Positions 1 to 64,000 of a stretch of 64,000 nucleotides of DNA are shown here, piece by piece. The translations under genes were made by a program, and so were the position numbers. The notes beneath the pieces are model-generated. The model was given only the letters and a program-made list of their open reading frames with translations, was not told where the DNA came from and did no database searches. How positions within the stretch are numbered: the first letter of the stretch is position 1; each line of letters begins with the position of its first letter. The stretch comes from Forficula auricularia (lineage: Eukaryota > Arthropoda > Insecta > Dermaptera > Forficulidae), in assembly GCA_024734495.1 (NCBI GenBank), contig JALMQS010000225.1, positions 14,294,096-14,358,095 of the forward strand. Direction: 5' to 3'.

Positions 1-2384
1 TCTCACTTATTTTTTTTATTTTTTATTCTTGTCCAATAAATTGATTAGTATGACAAAATGATAGTGAAAAACACCGGTTTATGCTTTGATCATGACAACG
101 CCTAAAAATCTCAATAAAATCATTCAAAAAAAAAAAATCTAGAATTTTTTAGCAGGAAATTTTCTAGAGCTATATAGCCCAAAATGAAATCAATTTTCTG
201 CATTGAAACAATAATGCATTGAGTCAATAATAGATCAGCCCTGATGGCAGGCGAAGTATATTAGCGAACTATACTAATTGGAGCAAAGTGTGAAAACGTT
301 TTCAAAACTAGTTAGTTTGAAAATAAATAAATAAAAATATTTCAGGGATTTTTAACGATAAATATAAGCAGAAAAAAATCGAGTGAATCCAATAAAGTTT
401 GATCACTTTTAAGCCCAAATTTGCATTTTTAAATGCTCATATTAAAATCAGTTGTTAATTTAGGAAGAGAAATATAATTTTTTTTTTATTAAGAAGAACA
501 TATAATTGTTAATTTATTCTTTAAAAAGTTATAAACTCTGGTGCACAGTACAAAATACCATTTTAATTTTATCCACGTAATCTTAAGCCGTGACTTTCTA
601 TATATTTGCTAATATGTATAATAAATACCGCCGACCTTTACATTAACATTCGATTAGTTTAAATAAGAATTTTATGCTAGAAATTCAAGAGCAGGATTCA
701 TACAAGTGTAGATTGAATAGAAATCTCGATATTAAATGTATTCTTAAGCAAGAACAAAAAAAGAGGAGGGGGAAGTACCTTAGAGTACAGAGAGAGCTAG
801 GTAATCGGATAGGAATCCCTTTTGAATGAAAATAGTTGGAATGCAGCCCAAGAGCGGGTTTTTGTCCCGGTGTAATTCCAGTCGTAAGTGAGGGAATGTA
901 ATGTAATGTCACCTGCCTTGAGGAATCATTCAGGAAGCGTTTTGAAGCGCAGTTGAAGAGGACGAGCGAGCATTTCGAATATGAAAGCCTCGTTAAATTT
1001 CCAATTGGATATCCGAATAGGAAGAATATTGGTGGCTGGTTGGTTGGTCCTCATTGGATTCTTTAAGGACAGGCCAACCATGTTCGCTCAAGTTAACAAC
1101 CAACCAACCCTGTCGCCATCTCTGCTCCCCCGAAAGAGAAATCATTAAAATGGTTATCCACAAATCAAGCAAGAATTTTATAATATTGATCAAATCAATT
1201 TCTTGAGTTTCCTTAATACTTTACACCCTTGACGTCAGGGTTAATGACATTTTTTCATAATCCAAAAAACATAAAAAAATATCCACTATTCATATGAATA
1301 TTTAAATAGAATAAAGGTATAATTAAGAGTAGTAAATAATACCTAATAAAAAAAATAGATATTGCTAGTATGTGTAAAAATCCATATTATTACGTCACAT
1401 GTCAAGGGATGAATAGGGGGTGTTAAAAAGTGTGACAAATTGTGAAACAAGCGGATAAGGAGGTTTTTCCTTTGGTAATATCTCAATTGCTCAAAATTAT
1501 AGACCTGTTTGAAACTTATTATTCGTTTGAACTCAAAAAGAAACTCAGTACATTTGTATTTGTAGCGTACTGTGTAATGCAAATTTATGTGAAATGACAT
1601 TCTTTTGTTGTATATAATGGTTTAAGGATTGTTTATTACATGTAGCTATAGGTATTAATTTATGATGGAGCAATAACTATAACTCACGGTAAACCCTTTT
1701 ATTTCAGAAATTAGTATATTCAAGGTATGGACTGGGGTCGAGGGATATTGAATTTTTTAAGTTTGTATGAACCAAGAAAGATGGAAGCAGATATACCTAC
1801 TGGAGAATTATTTTAGACTGGAAAACTTATTAAAATGTCCTAGAAGCCTCTGTTTCTGAAAGGTTTTTTAAGAGATTCATTTAATAATGATTATCTTGTC
1901 AAATCATTTGAAAACTGGTTTAGAATTAAAGGCCCAAACGTTATGAAATTTTTTTTAACAAATAACGCCATGAAAAAATCGAATTGTTATACTATATGTA
2001 GTATAGCTCAAGAACGTTTGTATAACCACATTTGGTACAATTTAACTAAAAACTGTTAGCTGATAAATCACCAAAATCTGAGCCTTGAAAGTGTTTAGAC
2101 TTTTTTGCCAATTTTGGTATTACTTTTGAAGTTTAGCCTTTAAACTAGGTTCGAATCAAATATAGTGGAAAGCAGAGGCCTTTGTTTTGTCAGCCTCTAA
2201 ATTTTGAAAGGCTTTAGAAGATCGGTTAATCGTAAATAAAATAATAATAATTATTATTATTTTTTAATCAGGAGTTATACCAAAAAGGGAAACTCCTAAA
2301 GTTCCAGTGTGGAAAAAAGAGAAGAGGAAAACTTCAGGGGTTTGGTCGGTAAAATATCTGATAATTATTGTATAGGTATAAATG
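1..2384. other. AT-rich sequence, no gene recognised
   Basis: No coding exon, RNA gene or complete mobile element could be supported. Short open frames here have no recognisable protein content and no splice context. A small imperfect inverted repeat of GGTTGG-type sequence lies at about 1033-1109. Confidence 0.5.
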
Positions 2385-2546
2385 AGGGGTGAACCGCGAT
2401 TGAAATTAGGTGTACACCGTCTTTGGAATTATGTGGAATTATTATGGAATTCATTAGATAATGCCCCTTCACCTATTGTCTTCTACTTGGAAATGAAAGT
2501 GGAAGTGGAAGTAGGTGTACACGATATTAGGTCGCGGTTCACCCCT
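2385..2546. mobile_element. MITE with AGGGGTGAACCGCGA termini
   Basis: Both ends carry the same 15-base inverted repeat (AGGGGTGAACCGCGA at 2385-2399, its complement at 2532-2546), followed inward by a second shared block containing GGTGTACAC. No coding capacity. A related half element starts near 14,393. The class is not resolved because no clear target duplication is visible. Confidence 0.7.
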
Positions 2547-3835
2547 AGGGTATAAATATAGGTCCCAAAAATAATTTTAATTTAGAGATTTACAAAGGCT
2601 TTAAATATATATCAAAGATAAATAATTAAACTCAAGGATTTTAAAAGTTAGCTCGAAGAATGTGATTACTTTTTAATTAGAAAATTGATTGAATATTCTA
2701 TTTAGAGACATTGAACGTAGAGTATCAAATACAGCAAGTGAAGAAATCTAATCTAAAAAATCAATTTGTAGATTTTTTATTTTTAAAATATATTTTCAAA
2801 TGTAGTGTATCAATTAGGGTCTATTAATCGAAACCTGGGACAAAATACATAGATATAAATTCTCGAAAAGTCTAATTTATTGTTGTTTTATTCAACGTAG
2901 AGGTGAACAACAAATTATGAATATAGATGTCAGGTGTCGGGTTCAATCTGAATACAAAGTAAGCAACAAAAGCGCCTATTTTGGGATGTGAAGGTCAACT
3001 ACCCCTTTTTCTGAGCTGACAAACCAAAGTGTTGGAATTTCAAAAAAGATAGAAATGAATCAAGACCTCTTGGCTTGGCTGGTCATAATTTATCATCTCA
3101 TGACGCTTTTTCGGAAATATTCTCTTTTGTTTTCATCCTGGACAGGCAGAATGAAATACACAAACCAACACGGCAGAACTGAATTTATTAAATATTTAAT
3201 TGTAGAATATGTTGAATAAAAGCTACAACTAATAAGTAGACGCGTAGAAAATGAATTAATTAACGAATGAAAAGAACATATAAGACATACTTTTTGACTG
3301 TAAATAACAAGTAACGAATTTCATAAATATGTAGATGCAAAAAACAGGTTTAGCCAAGATATTTATCATTAAAATTTAAAACATTTTAACTAAATTAAAA
3401 AGAAAGAGTGAAAACTCGGTACGCTTTTCACAAATTTTACAGATTTGACATTTTTTTCAGCGAACGGTTGGATCTAGAAAGTAAATACTTGGAACAGAGG
3501 TGCAGTTTATTTAGAATAATATTTTTTTCTCAGACCAAGACAATTTCTAGAGTTTGTTCGAAATAGAACTTCAATTTTAGAAAGATAGGGAGAGGAATAA
3601 TATAGACAGCGAAGTACATAGTTATAATTCAAAAAGGCTAAGTAATTAAGTCGTTAACTAAAAACGACAATTATGTAGTAATAATTTTTAATTACTATTA
3701 ACTGAACAACTTATTACCAAGGTATTAATATTTCTCAGAAGCATCGACTTTCTTTAAGATTATTAGTCTTCCAGGGGGTCTTAATATTAAATTCAGACAT
3801 TTTCTTATGCATAAGAAAAATTTGTTCATTGGCCT
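2547..3835. other. AT-rich sequence, no gene recognised
   Basis: Nothing coding is supported. The stretch 3416-3530 resembles the edge of the R1 dispersed repeat (CTCGGTACG-type motif) but is too diverged to delimit. Confidence 0.4.
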
Positions 3836-4530
3836 TAAAAATGTCTGAAACGAGGAGAAAAATATTTTTCTACTAAGGTATTTTTTGTCTTTCTATGTGT
3901 CTGGATTCCGATACTCAGGAATTTCAAAAAAGTTCGTTTTTATGCCAAAATGTTTGTATTTACAATGCGGAAATTAATTACATTTTGGATATCTGATTCA
4001 AAAATACAAAAAACATTTTTTGAATGATATCTTATTGAGATTTTAAGGCGATGTTATAATATAAGCTTAAACAACACTATATATAGAAATATATACAATA
4101 ACAATATATATTTAAGTTTGTTATTAATTACCATGGCGCCTATAGCGTAGACTCTTAAGAAAGTTTACACGTTTTTTATTATTTAATAAAAATATGAGGA
4201 TGATCGAATTTTTCATTTGAATCTGATCGAGGAAAATGACTAAAAAGGCCGATGATAGAATAATCTCTCTTCATTTAGATTTAGGACAAACAAGTCCAGA
4301 CCTGTTTCAGATATTCAAGATTAATTTCTATTATTCTAAAAATGGCCTTGTGCCTTTTGCACTTGGACCAAAACGATACTCGTTATAAAGAGAGAGAATT
4401 TTCAATTGGACTTGACTAAAAATCATGCAAAAATGTAAAATTACTTACTGCTGCTCTAACTGTCGAGGGTATCGAGTGTTGAAAAAGTTTTTACTTTTTC
4501 CTCTATTTCTTTGTTATTTTTAATGGCATT
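3836..4530 (+). repeat. Dispersed repeat R1, copy 1
   Basis: A diverged copy of a repeat also found at 10,548-10,790, 24,340-24,980, 56,200-56,560 and, inverted, about 50,700-50,890. Shared landmarks in order are AATGTCTGAAACG, a GTGTCTGGATTCCGATAC block, AAAATGTTTGTATTT, and farther on a GATAGAAT..ATCTCTCTT block. The end carries a short palindrome around GAAAAAGT..ACTTTTTC. No open frame is conserved between copies, so it looks like a non-autonomous or decayed element of unknown class. Confidence 0.6.
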
Positions 4531-5465
4531 GAAAAATTCACATTAGTTCACAATTAGCTTACTCTATATTTTTTGCAAATAACCGGGACAAAATGACAAA
4601 CTAGACACCTGAATTATACCTTCCAACTGAGAAGAATAGTAAGAGTAAAAAAATTTACATATGTGCCAAATTACAGCTCAATTTCAACCGTTCGATAGTT
4701 TACTATAATATTATGTTATGCGCCTGTGATATGAAAGTGGTCTAAATCTATGATTGTTAGTGTTTTTTTAATTTTCTACTAAAAACATTCCATTGAATTA
4801 TTTTGATCAAATATTCTTGGATCTTTTAGTTTTACAGATGAGTAAAAAAGTTAAAATCTTCGATGCCAGCCCGGATTTGAGCCCGTGGTTTTTCAAGGAC
4901 AATTTTTTCAAACAAAAACAGGTTTCTTTTATTAAAACGCAAACACACACACACACAGATAATTACATATTTAATATTATGTTCTACATAAAAAATCTCA
5001 GTTTTGATTTTTTTTTAAGTTCGGATTGTGTAAGGTGTGCACTGTGCAGGGTACGAGTGAATCGTGTAAAGATAGACTTTTGTACTAAGGTTATTTAAGA
5101 ATAAAAATAGCTCATTAAATGAAAAGATTCATTAAGGAACGAGAGACGGCTTCTTTTCAAGTATTCCTCAATATAGGTATTTCGTGTTCTGATTGATCTA
5201 ATTTCAAACATCTATATAAATATAAGGAAATGTGAAAGCGTATATCCAGAACTTGTACCTACTAATCATTTACATTAGTAATGAGAATGAAGATGTAATG
5301 AGAAAAACGACCAATTAAAATAAATAAAATAATAATTAAAGAAATCAACTTTGGTGTATACATCATACAACTTTCCCTTACCTCATACGCTTTTATTAGA
5401 AATCAAAATTTTATCAACTTTTTAAATGAAAAATCAAAAGGCAATATTCTAAACATTACAATATG
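4531..5465. other. AT-rich sequence, no gene recognised
   Basis: No supported gene. A short (CA)n run lies at about 4941-4958. Confidence 0.4.
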
Positions 5466-5970
5466 TAGAGTTTCGCACGAGACGAGACTTGGTCTCGTTT
5501 CTACGAGACGAGACCGAGACGAGACCGAGACGAGGCCGAGACGAGACCGAGACGAGACCGAGACGAGACCGAGACGATACTGCCTTAACGAAAACGAGAC
5601 GATACCGCGAGAGTCTCGTGGTCTCGTAACCATTTTTTGTGTGGTTAAATAGAATATTGTAATGAATAAATTAAAATACCTAATATAATTTAAATAAATA
5701 TCGTTTTACCTTACTTTTTAATTAGTTCAATAATAAATATCGTGTGAAATATTTCTTCGTAAGAGAAAAATTTAATTTCAGTTATTTAATTTTTTATATT
5801 TTTACTATCCCATAAAAAAATAAGAATGTTACGATACTTGGCGAGACCAAAAGAGACCAAACGAGACTAGCCCTGACGAGAGGAGACCGAGACCGAGACG
5901 ATACTGTCTTTTTTGACAATTTTCGAGACGATATTTTCTCAAATCTCGTCTCGTCTCGTGTGAAGCTCTA
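5466..5970. mobile_element. hAT-like non-autonomous element with GAGACC repeats
   Basis: The element starts TAGAGTTTCGCACGAGACG and ends with the near complement ending in GAAGCTCTA. It is flanked by an 8-bp duplication, ACAATATG (5458-5465) and ACAATATA (5971-5978), 7 of 8 matching. An 8-bp duplication and TAG..CTA ends are typical of the hAT superfamily. Inside, the hexamer GAGACC/GAGACG is repeated many times next to both ends (about 5500-5625 and 5880-5960). There is no transposase. Confidence 0.8.
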
Positions 5971-7220
5971 ACAATATACTGTTCCATTCGATGATTCAAT
6001 GCAACTATTAACCAATTCAAACTATACTAAAGAATTCCAATCGAAACATATTTTCGAAATGATTGGATTAAATCGATTATTTTTTATGAGAAATTTGCAT
6101 TTCTTCCTTTACATATCGCATTCAAGAATATTATATTAAAGTTGAAATTAAATTGGCATGAAAGAAAAACAAGCTTTATTTTTTAAGCTAACGTTTCGGT
6201 ATCTCTATTTAAAATTAAATTATAATAAAGCAGATAGCCGGCAAAATAATTAGTTTTAATCATTATATCAAAACGTATGAATGTATCATATATTACATTT
6301 AATTTGAAATATATTTACATGATTTGATTTTCAAAAATACATCGTTGATGGAAAAATAATTGAATCAATAACATTTAAAAGATTCTTCTAGAATAATTCA
6401 ATACACTTATTTTATTTTATATAAAAAAATTCTTCGAAAATTAGTATGAAAACAATAAAAAACACCATTATCAAATTTTAGATACGAAAAGACACTTCCC
6501 CGCATTTTTTAATATACTCTAATATGATATTATATAGAAAGTTTATTAAATAATTTGATCTTATTTTAATTCGCTTTATTCTGATTATGATTGCTTTTAG
6601 AAAATTACTTTTTTTATGTAAAGACTAAGTAGGTATAGTGGATTATAAAATCAATTTTTTTAATACATTAATTCGAGATGAGTAGAAGAAAGTATGCCCT
6701 TTTTATTATAATTATTAATTTATCCCATCAGTAGGAAAAGAAAATCGAAAAACCCATAAATAATTCATACTACACATAGTATCAGGCAAGGGTATTGAAA
6801 TCCATTCACAAAAAATTAATTATTATTTCGATCTGTGCTATATGTTCTATAAGAGTTATTTTAATTTGATTTTTTAAATCAAAAAAGAAGGTAATTAACT
6901 TGTCGAAATTAAAATTCATAGTCAGCGGTTTCGATTTCGTATTCAGTTGATCGCAATAATTAAAATATGAAAAAAATGTAATATAATTTTAGAGAAAAAT
7001 TCAAAGGTTTATTATACATCCTATATTGAAAAAAATGATAATATTTCATAAAATTGCATATGTATAAATACTTATTCTTATTATATTCCAGTAGTGCGAT
7101 GAACGATAAATGAATAAATACGGGGAAATTCAAAAATAATTTAAAATCTAAAATTTTCAAACAAAAATATTAGAAAGCTATTTGGCCTAGAAGAGTTCCC
7201 ATATTTAAAAGGAGAGATAT
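5971..7220. other. AT-rich sequence, no gene recognised
   Basis: No exon, RNA gene or bounded repeat could be supported. Confidence 0.4.
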
Positions 7221-7273
7221 GACGTAGCCTCCTGGCCAGCAAGATGCCCGCTAAAGGCGGGCTTCGCAGCTGG
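7221..7273 (+). mobile_element. Helitron-like 3' end
   Basis: TGGCCAGCAAGA is followed by a GC hairpin (GCCCGC..GCGGGC, about 7245-7261), then about eight bases and CTGG followed by T. A hairpin shortly before a CTRR end inserted before T is the diagnostic 3' structure of Helitrons. Near-identical termini occur at 44,390-44,431 and, inverted, at 22,714-22,760. The 5' end was not located. Confidence 0.65.
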
Positions 7274-7399
7274 TATTGCCTATATTCTTTAGAAAACTTT
7301 TGAAAATAAGTCAATAAAGTTTTTTTTTTAATAAGTACTTTAAGAGTAATATCGTAATAAATAAACATAGAAACAAACTTTTCAAGTTGCTATGTTCCA

Positions 7400-7413
7400 C
7401 CCCCCCCCCCCCC
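7400..7413. repeat. Poly-C run
   Basis: Fourteen consecutive C, striking in such AT-rich sequence. Its length may be unreliable in assembly. Confidence 0.9.
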
Positions 7414-8306
7414 TTAAGAAATTTCCTCCCCATGAACCTTCTGCAGATCTAAATGATTTACAACATTTCAATCAAGTTTAAAATAGATTGAAATAGTGTA
7501 AAATAACTTATAATATCAGAGAGGGTTGTCAGTCATATAGACTTAGACGAGAGACTAGCACTCATTCTAATATAATAAATATATACTACTGACCTGTTAA
7601 TTGATAGAAAAAAGGTAAATCGTATCGCGAATTAATTCACTGCACATGAATAATTAATTTGGCCACCAGTACACTAGGACGCTTACCGCTTAACTAATTA
7701 GAGGCCGGGGCAGAGGCGCCCGGCTCCAACTTGTCCGGACTTGTATCAGAAGATGACGTCACAGCCCAATGCGCCTATTAGCGAATAATATAATACCTAT
7801 AGGAAAATATATTTAATTCCCTAACCCAGAGAGACATACTATGAGAGAGAAAGAGAGAGGGTGATAGTACATTCTCTCTCACTTGCACTCTCGCTCGCTA
7901 TGCTATTATTATTAATACATTATAATGTTAGAAAAAATTTCATCATAAATTAAGCCAAAAACTAGAATAAAAATTTTACAAAAAATTACTTATAAATCAT
8001 TAAGTAATTCGTTTTTTTATTATTTTTTTTTATAAATAATGATTAAATTGAAAGTTTTTTGCCGAGGGTAGCAGAATTTTTATAAATTGAAGGAGACAAT
8101 AAGAGTGTGTCTTCTGCTGGAATTATAAATTTTTAATTTATTTGTAACTAGACTATAGTTTCGAGAGCTTTGACCTCTTCATCACTCTATTAAAATTGAT
8201 TCACAGGAATTGATGTATGAAGAAGGCAAAGCTCTCAAATTTTACTTATGGAAAGTGGTGTAGGTTTTAGGTGAAACATGATGTTATTTAATAGAGATTA
8301 TTAGTC

Positions 8307-8434
8307 CATCATCAGGAGTTTACAAGTTAATACTAATCCATCATCAGGAGTTTACAAGTTAATACTAATCCATCATCAGGAGTTTACAAGTTAATACTAT
8401 AATATTAACTTGTAAACTCCTGATGATGGACTAA
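8307..8434. repeat. Three tandem units plus an inverted copy
   Basis: The unit TCCATCATCAGGAGTTTACA plus about 12 more bases is repeated three times at about 32-base spacing (8309-8398) and is then met by its complement (8402-8432). Read on the minus strand, each unit supplies stem I and the CTGATGATGGA box of the hammerhead-like motif, so these are truncated motif copies. Confidence 0.8.
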
Positions 8435-8456
8435 TGATCCGAAATATATTGAGTTT
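8414..8456 (+). other. Hammerhead-ribozyme-like motif
   Basis: In order: AAACTC, CTGATGA, an extra T, hairpin GGA..TCC, GAAA, TATATT, GAGTTT. AAACTC pairs perfectly with GAGTTT (stem I). The UH position is the last T before GAGTTT. The A+TATA+T segment between GAAA and that position is self-complementary, as in dimer-forming hammerheads. The order matches a type I hammerhead except for the extra base after CTGATGA. Confidence 0.55.
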
Positions 8457-8727
8457 GTATAAACCTCTTTGAGTTTTATTTCATTCACTGTGAAACTACA
8501 CACCCTTTACTCTATTAAATAAAGCTCTCAAAACTATAGTCTCGTTATAAATAAATTAAACATTTATAATTTCAGCAGAAGACAGACTGTTTTATTGTCT
8601 CATTCAATAATAATGATTTTTTCATAATAAATTGAGATTTAAGTTTTAGAAAAATGCATTGGGAGCCATTAGAAGAGCATAAAATTCTTGATTTTAGAAA
8701 ATATTAAAAAAAAAATCATAATTATAA

Positions 8728-9420
8728 TAAGCCGGTCAAGTGCGAGTCAGACTCGCAAAGCTAGGATTTCGTATCTTATATCTTTCAAAATATTTAAGAT
8801 AATGTGCTTTAGGTTTTCCGCAGTATTCATATTAGAGATTGAGCATAATTTCTCAGTCTTTATCAGGAAATTGATTCGCTTGGTCTATATTTCCATTCCC
8901 GTGAGTCTAAGTACCCGACTTAGGTCGACCTTCACCTATTAAGTTTCATAATTAAATTAATATTTTGATAATATAATGTATTAATAAACAAAACTTGATA
9001 GGGTCGACATCCAATTTCCATGCGCATAGCGATTTTTAATAATTTTATTTTATTATATAAATGTAGTTATCGAGTTTCCGGATAAATATATTACCAATCG
9101 AGAGTAAAATATGTATATAAAATGCCAAGTTGGGTAGTCATCTTTTTCCCCCGCAGTCCAGGTAGACAGGGTATCTACAGGTAACTTCGAATTAGTATTT
9201 TGTAGTTATAGAGTTTCCTTTATAGTTATATATGAAAATGTAGATAATTAAAAAAATAATAATAAATAAATCTAATAAAATAGCTATGCAATGAAATTGG
9301 ATGTCGACCCTATCAAGTTTTGTTTATTAATACATTATATTATCAAAATATTAATTTCATTAGGAAACTCGATAAGTGAAAGTCGGTAAGTCGGAATTTT
9401 GTACTATCTCGCTTTATCAA
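8728..9420. mobile_element. Non-autonomous element, GCCGGTCAAGTGCGAGTC type
   Basis: It starts with GCCGGTCAAGTGCGAGTCAG, a phrase I recognise from many arthropod non-coding transposons. Two long inverted blocks lie inside: one at about 8945-9025 containing CTTGATAGGGTCGACATCC, and its complement at about 9298-9365. Exact ends and class are uncertain. The open frame at 8688-8942 falls inside the repeat and is not a gene. Confidence 0.55.
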
Positions 9421-10497
9421 GAGAGCAATTTATTTTGTGATAGCTCTCTATTGGTTCGTTTAGAAATAATTTTTTAAACAAATGGGAGTAAATTGATTCT
9501 ATCATTCTCAATTTATCTCTTTTCTCTGAATGAAAAATTGTCAAGTTCACCCTTTGCCCCTAATTCAATTTCACAACCTAGTACTCTTCTTCCCAATACT
9601 TCGCCATCACTGATTACCTTTATATAATTAAAAACCCGCATTCAACTATTACAACTATTATGAACATTACTTACGTGATGTAAAATAAAAAGAAATTAAA
9701 TTAATGTGATGTGGTTAATGGCGAAGCATAGAGATGGAAGCTGGAGAAGTGGATTAGTTCGATTCCACCCTCGGAGAGAAAGAAAAGAATCTAGGGCGGC
9801 AGGACAAATGCATTAATAGCAGCAGCAACAAGCAAGCGTACAAGTAGAAGGAAATTGTCTCAAAAAAGGGTGCCATGTCGAAAACGGAAGAGAAAAGAAA
9901 AGAAAAAAAAAGAATATTGGCATGGAGGAAGAACAACGTTAACGTTTCCACCCCCCGAGGAAAAACTCGCACCATTCGGGAGAGATGCCAAGCGATGGCA
10001 AGCAACCCTTAAAAGGTATTCCAACCACTTCTTATTGAAATCAATAGACTTCAAACAGCCAGAGAGAAAAAGTTCTATCCCACCCACCCACCCTCAGTCT
10101 CTCTCTCTCTTAGTTCTATCCCACCCACCCTCAGTCTCTCTCTCTCTTTCGGGTCCTCTTCATTATCATTATTGTTCATCTCAACATAATAATATGGAAT
10201 ATTTTCAAAAGAGGGCGTAGAATATTCGGGAGTCATTATTTAATATTCTCTTGTGTTAGAGGGGATAATTGCCTCGTTTGCCCATTTACATCGATCGAAT
10301 GAATTCTTTTGAATAATTTCCCGAGAGCTTAATTGAACGATTAAATAAACTGCTGTCGGCACACCACACGACTTGCACTTTATTATACCTAAACCAACAT
10401 TCATTTTAAAGAAAAAAACATTCATTAAAACTTTTTAAATAGATAAATATAATTTTCTCTAAAATGAATTAAAAGACAATATTATTTTTGAAAGGAA
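9421..10497. other. Moderately GC-richer sequence with a 42-bp tandem duplication
   Basis: At 10,075-10,150 the segment TTCTATCCCACCCACC..CAGTCTCTCTCT is present twice in tandem, with a CCCACCCA run and CT dinucleotides. The open frames across 9754-10,220 on both strands overlap low-complexity sequence and match no family I know, so no gene is called. The purine-rich segment 9880-9915 is simple sequence. Confidence 0.4.
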
Positions 10498-10980
10498 CAT
10501 TACTCGGTACGCCCAGTATTGAATTTACTCCAAATTTTTCGTGCTGAAAAATGTCTGGAACGTGGAGAAAAAACTTTTTTATTTTATTCTGTCTGTCTAA
10601 ATATGTGTCTGGATTTCGACACCCACGATAGCTTAAGAACGAAAAGTCGTAGAAAGTAGTTCCTATGCTAAAATGTTTGTATTTTCAATCCGGAGAACTA
10701 ATTAAAATTTGGGCTTTTTAGCTTCAGATCTTTCGGTTAAAAAATGGAAATTATAAAAAAATATCATTTTTTGAGATTTTACTCTATTTCTATAGTATAA
10801 AATAATAAACAATCGAACAGGTGTGTCTTTAAGCGCTGGCCAATGCAAATTATAACAGTTATAATTCTGTACTTTCCTGAAGATGAGCTTACAGCTCGAA
10901 ATATATATATTGAAAAAATTTACATCTTTTATTTTTTTAATTTTAATGTGAAACAAGTGACCTAGAAATCTTAACTCATA
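10498..10980 (+). repeat. R1 copy 2 joined to a hammerhead-like element
   Basis: Positions 10,548-10,790 match R1 (AAAATGTCTGGAACG, GTGTCTGGATTTCGACAC, AAAATGTTTGTATTTTC). The following 10,855-10,975 matches, inverted, the segment at 61,265-61,385, including GTGAAACAAGTGACCTAG. That second element carries the hammerhead-like motif at 10,873-10,915. Confidence 0.6.
10873..10915 (+). other. Hammerhead-ribozyme-like motif
   Basis: Order: TTTC, CTGAAGA, an extra T, hairpin GAGCT-TAC-AGCTC, GAAA, an alternating AT tract, TT, GAAA. TTTC pairs with the final GAAA (stem I, 4 bp). The five-base-pair hairpin directly before GAAA is perfect. The AT tract is self-complementary, so it could pair between two RNA copies as stem III. 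Confidence 0.55.
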
Positions 10981-12384
10981 GTAAATGAATATTGCATATG
11001 ATATTTATTTACTTTTATCTTTATAATTTGTATCATAATTTCTTTCATGAAAAATGAAGTACCATACATTCCAGTGTAACTAAAATTCTATTGAATATAT
11101 TTGTCAATAACCTTAATTAAAATGAAGTTGAAGGTAAGCTCTTCGAAACTGTAGTTTCAAATAAATTAAACAGAAGACACAACATTCTTATAAATTTCAA
11201 AGTATATTACTGTTTTGGCTGAGCTCAAATTTCTATTAGGGTCTCTTTTAGAACAAAACCGCAAATTTATTAATACTAACTATAATTAATTTTGTCTTCA
11301 TATTAAGTATAAAATCGTTAATTAAAGGCTGAAATATGATGTACTTTTAGTCTTTCTAACGACACCTCAAAGAAAGATAAAATTTGATGATATATTTAAA
11401 ATTATAGTACAAATATAAGACTAGAATAATAATTGTTATAATTAACCTTTCAAAGTATTAGAGAGAGATTAATTGATCAGCAAACATTTTAATTTATAAT
11501 TATTGAGACATAAATTTTAATGATAAAAAAAATTTACGATATGTATGTATATTAGTCAATAAAGGGGGATCATGAAATATGGAAGTTATTTACCTAGTAT
11601 AGTTTTCAGTGATAAGAAATATTGTTTGATATTATAAAAAGAAATAGTATCTAATAAGTATCAACTTGTAATGTGGAAAGTCTTTCTTGGTTTGGTCAGT
11701 TTAATGAAATTATACAACGATTTAACTTGTATTTTGAAGGTCTGTTGCAGACTTCTGTGGTTTCATTCAAGTTCAACAACTTTGGAACAATCTGTACTCA
11801 ATTAGACAACTATTATTCTTGTTGAGATAATTCAATTCATTATTTTCATTCATTTGAAGTTCACTCAAAGTTTCTAAATATTGGAGTTTATTTCTGTTCG
11901 ATTCAATATATGTACTTTAGTATAAGTAAAACTAAGAATGGAATCTTATTTCTGCACAATCTAATCTTGTAATAATGTCGGAAGGTCAAATAAACATTCT
12001 ATAATACAAAATACACTATATTGTGTGAATATTTAATACGAGAATTCATATTTTATAAATGTTCAAAATTGGTGCAACTTAAGGCGCGATACTTTCAAAC
12101 AATAAACATTTGATAAAAACTTCAAAATATTCCCGATTTACTAATAAACTAATAGGGATAATTAATATCTTATAATAGTGCAAAATAAATGTGTTTACAA
12201 AAAAAATCAAGCAATGTTCGTTATCGAAAGATAACATTTTCAATTGAAAGTATTCAAGGATAAAAAAAATAACAGAAGACACAGTAGAAAATGAACAACA
12301 GATAAATTTATTTTGTCTGATTTCGTTCTGACAATACACTAATCTACACTTATAGCTGAAGTATACAAGTTCTAATAACACTAT
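10981..12384. other. AT-rich sequence, no gene recognised
   Basis: No exon or bounded element could be supported. The long open frame on the minus strand at 12,079-12,450 runs into the palindrome below and has no recognisable protein content. Confidence 0.4.
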
Positions 12385-13345
12385 TATACAAAAGTTTTTC
12401 CCCGTAAACCTAACAATGGATCCAGTAGAGTTATATAGGCTGGTTATCATGCAATTTCCCGATTTTTTAGAACACGTCAGAGATTTGAGATATTATCGGT
12501 CAAAATGACGAAAAAAAAGCCATTTTGACCTATTTTCTAGTCCCTTTAGATATTAAACAGCAATATTTGAAATCACCGCCTCCGTGGTCTAATGGTCAGA
12601 GTAACTGACTGGCAACCCGGAGGTCCCGGGTTCGATTCCCGGCTATGCTCAGAAATTTTTCTGTAAGTATAGGGTCTGGAACGGGGTTCACTCAGCCTCG
12701 TGAGGATAAATGAGTAGCTGCTTGATTGAGAAGTAGCGAATCTCGGTTAAGAAAACTGAAACGAAGGTTGTAGATGTGCGTTGAGCTAACCACTTGACCC
12801 CTCGGTACTGTTTCCAATTAGGACAGCAACCAATTCAGTAGGCCAAGACCCATGAAGGGTTGTCGAGCCAGAGATTTATTTTTATTTATTTATAATATTT
12901 GAAATCAAAATATTTTGTTGACGTAATAGAAAACAGCTTCCTCTTTGATTTTCAAATTACCACTTGTTTTTAGCTCAATTAGAACTCGAGTTATAACTAA
13001 AAAACTAAAACCACGTGAATATAAAGGATAAAAAACATAGGTCTTAGTTTTTTAGTTAGGTATAACTCGTGTTCTAATTGAGCCAAAAACAAGCGGTAAT
13101 TTGAAAATCAAAGAGAAAGCTGATTTCTATTAAGTCAACAAAACATTTTGATTTCAAATATTTCTGTTTAATATTTAATGGGACTTAGAAATAGGTCAAA
13201 ATGGCCTTTTTCGTCATTTTGACCGATAATATCTCAAAACTCTGAAGTGTTGTAAAAAATCGGGAAATTGCATGATAATCAGCGTATAAAACTCTACTGG
13301 ATCCATTGTTAGGTTTACGGGGACAAATTTTTGTTTAATTTTTGT
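12385..13345. mobile_element. Long palindromic (foldback) element
   Basis: The arms are complementary over roughly 300 bases. TTTTTCCCCGTAAACCTAAC at about 12,395 is answered by GTTAGGTTTACGGGGA at about 13,308. ATCGGTCAAAATGACGAAAA (12,497) and AATTAGAACTCGAGTTATAA (12,978) are answered near 13,200-13,230 and 13,060. The left arm is split by a SINE. No coding content. Confidence 0.8.
12576..12893 (+). mobile_element. tRNA-derived SINE nested in the palindrome
   Basis: The first 75 bases are tRNA-like with an A box (TGGTCTAATGG) and a B box (GGTTCGATTCC), the internal RNA polymerase III promoter. The body of about 240 bases ends in ATTTATTTTTATTTATTTAT. The 14-base target duplication AATATTTGAAATCA is perfect (12,562-12,575 and 12,894-12,907) and interrupts the palindrome arm, so the SINE arrived later. 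It is a different family from the SINEs at 17,025, 21,036 and 27,279. Confidence 0.9.
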
Positions 13346-13933
13346 CGAGCAGTGTAATCGCTCTTAGCAGGGAATTCAGTGCAAGTTTAAACTTACCATG
13401 TTAATCAGGGTTTAAAATATAAAATTTTTAAACAAAAAAAAAATTCAATTAACAAAAGGTCAGATATAGACAGGTTTTCTTATATTTATAAAAAAAAATT
13501 GTAGAAAAATAATTCTTTCTAAATATTTATATTTATTATTTTTATTCAAGGTAATTTCATCTCCCAAGACAATCTGTATCATTATTTTCGAAAAGTACCT
13601 ACCTAATTTTCATTAATAAGGGAACATTTCTCCTGAAAGGTTTGGGATTTCAAATAAACGTTTTAATTTTGTTTTTGTTTTTTATAAAAGATAGGTATAT
13701 ATTTATTTATTTAAAACAATGTATAGGTACTATTTATCTAATCAAAATAGCTTATCAGAAATTTAAAAAGAACAGAATTCAAATGGGGGTTGATATAAAT
13801 AAAATTGCATTTTGCAATGGCGAGGGGGCTTCCAAATGTGGATGGCTTCAGTAACGTTCCGGAAAAGGCACAACCTTTTTTCCTCATTTATTTAAAACAC
13901 GTTGTTTGTTGTTAGCTGTTTTCTTTCTTTTAG
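13346..13933. other. AT-rich sequence with a repeat fragment
   Basis: Positions about 13,545-13,600 (TTATTCAAGGTAATTTCATC..CAATCTGTATCAT) match the palindromic repeat at 61,175-61,220 and, inverted, 54,400-54,440. Nothing else is supported. Confidence 0.5.
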
Positions 13934-13980
13934 CATCCGAGTGACCTCATAAATTATTAGGAATAGCTCGCCATCAAAAG
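13934..13980 (+). other. Possible non-coding internal exon
   Basis: A pyrimidine-rich acceptor (TTTTCTTTCTTTTAG) is followed after 47 bases by a strong donor (AAAAG then GTGAGT). All three forward frames contain a stop, so if it is an exon it is untranslated (5' leader or long non-coding RNA). There is no second line of evidence. Confidence 0.25.
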
Positions 13981-14391
13981 GTGAGTACAATGGCGATAAT
14001 AACCCTCCCTTTGTTTTTATTCATAATAATGAAAATAATAAAGAATATATGAAACAGGTGTGTTAAAACATCATTTACCATAAAACATGTCGAAAAAACT
14101 GCTTTGGCTAATAATATTTTATTGATAGTTTATCTTTTTTATATATACTTAGATTAATTAATGGTACTTTTATGGATAATTATTATTTTATTAATATTTT
14201 ATTTCTACTCATTTTTCGTTTATTTATTTTTTATGGATAGCTGAATATTTTCAACTTGAAATACTAAACAATTTCATGAGCCAAGGGAAGGTTTTATCCT
14301 ACTAGAATTAAAACCAGCAGTCTTCTTGAAATGAAAGTTAGTTGTTGACTAGGTTGCCGATGTATCAGGCGAACATCAATCCCACTTTCCC

Positions 14392-14545
14392 CGAGGGGTG
14401 ATCCGCGATCGGAAGTAGGTGTATACCTCTTTGAAGTATTTTGGAAGTACTTGGAAATATTTGAAAGTACTTGGAAATATTTGAAAGTGCTTGGAAATAT
14501 TTGGAAGTACTTGGAAATATTTCGGAGTACTTTTACTCCACATTT
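14392..14545. mobile_element. Partial MITE with 20-bp tandem repeats
   Basis: It starts GAGGGGTGATCCGCGATC, the same terminus as the MITE at 2385, then GTAGGTGTATACC. It runs into four to five tandem copies of TTGGAAATATTTGAAAGTAC. No opposite terminus is found, so this is half an element or one expanded by slippage. Confidence 0.6.
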
Positions 14546-15650
14546 TTTTGAATAAAGAATCCTTGTATTACTGAATGCCTGCTAAAAAAATGAAACTCTA
14601 CCAAAAATTATATCGAATAAGAAAAAAAAATAGTATTAACTGCACTTTGCAAATTTCATACAAATTTTAACTTTTGAATTGAAATACCCAAACTAGATCT
14701 GGCTAAATTAAAGATTCCTGTATATCTGTATATTGGCTGAAAAAAGGAAACCAATAATATTAGAATTACTAGATATAAATATTATAAGTAAAAATAATTA
14801 TTTTAGCCGAGAATTAGACTTTAACTTGCACGACATACACAAAATAGGATTGGCTAAAGTTTTCATTGAAGTTTTGCTACAAATCGATGATTCTTGTGTA
14901 ATTAACCCTTCTAAAAACAGAAAGTCTTTTAATAATAATAATATTGGAAAATACGTAAATATAAATCATTTCTAAAATTATTATTTATTTCTAAATTCCG
15001 ATCTTGTAAATATTTTAATTTTATCGTATATTTTCAATATATTTCTATGTTTTTTTGGTTGCTTTCTTAAAGCATCTATTTTTACAAATTTATTTAAATT
15101 TCAAATGATTAATGGAGAATTTCATTTAAAATTTTGGACTTGAAATAAACGTATTCAGATTGTTTTTTATAAAAGATATGTATTTATTCGTGAAGAACAT
15201 ATGCCTATTAACTGAGCGAAAAGGAGATAATATGAATTTGTGAGTTATTACTTTTTTAAATACGAGCTTTATCAAATAATAACTAACTTGAAAACGTGCG
15301 GATGTTCATTGTGAACTGTCTCGGAGTTTGTGATAAATTGAAATCTGGCAAAATTATCAGATAAATGCTATATATAAAATCAATGCAGAATTTCATTATA
15401 AGATTACAGATCTGAAGGGAAATGTTGATATCTTAAGTTTTAAGTTTTTTAAAATGTCAATAAAGCTTACTTATATTAATCGCCAATCCTAACAAGATAC
15501 CGCGTTAATTAATAAATGGCAAATTTTTTCAGGTTGGGCCACTGATTAGGAAATTAAAAAATCAATTAAAATTTTATCTTAATGCTAAGCCTAAATTTAT
15601 AATTTAACAAGATTGAAGTAATTTTTGGAGACGGACTGATAAGTGAAATT
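14546..15650. other. AT-rich sequence, no gene recognised
   Basis: An 80-codon open frame at 14,733-14,975 has Asn/Ile-rich composition expected by chance at this base composition. No family similarity or splice context is seen. Confidence 0.4.
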
Positions 15651-15700
15651 GATGAGGCAGTCCAAAAAAAGAAGATAATTTATACTATCTTTCCATTCAT

Positions 15701-15742
15701 AAACCGACGTTTCGGAGGCTATTCACTCCTTCTTCAGGGTCT
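15701..15742 (-). other. Hammerhead-ribozyme-like motif, left arm
   Basis: Read on the minus strand: AGACC, CTGAAGA, extra A, GGAG..CTCC hairpin, GAAA, CGTC, GGTTT. AGACC pairs with GGTTT (five pairs, one G-U). GAAAC-GTC gives a GUC cleavage triplet, and ACGT is self-complementary for a stem III between two copies. It differs from the right-arm copy mainly in hairpin loop bases. Confidence 0.5.
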
Positions 15743-15991
15743 GTAATTGGGATCTGGCCATGATTACAATCAAGACCATCACAAAAAAATTTTAAATACA
15801 TTTAATACACTGAAAGAGGAGACAGAGGGGAATGTCGCATTGAATTTCCTTCACTGACTTTCCAAAGTGACTAGAATATTTTTGATTAAAAAAAAAAAAA
15901 ATTGTATAAAAATTATGTATTAATTGTATTTGAAAAAATTTTGTGATGATCTCGATTGTAATGATGGCCAAGTCCCATTTTAATTGATTAC

Positions 15992-16033
15992 AGACCCTGA
16001 AGAAGGAGGGAATATCCTCCGAAACGTCGGTTT
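15992..16033 (+). other. Hammerhead-ribozyme-like motif, right arm
   Basis: Order: AGACC, CTGAAGA, extra A, perfect GGAGG..CCTCC hairpin, GAAA, CGTC, GGTTT. Stem I (AGACC with GGTTT), the two conserved boxes, stem II and a GUC site are all present. It is one of the most complete copies in the window. The single departure from the consensus is the extra A between CTGAAGA and stem II. Confidence 0.6.
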
Positions 16034-16084
16034 ATGAATAAAAAGATAGTATAAATTATCTTCTTTTTTTTGGACTGCCTCATC

Positions 16085-17007
16085 AATATCCACTCAATTA
16101 TAATTTAAAATTTGATTTAAATTTGAGTAAGTTTTTGATAGTAAAAAATCAATTTACTAGAAGATGAAAAGCTGTGAAAAATACCCTAAAACATTAAGTA
16201 ACGTTCTAATTTTATCTTCAATGGTCCATTCAGAAATAATTTCTCAGATTAGGTATACATCTGACCAGAAAACTCACAAGTAAGAATTTCACCCAAAAAT
16301 AAAAAAATGTAAAACGAAGTTTGGATATCTCATATATTTTTATATTTTTCGGGTTATACGAGTATATGACTTAAGATTAGGAAAATTCATTCTTTCTCTC
16401 CAAAGCCATGTAGAATTTCCTCCACATCTAAAAAAAAGTCCAGCAGCTTCCAATATTTAACCGAGTTTTTATAGAAATTGGTGTAAGAAAATTGACGCTT
16501 CTGCTAATAAAATGTAGAATTTTAAATGAATTACGAAAATATTATAAAAATGCCATTTCGATATCTAGAATACTTTTTGAATTATTCAACTTTTGAAACA
16601 CTCGAACGGATTGATTTATAGATTTTAGATAACCAAGTTTGATAGGTATTTTTTTAACTAACAAACAACTAACAATTTCCCTATGCTAGAGTCACATGAA
16701 TAGAAGAGTAAAATTTATTTAAATTATTTTACTAATGTGTAGGCATTGAAAAAATGTATTTAGGTAATTTCATTTGGTGAAAACACCTCTTGAATCCTTT
16801 TTACTAAATTGTTATTTTACTATATTACAGTATTTAAATTAGCTATCGTAATCTGTTATTTGAGTAGAAATAAACATTTTGATAAATTTAAGAATGTGAA
16901 CATGACTCCTGACGTAATCGAGTAATTAGTTAAGCAAAAAAGTATTAATTTTATTTGAAATTTGGAACATAATAGTCAATATTATTATAAATATTGTTAT
17001 CTATATA
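16085..17007. other. AT-rich sequence, no gene recognised
   Basis: No exon, RNA gene or bounded repeat could be supported. Confidence 0.4.
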
Positions 17008-17312
17008 TTAGCCCTTTGCACTCGGGGGGTCGGGTAGGCTAGGCGGTAGCATGTCAGCCAGCTAACCAAGAGGACCCGAGTTCGATTCCGGCTCGAGGCA
17101 TCCGGCTAAAATCTGACCCCCGAAGTAGAGACAAATTTAAAAATAAAAATAAATAGTATCGTAAATGGCTTATGGCTAACATGGCCGAAAAGCCAAAAAA
17201 AAAAAAAAGCCCCTTGCACTCGTATTTATTTTTGAGAAGAAGGCTACCATGCCAACCAACTCGGAATTTTCATGAATCGCCGGAGCGGCGACATACGAGT
17301 GCAAAGGGTTAA
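17008..17312. mobile_element. piggyBac-like MITE interrupted by a SINE
   Basis: CCCTTTGCACTCG (17,012-17,024) and its complement CGAGTGCAAAGGG (17,296-17,308) form 13-base inverted termini, bordered by TTAG on the left and TTAA on the right. TTAA duplications are the signature of piggyBac-type elements. Without the nested SINE the MITE is only about 110 bases. Confidence 0.65.
17025..17208 (+). mobile_element. tRNA-derived SINE, family A, copy 1
   Basis: A tRNA-like head has box A (TAGGCTAGGCGG region) and box B (GAGTTCGATTCC), a shared body (GCATCCGGCTAAAATCTGA, then ATGGCTTATGGCTA and GGCCGAAAAGCC) and a poly-A tail. The target duplication GCCCTTTGCACTCG / GCCCCTTGCACTCG (14 bases, one mismatch) lies inside the MITE terminus. 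Confidence 0.9.
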
Positions 17313-19263
17313 AATTAGTAAATTTTAATGAATATTTTCTATTGAAAAAGGGGTGGTAGAGCTCAATGCTGAATTGATGCAAAGGTAGCCCAAGAATAAT
17401 GAAAACCACAAATTTCGATTAAAATTTTAGAACGTCATTTTCATCTTAATTAAAAAACCTACGATTCGAAAGATGGTCCCTCCTTCAGGGTTTAAAAGAA
17501 TCAACGAAGAAAACTCCGTGTCTTTTAATATATATATATATAAAATTAATGTTTTGTCTGTACATTGCTCCAAATCACTCCAAATTTTGGTTCCATACGT
17601 TTCAAGCAAAGTTGTGAACGAAAACACCCTCAAAAAATTCCGGTCTGTCTGTTTCAGTGGTTTCCGCGAAAAGTTGCTCACGATTCACGTCAAAACGGCT
17701 AAAGGGATTATTATGAAATTTCATATTTGTATCACATATCTACTAACTTACGTTTTTAGCTATATAACGTTTTGATATTTTGACCCCAAAAAGAGGTTTG
17801 GGGGGGGGGGCACACAAATGAAAATTATCAAATATTTTTAATCGCAAGTTCAAAATTATGTGCCTTGATGATAGCTGGGCCGTTCAAAACGTCGAAAAAA
17901 AATGAATTTCAATTTTATTTAACTCTGGATGCAAATAAAAATCGACTTTTTACCAATGAATGAAAATTAGAAATAATATTAATATATCACTTAAAAAATT
18001 ACCGATCAAAGCTCGGTTCATCAGGTAGGTACTATAGCTTTAATTTGCTTAGCCCTTGGCCATAATTTTTCATGTACACTTGGGCATTAGATTTTGAAAT
18101 TGTAATTTTTCTCTCTAATCGTCTCTAGGACAAGTATCGCACATTATCTACGTATAATAGAACAAAGAGAAGAAGGAGAGGGAGCTGTTGAAAGTGTTTT
18201 CATAGAAAGGTTACAGGTTCGAGATCCGGTTGTTCGATTATTATCGAGAGGACTATTATACACTCTCCGACGAGATGAGGTTCTATTGTACTAGATAGTA
18301 ATTGTTTAAATACCTTTCTAGCTCAACAAAAGGAGATTACCAAGTTATTAGAAAGGAAATTACTTTTTTTGCAACCATCATTATTATAGTATTATATTTT
18401 ACATGGTACATCGGTACATGTTTATATGATTCTGTATATGTTTTGTGAGGCGGACAAGCCTCAGAGCAAGCAGCCATAAATAAATAAATTATTATTAGTA
18501 TTTGAATGTAGCAAATTAGAAGAACGATAAATAAATGGCTAGAGAATACGTTTCATAATGTATTATCATCCCTTAATAACAGAATAGAAAAGTGGATAAA
18601 AAATTTAAAAATTCAAATTTATTCATCTTTAAACAAACGACCAACGGCTTTGATATGTTTTAATTAAGCACCAGATTCCAAATTATCAAAGTTAAGAAAC
18701 ATGTGTTATGTATGGTTGGTGTTGAGGCGGCTGACCGCTTTTTCAATCCCAGTCCTGTTGCGTGCATCTGATAAGTAAGTAGGTAGATATTATTAATTTA
18801 TATGTTAAGGTAAAACGTTAGAAAAACCATAAGGAGACGAGTTATTATACGAATTGTAGGAAGTACTTAACCAATATAATAAATCTTGGTATTTTTTAAA
18901 CAATTTTAAATATAAAATAATTCTAATAAAGGATGATCCATATTTGCTTGGAAGAAAGGAGTGAATCTTCAAAAGTAGACAAAGCAAAGGATTATATATA
19001 TAATTCTACTGTATTTTTATATTTTAAAATTATTTATAATAATTAAACCTGAAGCAGCGGAAACGGAAGAAAAAAACATTGCAATTGGTCATTCCAAGCA
19101 AGATCTGAATAAGGCAATACAAACGTCTTAGATATATTGTATTATTTGTTGTGGTGTTCAATAAATAGTTATAAATAATAAGGTGTGATGAATGTAAATA
19201 AAAATTCAATCACAAAAATATAAACTAGAGATCAAAAAAATCAATTAGGGTGGTCCTCTACTT
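17313..19263. other. AT-rich sequence with decayed repeat fragments
   Basis: Two decayed hammerhead-like motifs on the minus strand are visible: about 17,450-17,500 (CTGAAGG box, stem I AAACC/GGTTT retained, GAAA changed to GAAT) and about 17,998-18,040 (CTGATGA box with CCGA..TCGG hairpin, GAAA lost). A ten-base G run lies at about 17,802-17,811. At 18,430-18,490 a GGACAAGCC..AAATAAATAAAT stretch looks like a retroelement 3' tail. No gene is supported. Confidence 0.4.
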
Positions 19264-19767
19264 CAGCGATTCTTAACAGGGGGGACGGGAAATTATTAGA
19301 ATTTTTTTAAGTCTTTATATCTTTACAAATAAAATAAATAAATAAATAAATAAAAATATGTCGCTAATATGTAAGTAGCAGATGAATTTAATGACATCTC
19401 AATATTCTTAAACATGGTTAAACTAAATGAAAATGTTGAGCGCATAAGTAAATTTGACCCAAACAGACAAAATTACAAGTTTAATAAAACCTTGTAAATA
19501 TTTTTTATAAGTCTAGGTTTACAATTTTTATACTAGAGCAAATATATTTTCATTTGCAAATATACCTATTTTTCAAGAAATTTATTTATTTATTAATTAT
19601 TGTTACATTTGAGTTTTTTTTGTACGAGTAATTACTAGTATGTTTCCTAATGAGGGGGGGGGGGGGGGTACTGGCCGCGAAAACATTTTAGGATTTTAAG
19701 GGGGCCGTGAATATACTTTCGGATTTTAAGGAGGTGGCGGCGACTAATAAAAGGTTAAGAACCACTG
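19264..19767. mobile_element. hAT-like non-autonomous element
   Basis: It starts CAGCGATTCTTAAC and ends with GGTTAAGAACCACTG. It is flanked by a perfect 8-bp duplication CTCTACTT (19,256-19,263 and 19,768-19,775). CAG..CTG ends and an 8-bp duplication identify the hAT superfamily. Internal sequence includes (AAAT)n and a G run at about 19,654-19,668. No transposase. Confidence 0.85.
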
Positions 19768-19906
19768 CTCTACTTGATGGAAATAAACGCATGCAGAGGA
19801 CAACCTCATTGATTTCTCTTTATAAATCAATAACTGTGCTACTCTCGGCAAAACAAAATCTTTTCAATTAAGATCAATATCCTTTAAATCTTTTTAAATA
19901 TTACAG

Positions 19907-20132
19907 ACTTGTATTTGTTGCTATGGAATTAATCTACTGTTTGGTAGAACTAACTTACCCTCACAGTCAAAAAAATTCTTAAATAAAGAACAAAATAATA
20001 ATTACCCATAGTTGAAAAAACTTGTATTTGTTGCTATGGAATTAATCTACTGTTTGGTAGAACTAACTTACCCTCACAGTCAATAAAATTCTTAAATAAA
20101 GAACAAAATAATCATTACCCATAGTTGAAAAA
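19907..20132. repeat. 113-bp tandem duplication
   Basis: ACTTGTATTTGTTGCTATGG begins at 19,907 and again at 20,020. The two copies differ by only a couple of substitutions to about 20,132, so the duplication is recent. No coding content. Confidence 0.95.
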
Positions 20133-21035
20133 TTGAAGCATACAATATTTAAAAAGCTTTTGATATTCTTTATTCGAATTTCCAATCTCAATTAGTGCTA
20201 ATCTATCTGTATTTGTCATGTCTAGAATAGATAGTAAAGGTACTCTTAAGCAGAAGCAGAGAGAGAGCCACCCTTTGTGAAAGGGAAGCCACGAGCAGAT
20301 TTACCACGGTTCTAGGGGAATTCAAATAATCGATCCAGGGTTGCAACCCTTCCTGTACATACAATCGATGTAGTTAGTACATCCCCACTCGAAAGCACGG
20401 TTTCCTAAATTGTATTCTAAACAACCCCCAGGGTTCAGCCGAAAAAATTCTTTGAGCTTTTAAAAAAAAATTAAAAATATATATTTAATTTGAATTTATG
20501 AAAAAAAAATATAATATTCATAATTTCCCAAATAATAATAAGTTAGGCAAACGTGAAATTAATATCCTTGAACCTTCAGGTGCAAGCTGGCCACTCGGCG
20601 ACCTCGATGATTTACTCGCGGAATATTTTTCAAGCTGAAGATAAAATAGTATTATCATATAAGTATTAAATTAACGAGGTGGGAGTTGTCCGTAAAAAAT
20701 ATAGGTTTGGCGATAAATTAGGTTTAGGAGCCACTGTTCTCTAGTCTGTTCTGATGGCTGGTGGGAAATTCATTTTTTATCAAGGAAATTAAATAATATC
20801 GACCAATTTGAATTAATTCAAAATTCAAAATTACATAATTTAATAATAATAAAATGAACACAATTTTTTGTTTTAAAAAAAATTGAAAAATAAAAAATTT
20901 AAAATCGAAACTAAAATCACTAGAATGACGTCAGAGGTCAGCTTGAACTTTTTCTCCCTAATTTGCGGAGTTTTTTTTTTTATAAATCTGGTGCTGGTGG
21001 TTAAAAGAATAAATAACTATTAAAAATTCCATATG
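20133..21035. other. Unrecognised sequence with a GC-richer patch
   Basis: Positions 20,220-20,430 are more balanced in composition than their surroundings and not obviously repetitive, so they could be regulatory. No open frame or motif is convincing. Position 20,728-20,745 (AGGAGCCACTGTTCT) resembles one hAT terminus, but no partner was found. Confidence 0.35.
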
Positions 21036-21202
21036 GGGGTCGGATTAGGCTAGAAGTTACCGTACCAGCCTGCTAACCAAGTGGATCCGTGTTCGAATCC
21101 GACTCGAGGCATCCGGCTAAAATCTGATCCCTGGGTGGAGACAAATTTAAAAAATAACAAGTATCGTAAATTGGCTTATGGCTAGAAAGGCCGAAAAGCC
21201 CA
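21036..21202 (+). mobile_element. tRNA-derived SINE, family A, copy 2
   Basis: Same body as the SINE at 17,025: GGGGTCGG start, B box GTTCGAATCC, GCATCCGGCTAAAATCTGA, GGCCGAAAAGCC, A-rich end. The perfect 14-base target duplication AAAAATTCCATATG lies at 21,022-21,035 and 21,203-21,216. Confidence 0.9.
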
Positions 21203-21349
21203 AAAAATTCCATATGTTTATTTAACCTTTGAGTTTTATCATTTACCTATTAGTTGAAATCGCTATGGATACTTATTAATATTAAATAGATATTTTTTTT
21301 TTGTTTTTGCAGATGATTATATCAAAGATTAATGAAAACAAAATTACCT

Positions 21350-21600
21350 ACATCAAATCGGGTGTTTGAACCCATGAGAAACAACATATAGAATATTTCT
21401 AATTAAAAAAGCCTAATGATGAAGGTCAAACCTTCAAAACTATAGTCTTTAACAAATAAATTATGTTAATGAATTAGCTAAGGGGCCAGTTATGGGAAAA
21501 AGTTGAAATAAAAGTTATCTCTTATTTAATCCTTTATTATAAGTAGACGTAATCGATATTTTACACGTTTCGAGCGCTATACCGTTGCTCTTCATCAGTG
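21350..21600. repeat. Fragments of two foldback families
   Basis: Positions 21,352-21,475 match the arm of the 22,425-22,700 foldback (AATCGGGT..GAACCCATGAGAAA..GATGAAGGTCAAACCTTC). Positions 21,560-21,600 on the minus strand form a hammerhead-like unit: CTGATGA, extra A, GAGC..GCTC hairpin, GAAACGTG. The last base of the cleavage triplet is G, which would block cleavage. Confidence 0.55.
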
Positions 21601-22424
21601 CATGTTTTAAATTTTTGTTTTAAACTTTTTATAATAAATTTTTGAAGAGGTAAATGATATAATTGTATCAAACAGAGGACAAGCTGCTTGTTTATTTGTT
21701 CTTGAGTCGTTTGAGTCATGATGAAAATAAAAATATCTGTCATTGGCCTACCCCTGATAATTTTTAAATCCTACGCCCAAAATCATGCTTAGGAGTCACA
21801 AGTGAAAGATTGGATTATTTAGATATAAGTGGCATTTGGGTATAAACATAACAGGAATGGGTGGGTGGGTGTCAAAGTGCCAGGCTGTTTCTGTTGCTGT
21901 TCAAAGGGAACAGAAATGAGCCAGGTTTCAACATTCAGTTGATCAATCATCCGACGCTTTTTGCCTCAAAGAAGAAAAACGAAGAACTAAACCTAAGAAT
22001 AATTAGCGGCCTAATGGCTCGAGAGGACAGAAAAATAAACGATTCCGAGAGAATCTTCAATTAGACAAAAAAAGCAAAAAAAAGCAATTTCATTATCCAT
22101 TACAAACTTTAAAGAAAAAACAACATTTGCCATAAAATTTTACATATGGAGTAAAATTTAATGCGTTTTTTTTTCATTAAAAATATTTATGCGTAATTAG
22201 GAAAACCAGAACCCAATGAATCGCATTAAAAAATGAGATCCCCAACAAGGAATAAATTTCGATTAAAAAATTTGGAGGATTTATCTTAATATCTTTATTT
22301 TATACAATATATAATAAATTTCCTTTAAAAAATTAATAACGCGGAAAAAATTATTATTTACGAGATTTTTCATAAGAAACCCTTTTATAATCAAATAAAT
22401 ATTTGTTAGAGTATAATTTCATAG
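21601..22424. other. Unrecognised sequence
   Basis: No gene is supported. The 67-codon open frame at 21,861-22,064 is in more balanced sequence (GTGGGTGGGTG start), but shows no domain and no acceptor or donor around it. Confidence 0.35.
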
Positions 22425-22700
22425 GATTAAATTTCATCATCACTCTTTTAATTAGGAATATTTGATCTGTCATTTCCCATGGGTTCAATTACCCGATTGT
22501 ATATATAGATAAATTCGTTTTGTTGTTATTGATTAATCCATCATTTGTTATGTGTCTAGCTTGCTATAACAACAAAACGAATTTATCTATATTCAATCGG
22601 GTAATTGAACCCATGAGAAATAACAGATCAAATATTTCTAATTAAAAGAGTGATGATGAAGGTCAAACCTTCGAACTAATGTCTCTAACAAATTAATTAT
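22425..22700. mobile_element. Foldback element, GAACCCATG family
   Basis: Two arms of about 120 bases face each other: ATCATCACTCTTTTAATTAG..AACAACAAAACG on the left and its complement on the right. Partial copies lie at 21,352, 25,540-25,680 and 33,170-33,290. The right arm (22,644-22,685) has a hammerhead-like layout in which the first base of CTGATGA is G and one A of GAAA is lost, so this copy looks inactive. Confidence 0.75.
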
Positions 22701-22713
22701 ACTAGTATATATA

Positions 22714-22765
22714 CCAGCTGAGAAACCCGCCTTCGGCGGACATTTTGCTGGCCAGAATGCTATAA
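22714..22765 (-). mobile_element. Helitron-like 3' end
   Basis: On the minus strand: TGGCCAGCAAAATG, hairpin CCGCCGAAGGCGG, about ten bases, then CAGCTGG followed by T. This is the same terminal structure as at 7221 and 44,390. The body would extend to the right, but its 5' end was not found. Confidence 0.65.
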
Positions 22766-22799
22766 GCCTCTGGACTCCGTAGTGGGTTTTAAATTTATT

Positions 22800-24299
22800 A
22801 ATTTTAATATATTTTATTTGTCATTTAAGCTATTAGTGGGTTTTAAAATTAAAAAAATCACGTCGGAGTCGTCGAGCAAGTCAGTTATTATTTAGTATTG
22901 ACAGGGTGCGCAACGAAAACGACATCTGACGGCTGCATTAAATCATGCTCTAGAGCCGTGAAAGAGGTGATAAATGTTTATAAAATTAATTTATTTTGCA
23001 TTAATAAATAATGTAAAAAAATTTTAAGAACCCCAAAGGAAAAGTGCAATACCGGTAGTGAATAAAAGATATTGAAACACACAAAGTATGAAATGTGTTA
23101 ATAAATAGTAAAGTTTATTATTGGAATAAGGTTATCTGGCGATACCAATGCAAATGATAGTTGTAATAACATGTGAGGTGTAATAATTAAAAATAAAAAA
23201 AAAATTCTGCATAGTCAACTGAATTTTTTAAATAATAATTTATTTTCAATTTATAAATTGTTCTTTTATTAGCTTTGGGTTTAAAATATTCAAATTATAA
23301 TTGGTAAATTTTAAGTTAACTTACTTTTTTCTCTTAACTGCATTTATCTATTTTTTCCGTTTTTCTAATTTCCAACTAGCAACTGGAAATGTATAAAATT
23401 TCCAGTCACTATTTCTGTCTGTATTTTTACAATTAACTACACAGCAACTATTAAGCACCATTTTTAATATTACTTTTTATTTGTTTACCCTGAACGTGAG
23501 CATGATTTAACGAAACGCTGGGATCAATTCAGCTGTCCCCACCATGCACTTCGCACCCTGCCAATAGATTTATATAGTATATACAATAGATATTTATATT
23601 AGTTATACTAGTATATATGTTTAATATTTATTTGTATCAAGCAGAAGACAACATCATTGATTTCGCTTTATTAATCGATTGAATTTCATATATAGTAGAA
23701 TCAGGCATTTCTATTTGTTGACTAATGGATATAAAAACAAGATGCTATAAAATTTACTACATGGCGTAAAATTTAACGTGTTTTATTTTTCATTAAAAAG
23801 ATTTATATGAGTAATTGTGTATACCGAAGCCCGAAGGATCGCATTAAAAAAAATGTTATCCGAATTTTTCTGAAAGGGAGAAAGAAATGAAGCAATCTGG
23901 GCAGGAGCAGCCTGTCGATTAAAAGAAAAAAAGAAAAGAAAACGCCCGAGTGAATTCCATCGAGAGGAGGACTCTCTTCATTCGACCTCTATCATTTATT
24001 TATCCCCAGCGGGGAATTGAAAAGCGGATGGCTGGATGACTAGTCCAGCTCCAGCTCCAGCGGCAACGCACCACGTTAAACATGGTAGCCACAGATATAT
24101 TGACCAGAGAGCTCTCTCTTTATACCCATATCCATTTATTCGTAAATGTATGTGGATGTAGAGCAAAGTGAGTGATGGAAAAAGAGCACGGATTCACCAG
24201 AACGCATGTTTAGATAGCATGGAAATTAGTTCATTCATCTATTATAAAATTATGACCTTTTAATGAATGTCAAGATTGTTGATCTATATCACGAACCCG
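22800..24299. other. Unrecognised sequence with a GC-richer patch
   Basis: 23,636-23,700 belongs to a dispersed repeat (GACAACATCATTGATTTC) also seen at 19,795, 25,735, 32,640 (inverted) and 33,365. 23,880-24,240 is GC-richer and non-repetitive, with AGCTCCAGCTCCAGC at about 24,048; it may be regulatory, but nothing identifies it. Confidence 0.35.
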
Positions 24300-24990
24300 G
24301 CAGAGTCTAGTTTTGAATTCACTCACATTTTTTTGGGTGTTTAAAAATGTGGATTGTGGAGAAAAATAATTTTCAACTATGTATTTTTTATGTCTGTGGA
24401 TCTGGATACCCCACAATAGCTTAAGAACGAAAAGTCGCAGAAAGTTCTCTTGTAGTAAAATATTTGTTTTTTCAATATTAACAACTGATTAGATTTTAGG
24501 CTTTCTAGCTTTAGAACTTCTGTTCAAAAATGTAGAAGACATAATTTTTTTGAATGATTTTAGTGATATTTTAAGTCGATTTATAATATAGGCATAAATG
24601 AACAATTTATTTTTAAAAGTGTATTATGAATTACTTTTAAGGGCGACTTAAGCTTAAATAACCTTTTTTCTTATTTAATAATAAATGTGTAGTTTAGTGA
24701 TACTTTAATTAAAATCTGATCTAGGAAAATGATTAAATGGACGAGGATAGAATGATCTCTCTTTCTTTAGATACCAAAAACAAGTGTAGACTTGTTTCAG
24801 GCAAGTATAGATTATTTTTTTAAATTTCTATTATATATTTTAAGAACGGCCATTTGACTCTGGTAAGAAAACATTAAATCGAAATGAATATCAGATTTAG
24901 ACATTTATTAATTAAAATTATTAATTCAGTGTACCGAGTCTTGAAAAAGTCAAACTTTTTCATCCAATTACAAAATTCTGATCTTTTAAT
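24300..24990 (+). repeat. Dispersed repeat R1, copy 3
   Basis: It matches copy 1 over most of its length, including the distal block GATAGAATGATCTCTCTT and AAGTGTAGACTTGTTTCAGG. It ends with GTACCGAGTCTTGAAAAAGT. A short duplicated phrase (CTTTTAATGAATGTCAAGATTG, within 24,258-24,280 and 24,982-25,004) brackets the copy and may be a target duplication or a tandem edge. Confidence 0.6.
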
Positions 24991-25539
24991 GAATGTCAAG
25001 ATTGCTGATCTATATCACGATTGTTTTATAATTAAAATTGCAATCCCTGTGACGTAAACAGCGGATAATCTCGGCGAAGGAACAAACCGGTTCTTAAATA
25101 TAATTGAAACAATTTTAGGTATGATTTATACTATACCTGAATAATTTTTTTTTTCTGTTGAAGATTTAGTTAGTGATCGAATTGATCGGTAAGGTTAGAA
25201 CATTTATTATGTAATAAATTAAATTCTCTATTAAAAACACGACGTTTTGGCCCCTTTTTCTGATGAAAGATATAGCAAGAATTAATAAGTTAGTATAATT
25301 ATCCCAAATGAAATGTTCTATTTTAAATAATAATTTTGAGCGAAAAGTTAATAAACTTATAAATCTAAAGAATTGACATTCCAATGTCGCCTAATAATAA
25401 ATATTTTATCATTGATATTTCTAGAGTCGAAAAGTACTAAAAATTGGATAAAAAAGTTTTATAGGAAATTCGCCTAGGAAGAAGTAGTTTTAAATTTGTA
25501 CATTAAAATAAATCGTTTGTTATCTGGTCAGCTTGCTAT

Positions 25540-25680
25540 TACAACAAAACGAATTTATTCATATCCAATGGAGTATTTGAACCCATGAGAAATAACAGAT
25601 AAAATTTTTATAATGCAAAAGATTGGTGATGAAGTCCAAACGTTCGAAACTATAGTCTCTAACAAATAAATTATATACGA
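25540..25680 (+). repeat. Arm fragment of the GAACCCATG foldback family
   Basis: It carries TTACAACAAAACGAATTTAT, GAACCCATGAGAAATAACAG and a decayed GGTGATGAAG..GAAACTATAGTC motif. It is a single arm without a partner. Confidence 0.6.
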
Positions 25681-25917
25681 TATATACATTTTTTTATTCG
25701 TTATTTATATGTTTATTTGCACCAAGCAAAAAGGAACCTCATTGATTTCTCTTTATGAAAAGGTTACTGTTGAAATTTGGCACATTGATGCAGCTCATTA
25801 TTAAAACTTGTAAGCTATATTTCAGCTTATTAGCTACAACCGTACAAGACCTATTTCGACCTCGATTCAAGGTGAAATATTTTAAATAAGAGTGGATTAA
25901 AATACTAGGTAGATTCC

Positions 25918-26094
25918 ACACAAGTAAAACAAAAATATATTTTACGAGATTTTCTCTAGATATATGGTATATCTCAGGTTATTAACCTATCTTCAGTTGC
26001 TTCTTGTACCTCCTGAAGATACCCTGAAATATATATCGAGAGAAAAACTCAAAATATATTTGGTTTATTTATGTGAAATCTACCTCCCAAAATC
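25918..26094. mobile_element. Small foldback element with decayed hammerhead-like motifs
   Basis: GGTAGATTCCACA at the left end is answered by TGTGAAATCTACC at the right. The right arm has CTCCTGAAGAT, lost stem II, GAAATATATATC and GAG. The left arm, read on the minus strand, has CTGAAGA, T, AGGTT..AACCT, GAGA. Both differ from the intact layout by one lost element. It directly abuts the NUMT. Confidence 0.65.
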
Positions 26095-26330
26095 AGAATA
26101 TTCATAGCTTCAATACCATTGATGATCAACCACCTTCAATGTCAGTGAAGGTTGATTAACTTCATCTAAAAGGTATAACAATAGTAACGAAGGTAACGCA
26201 ATAAAAATCAAAGTAACTGCAGGAATTACTGTCCTAATAACTTCAATCGTTTGACCTTCCAATAAGAAACGATTAAAATAAAGGGTTCCCAACAAATATT
26301 TAATTAATAAGATTTCCTCATATAACGATT
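26093..26330 (-). pseudogene. cox2: Nuclear insertion of mitochondrial cox2 (NUMT)
   Basis: The minus-strand translation contains [31 protein letters not shown] and DHQWY, the conserved core of cytochrome c oxidase subunit II between the second membrane helix and the start of the Cu-A domain. After DHQWY the frame meets TGA (26,110-26,112) where COX2 has Trp. Reading TGA as Trp, as in arthropod mitochondria, gives WSYEYSDFG. Conserved Trp before TVIPA is Arg here. Roughly 80 of about 225 codons are present, with no start or end. It is therefore a dead nuclear copy. Confidence 0.9.
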
Positions 26331-27278
26331 CAATTTTCTTTCGGATTTCTGCGCAGATCACCAAGAATATCGAGTAATTTTATATTTTTAATCCAAGTTG
26401 AGTGGGAGATCTAGAGGTTAGGAGAGACAGAAAAATAGATTAGAGATTAGTGTGGGGTCTAGAGAGACGTGGCTTATTTAATATACCGGCAGCAAACAGG
26501 TTCATAGCTAGGCCTTTGCTATTTTTTTCACGATTCTGAAGGTTAGTTTAGTATAGATAATATGGTTATTTTTTTCTGAATTTCATGGAAACCTAGTGAA
26601 AAAACAACTAGGCATCTCTGGCAAATACACTGGGAGAGAGAGCTATATGACGAATTCTTAGAAAAAGATGATCCATAAATTTTTTAAAAACAAGGTGAAA
26701 TATATGTTTCAGAGACAAATATAGAAAACAGAATGTCTCTGTGCTGAATAATGATTCTAATTTCACGTTGAAATTCCCGGGCCTGGGGATCCGTAAAATT
26801 CCCAAAATTTTTGGAAATATATGTTCCCAAAACCATGCGCGCGTTCCGGCACTATGACACCACTGCTTACCAGTTTCTTAAACAGATAGAGAGAGCCAGT
26901 TTCAATCCAATGAGGACAAAGCAAATGTACTATATTTTGATAGTTCTTATTATGATGTTGATAAAGTCCATTTTATGATGAGTTGATGAAGTTCCCTATA
27001 AATATGATGTTTTAGGATGAATTTCAGTGTTGAAACTTTCATTATGCTAATGAAAAATTGTACTCAAGACAATTAACTGAGCGGAATTTTTAGATCTTTT
27101 TAAATAAGTGTACCTTTATTTTAATAAATACAATTTATTTCTTTTAATATAAAAAAATCCCATTTCTAAAAGTGAAGAACTCGTTCGTGATTGAATTAAA
27201 AGGGTTTAACAACACCCATCTTCTAAATATATTGATATAAATAATAATTTATTACTTTATTTATTTTTTTAACTTCAT
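26331..27278. other. Unrecognised sequence
   Basis: No gene is supported. Confidence 0.4.
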
Positions 27279-27455
27279 GGGGGTCGGGTTAGGTTAGGGA
27301 TTGGCGTAGCAGCCTGCTAATCAAGTGGACCCGGGTTTGAATCAGACTTGAGTCATCCGGCTAAAATCTGATCACTGGGTAGACAAATTTCAAAAAAATA
27401 ATAAGTATCGTAAATTGGCTTATGGCTAGAAAGGCCGAAAAGCCAAAAAAAAACT
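27279..27455 (+). mobile_element. tRNA-derived SINE, family A, copy 3
   Basis: GGGGGTCGGGTTAGG start, degenerate B box GGTTTGAATCA, CATCCGGCTAAAATCTGATC, TAAATTGGCTTATGGCTA, GGCCGAAAAGCC and poly-A. It is the most diverged of the three copies and its target duplication is not clear. Confidence 0.85.
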
Positions 27456-28540
27456 TTACCGTATTTAATTGATTGTCGAGTAAAATTTGTTTTGATTAAA
27501 GATTAACATTTTTGGCAATTTTTATTGAAGTATGTTTAAAAAAAAACGGGTTGATCAAATTATTCACTTTGTTTAAGAATTTAGCTAAGAGAAGAGCACA
27601 TGAAGGGTGAAACTAAAAAGAAGATCTAGATTAGAATATTTTTCGAGATAATGAAGAATATGCAAATTTTAAAGAGGTCAAAATTGTCTTAATACAGATC
27701 AAACAAAGGCGAGTAGTAAATTGAAGTGATTAACTATGATGTTTTTGGATGATTAAATTTAAATATATTATAAATCGTTGGGTGGTTTCATTTTCGGAGT
27801 TGTATTTGAAAACCACAATCTTGCTTGTGAATGAGCGTGAATCATCACAGACAGTCATATAAACACATATGTGTAATTGAGAAATGTGAATAAAATACGA
27901 TCTTTAATTTAATTCAAAATTTAATTTCGATTTTAGAATCAAGTTCAACGAAAAAGGTACGACCACACACAATTTCCGATGGTGGGCGGATTAAACAAGA
28001 GAGAAAAAACGCCTCGCTATACAAATGAGGCGAGATAAGTTTACATTTTGCAACTTTTTCCGTTTCAATCTTAATGAAATTTTACCATTAAAATCAATAT
28101 TTTATCAAAATTAATATCAATATTTGAATTTGAAAGTTATTTTCTTTGGAGCGTCTGATTTAATAACTTGTGTGGTTTTAAAGAGCTTCTCTCTCTTTTT
28201 ATTTTTTAATTTCTAATCCGATTTGACTTTTCATAAATTCAACATGAGAGGGATGCTGGGAGAATCAGCCCCTCCAGCCACTCACTCTTGGAACTGGAAT
28301 ATCGAACCTTCCCTTCAACATCGCTTATTTTTTATTTTACTTTTTCTCTTTTTTTTTGAATAAATTATTCAACCTCATCTCTGGTCCATTTAACATTTTT
28401 CTTTAATGATTCTAATTTTTTTTTTTATTTATAAAGCCTTCAAATAATGTGTCTATTCTTTATTCAAAAAATAATAGCAACGACACCCTTTTATTATAAT
28501 TTATTATAATAATAAAAAAATTTCTTATATTAAATTCAAA
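27456..28540. other. AT-rich sequence, no gene recognised
   Basis: No exon or bounded repeat is supported. 28,240-28,320 is locally GC-richer. Confidence 0.4.
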
Positions 28541-30210
28541 AATATTCACTCTCTCATTTTAAGTCTTTTGTTTTTTTGAATGCCCAAAGTAGTAGACATG
28601 GTGGGTGGATGAGCTTTTAATAAAAGAAATGAAATAGTACAAATATACATAGAATACCTATTCTGTAACTTAAATATTGCAAGAATCAAAAATATTCACT
28701 CTCTCATTTTAAGTATTTTGTTTTTTTGAATGCCCAAAGTAGTAGACATGGTGGGTGGATGAGCTTTTAATAAAAGAAATGAAATAGTACAAATATACAT
28801 AGAATACCTATTCTGTAACTTAAATATTGCAAGAATCAAAAATATTCACTCTCTCATTTTAAGTCTTTTGTTTTTTTGAATGCCCAAAGTAGTAGACATG
28901 GTGGGTGGATGAGCTTTTAATAAAAGAAATGAAATAGTACAAATATACATAGAATACCTATTCTGTAACTTAAATATTGCAAGAATCAAAAATATTCACT
29001 CTCTCATTTTAAGTATTTTGTTTTTTTGAATGCCCAAAGTAGTAGACATGGTGGGTGGATGAGCTTTTAATAAAAGAAATGAAATAGTACAAATATACAT
29101 AGAATACCTATTCTGTAACTTAAATATTGCAAGAATCAAAAATATTCACTCTCTCATTTTAAGTATTTTGTTTTTTTGAATGCCCAAAGTAGTAGACATG
29201 GTGGGTGGATGAGCTTTTAATAAAAGAAATGAAATAGTACAAATATACATAGAATACCTATTCTGTAACTTAAATATTGCAAGAATCAAAAATATTCACT
29301 CTCTCATTTTAAGTCTTTTGTTTTTTTGAATGCCCAAAGTAGTAGACATGGTGGGTGGATGAGCTTTTAATAAAAGAAATGAAATAGTACAAATATACAT
29401 AGAATACCTATTCTGTAACTTAAATATTGCAAGAATCAAAAATATTCACTCTCTCATTTTAAGTCTTTTGTTTTTTGAATGGGATTGCCCAAAGTAGTAG
29501 ACATGGTGGGTGGATGAGCTTTTAGTAAAAGAAATTAATAGTTTTTAAGGAATTTGGTGTTGGTACTTGGTGAAACATTTTTTATCAAATAATTTTAAAA
29601 GAAATTAAATATATTTATAATCCTCTCATTAATACATCAAAGAACAATCAACATATTAACGAGAATTGTTTTGATCGCGCTTTTAAACAAGATATATATC
29701 GCGAGACTACTGCTGGTTGAAGCAATTGGAGTCTGCTGAGTCTTAAGTCTGCAGCAGACTCCAATAGCTTCAACCAGAAGTAGTCTCGTGATATATATAT
29801 TGTTCAAAAAGCACGATCAAAACAATTCTCGTTAATATGTTTATTATTCTTTGATATATTAATGAGAAAATTATAAATATATTTAACTTCATTATTAGAA
29901 ATACATAAATTCGGATATTATTTTCACTTAATATTTGACAAAAATCACCTGCTTTCAATTCGCTATCGAATCAAATACAGGAAACTTATGAGAAATTAAA
30001 TAGTGCAAATATACATAGAATACCTATTCTGTAACTTAAATATTGCAAGAATCAAAAATTTTCACTCTCTCATTTTAAGCCTTTTGTTTTTTTGAATGGG
30101 ATTGCCCAAAGTAGTAGACATGGTGGGTGGGTGAGCTTTTAATAAAAGAAATTAAATAGTACAAATATACATAGAATACCTATTCTGTAACTTAAATATT
30201 GCAAGAATCT
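28541..30210 (+). repeat. 150-bp tandem satellite, about eight units
   Basis: The unit begins AATATTCACTCTCTCATTTT and includes AAAGTAGTAGACATGGTGGG and ACATAGAATACCTATTCTGT. Units begin at 28,541, 28,691, 28,841, 28,991, 29,141, 29,291 and 29,441, exactly 150 bases apart, and are almost identical. A C/A variant (AAGTCTTTTG or AAGTATTTTG) distinguishes them. The seventh unit is split by an insertion at about 29,545-29,990 and an eighth follows at about 30,052. The last two carry an extra GGGATT. No open frame is conserved. Confidence 0.95.
29545..29990. mobile_element. Foldback element inside the satellite
   Basis: Two arms of about 150 bases meet near 29,745. CATATTAACGAGAATTGTTT, GAGACTACTGCTGGTTGAAG and GGAGTCTGCTG are answered in inverse order. 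It splits a satellite unit, and the phrase AGAAATTAA(A)TAG occurs on both sides (about 29,532-29,543 and 29,991-30,003), consistent with a target duplication of about 12 bases. No coding content. Confidence 0.8.
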
Positions 30211-30752
30211 ATCTCATTAAAAATTGTTTATTACAAGTTTTCTTTCTAATTGAAACTACTTAATATACCTATGTAATTCTAATATAAATGTTTTTTTTTT
30301 AATTTATTAAATGTTTACATTTTTATTCCAATATTTTATAAGAGTATTAGATTTATAGAATATTGATTTTATATAGGTATTTAAAAAAATGACCTACTTA
30401 CGAAAAGATTTTTGAGTAAGTGGCTGCCATCCGAAGTACTGTATCCTCGAAGAAACAAAGCATAGACAAATATAATAAAATAAGAAAAGAAAATGGAAAG
30501 AATGTAGTTTGATTTTGTGTATTTTTTTTTTAATTTGATTCTCAGATGGGTGGTTTCAGGTGTCATTTTTAATTGTATTATCATTCTTATGATTTAAATT
30601 TAATAAGTGTCTAAAATTATTATTATATGGCGTCTCTTCGCAATACATAATTGCTGAAGTCTTACTGAATTTTATAAAAAATCTAAATTGAAAAATTTAA
30701 TTATTATTAACTAAAATTCCTTCATCAATAAAGTCGAGTCATCGACACTTAA
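30211..30752. other. AT-rich sequence, no gene recognised
   Basis: Nothing is supported. Confidence 0.4.
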
Positions 30753-31480
30753 GGTAGTTGTTCCGCCAAATGGGTTTTCTTAGGATTTTTTTGAAATTTA
30801 GAAAGATTATCATTTAAATAGTTCTGCATCGATTGGTGGCAAAATGAAATTTATGAACAATATAGTTCCGAAGATATTAAATTTCAAAAATAGAGTTTTT
30901 CAGACTCTTATACATTGCAGTATACGGATATCGGAAAGTTTACACACATATTTAATTATAATTAAGAAACTCTTCTTATCATTTTTATAAAAAACTAAAC
31001 CAACATTAAACAATAACCAATACATATTTTAAGATAATTTTGATTCATAGTTACAACACAGTTTCTGAGATAATAATGAATAAATAATGAAAAATGTATA
31101 AAAAAAATTTATACTAAAAACAATTTGGCAACAGCGCATTTATTTAACCAGCGAAAGATGTATAAAGCGCGCATGGGCTAGATTTTTTCAAAATTATAAT
31201 TTTCATAAGGTGTAACGTGTCGTTGATTACATTTGTTAAAAAATAACAAAACGATTTTTATAGAAATTTTTTAACTTTTAAAATGTATTTTATCAGTAAT
31301 TTTAATATAAAAATATTCAATCTCTTACAATGTTGCCAGATTTGTCAAACGAGCACGGGATTGGCTAGAATCGGTACATAAACAGCAAAAAGTTTTGGGC
31401 TTATGAAGTATGAATGCTTATTGTCTGTTCTATATACTCTAGCATTAACTTTTTGATAGTATTGTTGCGAAAGAACTACC
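30753..31480. mobile_element. Element with GGTAGTT termini and TTAA borders
   Basis: TTAA then GGTAGTTGTTCCGC (30,749-30,766) is answered by GCGAAAGAACTACC then TTAA (31,467-31,484). The right 150 bases match, inverted, the element beginning at 63,659 (AAAAAGTTAATGCTAGAG-type, TTTTTGCTGTTTATGTACC, GTTTGACAAATCTGGCAACA). No full transposase remains. The TTAA borders suggest but do not prove a piggyBac-type origin. Confidence 0.7.
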
Positions 31481-31727
31481 TTAATCAAAAATTCTCCTGT
31501 TTATTTATTTATTTTTTTTTTAAAGAAAAAAATGAATTTATGTAGACAATTCAAAAATCTTTCATTTTGACAAGAATTCCATGAACTTAATTTAGTTTTA
31601 ACCTATTTTTCAAGGGTGGCGAAAGGTAAACTTTTATTTTTCAGGGAATTTTCCCGACGTTTCATAATAGGAATATCGCTACCAATTTTCACTAATTATT
31701 TGAATTATTTTTATAATTTCCTTTTCA

Positions 31728-31915
31728 TATTAAATTGAAAGTTTTTTTGCCGAGAGTAGCAGAATTTTTATATATTGAAGGAGACAATAAAAGAGTGTTC
31801 TTCTGCTGGAATTATAAATTTTATTTATTTATAACGAAACTATAGTCTCGTTATAAATATATAAAATGTATAATTCCAGCAGAAGACACACTCTTTTATT
31901 GTCTCCTTCAATTTC
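31728..31915. mobile_element. Short foldback element
   Basis: The arms are those of the 8042 element (TTTTTTGCCGAGAGTAGCAG, GGAGACAATAAAAGAGTG, TCTTCTGCTGGAATTATAA). The two arms join directly at GAAACTATAGTCTC, that is within the hammerhead-like motif, so the CTGATGA box and stem II are deleted. Confidence 0.75.
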
Positions 31916-32879
31916 CCTTTTCGTTGATTTTAGCAAACTAACATAAAATTTAATAAATTTTAGATAACCTTCAAATGTCTCAACATAATAAATGGGCTTT
32001 TCGGAATTCGTATAGGTATAAAGTTACGAGATATGAATTATGCGTTTGTTTTTCAGTGTTTATATTTTTTTACAATTTACCCACAGTGTAGGTGAACTGT
32101 ATATAAGACAAATGGTACAAGACGGCCTCTTTTGTTTTAATTAATTACTATTTTGAAGATAACCGTGATTACATAAATGTATTATTTCGAGAGCTTCATC
32201 CCCTTTTCTTTTCTCGACTCTTGCATACAAAATATAATCCAATTCCTTTTGTACCTTTCCATTTCTATCATTAATTAAATTTAATTTTTGTTTGCCCGAA
32301 ATCTGTTCCTTTTAGCTAATTAGCGAGGTATTTATTTATTTCTTTGCGTTGTCTTTGTAGAGTGATTTAAATTGTGCCCTAAAAAGGGAATCAAAAGGCA
32401 AACAACAACAACAACAACAACGCATCCAGACACAGCACCAGCACCTTCTTCTTTCCAATAACAGAAATTGTACCTCCTTGCTTACTTTCAGCTTTATTTC
32501 TTTTTATTTTTGTGTCTTTTCAATAAAAAAGTTTTCATTTTGACTATAATAAGATTTGTTTTTCTAAACAAATGAAAATAAAATGATAATTTGTTAAGAA
32601 AAAGACACTTAGCCTCTACTATGAGAGTTGATTAATAAAGGGAAATCAATGAGGTTGTCCTATGCTTGATGCAAATAAACATGGAAGATGTACATTGAAT
32701 TCTATAAATAATTTTCCATGTGTTTTCTTTACACTCTTTATCTTTGTTGTAATAAATACTCAACGATGGTTTTTTAGTCTCAATCCAATCGTCGATAATG
32801 AATTTTTATGAATATTTTTTTTCATTGTATTATTTGTTAGAGACTATAATTTCGATGGTCTTGCCTTCATTAAAAGTTT
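31916..32879. other. Unrecognised sequence
   Basis: (CAA)n at about 32,402-32,420 and the inverted dispersed phrase GAAATCAATGAGGTTGTCC at about 32,643. No gene is supported. Confidence 0.4.
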
Positions 32880-33150
32880 TTTATTGAAGGAGACAATAAA
32901 AGAGTGTGTCTTCTGCTGGAATTATAAATTTTATTTATTTATAACGAGACTATAGTTTCGAGGGCTTTGCCCTCTTCATCAGTCTATTACAATGGATTCA
33001 CAGGAATTAATTTATGAATGAATGAATGAATGATGAAACTATAGTCTCGTTATAAATAAATAAAATGTATAATTTCAGCAGAAGATACACTCTTTTATTG
33101 TCTCCTTCAATATATAAAAATTCTGCTACTCTCGGCAAAATCTTTCAATT
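32880..33150. mobile_element. Foldback element with hammerhead-like motif
   Basis: The arms match the 8042 and 31,728 elements. The left arm carries a complete motif on the minus strand. The centre contains a (GAAT)n/(TGAA)n run (about 33,016-33,035). The right arm keeps only GAAACTATAGTC. Confidence 0.75.
32940..32990 (-). other. Hammerhead-ribozyme-like motif
   Basis: On the minus strand: AATAGA, CTGATGA, extra A, perfect six-pair hairpin GAGGGC-AAA-GCCCTC, GAAA, CTATAGTC, TCGTTAT. GAAAC-TATA-GTC gives a two-pair stem III with a four-base loop, or an eight-base self-complementary stem in a dimer, and a GUC triplet. Stem I is weaker: GA/TC next to the core, then an internal loop, then GTAA/TTAT. 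Confidence 0.55.
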
Positions 33151-35205
33151 TAACAGTTTTTTAATTAAAAAATTTCACCTGTTATTTTAAATGGGTTCAT
33201 TTATCCGATTGGTTAAATATAAATTTGTTTTATTGTTATAGCAAGCTAACCTCATAACATGGTCAATCATTTGTCATGTCTGTAAAATAAATTATTTTAT
33301 ACATATACATAGGTATTTATATTCGATCAATATGAATATAGATACGTTATGTTTTTTGCATCAAGCATAGGACAACATCATTGATTTCTATTTATGAATC
33401 AACAACTCTGCTAGTCTAGGCAAGAAAAAATATTTTCAATAAGACTTGATTAATAATTAAAATTATTTTTTTGTTTAAAATATTTTTGTAAGGAATTTAA
33501 TTATTCTCTTTCCTAAAATTGAAATTTGTTCAAACAAGTTGAATACATTTTAGCAGGATCTTGTGTTTTCATGAGTTAAATGTTTGTATAGTCTTTAAGG
33601 TTTACTCACAGCCCTCGAATAGTAAGTAGCTAGAAGTTATTTTATCACCCTAGTGTGGTAAGTACCTATTAGTATAGATTGGCATAAGAACATAGCGATA
33701 CTTAACCCTCTTCTATCAGACTGTAGATAATAATTTATGAATAAATAACCATTTTTAAATTAAAAATTTTGATATTAGTGGGAAACATCGAGTATATCTC
33801 TTTTAATCACTTAGATACTTAATTACTAGTTATTGTTATTATTAAGGCTTATTATATTTAATACATATTTCCTTCCAAAGCCAAATTTGTGTTATTAAAT
33901 ATAATAATTTGTTTGATTTGATTTTCATGAAGCATCAAAGAAGTGCAGATTCTAATTATTATCCTCTACCATAAAAGTCCTCAACCACCCTTCACATTTA
34001 AAAAATTAAAAATCCCAGAAAATCATTTATTAATAAAAATTTTCTAGGGAAATTTTACAAAAACTACTAGAGCATATTTCAATGTCAAGTTTTTGTCGAA
34101 TACTCACTCACTCAATCCAGGACAAAGTCAATTCATTAGAAGAAGGGATGTTGATATATTAAAAATATTTTTAAAGAATATTGCTAAAGAATAATAAATA
34201 AGAATACAAATGGCAGACTCATTAAATTGTTCTTGCTTTCAGTCTTGGAAATTATTAACTTGAACTTTGCTACAACAATAAATAATTGCTCGTAACTCGA
34301 AAAGAGGTTAAGCACCCACCAGTGATGCATTAAAGTCTAATTAAAGACGAAAAATACAACAGCAAGTGGGAATTTGACAGGGAGGGAGTTCTCTCCCTCG
34401 ATCAGAAAAATGACATAAACACTTGACCAAAAAGACGTCTTTTAATGAGGAAAATAATATTTATTTAACTGATTATTCTGGAAAAAAAAATACATAACTA
34501 AAATTGTTTATAAACGAGTTAAAATTTTGTTGTTTTTCTGGGTTTTTAGAGTGAATAAAGAAATTTAAAGGTACATGGTTAATAAGTTAAGGATTGGATG
34601 AAAGGCAGTCCAGAAATAAATAAAAAAAAAGATAATTTTTAATAAATAAGTATTTATTCGAAAGTTTTCCCTTTACAATTTTTTTTTTGAAACCAATGGT
34701 TAATTTTCAAAAAATTTTATTCTATAAAAATATTCGTTAAAATGACAGTGATTTAGTGATAAAAAAGCTACTTCATAAAAAAAAAATTTATCAGCGAAAG
34801 CTAATAATTTTCATAATATTATAATTAAAAAAAAAAAAAAAAAAAAATGAAATTATAAAGGGTCGAATTTGTCGAAAGTGTGTAGCGTCCTCGAATTCTT
34901 CGGGGTTTGGAATTTAAGTTCTGCGGTAAAAAAAAAAAATAAATAAATAAAAATAAAAAATTGAATAGTCTATTCTCTGCTTCAAAACATAAACGTACAC
35001 AAATAAATACTACATAAATCTGCTATGGTGAGTGTGACAAATTGTTATAGCATTGAAGGCCAAATAATAAAATAGAAAAGAAATTGAAAGAAAGAGAAGA
35101 AATTAAAAAAATTTAGAAATTGTTGAAATCAGGAAGTGATTTTTCGGAGCAAATATGGGCATCAATATCGTATTATTTAGTTGAAATAAAGAAATATAGG
35201 AGTTA
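33151..35205. other. AT-rich sequence with small repeat fragments
   Basis: 33,170-33,290 is an arm fragment of the GAACCCATG foldback family and 33,355-33,440 the dispersed GACAACATCATTGATTTC repeat. A lone AAAGGCAGTCC terminus is at about 34,600 and an A run at about 34,829-34,847. No gene is supported. Confidence 0.4.
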
Positions 35206-35789
35206 GGTTGCTCCTTATTTTGGATACTTTCGAATATTTTTACACGGACAGGGGCTCATATGGTTCTAAATAAATTAAAAAAAAATCCCCCAAGTTTCAA
35301 ATCTCTATCTCAATTTTAACCTAGCGATTAAGTTTCCCATCTAAAAAACATGTGATTTTTGGCATTGAACGATCAATTTTTCATTCCGGCCAAAGTAATG
35401 GTTCAAAAAATTTGAAACTCTGTAGACTTTATCCTTATAATAGTAGCTATCCCTCAGAATTTTTACAGACTTTTAGCTATTATAATTTTGGAGTCTATAA
35501 CTTACTAATACTAAGATATAGCAGTATTTTATCTAGATGTAACTCTAAAATTGTGATAGCTAAGAATCTGTAAAAATTCTGAAGAATAGCTACTATTATA
35601 AGGATAAAGTCTAGAGAGTTTCAAATTTTTTAAACCATTACTTTGGTCGGAATAAAAAAATTGATCGTTCAATCTCAAAAATCCCATGTTATTTGGATGG
35701 GAAACTTAATCGCTGTGTAGTACTAGGTTAAAATTGAGATAGAGACTTGAAACTTGGGGGATTTTATTATATCCAAAATAGGAGCACCC
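35206..35789. mobile_element. Palindromic MITE with TA borders
   Basis: TA-GGTTGCTCCTTATTTTGGATA on the left is answered by TATCCAAAATAGGAGCACC-TA on the right. Most of the 584 bases form two long complementary arms (for example AATTTTTACAGA and GACTTTATCCTTATAATAGT, both answered). TA borders fit Tc1/mariner-type mobilisation. The open frame inside is an arm and not a gene. Confidence 0.8.
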
Positions 35790-37039
35790 TAATAAGAGTT
35801 CCAATTCCCGATAGTAGTTGATCTTAAATTTCTAAACAAATCCCAAATGGATTGTGGGCTTGGACAGGTATGAATGTTAAGAAAAATAAATTCTACATAA
35901 GTCACTTAAGTTTTGAAAGAATCGTAGAAATAATATTTATTTATTTATTTTCTCATAGTGAATGAAATAAGGCGCAACCGCGCCTATTTCATGGAATGAA
36001 CCTCAACCCTAGAGGTGATTTTACCAGAGGAAATGATGAAGGGTGCAAAACTCACAATATATAGAAAGAAATGATTAATACCTCGCCATTCATAGTATTT
36101 TCTTTAAAATAAATACCACTAAAGCTTCAATATTAAAATCAAAAATATATTATGTTTCTATAAATATTTTTTCTCAAGTGTCTATTAAAAGATCACGTCT
36201 AGTTTTCTCGCATTCGTGATAAAATATAAACCAGGATAGATAGATAAGTTTGTAAGAGAGACAAAGATAAGATAATAATTATTGTATTTTTTTGCATAGC
36301 TCTCTCTCTTTCACTCTGTAGCTTATCAGGATGAGCCATTAATTATTCAAATTACAAATGATCCATTTCAAGAGGCTTTAAAGAGGATTTCTTTATATAG
36401 AGGTGTGGTTTTCACCCAGAATGAAAAGGTAAAGAGCGATTCACGGTGTTTGGTTGTCTTTTGAAGAAGAATGTGTTCGGCTCATCAAGACATTCACCTG
36501 AGGACAGAAAAACTGAACACCTGCACAGGAAAGGGGGAGGAAGCAGCCAAGTGAGAGCTAAGGATTGGGCTTAGCTAGAAATGTTTAGCTGAATAAAAGT
36601 ATAGCCTCTTTTGTTTATAAATTATTTAATCATTTCATTTAATAATATCGACGTTTCGATGATCAATTTATCTTCATAAGACATTAGTATAAATTAAGAA
36701 AGAATATTTTAGAATGTTAAATGTGAAAATGTTGAATTAATTGTGTATTAAATTAGAAATAAATTGAAGCAGGTGTGAGTGGTCGCCAAGGGTTATCTGG
36801 AGACCTTCCTCAAATCTTTTCTAACTTTCAGCCTGTTCAAAAAATATTTTCTAGTTCGATCCAATTCTTGGATATTCTTAAAATTATATGATCACGTTTT
36901 TTTCGTTTTTAAAGAATATTCTTGTGTTGTTATCATTAGAAACAAATTCTATTGAGGCCTGAAAGAGCTTCATCGAATCGTTACTAATAATTGAACACAT
37001 ATTAAAAAAGAAGACGGTATTTAATTTAATTTGATCGAT
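35790..37039. other. Unrecognised sequence
   Basis: 36,370-36,560 is GC-richer, with two CACCTG/ACACCTG E-box-like sites. A decayed hammerhead-like motif (ATGAAGA, GAAACGTCG) is on the minus strand at about 36,645-36,690. No exon is convincing. Confidence 0.35.
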
Positions 37040-37395
37040 TGAATGTATGAGGTAGAGAGAGGTCATACCATCCTTGTTAAAGTTTTGACCAGGTTCCCTC
37101 AACAACTTATGACAAGTGTCGGGATTTCTAATGCGTCGTTTGCTCCTAGTATCGGGATTTTTGGCGGAATTATTTAAATCAGGTTTTCTTTTTATGGAAA
37201 TCTATGATCATGTTATTTGTTAATAAGCGTACATTTCTATTTTTTTTCTTGTTTCTTAATTGTTAATTTTTTGTAATTGATTTGTATTTATGTTGATTAA
37301 TTTCTGTAGTTAATTTGTATTGGTGTTTTGTTGACCTGGCCACCGAGGACATGTGCCTCTAAGCAGGTCGAGTAATAAAGATTTATTTATTTATT
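37040..37395 (+). mobile_element. Retroelement 3' end, copy 1
   Basis: It shares about 350 bases with 59,775-60,150: GAGGTAGAGAGAGGTCATACC, GCTCCTAGTATCGGG, TCTATGATCATGTTATTTGT, GCCTCTAAGCAGGTCGAG, then (ATTT)n. A conserved segment ending in a simple A/T repeat is how LINE-type elements terminate. No intact reverse transcriptase frame is present. Confidence 0.6.
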
Positions 37396-38529
37396 TATTT
37401 ATTAAACCAAAACGGCAGATCGAGGCATAAATTAGGTGACGTTTCCACAAGGTTTCCGGTACAATCCTTTGATTTAGGACGTTTGGAAGTTTCAAACCAA
37501 ATCCATCTCACTGGTTGCCTATGCGGCAGGGGTTTCTTTTCAAGTATTGTAGGGATATTATATAAAACATGTAATGAAATATTTTTTATTTTGGTTTCTA
37601 CTTATGAAAGAAATATAGCCGTCAATTATTATTATTTATTAATATTTTATTTTAATTTTTTTTTAATGAAATACGATGTTCGTATTCTTATTTCTTATCT
37701 CTTGGGTGTTTTTATCTACAGGTAGGTACTGACTAATAAAAAAAAAGTGGATCATTTGGATAATTTTTACAAATTTGAATATATCTAGCGTATTAAATAA
37801 AAAAAGAGACACTCATTATGTTAGTGGTCAGTATAAAATGTCAATCTGAATCACTTTAGGAAAAAAAATATTTTTCATATCTATTAGATAATTCAATATG
37901 CAGTTGTAATTAAATTTTAACTTAATTGTATAACTTTTTTTGTGATAACATATCAAGGTCAAAATTTTCTCTTTCTTGAAGAAAATTGTAATAGATTGTT
38001 TTAAATGAATATAAATATATATATAAAAAGAAGAGATAATCATTCCAACGTTAATTTTCATTACGTTGGAAAAAAAAGGAAAAAAGAAATCTTGAGAAAG
38101 AAGAAAGCTTTTTGTGAGCTTATTGAAAGAGATTTATAAGATGAGGCTGAATCCACCTAGATTATTTTCAATACGATTAGATTTTCATCAGAACTCACAA
38201 AAATTCGGCTCCTAAATATGTTTTTGACAGAAGTGAAGTACAAAGTGCCTATCAGAGACAGGCATGACAGCTTTCAATCACATTCAAAAATAACTCGAGG
38301 ATTAGGAACCGATACGTTGGTTGTTTTCTGATGAAAATCGCTCATCAAAAATATAAAGGTGTTACAGCCGAAATATTTCAATTTACAAAAAGATCTATGT
38401 TGAATAAATCATTCCCAAACATCTAATAATAATCAAAACAAACGAAAATCACATTCAATCACATAAAATCACATAAAAAACAAGCAAGAAAGAATAGAAT
38501 TTTTATTGATGCTTAGAGAAAAGAGCTTC
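37396..38529. other. AT-rich sequence, no gene recognised
   Basis: No supported exon, RNA or bounded element. Confidence 0.4.
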
Positions 38530-40110
38530 TCATAAGCATTTTTGTGTTTTATAAGTTTTTGATAGTATTATATAAACAAATTGAGGGGATAAATATAAAC
38601 AGAAAACAAAACAAAAAATCGATCTAAAATCAAAGTCTAAAAACATAGAAAACAAATATTTATAATCCAATCTTTTAGCAGTAAAATGGTAAAATTTAGT
38701 TTTGAAGCCATTTAGACTCAAGGGGTCAGAGGCAACGTCACGGGGGGGTTTTGGGGGTCAGAACCCCCCCCAACGGCAACGACAAACCATTTCTTATGAA
38801 AAACTAGCCGTAATTAAATATATTTAATATGTTTAATCAAGAATTATGTTCTTTTTTAATTTACCTTTTTAGTCCAGTTAAATTGTTCTCTAAAGGGCCC
38901 CTCGTGGGAAAGTTTTGGAGGTAGTTTTGATTTCTTGATACTATGTTTTTTATCTGCTGAATCCGAATCTGAGGTTTGCCAACAAAATTTCGTGACGAAA
39001 CATTGTCAAAAATGCAAAGAAAGATAAAAAATCTCATTTTTTGGCGGTTTTTGCTTATAAATCGAAAACCATCAGCCTTTCGTAAATAACCTTCCTTTTC
39101 AAAATCAAAGGTCATAAAATTTCTTACAAATTTCATTTTTTAGGTTTTTCTCCGACCAACAGATTTATAGATATCTAGAATTTTCCATGGCAGGATAAGA
39201 TCCGAATCCTCAAAAGTGTCATGGAAAATACTGGATATCTATAAATCTAAGAGTTTTATCAAAAAGTGGTTCAAGTAAACTTTCAAGTCAACAAAATTTC
39301 CTAGAGAATGAGACAGAAATCAAGTTTCTAGGATGAGTGGTTTTCATTTTATGAAGGAAAGACTGCAATTTTTTGCAAAAAATTGCAGTTTTTCAAAAAT
39401 TCAACCTCATTGCGGCACGGGTTACAATTATCCAATTAATATGAAACTATTTAAATTGTATCAAATTTAATCTAGTGGTCTTTCATGGTCAAATGGCGAA
39501 GTGCAAAACCAGCCAATTTTCAACTAGCGCTTGAGCCCGAAGGGTTAGTTGAAGAAAAAACCTAAATGAAGAAATTTGTAGGAAATGTTATTTACTTTTA
39601 TTTTGAATAGGAAGGTTATTTACGAAAAGTTGATAGTTTTCGAGTTATAAGCAAAAAACAGCCAAATAATGAGATTTTTATTACCTTTTTTTTTGCATTT
39701 TTGACAATGATCCGTCACGAAATTTTGTTAGCAAACGTCAGATTAGGATTCAGCACACCCAGAAGCAAAAACATAAAGGGTCGAAGAAATCACAACTACC
39801 CCAAAACTTTCGGGGAAAAAAACACAATTTAACTGGACTATTTCTTTTAATAAAAAAAATCCCACTAAATATTTTGCTTTGATTGGCCCCTCAAGAAACT
39901 TTTCTGGCTACGACACTGGGTAAAAGGTAAATGAGATATTTTATGTTTTACAGGTATTTAATAGTATATAAACAAATTGAAGTGATAAATATAAACAGAA
40001 AAGAATACAAAACATGTATTGAAAAAAAAATAGTAAACAAATATTTATAGTCCAGGTTATTGACGGTATAATAATAATTGAAAGTGTTAGTTTTGAAGGC
40101 ATTTACAGGC
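38530..40110. repeat. Nested direct and inverted repeats
   Basis: Outer direct repeat: about 38,560-38,715 and 39,945-40,105 share TATAAACAAATTGA..GATAAATATAAACAGAAAA and AAACAAATATTTATA. Between them, arms at about 38,865-39,115 and 39,600-39,840 are inverted copies (AAGGTTATTTACGAAA, CGTGACGAAA/TCACGAAATTTTG, TTAACTGGAC). A smaller inverted pair flanks the middle (AGATTTATAGATATC at 39,160; GATATCTATAAATCT at 39,235). One reading is an inverted-arm element inserted into a duplicated segment. Confidence 0.65.
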
Positions 40111-40679
40111 CCTGTAGTATTTCTTATGTTAATGGGAGAAAGAGGAATCAAAACGGATTAGGGAATTGAAAAAAAAATGCGATAAAATAAAAAAAAAGAA
40201 GAGATGAAAAAGGAATAAGGAAATCCCAACAAATGCTCACACTCAAGAGATGAACCGTTGTTATTATTATTATTATAGAAAAGATAATATTTATATTTAT
40301 AGGGGAAAAAAACTAACCTTAACAGAGAATAAATGGAAATAAATGATTCGATTTTTGTAATGAGATATCAAATGTTTATTTATTTAATTATAGATTAAAT
40401 TCCGATCACATGACTATTATTGAAGTTAATTAATTATCCTGATTATTGAATAACAAAGTATCAAATATAAACATAAATATAATTAGTGGAAATGGAATTT
40501 TTCAATTAATGTTTTTTTTTTTATTATTATATATTTGTAAAAAAACGGTGGTTTTTTAATAGAATTTGGATTGTTTTAATTCGAGAATTTGTGAGTGTGA
40601 GTGAAAGGGGGATAAATTAGAAGAGGGTTGTGGAAATGAATATGTGATTATTTTGGGAAAGCATGCATTTGCCGGCTGG

Positions 40680-41180
40680 CTTTTGGAGTGTTAGGAATCC
40701 TGGGCATGATCGTGGGAACAGACAGGGATTCAGACAGTCGTCAGTCATTTAGTGAGGCATTCTGGCAGGAAAACAAGCCGAGAGGCCGCCAGGCAGGCAG
40801 GCAGGCAGGCAGTGGCCATGGGGCCACCTGGACCTGTCACCCCACAAGCCAGCCGGCACAAACACAGACACAGAGAAAAACTCACCCTGTGCTGAGCTGA
40901 ATCGAGATCGGTTCGTTGACGCTTAATTAGAGGTCCATCACCATTGAACGCCATTTTTGAACTAAAAGGCTTCGCACTGCGAGCATCGACGCGACTAGCG
41001 CTGCGCCAAACAAGCCCCAAGAGGTTATATCCGAGGGTTTCGCCCGGCGTCCGCCAGATGGCAACACCCGCTCGCCGACGCGCACGCCGCCATCTACCCG
41101 GATCAGAACGATCAAGCGCCAATCCAATCAAACCATATAAAAAGCCGGCAAAGTGCAAGCGGACTGCAACATAACCCGAA
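40680..41180. promoter_or_regulatory. GC-rich island, probable promoter region
   Basis: Five hundred bases of balanced to GC-rich, CpG-containing sequence stand out from the AT-rich surroundings. On the minus strand it leads into an ATG exon with a good donor (40,886-40,954). On the plus strand it has CCAAT-like GCCAATCCAATCA and a consensus TATAAAAAG (41,136-41,144). GATGGCGGC (complement of GCCGCCATC, about 41,087-41,095) resembles a YY1/Pleiohomeotic site. A (CAGG)n run lies at about 40,795-40,812. It may be a divergent promoter, but transcription start sites are unknown. Confidence 0.5.
40886..40954 (-). CDS. Probable first coding exon of an unidentified gene
   Basis: An ATG in strong context (AAAAATGGCG) opens 23 codons ending exactly at AGG followed by GTGAGT, a strong splice donor, in phase 0. 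The peptide begins MAFNGDGPL and continues with a basic patch KRQR followed by TDLD, which looks like a nuclear localisation signal typical of nucleic-acid-binding proteins, but I do not recognise the family. The frame is also open upstream of the ATG. No second exon was found to the left, so a long intron probably covers much of the left part of the window. Confidence 0.45.
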
Positions 41181-42011
41181 AGGTTTTCTAATTGATCTAA
41201 TTATTTTTAGGAATTAGTGAATTTAGATGTAATTAAACTCATTTTTATTTTTCATATTTGCGGATAATTGCATATATTTGAATATAATATATTTTTTTTT
41301 AAATTGATTAAAAATGAGAAAAAAATTTAGTGTTTCTTTACTTTATATTGTTTTTATATATCTAATTCTAATTTTGTTCCTATTGGTTTTCGAAGACAGG
41401 GCGAAAATTTTTTATTTCACTATTTTTTACTTTACCATACAGGGTATAGTCAAGTATTGTAATTGTGCATGAAAAAAGTGGTTGTTTTGGTTCTTTTTTC
41501 GAAATATCTCAAAAACAGCTGAAACTATTTTGATTAAAAAAATTGAGGGAAACCATGGCCTTTCGGTCTACAAAAAAGCCCAAATAAGTGAACATCGAAA
41601 AAATTATATTTTTTGAGATAATAATTGTTTAGTCAAAATGTCTGTCTGTCTGGTTGTCCGTCTCATTAGTTAGTCTGTGTGTTACCAAATTTTTGTGGAC
41701 GAGCTAGCTGAAAAACTAGTGTGAATATCGAAACCAAATGTCACACGTAGTTTTGGTCCATTGATATTAAGAGCTGATTAGATTTTGGTGCATATCGACC
41801 CAAAATTAAGGGGGGTGGGGGGAAAGGGGGGTAAAAATTAAAAATCTAGGCCATTTTAGAAAACTCAACCAAATTTTGTATACATAATCATTGGGACCCC
41901 AGAAGTCTAAAAATGCAAAAACTAGCCCTCCGAAATGGAGTGGGGGGATGTAGGGTCAAAAAATGAAAATCTTGGCCATTTACCAAACTCAATCAAATTT
42001 TGTACACATAA

Positions 42012-43475
42012 TCACCCAGATAGCAATTTAAACTTGAAACCTACTTGCAAGAAGTTTGATGTGTCAAAAGTGAAAGCTTGTGGAAGGTTTGTCGCGGCAA
42101 GTACATACACTTGAGGCAAGTTTAAATTAAACCGCCTAGTTTCACACTTGAGGCAAGTTTAAATTAAACCGCCTAGTTTCACACTTGAGGCAAGTTTAAA
42201 TTAAACCGCCTAGTTTCCCAGCGACAAGCTTGCACGTTGTTTGTTTTTGCAAAGCATATGCAACTTTGGCTTGACATACTTGCAGGGTGTTTATTTTTGT
42301 AAAGTATATGCAACATTGACATATGTAAGTTTAACCTACTAAAAGAAAATCGACTAAAATTTTAAAAATCAGGTATTTACTTATTGTTCCTTGGAGAATG
42401 TCATCTTTAGGTGAATGGCATTAATAGGCGATAGGTGCTTCTACCTTATAGGCTGATTCATTGTTAAATTAGAAAGAAGTAAATATTGGCCAGGAAAATA
42501 CAAGAGGAAAAAATAACAAAAAACAAACCATTGATTTAATATTTTTTAATCCTTTTTATTTTATTAAAATTATAAAAAATCAAATAATAAAATATAAAAA
42601 AAAACACTTTCTCTTTGTCATTTCTTAAATCTCATTTTGTATTTGACCTTTATTTTCTCTCTCTAGTCTGAAACAAATAAACAAGATTACTATATATAAT
42701 ACTTAAGACATGAAATTATTAGTGAATTATAGAGTTTTGTCAAACCATAAGATGCTGCAAGGAGCACTCATATATGTTGAATAGGGAATATGGATAAAGC
42801 AAAAATATTTCAGTACAGTAGATATAAAAATAGAGATTTAATAAAATAATCTTAAGTTCAAAAAAATAAAAAAACATTATATTATAACAAATTAAAAGTG
42901 GAAAACTTACCCATAATCTCTTTCTCTGTTATTTATTTAAATTCTTGAAAAATAATATGTATTATCATATATGTATATAAAACTATTAATAATAAAATAA
43001 GGATTTTGGAGCTTATATGTCAATGTATGAAGAAACTGATATTTCTTTTATTTCTTATATATTTAGGTATATAAGTTTGTTTTGAAAGTCCATTTGATTT
43101 TCGAGACACGTAAGCCACACTCTAGAATTAAATAAAAAATAATTTTAATTTTAATTTATATACCTCAAGTATTCCGCCCGTTTGAATTCTGGATTAAAAA
43201 AGTAGTTACTTTTTTTAGGAAATGTTTATAATTATATTAAAAATAAACTAAATTGACAGTTTAAATATGGACTAAATGATTAATATATTTGTGGCTAGAT
43301 GGCGCCAACGAACAAGCAAGTAAGCAAGTTTGTAGCAAGTTAGGAAAAAACTTAATAATTCACCCTTGAACATTCAAGATTGCTGCAAAATTACCACAAA
43401 CTTATCTTGTCATATTTGACATGACACTTTAAATTCAGACAAAAGTTAAGTTTGCGTCAAGTCCACTATCTGGGC
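42012..43475. mobile_element. Inserted element with CCCAGATAG termini
   Basis: CCCAGATAG (about 42,014) and CTATCTGGG (about 43,466-43,474) are inverted ends. The element interrupts one of the tandem units (ACATAATCA / GTGGGACCCC). Near both ends the pentamer CAAGT/ACTTG recurs. Three tandem 37-base units beginning ACTTGAGGCAAG start at 42,109, 42,146 and 42,183. No coding content is recognised. Confidence 0.65.
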
Positions 43476-44161
43476 AGTGGGACCCCAGAAGTCTAAAAAT
43501 GCAAAAACTAACCGCCTAAAATGGGGAGGGGTAGGGTCAAAAAATGAAAATATAGGCTCTTGTACCAAACTCAACCAAATTTTCTAAACATAATCAGTGG
43601 GCCCCCAGGAGTCTAAAAATGCAAAAACTAACCGCCCTCCCCCTTTATTAAATAATAAAATATAAGGTATCAGACCATGTCAGCTTATTTTATACTTAAT
43701 TCAAATTTCGTTCCTATTGATTTTCGAAAACAGGGAAAAAATTTTATTTCACTATTTTTTTTTTTTTTTTTTTTGGTTTATGTAAAATTGTTTTTCACTT
43801 AAATAATTTTTTTTTTAATTTTGATATAAATAAATATAAATATAAATTTATTAACTCTACGGCAAATTTCGTAATGACCAAAGTTGTAGGGGATTTAATT
43901 TCTGACAATTTTCGTTTAAAATCATTCCCCCAAAAAACCATCCAAAAAAAGGGGAGGGTGAAAAAATGTAAATTGTTGCCCTTGGAGCAAACTCAACCAA
44001 ATTTTGTATACATAATCTGGGGGCCTCTAGAAAGTTAGAAATGGAAAAACTAACAACCCAAAATGGGGGAGGGTCAAAAAATGAAAATTCTTGCTATTGG
44101 AGGAAACTCAACCAAATTTTGTACACATAATCTGTGGGTCATTAGAAGGCTAGAAATGCAA

Positions 44162-44395
44162 AAACTGGGTGCGGGGGTGGGTGGGGGTGCGTGGTTTTGG
44201 TGCGGGGGGTCCATGGGCCATAGCGGGGGTATGGTGCACGGGTGTGGTACGGGGGTGGGTGTCCACGGGTCGTAGCGGGGTTGGGGTCGGGGTGTAGTCT
44301 TGGGGTCGTGATTTGGGGCGCGGGTGCATGGTACAATGGTGGCGGTGCTGGGTGGGGTTCGTGAATGGGGGTCCACGAGTCGTAGCCCCCTGGCC
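44162..44395 (+). repeat. GC-rich degenerate minisatellite
   Basis: A G-rich tract of imperfect GTGGGGGT, GGGTCCATGG and GTCCACGGGTCGTAGC phrases, extreme in base composition for this window. The open frames on both strands (Pro/His-rich or Gly-rich) follow from the repeat and are not counted as genes. The G-runs could form quadruplexes. Confidence 0.7.
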
Positions 44396-44431
44396 AGCAA
44401 GAGGTCCGCCGAAGGCGGGCCTTGCAGCTAG

Positions 44432-44992
44432 TCTTGAATAAATATAAAAAAAAATAAAGTTTGAAAAATCAAAACGTTTGAAGAAAGTATTTTATAAAAT
44501 AATTGTATTTATTTATATAATTATATTTGTATGGGCACAAAATTTAGTTTTTGCCCACGGGGCCGTCGAAATAGCTTGACGCTGCTCTGTCTAGTATATG
44601 CGGTCAAGCTCGCACTTGTCCGATTTATTAACATTTATTAATTTAAATTTGAAATGCGAACGCGGAAAAGACGGCAACGCAGATGGTAGTTCATTCGCTC
44701 CCCTGTAGAGAGCGCTGGTTGCCTTCAAAGAAAAAGTCACATTTTATTTAATTCCCTGCTCATTTTCTTTGATTATATAATAATATTACTATCAAGATTG
44801 AATCTATTATTATAAGTAAGAATCCTTAAAATAACATTTTTTTAATTAATTGTCTTAATAGTTAGTATTATTTTATTATATAATTTTTGGATAGTCATTC
44901 TTAAGTGAAATTTCAAAATTCTAACCTAACCTTGATGTTTTCAGATGTTAATTATCTTTAATTTCCATTTATTTTCTGTATTTAAATAATAA
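44432..44992. promoter_or_regulatory. Upstream region of the CMC4 cluster
   Basis: No exon before the CMC4 ATG is recognised. A balanced-composition patch at about 44,640-44,740 (GCGAACGCGGAAAAGACGGC, then TAGAGAGCGCTGG) is the best candidate for a promoter core. No TATA box stands out. This call is inference from composition and position. Confidence 0.35.
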
Positions 44993-47900
44993 ATGCCTAG
45001 AATAGACCCCAAGAATCCATGTATGCATTATTCCTGTGATTATAATAAATGTTTAACAGGTTAATATATTTACTTTTTCTATCAAATGTCTTTTCCTATT
45101 GCTATATTTTATTCTTGTATTTTTATTTATTTCAGAAACTAATTATAAAGAAGATAAATGTAAATATTACCTCGATCAATTAAGGAATTGTTGTAAAAAA
45201 TTTGCCCATCTCAATAGCCTTTCTTGTGAAGGCATAAAATTTGATCCTCCAAAGGTAATTATTTCTTATTATACTATAGCATATTATATCTCATATTTAT
45301 AAACACACTAAGCAAAATACAAAATCGAATGTATTTAATAGTTTGAAATCGATTGTATTTAATAGCCCTTCGATCCGTACCGAGGAAAACTAAATAGAGG
45401 GTACCGCACAAAAAATTAAATAAAACATTACCAAATAAAAAACTAGTAATGAAGCTCTTGAAACTTTTATTTTTGTGATTAATTTTATTAAAATTTGAAT
45501 TTTTAGTAAAATCACTAGGGCATGGATTTATAGGCACTAAAAATCTTAAAATAGGCAGGCAACTAAGCACTAAAAATAACTAAAATAGGCACTTAAAAAG
45601 GCATTTTAAGAACAAAGATGCACTTGAAAATAAAAGTAAAAAATATATATATATAAAAATTTTGGTCTAAAAAAACGTTAATTAGAAATATCCCAACACT
45701 TTTTATGCTGTTGGGTCACGGAAGTAAGCAAAATTATACTTATTGGCATCAATATTTGGGAACTTAACTCGAATATGTTCTGCCATTCTATAAATAGGAT
45801 GTACAAGACACATTACATGTATCATTTTAGTGAAGAATACTTATAACAGTTCCCCAGCTTTCAACATATAATATGCGGCATTGTCTATCAGTAATACCAA
45901 AAAACTTTCATTATTTCCTGCAGGCCACAAGATACCTGTATAAGTATAATCCAATTTCCCATTAAGAAAAGGACAATACATAATATTTTTAGGAGATAAA
46001 GAAATTGAAACTTATTTAATTCTTTGTGAGTTACTCTAGCAATTGTTGAACTATTTGTTACTTCAAGTTCGGAGCAGCCTATTAAATATTGTCCACTCCG
46101 CTCATTTATCTAAAATTTTCCTGCTCGATAAATAATTTTTTCGGAATATTTTCTTAATAATTCAAAAAAACTTTTAAATTTAGAAAATATATAGATTGTA
46201 AAAAATGAAAATTGCCAATTTTAGTTAAAATAGGCACTAAAAAAGGCATTTATAGATGAAATGGGCACTAACACCCATAATAGGGCAAAATAGGCATCAT
46301 CATCATCAGCCTGTCGATAGCGACAATCCACTGCTGAATATAGGCCTCTTCCATCAAATGGAAGGGGGTTGGCATTAAGTCACCACGCTTGCCAGACGGA
46401 TTGGTGACTAGGAATCAGATTATAGCCGGTCAAATATCAATGCAGGGACTCGGACTCGAACCCGGAACTCCTGCTTAGAAGGCTAGTGTCTTTAAGCTCT
46501 CGGCTAATCCGATATATCATAGGCACTAACAAATGCCTCTTATTTTATTCAGAATTTTATGAAACGTATAGATATTATATTAGTCTAAATTTTAAGCCAT
46601 AAATAAAAAAACGCAAATAGGGCGAAATCAGAGCCCTAGAAATCACACATAATGAGCTGCTCTTTGGGTTGGGAGGTGTTGGCCTTAAATAGATAAATGT
46701 TGGGTATAATCAAAATTGGTATATTTAAAAAGAAAAAATATGTTTATTTAAATAAAGTATTGTCTAGTTCGAATTATTTACTTTTGTACTATTTTGAAAA
46801 ACGTGATTTTTTCTAATTCCAATGTCATCGGGAATCTTAATTTATTCATTAAAATTTTCTAAAATCATATAATAATTTTAAACTGTTTTCCTTGATCACA
46901 TAAAAAACTATACTTGGATTATCCATCTACTTGTTAACTAGACTTTAAGGCTAGTTTACACGAGCTTAGTACTAACCACTCGCACCAATTCTGTGTCGTA
47001 TAAACAGACACTATAGGTGGTTAGTATTAATAGAGTGGCAAGTACGAGTGAATAGAAATCCTTTCTATTTAGTAATGGCAAGTGGCTTCCCCCTACCTAT
47101 ATATTTTTCACTAATTTTCAATTTTAATATATATACAATTTAGGAATTCAAATATTTAATGAATTTGATAATTATGTAATATGATCATTATTAGTTATAT
47201 ATTTTCTTTTTATTATTTGTAGAAAGCATCAAATTTAATCAAACATTCAATAATAATTTATAATTCATTATTCACGTGAACTTCGAACAGGCAACTCAAA
47301 TTGACGATACTCGGCGAATTTCCGTTGCAACTCCAGGGAATTGCCTAATAAGAGGGGCTTATAGATTTATGAAATAATTTTTTTTTTTAATTAATCCTAA
47401 ATTAATTGTAAGTAGTGAGTAATAAATTCATTCAAAAAAATTGTTTGTGGATTTATTTCAGTAGACAGCAGAAAAAAACAATAAAAACTCTTTGTCCACA
47501 CGCGTTTTTCATTTTTCAATTCCTCTTCAAGCTCTTCTACGTATTAACGATTTTAAAATAATGTTCAAATAATTATTAAAAATGCGATGTTTGACATCTC
47601 GAATTGCAACGTCTTGCAACGTTCACTATACACTAATTACATTGATTAGTAATAGAGGCGTGTGAACCACTACTAACTAGTTAGTCTGTTAAGTACTTAG
47701 TAAATGAAATAGTACTAAGTCCGTGTAAACTAGGCTTCATAGAATGTTGCAATTTCTTTAAAATTATCTATTATTTAAATTGTGTACTTATTCCTCAGTA
47801 TATTGTATCAAATAACTTGTGCATCTCTGCCTAAGAGCATTGTTTTAATAAATAAATAAATAATTATAAATATGTGTGATTTCACTAAAAATTCAAATTT

Positions 47901-48128
47901 TTAAAATTAAGAAACAATTAGGTATATGTTTTGAAGAACAAATAATTTTTTTACATTTTCTTTAAATCTGAAGTAAAATTAGTTTTCAAAACATGTAAAG
48001 TGTCTCTTAATTTTCTCTATAAATTTTTAAATTAATTATTATCTTAAATTTAAATTTAAATAATAATCTGGCTCATTTTTTTTTATTTGTTTCAGGAAAA
48101 TGACCACACCGAAACGGTCACAAAGTAG
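44993..48128 (+). CDS. CMC4: CX9C motif-containing protein 4 (three exons)
   Basis: Small protein of the mitochondrial intermembrane space; its exact role is poorly defined. Exons 44,993-45,059, 45,136-45,254 and 48,096-48,128 join in frame (acceptors TTTCAG, donors GTTAAT and GTAATT) to 72 residues ending at TAG. Cysteines are at 10, 15, 20, 31, 41, 42 and 53. The pairs C10/C20 and C31/C41 form the twin CX9C hairpin, and C15, C42 and C53 match the extra cysteines of CMC4. Length and spacing agree with the human protein (68 residues), while the C-terminal tail is unlike it. Intron 1 is 76 bases and intron 2 is 2841 bases, full of transposons. The last exon continues without interruption into three more reading frames. 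Confidence 0.9.
45690..46205 (-). pseudogene. Decayed hAT-type transposase fragment
   Basis: Minus-strand translation gives recognisable but interrupted blocks: NERSGQYLIGCSELE, then ESFLVLLIDNAAYYMLKAG, then MIHVMCLVHPIYRMAEHIR followed by VKFPNIDANK. The last block has the layout of the 'H-x-CLAH-x-LHR-x-AE-x-IR' segment of an insect hAT-like transposase family. In-frame stops and frameshifts separate the blocks, so it is dead. The identification rests on motif memory, not on a search. Confidence 0.6.
46293..46520 (-). mobile_element. tRNA-derived SINE with ATC tail
   Basis: On the minus strand it begins with a tRNA-like head (TTAGCCGAGAGC box A, GGTTCGAGTCC box B). It continues through GTGGTGACTTAATGCC and AGGCCTATATTCAGCAGTGG and ends in a GATGATGATG tail, the kind of tail shared with RTE-type LINEs. 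Flanking ATAGGCA on both sides may be its target duplication. It is the third SINE family in the window and sits inside the hAT element. Confidence 0.8.
46947..47737. mobile_element. MITE with AAGGCTAGTTTACACG termini
   Basis: The left end AAGGCTAGTTTACACGAGCT..TAGTACTA is answered at the right by TAGTACTAAGTCCGTGTAAA..CTAGGCTT, giving inverted termini of about 28 bases. It lies wholly in CMC4 intron 2. The 790-base interior is AT-rich without coding content, and the superfamily is not determined. Confidence 0.7.
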
Positions 48129-48258
48129 ACTCCTTCTCCGTGATCGCTCTTGGTATTATAGATATCCAAAAACATGTGCATCTGTTTTGGCTGGTTCATC
48201 AATCTTAATACTTTTTAGTCGACCTATTTATGATATATTTTTTTCAAAAGGACATTAA
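48100..48258 (+). CDS. Unrecognised 52-residue single-span membrane protein
   Basis: The ATG lies four bases into CMC4 exon 3 in the +1 frame, so its first ten codons overlap the CMC4 C-terminus and stop. The 52-residue product has a basic N-terminus (KR, RLLLRDR), then YYRYPK, one hydrophobic span of about 17 residues (roughly 26-42, SVLAGSSILILF core), then RPIYDIFF and a short tail. A basic leader before one helix is compatible with the mitochondrial inner membrane, which its neighbours would fit, but I do not recognise the family. It ends 19 bases before the next start. Open frame, composition and position argue that it is real. Confidence 0.6.
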   Translation: MTTPKRSQSRLLLRDRSWYYRYPKTCASVLAGSSILILFSRPIYDIFFSKGH

Positions 48259-48277
48259 TTAAATAATTCAAATACCG

Positions 48278-48472
48278 ATGGATTCGTTGTCGAAAGCGAG
48301 GGTGAAATTCGGTCAATATTCATCTCATTTTGCGGAATGTTCCATCCCTGCCGGACTCTACGCTACCTGTGTCTTAAGTAAAGAGAATAATATCAAACAA
48401 TTTGATTGTGAAAAGGAATTCCAGGCGCTGAAAGAATGTTTTCGTAAAGTCTCTAAGAAAGCAGCCAAATAA
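48278..48472 (+). CDS. NDUFAF8: NDUFAF8-like twin-CX9C protein
   Basis: This 64-residue protein resembles NDUFAF8, which stabilises NDUFAF5 during assembly of mitochondrial complex I. Cysteines 21/31 and 44/54 form two exact CX9C pairs (AEC..ATC and FDC..KEC), the coiled-coil-helix-coiled-coil-helix fold imported by the MIA40 pathway. KARVKFG..SSHFAEC before the first pair and FQALKECFRK after it fit the NDUFAF8 family; a generic CHCH protein is the alternative. It is intronless, starts 19 bases after the preceding stop and ends 8 bases before the PIGM start, so it almost certainly shares a transcript with PIGM. Confidence 0.85.
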   Translation: MDSLSKARVKFGQYSSHFAECSIPAGLYATCVLSKENNIKQFDCEKEFQALKECFRKVSKKAAK

Positions 48473-48480
48473 CGAAGAAG

Positions 48481-49683
48481 ATGGCTCGTCTTGGCGTTCA
48501 TTTCGCCGCTGGATTCGCCTTGCGTCTCTTGTTTATTCTTTACGGCCACTTCCATGATAGTTTCTCCCATGTTCCCTATACAGATGTCGATTACAAGGTG
48601 TTCACAGACGCGGCCAGGTACCTGGTCGCCGGCGAATCGCCCTATAACCGTCACACTTACCGCTACTCTCCGGCAATCGCCGCCCTCAACTCCTTCAATA
48701 TCCTCGTCCATCCAGCCATCGGCAAAGTGATCTTCTCGCTCTTCGACCTCGTGGTCAGTGGCCTGATACGGCAAATTGTCTTGTCTCAGGGTTTTGACCC
48801 AAAACAGGCCAAATGGTCCGCTTTCATGTGGCTGTACAATCCGTTTGCGATTATCATTTCCACCCGAGGGAACGCCGACGCGATCTCGTCTACCCTTGTG
48901 CTTCTCTCGCTCTTCCTGCTTCTTGGGGAATCCCCTCACCCTGTGCTCGCTGGTATAATTCACGGTATCTCCGTGCATGTTCGCCTCTACCCGATCGCAT
49001 TCAGCCTGGCAATGTACTTTTCACTCAAGCCTGAGAAATATTCCGGGCTTTTCAATTTATTAAAACCAAATATGAAGCAAATGAATTTGGTGTTGTCGTG
49101 CGTGATGACCCTCATCTCTCTCACATGGCTCACCTATCACTTATACGGCTTCCATGCGTTAGAAGAGAGTATTTTTTATCACCTGACGAGGAAAGATATC
49201 CGACACAATTTCTCCGTCTATTTCTACTTCCAGTATTTAAATAGTCATGTGACAAGTTCTCTGCTGGTTAGTGCCGTCAGTCGGGTGCTTCTCCTGCTGC
49301 CTCAGGTTTTGCTTTTAGTCGCTCTGTCGTTTATCTTCGGCTCACCTGAAAACCTCGCCTTCGGATTCTGCACCATCGCAATTGTGTCGGTTGCCTACAA
49401 CACTGTCGTCACTAGTCAGTACTTTGTGTGGTTTCTGTCACTGATTCCGGTCTGTTGGCTGGATGTGAAGCTCGACGCCAGCCAGTGGACCACGCTGACG
49501 GCCCTGTGGCTGGCCGCCCAGCTCGCCTGGTTACTGCCTGCCTACTGGCTCGAGTTCAAAGGCAGGGACACTTTCCTCTACATCTGGCTGCAAGGGATCG
49601 CCTTCTTTTGTGCCAACATGGCGGCTCTCAATCGGATCATTCAGGCGTATACACCCACCGATAGAAAAATCAAAAGCAAATGA
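48481..49683 (+). CDS. PIGM: GPI mannosyltransferase 1 (PIG-M)
   Basis: Adds the first alpha-1,4 mannose from dolichol-phosphate-mannose to the GPI anchor precursor on the luminal side of the ER, working with PIGX. The 400-residue product is intronless and close to the family's usual length (about 400-425). The N-terminal helix (ALRLLFILYG) is followed by the luminal PYTDVDY with the DXD motif D35/D37 needed for catalysis, then VFTDAARYL and TYRYSP, all family hallmarks. Several hydrophobic spans follow, with HFR-like RHNFSVYFY near 240. The C-terminus is lysine-rich (DRKIKSK), compatible with ER retention. The gene is markedly GC-richer than its surroundings. The ATG follows the upstream stop by 8 bases with no room for a promoter or splice site. 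Confidence 0.97.
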   Translation: MARLGVHFAAGFALRLLFILYGHFHDSFSHVPYTDVDYKVFTDAARYLVAGESPYNRHTYRYSPAIAALNSFNILVHPAIGKVIFSLFDLVVSGLIRQIVLSQGFDPKQAKWSAFMWLYNPFAIIISTRGNADAISSTLVLLSLFLLLGESPHPVLAGIIHGISVHVRLYPIAFSLAMYFSLKPEKYSGLFNLLKPNMKQMNLVLSCVMTLISLTWLTYHLYGFHALEESIFYHLTRKDIRHNFSVYFYFQYLNSHVTSSLLVSAVSRVLLLLPQVLLLVALSFIFGSPENLAFGFCTIAIVSVAYNTVVTSQYFVWFLSLIPVCWLDVKLDASQWTTLTALWLAAQLAWLLPAYWLEFKGRDTFLYIWLQGIAFFCANMAALNRIIQAYTPTDRKIKSK

Positions 49684-49778
49684 GGATAGTAAGCTGAGCC
49701 TAGTACCTAGACATTTCTAGAATTTAATGTTATATGAAAATACTTAGGTATTATAATTTGTATAAATATTGTAGAAAA

Positions 49779-49784
49779 AATAAA
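49779..49784 (+). terminator. Polyadenylation signal
   Basis: AATAAA lies about 95 bases after the PIGM stop and is the first canonical signal downstream. It would end the whole CMC4-to-PIGM transcript. Confidence 0.6.
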
Positions 49785-52700
49785 TACCTATATTATTCTT
49801 GTAATCATTTCTCTTTATAATTGATTTATTTTATATAAAGTTGTAAAGAAAAGAGATTCAGAATTTTAATAAATTTAATTTTAAAAAATACCTTATTTTA
49901 TTATTATAAATAGTATTTAAAAATAAAATATATACCTATAATATCTTACCAAGTATGTATGTTAACTCCACAGATGAAGATATCTGAAGATTCGCTGGAA
50001 GAATATCAGTCTATAATATTTTGCTAAATTTATATTTTCCATATTTTTATCAAAAATATATTATTAAAAATATAGTAAATTTTTTTAACAAATGGACTCT
50101 TAAGTATATTTCCATATCCTATTGATTAATCTTCATGCAAAACAAATTTTTTTCAACTTAATCAATATAACAATTTAATCAATAATGTTGTGTAAAAGTA
50201 ATTTTTTTTTTCAAAGTCAGAGCGAACTTGAAAAATTGTGTAAATTTGAAAAATAAAAATACTGTTGAAGAAATCCAAAATGATTTTTAATTCAAAAATG
50301 GCTTAGCCTTGAAATGTAAAAATGCAATTTATAAAATTCGGATAAATTCCGTTTAAGAGAGGCATAAACGATATTTAGTCAAAGGGCTAACTTTTAACTC
50401 TGAAAAATAGAAATTAATTTCTATAATGATTATATAATTCTTTCGATGTTGACACTATTGTTAATTTTCTATTTTCTATTTAGAACCTAAAATTGGAGAA
50501 TGTAAGAGAGAAACTTTTTCTTTAAAAATCCTCACTTTTGATTTGCTTAGCAATTTATTGATACAATCTTGTATGCCAAATTTCAATTAATACCTCATTA
50601 AGAGGTTTCTATTTCAAGTTTCGATATTTTTTTTGACTTTCATCCTGAAACTCAAAATCTAGAAAGCCCGAAACCTAGTCACTTCTCAAAATCTCACAAC
50701 CATCAAAAGTTAAAATAAAAAAATAAAAATATGTTCTGCATTTTTGAAAGAAATTTCTAAAACTAGAGAGCTCAGAATCTAATGAATATTAAGTAATTCT
50801 CTGCATTGAAAATGCGAACATTTTGTCACAACAACCTATTTTCCATTACTTTGTTCTTGAGTTATCATGGGCATCGAAATCCAGACAAATGATTTTTGGT
50901 ATAATTTTCTCAAAGTTTAAATCTATGTTATGAAGACTTGAAAATTAGCAATTGACCCGTCTATTTATTACAATTGATTCATTAGGTTTTATGAATTAAA
51001 TACAAAGACATGTTTCTTTCACATTTATTTTAAGAAGGTACATAAAAATATGTAAATTTTCTATATGTAGCTTGCCAGATTATTAAAATCCTTTATTTTA
51101 GAGACCATTGGTCTAAATTATAATGTCCTACAAACCTAATTAGGTAAGTATAGATTACATAAATAATATACAATTTTTTAGTGAACAAATATCTTAGGGT
51201 GGAATTCATTAAAAAAAAAGTGGGTAACTAAACTAATTATTATAATAATTTATTATCTTACAATTATTTAGATTATAAAAATAATTTAAAACTATCAATC
51301 TTGCACATTTATTATAATTCTTAAGTCTAATATTTATTTCGTTTTATTTTATTGAATTTTATTTTTTATATATGATGGATTTTATATAGTTTGTGAGCGT
51401 TTTCAGCTCGTTAAAAGAAAAATGTGTTTCAATTATTATTGAATATTTAAGTAGAAAAAAGTATAGAATAAAGTACTTTAAATGGATAAAAAGACTTTTA
51501 ATATTAATTATGAAGTTTGGATTATGACTTTTATTTAGTGAATACAAAACCTTCATAAATCTTTGCCGTTAAAAGAACTGAATAAAAGTTTTATTTCGGC
51601 AGCACACAATTGAAGAGACCGACATCTTGACTGTGGTATAAAAAAATAGGAGGATTTAGATAGGCGGCGCAAATGCCGGATGGATACTAACACATTCCTT
51701 TTTAGGATTCTGCTCATTGGACTAGGAGGGAGTAAAAAACAGGCGAAAACTACTTGCTCTACAGATTGGAGAACCGAGGAGCGAGAGAAAAAAAGTGCGG
51801 AAATTTGTTGAGGTCGTCATGCCCACAAAGGGCCGAGGTTGTAGTAGTAGTAGTAATAATAGTTGAAAAAAATATATTCTGAGTTTGCTAGCTAAGGGAT
51901 GTCGAGAAAAGTGCGAGGGAGACTTGCACATTTACAGTTCAAATATGGATGAGCATTAAAAGATTTAATTTTATACGTTTGTCGAGAAAGTTTTGAAAAT
52001 ATTGACGATAAACCTTGAGTAATTAAAAATAGTTTCATTCTTTGCAAAAATTATAGCAACCAAATTTTTTCTTTTATTTAACTATATATTATTATAATTT
52101 GCCATAATACATTGGTGTCTTTTAAAAATACAGCCCTTAATTTAATAAGTAATAATTTTGACTGTATGTGACGTTTTTTACGATTTTTATATCTTATTAT
52201 AAATGCCTTTAAATACTCTTATCTGCAAATAAGTATATGCAAGTTGAATTTAAGAATCAATATTCCTGATGAAGATTTGAAAAGATAGATTAGAAACGTC
52301 GATTAATGTTTTTTCCTTAAATTAAATAGAGCCAGAAAAAAAAATCGTTTTACACTTTACAATAATTTTTTTTTAATTAAGAATAACTCAATATTAAAAA
52401 CAAGAGTTAATAGAATTTTTAAAATATTCAAGGAGTGAATCGAAGGTATTTGTGGAGGCGGGTCTAGGAAAAGATGGAACGATTAAATGAGTTTTCAGTC
52501 TTTAAAACGAATGAGATTTTTCTCCATTTTGAAAAAAAAAATAATTATATGCCTTCTCCATAGAAAATGTTTGCTTTTTGATTTTTTCTGGTCTTTTAAT
52601 TTCATATTCAAATTGGCTTGGAATGACGGATCCAATTTTCCCTTTAATCCGCCACTGCCACCCGGCCATTCGAAATTAAGAATATTTCATTTCAATGAAA

Positions 52701-53384
52701 CTTTACGGGGAATAAGTGATCTGATTTCATTAGAACACATGTCATGGTAGTATCTAGAAAGGGTGGAAACATTTCTAAAGGACCTAGGAACTTACATGGA
52801 TGCAGTCAAGATCGGGCCTCTTATTAGATTTTAGCCTTGTACCATATATCTTATTGTACGTACCAGGACAGTCTATTGACGCGTTGGGGTAATAAAAATA
52901 AGTGCCTTATTAATATGCAACAAAAATGAGAATAACGAACCATTTTCTAAATCTAAAATACAAGAAAACTTATAAAAAATATAACTTTTTTCTGAAGTAT
53001 TTTTTTTTTAAATTGTTTAAAATAATTTATTTTTTAAATTTAAATATTTAGGCACTCTTGGATCAATAGGTCTCTAGGGCTGATATCCAGGTAATCAAGC
53101 GCTAAATAAGGGTACATATGAAGGGACTTTCAACTATAAATTCGACACAATCTTTCTTCAAAGTCTCTTATATTACAAAAGCTTTTATCCTTTCAAAAAT
53201 AAATTCTATTATTAAATATAAATATCTTATCGTTTAACTAAAAACTATTCCAAAATAAAAAAAAAAAAAAAAAAAAACCATTTTTGTGGACAAATCATTT
53301 CCACCATGATAATGCTCGCTTTGCAAGGAAATCAAGTATGGAATCAGTCAGAGAGAAGAATGGAAGAATGCACCGGGTCTTGGT
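49785..53384. other. AT-rich spacer between convergent genes
   Basis: No gene is supported. 50,640-50,900 is an inverted, diverged R1 copy (AGAAAGCCCGAAAC, ATCATGGGCATCGAAATCCAGACA). 52,262-52,312 has a hammerhead-like layout (CTGATGA and GAAACGTCG) with a poor stem II. An A run lies at about 53,257-53,277. The leucine-rich frame at 51,722-51,931 derives from a (TAG)n repeat and looks accidental. Confidence 0.4.
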
Positions 53385-56300
53385 TCAGTCGAGTTTAAGC
53401 TCCCTCTTGCAGATGGGACAGTGCACTGAGCTCTTCAGACACTGCCTCAGACACTCTCCGTGGAACATATGATGGCAGGGTGTGATCCTGGCAATCCGCA
53501 TTGTGGATAAACAGACGGCGCAGACGTCGTCGAACTCTTGGAGTTCCTCCCGTGTGGCGTACCGGAATTGTTGCAGAACAGCTCGCTCTTTGTTCAGCGC
53601 AGCCAAGCAATCTCCGCGCATCTGCTTTACCCGAAGAAACACGTTGAGATAAATGGCGAACAAAACCAGTCGGTATTGCCCGTGCAGCAGCAACGTCGCG
53701 GCCAGCAACGCCGATGCAGCAACAGTAAACGCACGAGCGATTACTGGCGCCCAGAGCGTCTCCAACGCCTCCAAGGCGCTCAGCTGCAGCCACTGCAGGA
53801 CCGTCGGGAACATCTCGACGATCACCTTCTCGGTGGCCATGTAGTAGAGCCATGTGATGGCCATGTAGAGCGTGCTGGGCTGGTAATTGTTCAAACCTTG
53901 CTCCAGGCCGAACACGAGCAGCATGAACACTACCGTCATCACGAATGTCACTGCTTTTGTCCATTCGAGGACGATTTTAGTAGCTGACATAGCCAGGTGC
54001 TTCACATTCGACTGCTCTGTTACCATTACGTAAGGAGACCAATCCTCTTTGTTGATCAGTTCGCGGATATAGCCCACACAGTAGGCGATTACATTGTAGA
54101 ACATTAACGAGTACAGGTTGGTCATCCGCTGGCCAGGAAGCAATACTTTATCACAGAGGGTGAAGAATACCAGCTTGAAAAGAAACGAAAAGGAAGTTAA
54201 GATTTCCATAATGTATTTATTGAAAAAATTTATTGATTATTTGGTGTATAAATAAATACAAATATTTTATAAAAAAAAGCAACCTGAAAACGTTTATTTG
54301 AAGACCAAAAGTTTCGGGAGAAATTCTCCCTTTATCAAGGAAATTTTTTAAGAAATTTGAAAAAATAGCTTAACTATAAACAAATAAATATTTTTAAAAC
54401 AGGCAATGATACAGATTGCTTTAGAGATGAAATTACCTCAAAGAAAAATACAAAATATAAATATTTACTAAAAATTATTTTTCATTAAATTTTTTAGCCT
54501 GAGGCGTTTGAATATATTAGAGAAACAGTTCATATCTACCTTTTGTTAATTGCATTTTTTGCTTCAAAATTCGATCATTTCTAAAATTAATATTTTTTCT
54601 GAATTCTGCTCTTTGATAAATATCAAAAATTGTGAGATTAGAAAGGTTAAAATGTTTTCCAGGTTAGTTGAATGGTAGATGGTACATTAGGAATTTTCTG
54701 ATCTTCGGATTATTTTTTAAAATGTATTTATAAAAAAAAGAGCAATTCTGAAATTGGAAAGTCAAAGAGTGCAATCCCCCTCTATAAATTTCGGAACCTA
54801 TTTTCCATTTTCTTGTGTATTTAAGAGCGAATTTCATTAAATCTGTTTTTAAGCATTAAGATGCCCTATTTGAACGCTATTGATAAACAAAACAAGTTTA
54901 TTTAGGTAACTAGGAGCAATCTTTTGGTAATATCCTGAAAACAATGCAATGGTTCTTGTCAAAACTACAAGCATGAGCACAACTTAAAGTGGTCAACAAG
55001 CCCAAGTAAATAAATATCATTTATACGAGCTTCTGCCAGGTTATACTCGAATTGGCTCGATTATTATTTAGTCGAATGATTATTTAAGAAATTATTTCTG
55101 TTATAGTTACATGCAACTTTCATCGAATTAAAGTAGAGTTCTAAAAAATGTTATTTTAAATAATAACAAACAAATATATGTATATTTTTTCCCTAATCCA
55201 TCCTTCCATTTTGCGCACACCTTATTCCACTAAAAGAAACATCTTAAATAGCTATTCACCTCATTAACCACTGTCCAAAAGATGCCATTCTAAAATGAAA
55301 ATTGTTTTTTTATAAAAAAAAATTATATTCAAAAATGAAAAATTATTAAAATACTCGATCTTGCAATATATCATATTTCACAACGAGCTAAATGCTCTTC
55401 ATTCAGTTAGAAAGTTTCCAGCATAAACCTTGCTGAGTAGTCAATCGATATTACCGAAAATTGTACACTATGCTTTTTATACAACTGTAAATATTTTTAG
55501 ATTTATATTTGACAAAGATCTGTTGTTTAAAGCCTTGTTATTAAAATGAAAGATATTTCATTGGAGAGCAGAAAAGGGGATTCACCGTATTTGAATTAAA
55601 TTTAATTACAGAAATTAAAAAAAAAATGACTTACCTGATTAACCATTGTACTAATATTATGCATCTTGAGGAATACTGTTTCTGCTCTTTGAATAGGTGC
55701 ATAAACCTTTCTCAAAATACCTTTAAAAGGTCTAATTAGGCGCTCGAATGTTTCTAAAACAAAAACAAAAAGAGTATTTAAAATACATTTGTTAAGGAAA
55801 AAAATTCAGTAGTTTGACGCCTCCAAGAGAAAAACTCTAGGCACTTGTTGTAATATTTTTTTATTATTAATGTAATTCACATCTTATAGAGTTAATGGAA
55901 TCAGAGTTTTATAATAATAATAATAATTATATTTATTTATTTCTCTTTCAATCTAAAGATTGTTCTTATCATAAACTTCGTCTTTTACTATCTCAATTTA
56001 GATATAATAAATCCCTCATCGTCAATTTTTATGCCGAAATATTATCCAAAGTCGTCTGAAAATTACGTGCTGGAATCCATAATTTTTAACAAATGGAGGG
56101 GAAGAGAGAGGGTCTAATCTTAACTACGTAACATAACGATTAGTTCAAAATCAACCCATAGTATTTCACTCATGCAAACTTGTATTACTTGCTCATTGTG
56201 TTTGAAAATGTCTGAAACGTGAAGAAAATTCATTTTCAACCATGATTTTTTCCTAGCTGTGTCATTAGATTCCGATACCCACGATAACTCAAGAACAGAA

Positions 56301-59300
56301 ATAGAAAGAAAGATAAAAAGTTCTTTCTGGTGTCATAATGTTTGTATTTTCAATGTAGATAACTGATTAGATTTAAGCCTTTTGCTTTAAAACTTCCGGT
56401 TCAATAATGTAGAAAATGTCATTTTTTTCTCAATAAAAATATAAATTTCTAATAGTTTATTACATTTAAGTTTAATAATACTATCGTGACTCTAGCTGGT
56501 GATCGTACCGAGTTTTGAAAAAGATCTAACTTTTTCCTCCATTTTTTGAATTGCGTAAGCATTAAAATGTAATGTTAATTTTGTGCAATGAAGAGTTTAT
56601 ATTTAAAATGATTATTTTTTCATTAACTAGAACAGAGCTTATGTAACTTTTGAAGGTCTAATAATTTCTTACGGTTCGCTACTAAGCGGGGGAGTGAGAG
56701 ACTAAAAACAAATCGATCGGATTGTCGCGTAATATTTAAAAACAAAAAACAAAAATAAAACTCTCTATAGCGAGAACATGAGATACACCTGAAGAGCGAT
56801 ACATTTGGGAAGCCTGTCTGCTAGACTTACTGAATAATAACAAATAGGAAGTTAAAAATGATGTAATGATAGATTCCTTTGAAATCAAAAAAACATGTTT
56901 TGTTTTGATAGTAGTTTGTAGGGGCAGAGAGTTCGAACCACCCCATCTGGCCACGTGCCTGATCCTCTACCTATTTATATGTACTATCTTGTTTAAGAAT
57001 GTTTAGAGGCTGTCTCTTCCTTAATAACTTCGCTCACCTTTGATACTCTTAGGTCCAGTTGTATGTCGATTGGTAAACTCTTTTTAAACGTTGACAAAGG
57101 GTAAAAACCTTAAAATTCACCTTGTGCCCGATGGGATCAAGGTGAATTTTAAGTTTTTACCCTTTGTCAACGTTTAAAAAGAGTTTACCAATCGACATAC
57201 AACTGGCCTTTAGAGAGGTAGATGTACAAGCCTAGAATATCTGAAATCTAGTTTAAAGGCAAATAATAATATATTTTAAATAAGTAGATTATAATGAAAG
57301 GCAGTCCATAAATTATTTTATTTTATTTTTATTCAATTTTCGACGTTTCGGAGACTTTTTTCTCTCCTTCTTCAGGGTATTGAATAGTTATTGATGGGTG
57401 AGTATAACTCGGTTCCCATTTGTCTCTCCTTTCAGTGATAGCAATAATATTACAATATTTTCCAACATTAGACCATAAGTATAATATAATACAATATATA
57501 CAAAGAAAACCAAGTACCCTTATGGTATAATGTTGGAAAATATTGTAATATTGTTGCTATCACTGAAAGGAGAGAATAGGAACCTAGTTATACTCATCCA
57601 TCAATAACTATTCAATACCCTGAAGAAGGAGAGAAAAAAGTCTCTGAAACTTCGGAAATTGAATAAAAATAAAATAAAATTATTTATGGGCTGCCTTTCA
57701 TTATAACCTACTTATTTCGCTTACCAGTCCGTCTTTCTAAGAAAATAAATAAAATTAAATATATATTAAAATTTTATTTAATATTCCTTTATATTTTGTT
57801 TTTATATTAATACACTAGCTGCGGGCACTCTTTTTAAATTTGTCAAATAAATTGAAAAATATCTCATAAAAAAAACATTTAGAATTGGGTCTTAAATTAT
57901 TATAAACAAGGTCCCATTGCACAGTTCAATTTCACTTTAAAATTTGGAATTTTATTGTGAACTTTTGGAAATCTCTCCCAATATTCCAGTGGATAATATT
58001 CACTCACCATTTTAAATAAGTAATGTCCTGTGAAATGTCAGCTAGTTTCTCGTTTTCTAAGATTGGATAGTTTTATTAATTTTAAATATTTGGAGCCTCT
58101 CTCATTTTCCTTTATCCTATGAAATACATATTATGATCCCATTGTTTAATAAAAGCCTTCTCACTAATAAATGTCAGATTTTTTGGTTTACTGAACTTAG
58201 AGATTTAATTAAATTAATTTTTTCAAAAAAGCCTTCTCTAATCTTTCAAGCCCGAGAAGTCCCATCTAAATCAAAACGCCATCTGGGCTCTTACTGATAC
58301 TTGATTTTCAAATTTTAACATGAAATTTACAATTGTTGAGATATAGCTAGTTCAAAGGACATAAAACAGGATGTTGTACTTTAGAAATTTCACATTTTCG
58401 ACTTTTTTCAAAAGTTATTCGTCATTGTCTATCTATAAGTAGGCATGCATAATTTCAACTTTCTAGCTTGTACAGTTCAAAAGTATTTTAATTTCACAAC
58501 AAACATATTTTCCCAGCAAACAAATGTCTTTCTTTATATCAAATCTAAAGTTTACTTTCGCCTTCTCCACTCCAAAAACATTTCTAGATACTTGACTGGA
58601 ATATATACATATATAGTTATTTTCGGCACTAACGATTTTTTTTAATTGGTATACTTATCAAGTGTCATGAGTTATTAGTCGAGTATAAATTTTAATCCGA
58701 TTGAAATAAAGGAAGGGGGTGTAAATTAGGAGTGTCGCGATGATTTCAAATAAGCGAGAATGTGAAAGTCGTCTGGTGTCGACATCAGTTGATTTATTCT
58801 TCTTATTCAAATATGACCACCAAAGTTTTAGCTTATAAAATAATCCAAGAAGAGGGCAGCACTTTATGGGAACGCCCTGTAGTTAGATAACCCTTATTAA
58901 CAAGCGACACGAAGATTGCATTCTCCAGGCTTAAATTAAAGCAATTTTTAATATTTTCTTGAAGCCCTATCTAGCTCCAAAAATTATTGTACATATCTAA
59001 CCACCATCAACTTTATTTTAATTAAAATTAAACTTCATTTATTCAATTTAAAAAAATGAAGGGCTTTTTTCATAAAATTATGTCCTTTATGAGCCAACCT
59101 AACCAAGATATCAAGGGCGTCCGCAGAAAAATCTCCAGAGAGGGGGGGAGATTTATGACAAATAATTATATTATTAAATTTTTACTTAAATATATATTTT
59201 TTTACTAGTAGAATACAGTACCTGCAGAAGTGCTTAAATGCAAAAACACAATAGGTACATTAAACATGGTTTAGTGAATGAGAGCCGGAAGTCAGGGCTG

Positions 59301-61838
59301 TTACTAAATTTTTTTATTCGACCCCAGGAAGGGCATGTACCCCCCTGCGGACGCCCATGCAGAGATATATATAATAATTTTTGGAATAATGAAATACAAT
59401 GATATTTTTTTTTTAGATAATATGGTTAAAAGGGATAGTCAGGGTTGGGACTAGAAGTATAGGTGTTGAAACCAGTGATGGTATTTTTCTTATGAGGATG
59501 ATTCAGATGGTTATATAGATTATAAGGATATAGGGAAGAATGGTATTAATTTAAATACAGTCTTGTTCCTACAAGTTAGTTAATTCAGATATTAATATGT
59601 AAGTTTGCATTGATTTACATTGGTTTGCATTGATTGACTTCCGTCTGTCTATTTATTACTAATTGGTATTATAGTCTTCTGCCTCCTATGATTAAATCAA
59701 TTATAAATTTTGTCAAGTCCTAAAGTCCTAGAATTGTAAAAAAAATTATTTAGTTCTCACAAGCAGAGATTAATTGAGGTAGAGAGAGATCATACCATCC
59801 TTATTAAGGTTTTGACCAGATTTCCTTAACAACTTATTGCAAATGCCGGGATGGCTAATGCGTCGCTTGCTCCTGGTATCGGGTTTTTGCGCGGAATTTT
59901 TAAATTACTTTTTGTCTTTTGATAGAAATCTATGATCATGTTATTTGTTAATGAGCATACATTTCTATTCTTTTTTCTTTTTCTTTTTTTTTCTTTTTTT
60001 ACTTGTTTATTATTTGTTAAATTGTTGTAATTAATTTGTATTGATGTTTGTTAATGTATTGTAGCTAGATTGTGTTGATGTTTGGAGGACCTAGCCACTG
60101 AGGACTTGTGCCTCTAAGCAGGTCGAGGAGTAAAGATTTATTTATTATTTATTTATAAAATACCAATTACATCAAAACTATTAACCAGGTATTATTATAT
60201 CAATGATTATACTAATACTAGATAGTAGGTAGCAAATAATAATCAAATTTCAGTAATTGAAATAAAAGATAATAATTATTTTCTTCTGTTGAAGCCGGTA
60301 ACAAGTAGCAAATTATGCACAAATGCATATGAAATAATATATTATTTAAATTAGTACTTGTGACTGGACTGATTAAAGCCCTTTCTTGAGTGATCTAATG
60401 TCATTTCATATTTATCTAAAAAGTAGTTGATAAAGAAATATTTCTCCAAAATAATTAAAAATGCTTTCTATTGGAAAATGTGTGACAAAATTAAACAGAC
60501 AATCAAAACACATTATTTTTAATATAATGAATTTTAATATTCATGATGAGATTAAGTTGATAATTAGAAAAAAATCACTTGTCGGGAATGACGGAGGGAC
60601 GGATGAATAATTAAGACGCTGTCAATGAGAATCGCCATCAAAACAAGACGAATCGGTATAAAAACGTTGCCGATCAGCCCTTTGGCTCAGAAACGGCAAG
60701 TGGCGAGGACAGCAACAACAACAACAACCTTTGGGCAACTACTCGCAACAACCACCCACACCACAGGTATGCCTAGTCTCTTTTTACCTAGGTATTCTAT
60801 TCATTTCATACATAAATAAATATAAATTGCTTATAAAAAACTCTGAAAACGTTTTTATTTTAATCCAAACGTTTTGAGCAAATTTCCACTTTATCAATAG
60901 AAATTTGAAAAAATAATTGCTTCAAGAAATGAATATAAAATATAAATAGAACCAATAGATATCTTGAAAATAGACAATGATACAGATTGTTTTGGAGATG
61001 AATTTATTTTGAATTAAAATAAAAGAATGTAAATATTTCCGAAAAAGTATTTTTTCCTAAAATTTTTTGATAAATAGAAAAACAGTCAAAATCTGACATT
61101 TTTTCTGATATTTACTTAATTAACAAAAATTTTAGAAAAAATAATTTTCGTTATTATTAATATTTTAAATTTTTATTCAAAGTAAATTCATCTCCAAGAC
61201 AATTTGTATCATCATCTATTCTAAAGATAAAAGTAAATAAATATTTTATTAGATATCAATTTACTATGAGTTAGGTTTTCTAGGTCACTTGTTTCACGTT
61301 AAAAATTAAAAAATAAAAGAGGTTAATTTTTTCAATATAAGTATATATTTTGGGCTATCAACCCATCTTCAGGAATTACAGAAAATCATCTATTCTCAAA
61401 ATATTTATTTGTTTTTAGTTGATTTATCATTCCCATATTAAAACAACTATTTTTTTAAATTTCTTAAAAATTCACTGATAAAGGGAGAAATTTTTACAAA
61501 ACGTTTGGATTTTACATGAAAGTTTTAAGCTTGTTTTTTATAAAATGTTTATATTTATAAAACAGTCAACATACAATTTTTTCAATCTATTCATTATTTA
61601 AAGGGTGTGTATTGATTGTATATACGGTATATAGGGAAGATATGTACCATATATGTGTGTGGGTTACCTGTACATTTGGTGAGGAAGGGTATAGCCCCGC
61701 TGGGCGGATACTTGTAGTTGACCGAGATGACGACGGGGAGGACCAGGCAGGAATAGCCGAGCCCTACGCTGCCCACAAGTATCGAGGCCTGAGACCGGGC
61801 CAAATACGGCAGAAGGGCAACTACCGAGAGTAGGCAAA
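53385..61838 (-). CDS. RING-H2 multi-span E3 ubiquitin ligase, TRC8-like (partial)
   Basis: Likely ER-membrane ubiquitin ligase. Minus-strand exons 61,668-61,838, 55,635-55,753 and 53,385-54,173 have correct borders (acceptors TTTCAG, TTTTAG and TTCAAG; donors GTAACC and GTAAGT) and matching phases (1 then 0), giving about 358 residues to the stop. The first exon encodes two hydrophobic stretches (LLSVVALLPYLA; SVGLGYSCLVLPVVI) and the last about six more. The C-terminus has CAVC..ITPCHHMFHGEC..CPIC, a C3H2C3 RING-H2. DVCAVC, ARITPC and the preceding charged linker resemble RNF139/TRC8 and RNF145. The Trp expected after the sixth ligand (LRKWL) is Cys (LRQCL). The N-terminal exons lie beyond 61,838 or outside the window. 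Exact orthology is uncertain. Confidence 0.8.
54260..54450. repeat. Fragment of the GAAAACGTTT palindromic family
   Basis: Located in intron 2 of the RING gene. GAAAACGTTTATTTGAAGACC, CTCCCTTTATCAAGGAAAT and CAATGATACAGATTGCTTTAG match 60,840-61,020 and, inverted, 61,170-61,530. On the minus strand it holds a hammerhead-like unit (TTGATAA, A, GGGAG..CTCCC, GAAAC) in which the conserved G of CTGANGA is A. Confidence 0.6.
54451..55634. other. Intron of the RING gene, no internal feature recognised
   Basis: AT-rich. No bounded element or exon is supported. Confidence 0.4.
56200..56560 (+). repeat. Dispersed repeat R1, copy 4
   Basis: In the large intron of the RING gene. AAAATGTCTGAAACGTGAAG, TAGATTCCGATACCCACGAT, CATAATGTTTGTATTTTC and the end GTACCGAGTTTTGAAAAAG match the other copies. 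Confidence 0.6.
57055..57206. mobile_element. Near-perfect 152-bp hairpin element
   Basis: Arms of about 69 bases (CCAGTTGTATGTCGATTGG outward) are identical except for a one-base indel. The loop is about 13 bases (TGCCCGATGGGAT region). No decay between arms suggests a recent origin or ongoing gene conversion. No clear target duplication. Confidence 0.8.
57278..57717. mobile_element. GGCAGTCC-family MITE with hammerhead-like motifs
   Basis: Left terminus AAATAAGTAGATTATAATGA..AAGGCAGTCC is answered by GGCTGCCTTTCATTATAACC..TACTTATTT. The arms also share CTCTCCTTTCAGTGATAGCA and TATTCAATACCCTGAAGAAG. The left arm holds an intact motif on the minus strand and the right arm a decayed one on the plus strand (57,611-57,663, GAAACTTCG, one hairpin base changed). 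Confidence 0.85.
57342..57384 (-). other. Hammerhead-ribozyme-like motif
   Basis: On the minus strand: TTCAAT-ACC, CTGAAGA, extra A, GGAGA..TCTCC hairpin, GAAA, CGTC, GAAA-ATTGAA. TTCAAT pairs with ATTGAA (six pairs) outside an internal loop, and C pairs with G next to the core. There is a GUC triplet and self-complementary ACGT. An internal loop in stem I is normal in natural hammerheads. Confidence 0.6.
57800..57830 (-). mobile_element. Short Helitron-like end remnant
   Basis: On the minus strand GTGCCCGCAGCTAG is followed by T. Only the last part of the terminal hairpin is present, so this is a weak call. Confidence 0.35.
57831..59111. other. Intron sequence, nothing recognised
   Basis: AT-rich. 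No exon or bounded repeat is supported. Confidence 0.4.
59112..59359. mobile_element. hAT-like MITE with GGGCGTCCGCAG ends
   Basis: CAAGGGCGTCCGCAG on the left is answered by CTGCGGACGCCCATG on the right. Flanks CAAGATAT and CAGAGATAT are similar but not identical, so the 8-bp duplication is only probable. No coding content. Confidence 0.65.
59775..60150 (+). mobile_element. Retroelement 3' end, copy 2
   Basis: Homologous to 37,040-37,395 through TAATGCGTCGCTTGCTCC, TCTATGATCATGTTATTTGT and GCCTCTAAGCAGGTCGAG, ending in (ATTT)n. Same interpretation as copy 1. Confidence 0.6.
60657..60766 (+). promoter_or_regulatory. Possible TATA promoter and first exon
   Basis: TATAAAAA (60,657-60,664) lies 32 bases upstream of CTCAGAAAC, whose A at 60,689 would be an insect-type initiator. 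The following 78 bases are GC-richer, with (CAA)n, and end at CACAG followed by GTATGC, a good donor at 60,767. It is on the plus strand, inside the intron of the minus-strand RING gene. The next exon would lie to the right and was not found. Confidence 0.4.
60820..61560. mobile_element. Large palindrome with an inner element
   Basis: The left arm (GAAAACGTTTTTATTTTAAT, CCAAACGTTTTGAGC, CAATGATACAGATTGTTTTG) is answered by the right arm (CAATTTGTATCATCATC, GATAAAGGGAGAAAT, AAACGTTTGGATTTTA). Near the centre, 61,265-61,385 is an inverted copy of the element at 10,855-10,975. It carries a hammerhead-like unit on the minus strand (61,324-61,378: stem I TAATTC/GAA..ATTA, CTGAAGA, T, GGG..CCC, with GAAA changed to AAAA). 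Confidence 0.7.
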
Positions 61839-62329
61839 CTGAAACGAAAGACCATATAAGGTATAATTAGAACAAGATTAGCATTTCCAAAAAAATAAAG
61901 AAACAAAATATGTGAGCATCAAACACATAAGCTCACGGGGGAAGTGAAACTTTAATTTTAAAACCATCTAATAACTTATGACAAATAAAATTTATTAAAA
62001 TTAGAAAATTTAAATTATTATTTTAAAATCAAGACTTGTCTCTTTTTCTCCTCTATTAGGTAATTTCCCCTTTATTGTAACAAAAAAATTCAAACAAATA
62101 CATCGCTAAAGAAGTTTCACTTCAAAAAAATTGGAAATTCCTTTCGATGATTATTGATAAAAAATTTTAATTAATTTTCTATTTACTCTATTAGGGGTCT
62201 AAAGTAAAATAGAAATTAAAAATATTTTAACAAATTTAGAAAATGAATTGGCTAGAACACCAGCTATTAAACTGCCCATTTCCGGGGTCACCGTAACAAT
62301 TTTGACTATAACTTTACATCAGATGTGTC
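61839..62329. other. Sequence upstream of the first visible RING-gene exon
   Basis: Expected to be intron. No further exon with correct phase was recognised. Confidence 0.4.
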
Positions 62330-62454
62330 AAACTGGCGGCGACTTCATTTATTTCTGGCCCCTTAAGAAAATTGTAGATTATAAGGCTTTTATAAAAAAA
62401 TTTTCACCTATCACATAAATGGTTCACAACATAAATGAGTTTGACACTCGCCTG
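62330..62454. mobile_element. 125-bp hAT MITE
   Basis: It starts CAGATGTGTCAAACT and ends GTTTGACACTCGCCTG. It is flanked by the perfect 8-bp duplication CTTTACAT (62,322-62,329 and 62,455-62,462). The ends and duplication length identify hAT. Confidence 0.9.
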
Positions 62455-62722
62455 CTTTACATCCTCCAAATTTTCGTTTTTATTCAGATACCTAACGCAT
62501 TTAACAAAAATCCTACATGGTCAAGACTTTTTGTATTTGTTGTTACTTAACTAGCTATTGATATAACTTAAACAATAATTAGTTTTATTCTACTGCAAAT
62601 ACGGGGGACCATTTATTTAGATGACAGTTCGAGGTTTAAAAAAATTGAATAATCTCTTAAATGAAATTTGTTAATATTTAAAGAACTTTTCTCTTTGGAG
62701 AGAGACGAACTGGTAGAATTTT

Positions 62723-63010
62723 TAGTTGAAAAGTAATGGAAGGCAGTCTAGGGGTAGTGAAGAAAAAATTATTTCATTTTCAAATAAGATGTATTTGTAT
62801 TTATTGGACTGTCATTCTTTTTTCTCCCTTTCTTGTTTGTTTCCTTGATTGACCCTTTGAAACCCTGAAGAAGGGAAGAATCCTCCGAAACGTTGATTTT
62901 AAGGAAAGAGGGGGAAAAATGACAGTCCAATAAATACATCTTATTTGAAAATGTAATAATTTTTTCTTCACTACCCTTAGGCTGCCTTCTATTATAATAC
63001 TTTTCAACTA
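62723..63010. mobile_element. GGCAGTCC-family MITE with hammerhead-like motif
   Basis: TAGTTGAAAAGTA..GGAAGGCAGTC is answered by GGCTGCCTTC..TACTTTTCAACTA. The plus-strand motif at 62,854-62,904 has CCTT..ACC, CTGAAGA, extra A, an imperfect hairpin (GGGA..TCC), GAAA, CGTT, GA..AAGG. Outer stem I is CCTT/AAGG. GUU is an acceptable cleavage triplet. Confidence 0.75.
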
Positions 63011-63077
63011 GAAATTTGTTGTTTTTTAGTGAGATTTGGTTATTTATTATTTTTATTTTTTGACCAAGACATCGTCC

Positions 63078-63114
63078 AGATGTTGCCCGAAGCGGAGCTG
63101 CGGGTAACAGCTAG
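63078..63114 (+). mobile_element. Helitron-like 3' end
   Basis: TTGCCCGAAGCGGAGCTGCG is the start of an imperfect hairpin closed by CGGG, followed by TAACAGCTAG and T. This phrase is common at the 3' ends of insect Helitrons. The body to the left is not delimited and probably overlaps the preceding MITE's flank. Confidence 0.6.
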
Positions 63115-63658
63115 TAACTTTTATTTTGTCAACCCCTTTATTTTTCCATCCAAAGGTAATGTTTGCCTATAATTTAAATATTCTTTGAAGATCTAACTAC
63201 ATAATAAATTGGCGTGTGATGGATTCTAGCCACCCCATTTCTAGCCCCTTTTAATCTGTTTGTCTGACGGCAAGTGTGGCAGGGAAGAAAGGGAAGTTGA
63301 TCGTTCCACGTCCACGTTTCGCGTGCCAAATCGCACATCCGTGTTGTCTCAGGCGTCCAAGTGCCAAGAAGTTTGTTAGTTAGTCTCTCGCACAGTATTC
63401 CGACATTTCTAGAGACACGGGTTATTCGCCTCCATAGAGACAACGATTTACAAAAATTGCAATGTCCTTGTGGTCATTTAATTAGATAATCGATTTTAAA
63501 TCAAACTACGGAGATTAAATGATATTCACTAGGAGATGAAAAGTTATTGAAACAAAGCTATAATTCGATCTCTTTTTAATCTTTATAATTAATTTAAATA
63601 AATATTGAAATCTCATTCAGAAATATTTAAAAAATAAATTTTAAATTTCGAGATTTAA
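63115..63658. other. Unrecognised sequence with a GC-richer patch
   Basis: 63,220-63,440 has balanced composition and an open minus-strand frame of 89 codons containing TWTPETTRMCDLARETWTW and a CHTC motif. No known domain is seen, and no splice site joins it in phase to the RING gene, so it is left uncalled. Confidence 0.3.
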
Positions 63659-64000
63659 GGTAGTTGTTTCGCGACAATACTAGCAAAAAGTTAATGCTAG
63701 AGTATATAGTACAGACAATAAGCAGTCATAATTCATAAACCCAAAACTTTTTGCTGTTTATGTACCACTACTAGCCAATCCAGTGCTCGTTTGACAAATC
63801 TGGCAACATTGTCCGAGCTTGAATATTTTTATCATAGAAATGTCAGATAAAGTACATTATAAAGGGAGATTTATTAAACAAAAAGTTCTTAATAAGCGAT
63901 TAAAAGCTGTTGCGACAATGGCTGAAGCGAAAAAAACGTCAAAAAAGTACTAAAGTTAATCCACTTTTTAGGTTAATTATATGCGTTGTTGCCAGCTTGT
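63659..64000 (+). mobile_element. GGTAGTT element, runs off the window
   Basis: After TTAA (63,655-63,658) comes GGTAGTTGTTTCGCGAC and then about 170 bases matching, inverted, the right end of the 30,753-31,480 element. From 63,840 an ATG opens 37 codons (HYKGRFIKQKVLNKRLKAVA) to a TAA. This may be the N-terminus of a decayed transposase, but the family is not recognised. Confidence 0.65.

Follow-up and report, generated by a model that had tools for sequence, protein, structure and literature searches.

Minimal type I hammerhead ribozymes have been described in Penelope-like elements (PLEs), where they lie in the end repeats, as well as at positions dispersed in non-coding DNA, with a helix III that is lacking or minimal (Cervera & de la Pena 2014 and Lunse, Weinberg & Breaker 2017, as cited in PMC7761336, PMC6155905 and PMC6466107). 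According to reviews, such PLE hammerheads may cleave as dimers (PMC7761336, PMC6466107). PAc, a Poseidon PLE of Anolis, is reported to carry a hammerhead with stems I and II and a downstream stem-loop containing two reverse transcriptase (RT) start sites that define a tail (PMC11167929). It cleaves and extends both target strands, its hammerhead is active only with the protein, and mutating the hammerhead leaves insertion in vitro unaffected (PMC11167929). The Penelope elements of Adineta vaga are described as having head-to-head inverted end repeats, a 31-bp tail on one of them only, target duplications and solo end repeats, and the authors favored self-priming as the source of the inverted repeats (PMC3846280). 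Heliconiine butterflies are reported to harbor abundant short nonautonomous Penelope elements without a gene of their own (PMC6685494), and coding-free short Penelope elements are therefore a kind already known.

The elements considered here come from a 64-kb stretch of the genome of the earwig Forficula auricularia (the window, meaning the whole stretch of DNA that was analyzed). They share with the minimal PLE hammerheads, as these are described in the citing papers, the location, the dispersal and the reduced helix III, but may differ from them in having an extra base between A9 and stem II, as every exact core of the window does. Their likeness to PAc lies in the core with stems I and II and in the tail-defining downstream stem-loop, whereas PAc, as reported, is autonomous with demonstrated protein-assisted cleavage and the earwig copies are mostly coding-free with cleavage that is predicted. 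The Adineta elements are described in few copies and with duplications of 8-10 bp, whereas those of the earwig are longer (10-14 bp in the window, 12-19 bp in the best genome copies), and the Adineta passages (PMC3846280) make no mention of hammerheads. Nor do the passages on the heliconiine elements (PMC6685494) mention either a ribozyme or a head-to-head structure, unlike what is seen in the earwig.

A literature search of partial coverage yielded no published description of head-to-head, coding-free hammerhead PLEs, and a text search for the printed motif returned only papers that, judged by their titles and abstracts, are unrelated. De la Pena and Flores reportedly described a viroid hammerhead whose consensus core contains an extra nucleotide, and the hammerhead of chrysanthemum chlorotic mottle viroid is said to have an extra A between A9 and helix II and to be active. 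The earwig cores likewise have one extra core nucleotide, but the precedent comes from a viroid of plants and is an isolated instance, not a general feature. PLE hammerheads of the minimal, dimeric sort have already been published; to them the present case contributes its scale, an extra base that is fixed and a connection with head-to-head insertion.

Hammerhead-like cores in the window

The 64-kb window was scanned for exact CTGANGA followed by a hairpin of 4 bp or longer and then GAAA, and seven cores were found; 300 dinucleotide shuffles gave 0.28 on average and never more than 2. In all seven, a single inserted base, either A or T, lies between A9 and stem II, an arrangement referred to here as +1. 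The initial annotation had listed seven hammerhead-like places, and inspection of the sequence confirmed that the described parts are present at every one. Five of the seven exact-scan cores were already on that list; the new ones are 57620(+) and 21598(-), the latter being a place previously counted, as 21,560, among the decayed copies. The exact scan misses the listed places 8414 and 62854, where stem II is only 3 bp long or contains mismatches. With a covariance model trained on nine window copies, 11 more places were detected at E<0.1 outside the training set, one of which (54776) is unconvincing by eye. The ten examples of decayed copies that had been proposed divide as follows: one is a training copy and eight match the covariance model at E<1, and that at 18,000 reaches only E=3.7.

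Element B has two cores, both +1 A and both found by the exact scan: the left one, from C3 to H17, at 15706..15737(-) and the right one at 15997..16028(+), with the stem I pairing AGACC/GGTTT. Element A also has two +1 A cores recovered by the exact scan, at 57342..57375(-) and at 57620..57653(+), the second having been missed earlier. The core of element C, detected by the covariance model at 62865..62894(+), is +1 A with a worn stem II. That of element D1 (32948..32982(-), exact scan) is +1 A with the stem III CTATAG, and that of element E (8420..8450(+)), recognized from the sequence and its stem I pairing, is +1 T with a 9-bp stem I. Family F is represented by a +1 T core with the stem III TATATATA at 10877..10911(+), found by the exact scan, and by a worn relative at 61335-61380(-), identified with BLAST and the covariance model. 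The exact-scan core of family G (21564..21598(-)) is +1 A and has G at H17; other copies in the genome have CGTT. Several window cores are worn, and stem I is weak in places, with 2 contiguous bp in 32,982(-) and 1 in 21,598(-).

Foldback elements, tails and target duplications

The first interpretation needs a correction here: the palindromes in which these cores lie are head-to-head insertions and lie outside the ribozyme fold. The core-bearing arms read outward, and the repeats are coding-free. Arm alignment delimits element B as a head-to-head foldback at 15608..16097, with cores on both arms, a left tail of 30 nt and an 11-bp target duplication, TTATAATTTAA, at 15597-15607 and 16098-16108. 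Element A, at 57281..57757, is of the same form, with cores on both arms, a right tail of 43 nt and a 13-bp duplication with one mismatch (57268-57280, 57758-57770). Element C (62673..63010) is a head-to-head foldback with one core, a left tail of 45 nt and the 10-bp duplication GAAATTTGTT (62663-62672, 63011-63020). The initial annotation regarded the families as unrelated, which is wrong in part: families A, B and C, at 57.3, 15.7 and 62.9 kb respectively, are interrelated, with BLAST identities of 75-83% over 39-68 nt and a common tail motif.

Family D contributes further head-to-head foldbacks, also delimited by arm alignment. Element D1, a PLE end repeat at 32884..33149, has a right tail of 39 nt and a 14-bp target duplication with one mismatch (32870-32883, 33150-33163). 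Element D2, at 8045..8608, has a left tail of 39 nt and the 10-bp duplication AATAATGATT (8035-8044, 8609-8618), and holds the inserted element E, itself a foldback (8240..8520) bounded by an exact 12-bp duplication, AAAGCTCTCAAA (8228-8239, 8521-8532). Element E also contains tandem pieces, namely three more partial copies of the 5' half of the core at 8296-8396(-). In element D4 (31727..31909, the left end being approximate), the arms abut without a spacer at the stem III palindrome ACTATAGT (31839-31846); its target duplication is imperfect, and its tail measures about 43-49 nt by hand. Element D5 (32627-33430), which encloses D1, perhaps has tail-like sequence on both sides, and a search for a target duplication around element D3 found none.

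A good target duplication, of 10-14 bp, accompanies six of the eight window elements examined. A duplication score of at least 10 was reached by 6/8 elements compared with 5.3% of 300 random placements, a comparison from which D3 was left out and in which the search points had been picked from the arm ends or, for E, after the repeat had been spotted by eye. All six elements that can be assessed for it (A, B, C, D1, D2 and D4) have a one-sided tail. The longer side passes through a hairpin, and the opposite side ends within the loop of that hairpin, which has the form GGRCTGCC..CAGTCCGTC in A, B and C and AGCAGAA..TTCTGCT in D. The folding energy of the 3' hairpin is unremarkable against mononucleotide shuffles (z from 0.03 to -1.83). 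The possibility of a nested MITE at 57423-57575 was discarded, since that interval is spanned by the palindrome of element A. Long foldbacks that have no clear core occur at 12383-13339, 35276-35771, 39024-39755, 29598-29893 and 8926-9385.

Comparison of the motif with hammerheads

The core C3UGANGA9 and G12AAA, with stems I and II, is that of a hammerhead, worn in several copies. Two features depart from the canonical type I. Stem II does not adjoin A9, one base being extra in 7/7 exact window cores and in the PLE genes described below, and stem III does not form within one molecule: ACGT, ACTATAGT, ATATAT and ATATATATAT are palindromes without a loop, such that pairing would need two RNAs. 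With such a loopless stem III, a lone copy probably cannot cut unaided. The Rfam hammerhead models, when run on the repeats, matched none of them, which speaks against the hammerhead reading; the same library detected a canonical hammerhead in viral contig L082. The Rfam matches that were obtained were mostly to miRNA models on near-perfect hairpins, and were taken as chance products of the palindromes. Given the lack of an Rfam match, the non-canonical spacing, the loopless stem III, self-cleavage that is only predicted and the worn copies, we call the motif hammerhead-like rather than canonical. It resembles the minimal PLE hammerheads and is predicted to self-cleave after H17; none of the window arms begins exactly at this predicted cut site.

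Covariation within the window had been proposed and is upheld for stem I, if modestly. In a permutation test with seven families, cognate halves outperformed permuted ones, with fractions of 0.014 (by energy) and 0.0008 (by contiguous pairs) of 5040 permutations doing equally well, and certain non-cognate halves pair as well as the cognate ones. Stem II covariation is clearer genome-wide than in the window: 13 distinct stem IIs pair at all five positions, compared with 68% (maximum 86%) for shuffled halves, the 13 having been drawn from 60 one-extra-base cores picked for at least 4 bp of pairing, a choice that favors pairing.

Transcripts of whole foldbacks are predicted to form a long hairpin that buries the motif (-286 kcal/mol for A and -240 kcal/mol for B). 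Because such a transcript would fold on itself, cleavage, if any, is likely to take place on the RNA of coding or tandem copies before insertion. Cofolding of two core RNAs did not favor the hammerhead dimer in particular and was excluded from the evidence.

Copies across the genome

The core of A, B and C has 18,440 exact matches in the 1.06-Gb genome, against none for the reversed-pattern control. General +1 core patterns, for which stem II pairing was not required, matched 36,686 times where the extra base is A and 10,020 times where it is T (controls 0), a genome total of at least 46,706 exact +1 cores, or about one per 23 kb. The pattern with canonical spacing gave 918 matches, against 3 for its control. 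Among the first 100 of these listed, the best stem II pairing leaves one extra base (G) in 60, none in 8 and two in 2, with 4 tied and 26 having a stem II of less than 4 bp. Since 60 of these 100 nominally canonical matches pair best with one extra base, the extra base is the rule.

The layout seen in the window recurs in the genome. Thirty loci were taken in the order of listing, and 24 of them, representing 20 distinct elements, possess a strong inverted arm. Sixteen of these elements (20 loci) bear a tail on one side and none bears it on both, while in four it is absent by a strict motif. Fifteen of the 20 elements (19/24 loci) have a duplication score of at least 12, compared with 4.5% for mismatched flanks, and the target duplications of the best copies measure 12-19 bp. 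Among the 200 matches listed, core neighbors within 700 bp are arranged (-,+), facing outward, in 35 cases, (+,-), facing inward, in 2, (+,+) in 3 and (-,-) in 9, eight of the last nine coming from one tandem array. Some copies are young, with arms 99% identical in L099/L100 and 100% identical in L120. The inner ends of the genome elements are ragged, and in 5/20 distinct elements the shorter arm starts 6-21 nt from C3, in the core or stem-loop II, as if reverse transcriptase had stopped there.

Three loci are of more complex structure. An array of +1 T cores, L182 together with G000:C4:3474873-3476686, has a period of mostly 226 nt and nine copies among the matches listed, giving it a satellite- or retrozyme-like look. 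A single element at L121 (G000:C4:1021800-1023900) contains a tandem run of five C-type cores at intervals of about 111-125 nt. At L130 (G000:C4:3684600-3686000), a head-to-head pair of +1 T cores with the stem III TATATATA encloses a B-type head-to-head pair, two families being nested.

Relationship to Penelope-like elements

A search of the genome for GIY-YIG domains gave 150 scored matches among 3,423 candidates. Of 30 GIY-YIG loci, 23 have a +1 core whose stem II measures 5-6 bp. The core also occurs at all ten further loci chosen for long open frames, where it reads CTGATGA-T-GAAGAC-CAA-GTCTTC-GAAA-CTATAG-TC. Each of the four PLE open reading frames scanned from this genome (825-864 aa) contains RVT_1 and a C-terminal GIY-YIG domain. 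Intact PLE genes, of about 858 aa, have the +1 core in their end repeats. L171 consists of 2,909-bp units in tandem with 858-aa open frames, and L173 is a whole PLE, comprising a tail-less end repeat, an inverted tailed end repeat and the 10-bp duplication CTTCTCCGAA at both flanks.

The window is connected to these genes through family D. Over 153 nt, element D1 shares 95% identity with an L181 repeat whose start lies about 240 nt downstream from the remnant of a PLE, itself 48% identical to the L171 protein. Window pieces at 19.8, 21.4, 25.6, 32.6 and 33.4 kb are 77-90% identical to L171 or L173. Family D has the tandem and inverted end repeats, the one-sided tail and the target duplication of a PLE (L171, L173, D1, D2). 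The presence of the core in PLE end repeats, together with the identity between D1 and L181, establishes family D as a PLE. Families A, B and C have the inverted end repeats, one-sided tail and target duplication of the PLE layout. Searches with 110 PLE proteins found no PLE coding sequence associated with them in 50 loci or in the window, save a family-D-like piece in L133. Their assignment to PLEs is by architecture; they are likely to be PLE-derived as well. Of the Penelope or retrozyme origin suggested at the outset, the PLE part thus stands for family D, whose core lies in the end repeats of RT and GIY-YIG genes, and by architecture only for A, B and C. Within the window itself, no PLE gene was found by comparing 33 of the 60 stop-to-stop open reading frames of at least 75 aa with Pfam or by tblastn with PLE proteins.

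Mechanism and alternative explanations

The arms, their orientation, the one-sided tails, the target duplications, the copy number in the genome and the intact PLE genes with the same core can all be read directly from the DNA. In our judgment, the foldbacks are very probably short, coding-free, head-to-head retroelement insertions made of PLE ends, as established for D and likely for the others, with a +1 hammerhead-like motif predicted to cut only as a dimer or with a PLE protein. The PLE protein would cut AT-rich DNA on both strands, reverse transcription would begin on both strands, each time at either of two sites within the RNA's 3' stem-loop, and the resulting pair of DNA copies would be joined 5' end to 5' end. 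The outcome would be arms facing outward, a tail on one side, a target duplication and ragged inner ends. Priming on both strands, mobilization of coding-free copies in trans by PLE protein and cleavage of the RNA are steps that we infer.

A possible, though less probable, reading accepts the PLE origin but holds that the motif is no longer a working ribozyme, its sequence instead marking where the PLE protein binds or initiates, with any cleavage a relic. The PLE tested in vitro is reported to insert unaffected by ribozyme mutants, with no reads ending at the cut (PMC11167929), which is consistent with such a role, as are the deviation of the +1 arrangement from the canonical core and the fact that the predicted cut starts no window arm. 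The shorter arms of 5/20 elements point the same way: their starts, within the core or stem-loop II, mean that RNA containing that region was copied. Against this, the catalytic letters have been retained along with covarying stems in many families, and protein-assisted cleavage was demonstrated for the very PLE used in the in vitro work (PMC11167929).

A more elaborate version of the PLE reading, which we regard as rather improbable, gives the stem III palindrome a dual role. Through it, two RNAs of the element would pair to form a dimeric hammerhead, held together by a dimer of the PLE protein; both strands would be primed at once and the copies joined 5'-5', often at the palindrome, making the +1 core a distinct, Rfam-invisible subclass tied to head-to-head insertion. 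Element D4 looks as if its palindrome had joined two copies. It is alone in having an arm junction at the stem III palindrome in the 352 kb of this genome examined (overlaps counted twice), so that the idea rests on one case.

Retrozymes, that is, non-coding hammerhead elements arranged in tandem, mobilized as circular RNA and later rearranged, are a highly improbable source. They are known from animals (PMC7229834), and tandem arrays of the core do exist (the five copies of L121, and the nine listed copies mostly 226 nt apart), but among the matches listed 35 neighbors are head-to-head and 12 on the same strand, eight of these from one array, while stem III lacks a hairpin and the repeats match PLE ends. 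The least probable explanation is that of foldback DNA transposons or MITEs with a hammerhead-like word in their inverted repeats by chance, which would fit the long inverted repeats, short length, lack of an ORF and target duplications, but not the tail of 30-45 nt by which the two ends differ, the ragged inner ends, the covariation of stems I and II or the RT and GIY-YIG genes flanked by the same layout, the last of which already contradicts it for family D.

The foldbacks give dispersed minimal hammerheads a concrete identity: in the sample studied, retroelement insertions of the head-to-head form hold most of the cores, and this genome also contains intact PLEs related to them. As some copies are young, the function of hammerheads in PLEs becomes testable in one species. 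Because the Rfam models used miss the +1 group, surveys relying on them may undercount animal hammerheads.

Other features of the window and viral contigs

The only clear long host genes seen in the window are a GPI mannosyltransferase PIG-M gene at 48481-49680(+) and a gene for a RING-finger membrane protein at 53388-54236(-). The PIG-M protein is, after one contig at 92%, 52-54% identical to its next-best matches, which include cockroach and leafhopper proteins, as fits an insect host. An open frame at 26113-26379(-) matches the transmembrane domain of cytochrome oxidase subunit II (E 2.5e-8), possibly as nuclear mitochondrial DNA, and another at 45057-45299(+) matches CMC4, a small Cx9C mitochondrial protein (E 1.8e-8).

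Viral contigs were considered as an independent set and set aside: of their 86 motif matches, most are without stem II and chance-like, and a few are hammerhead-like. One of these, at L008:12754-12783(+), is +1 T with a 4-bp stem II and an apparent full hairpin stem III, GAAACGTCGAGAGACGTC, and has no hammerhead match at the Rfam gathering threshold. Hammerhead-like places without the extra base, with an apparent hairpin stem III, GAAACGTCGGGAGACGTC, occur in L075, L080, L082 and L086; those of L082 and L086 were scanned with Rfam and gave no hammerhead match at gathering. A second place in L082, at 3593-3642, matches Hammerhead_1.
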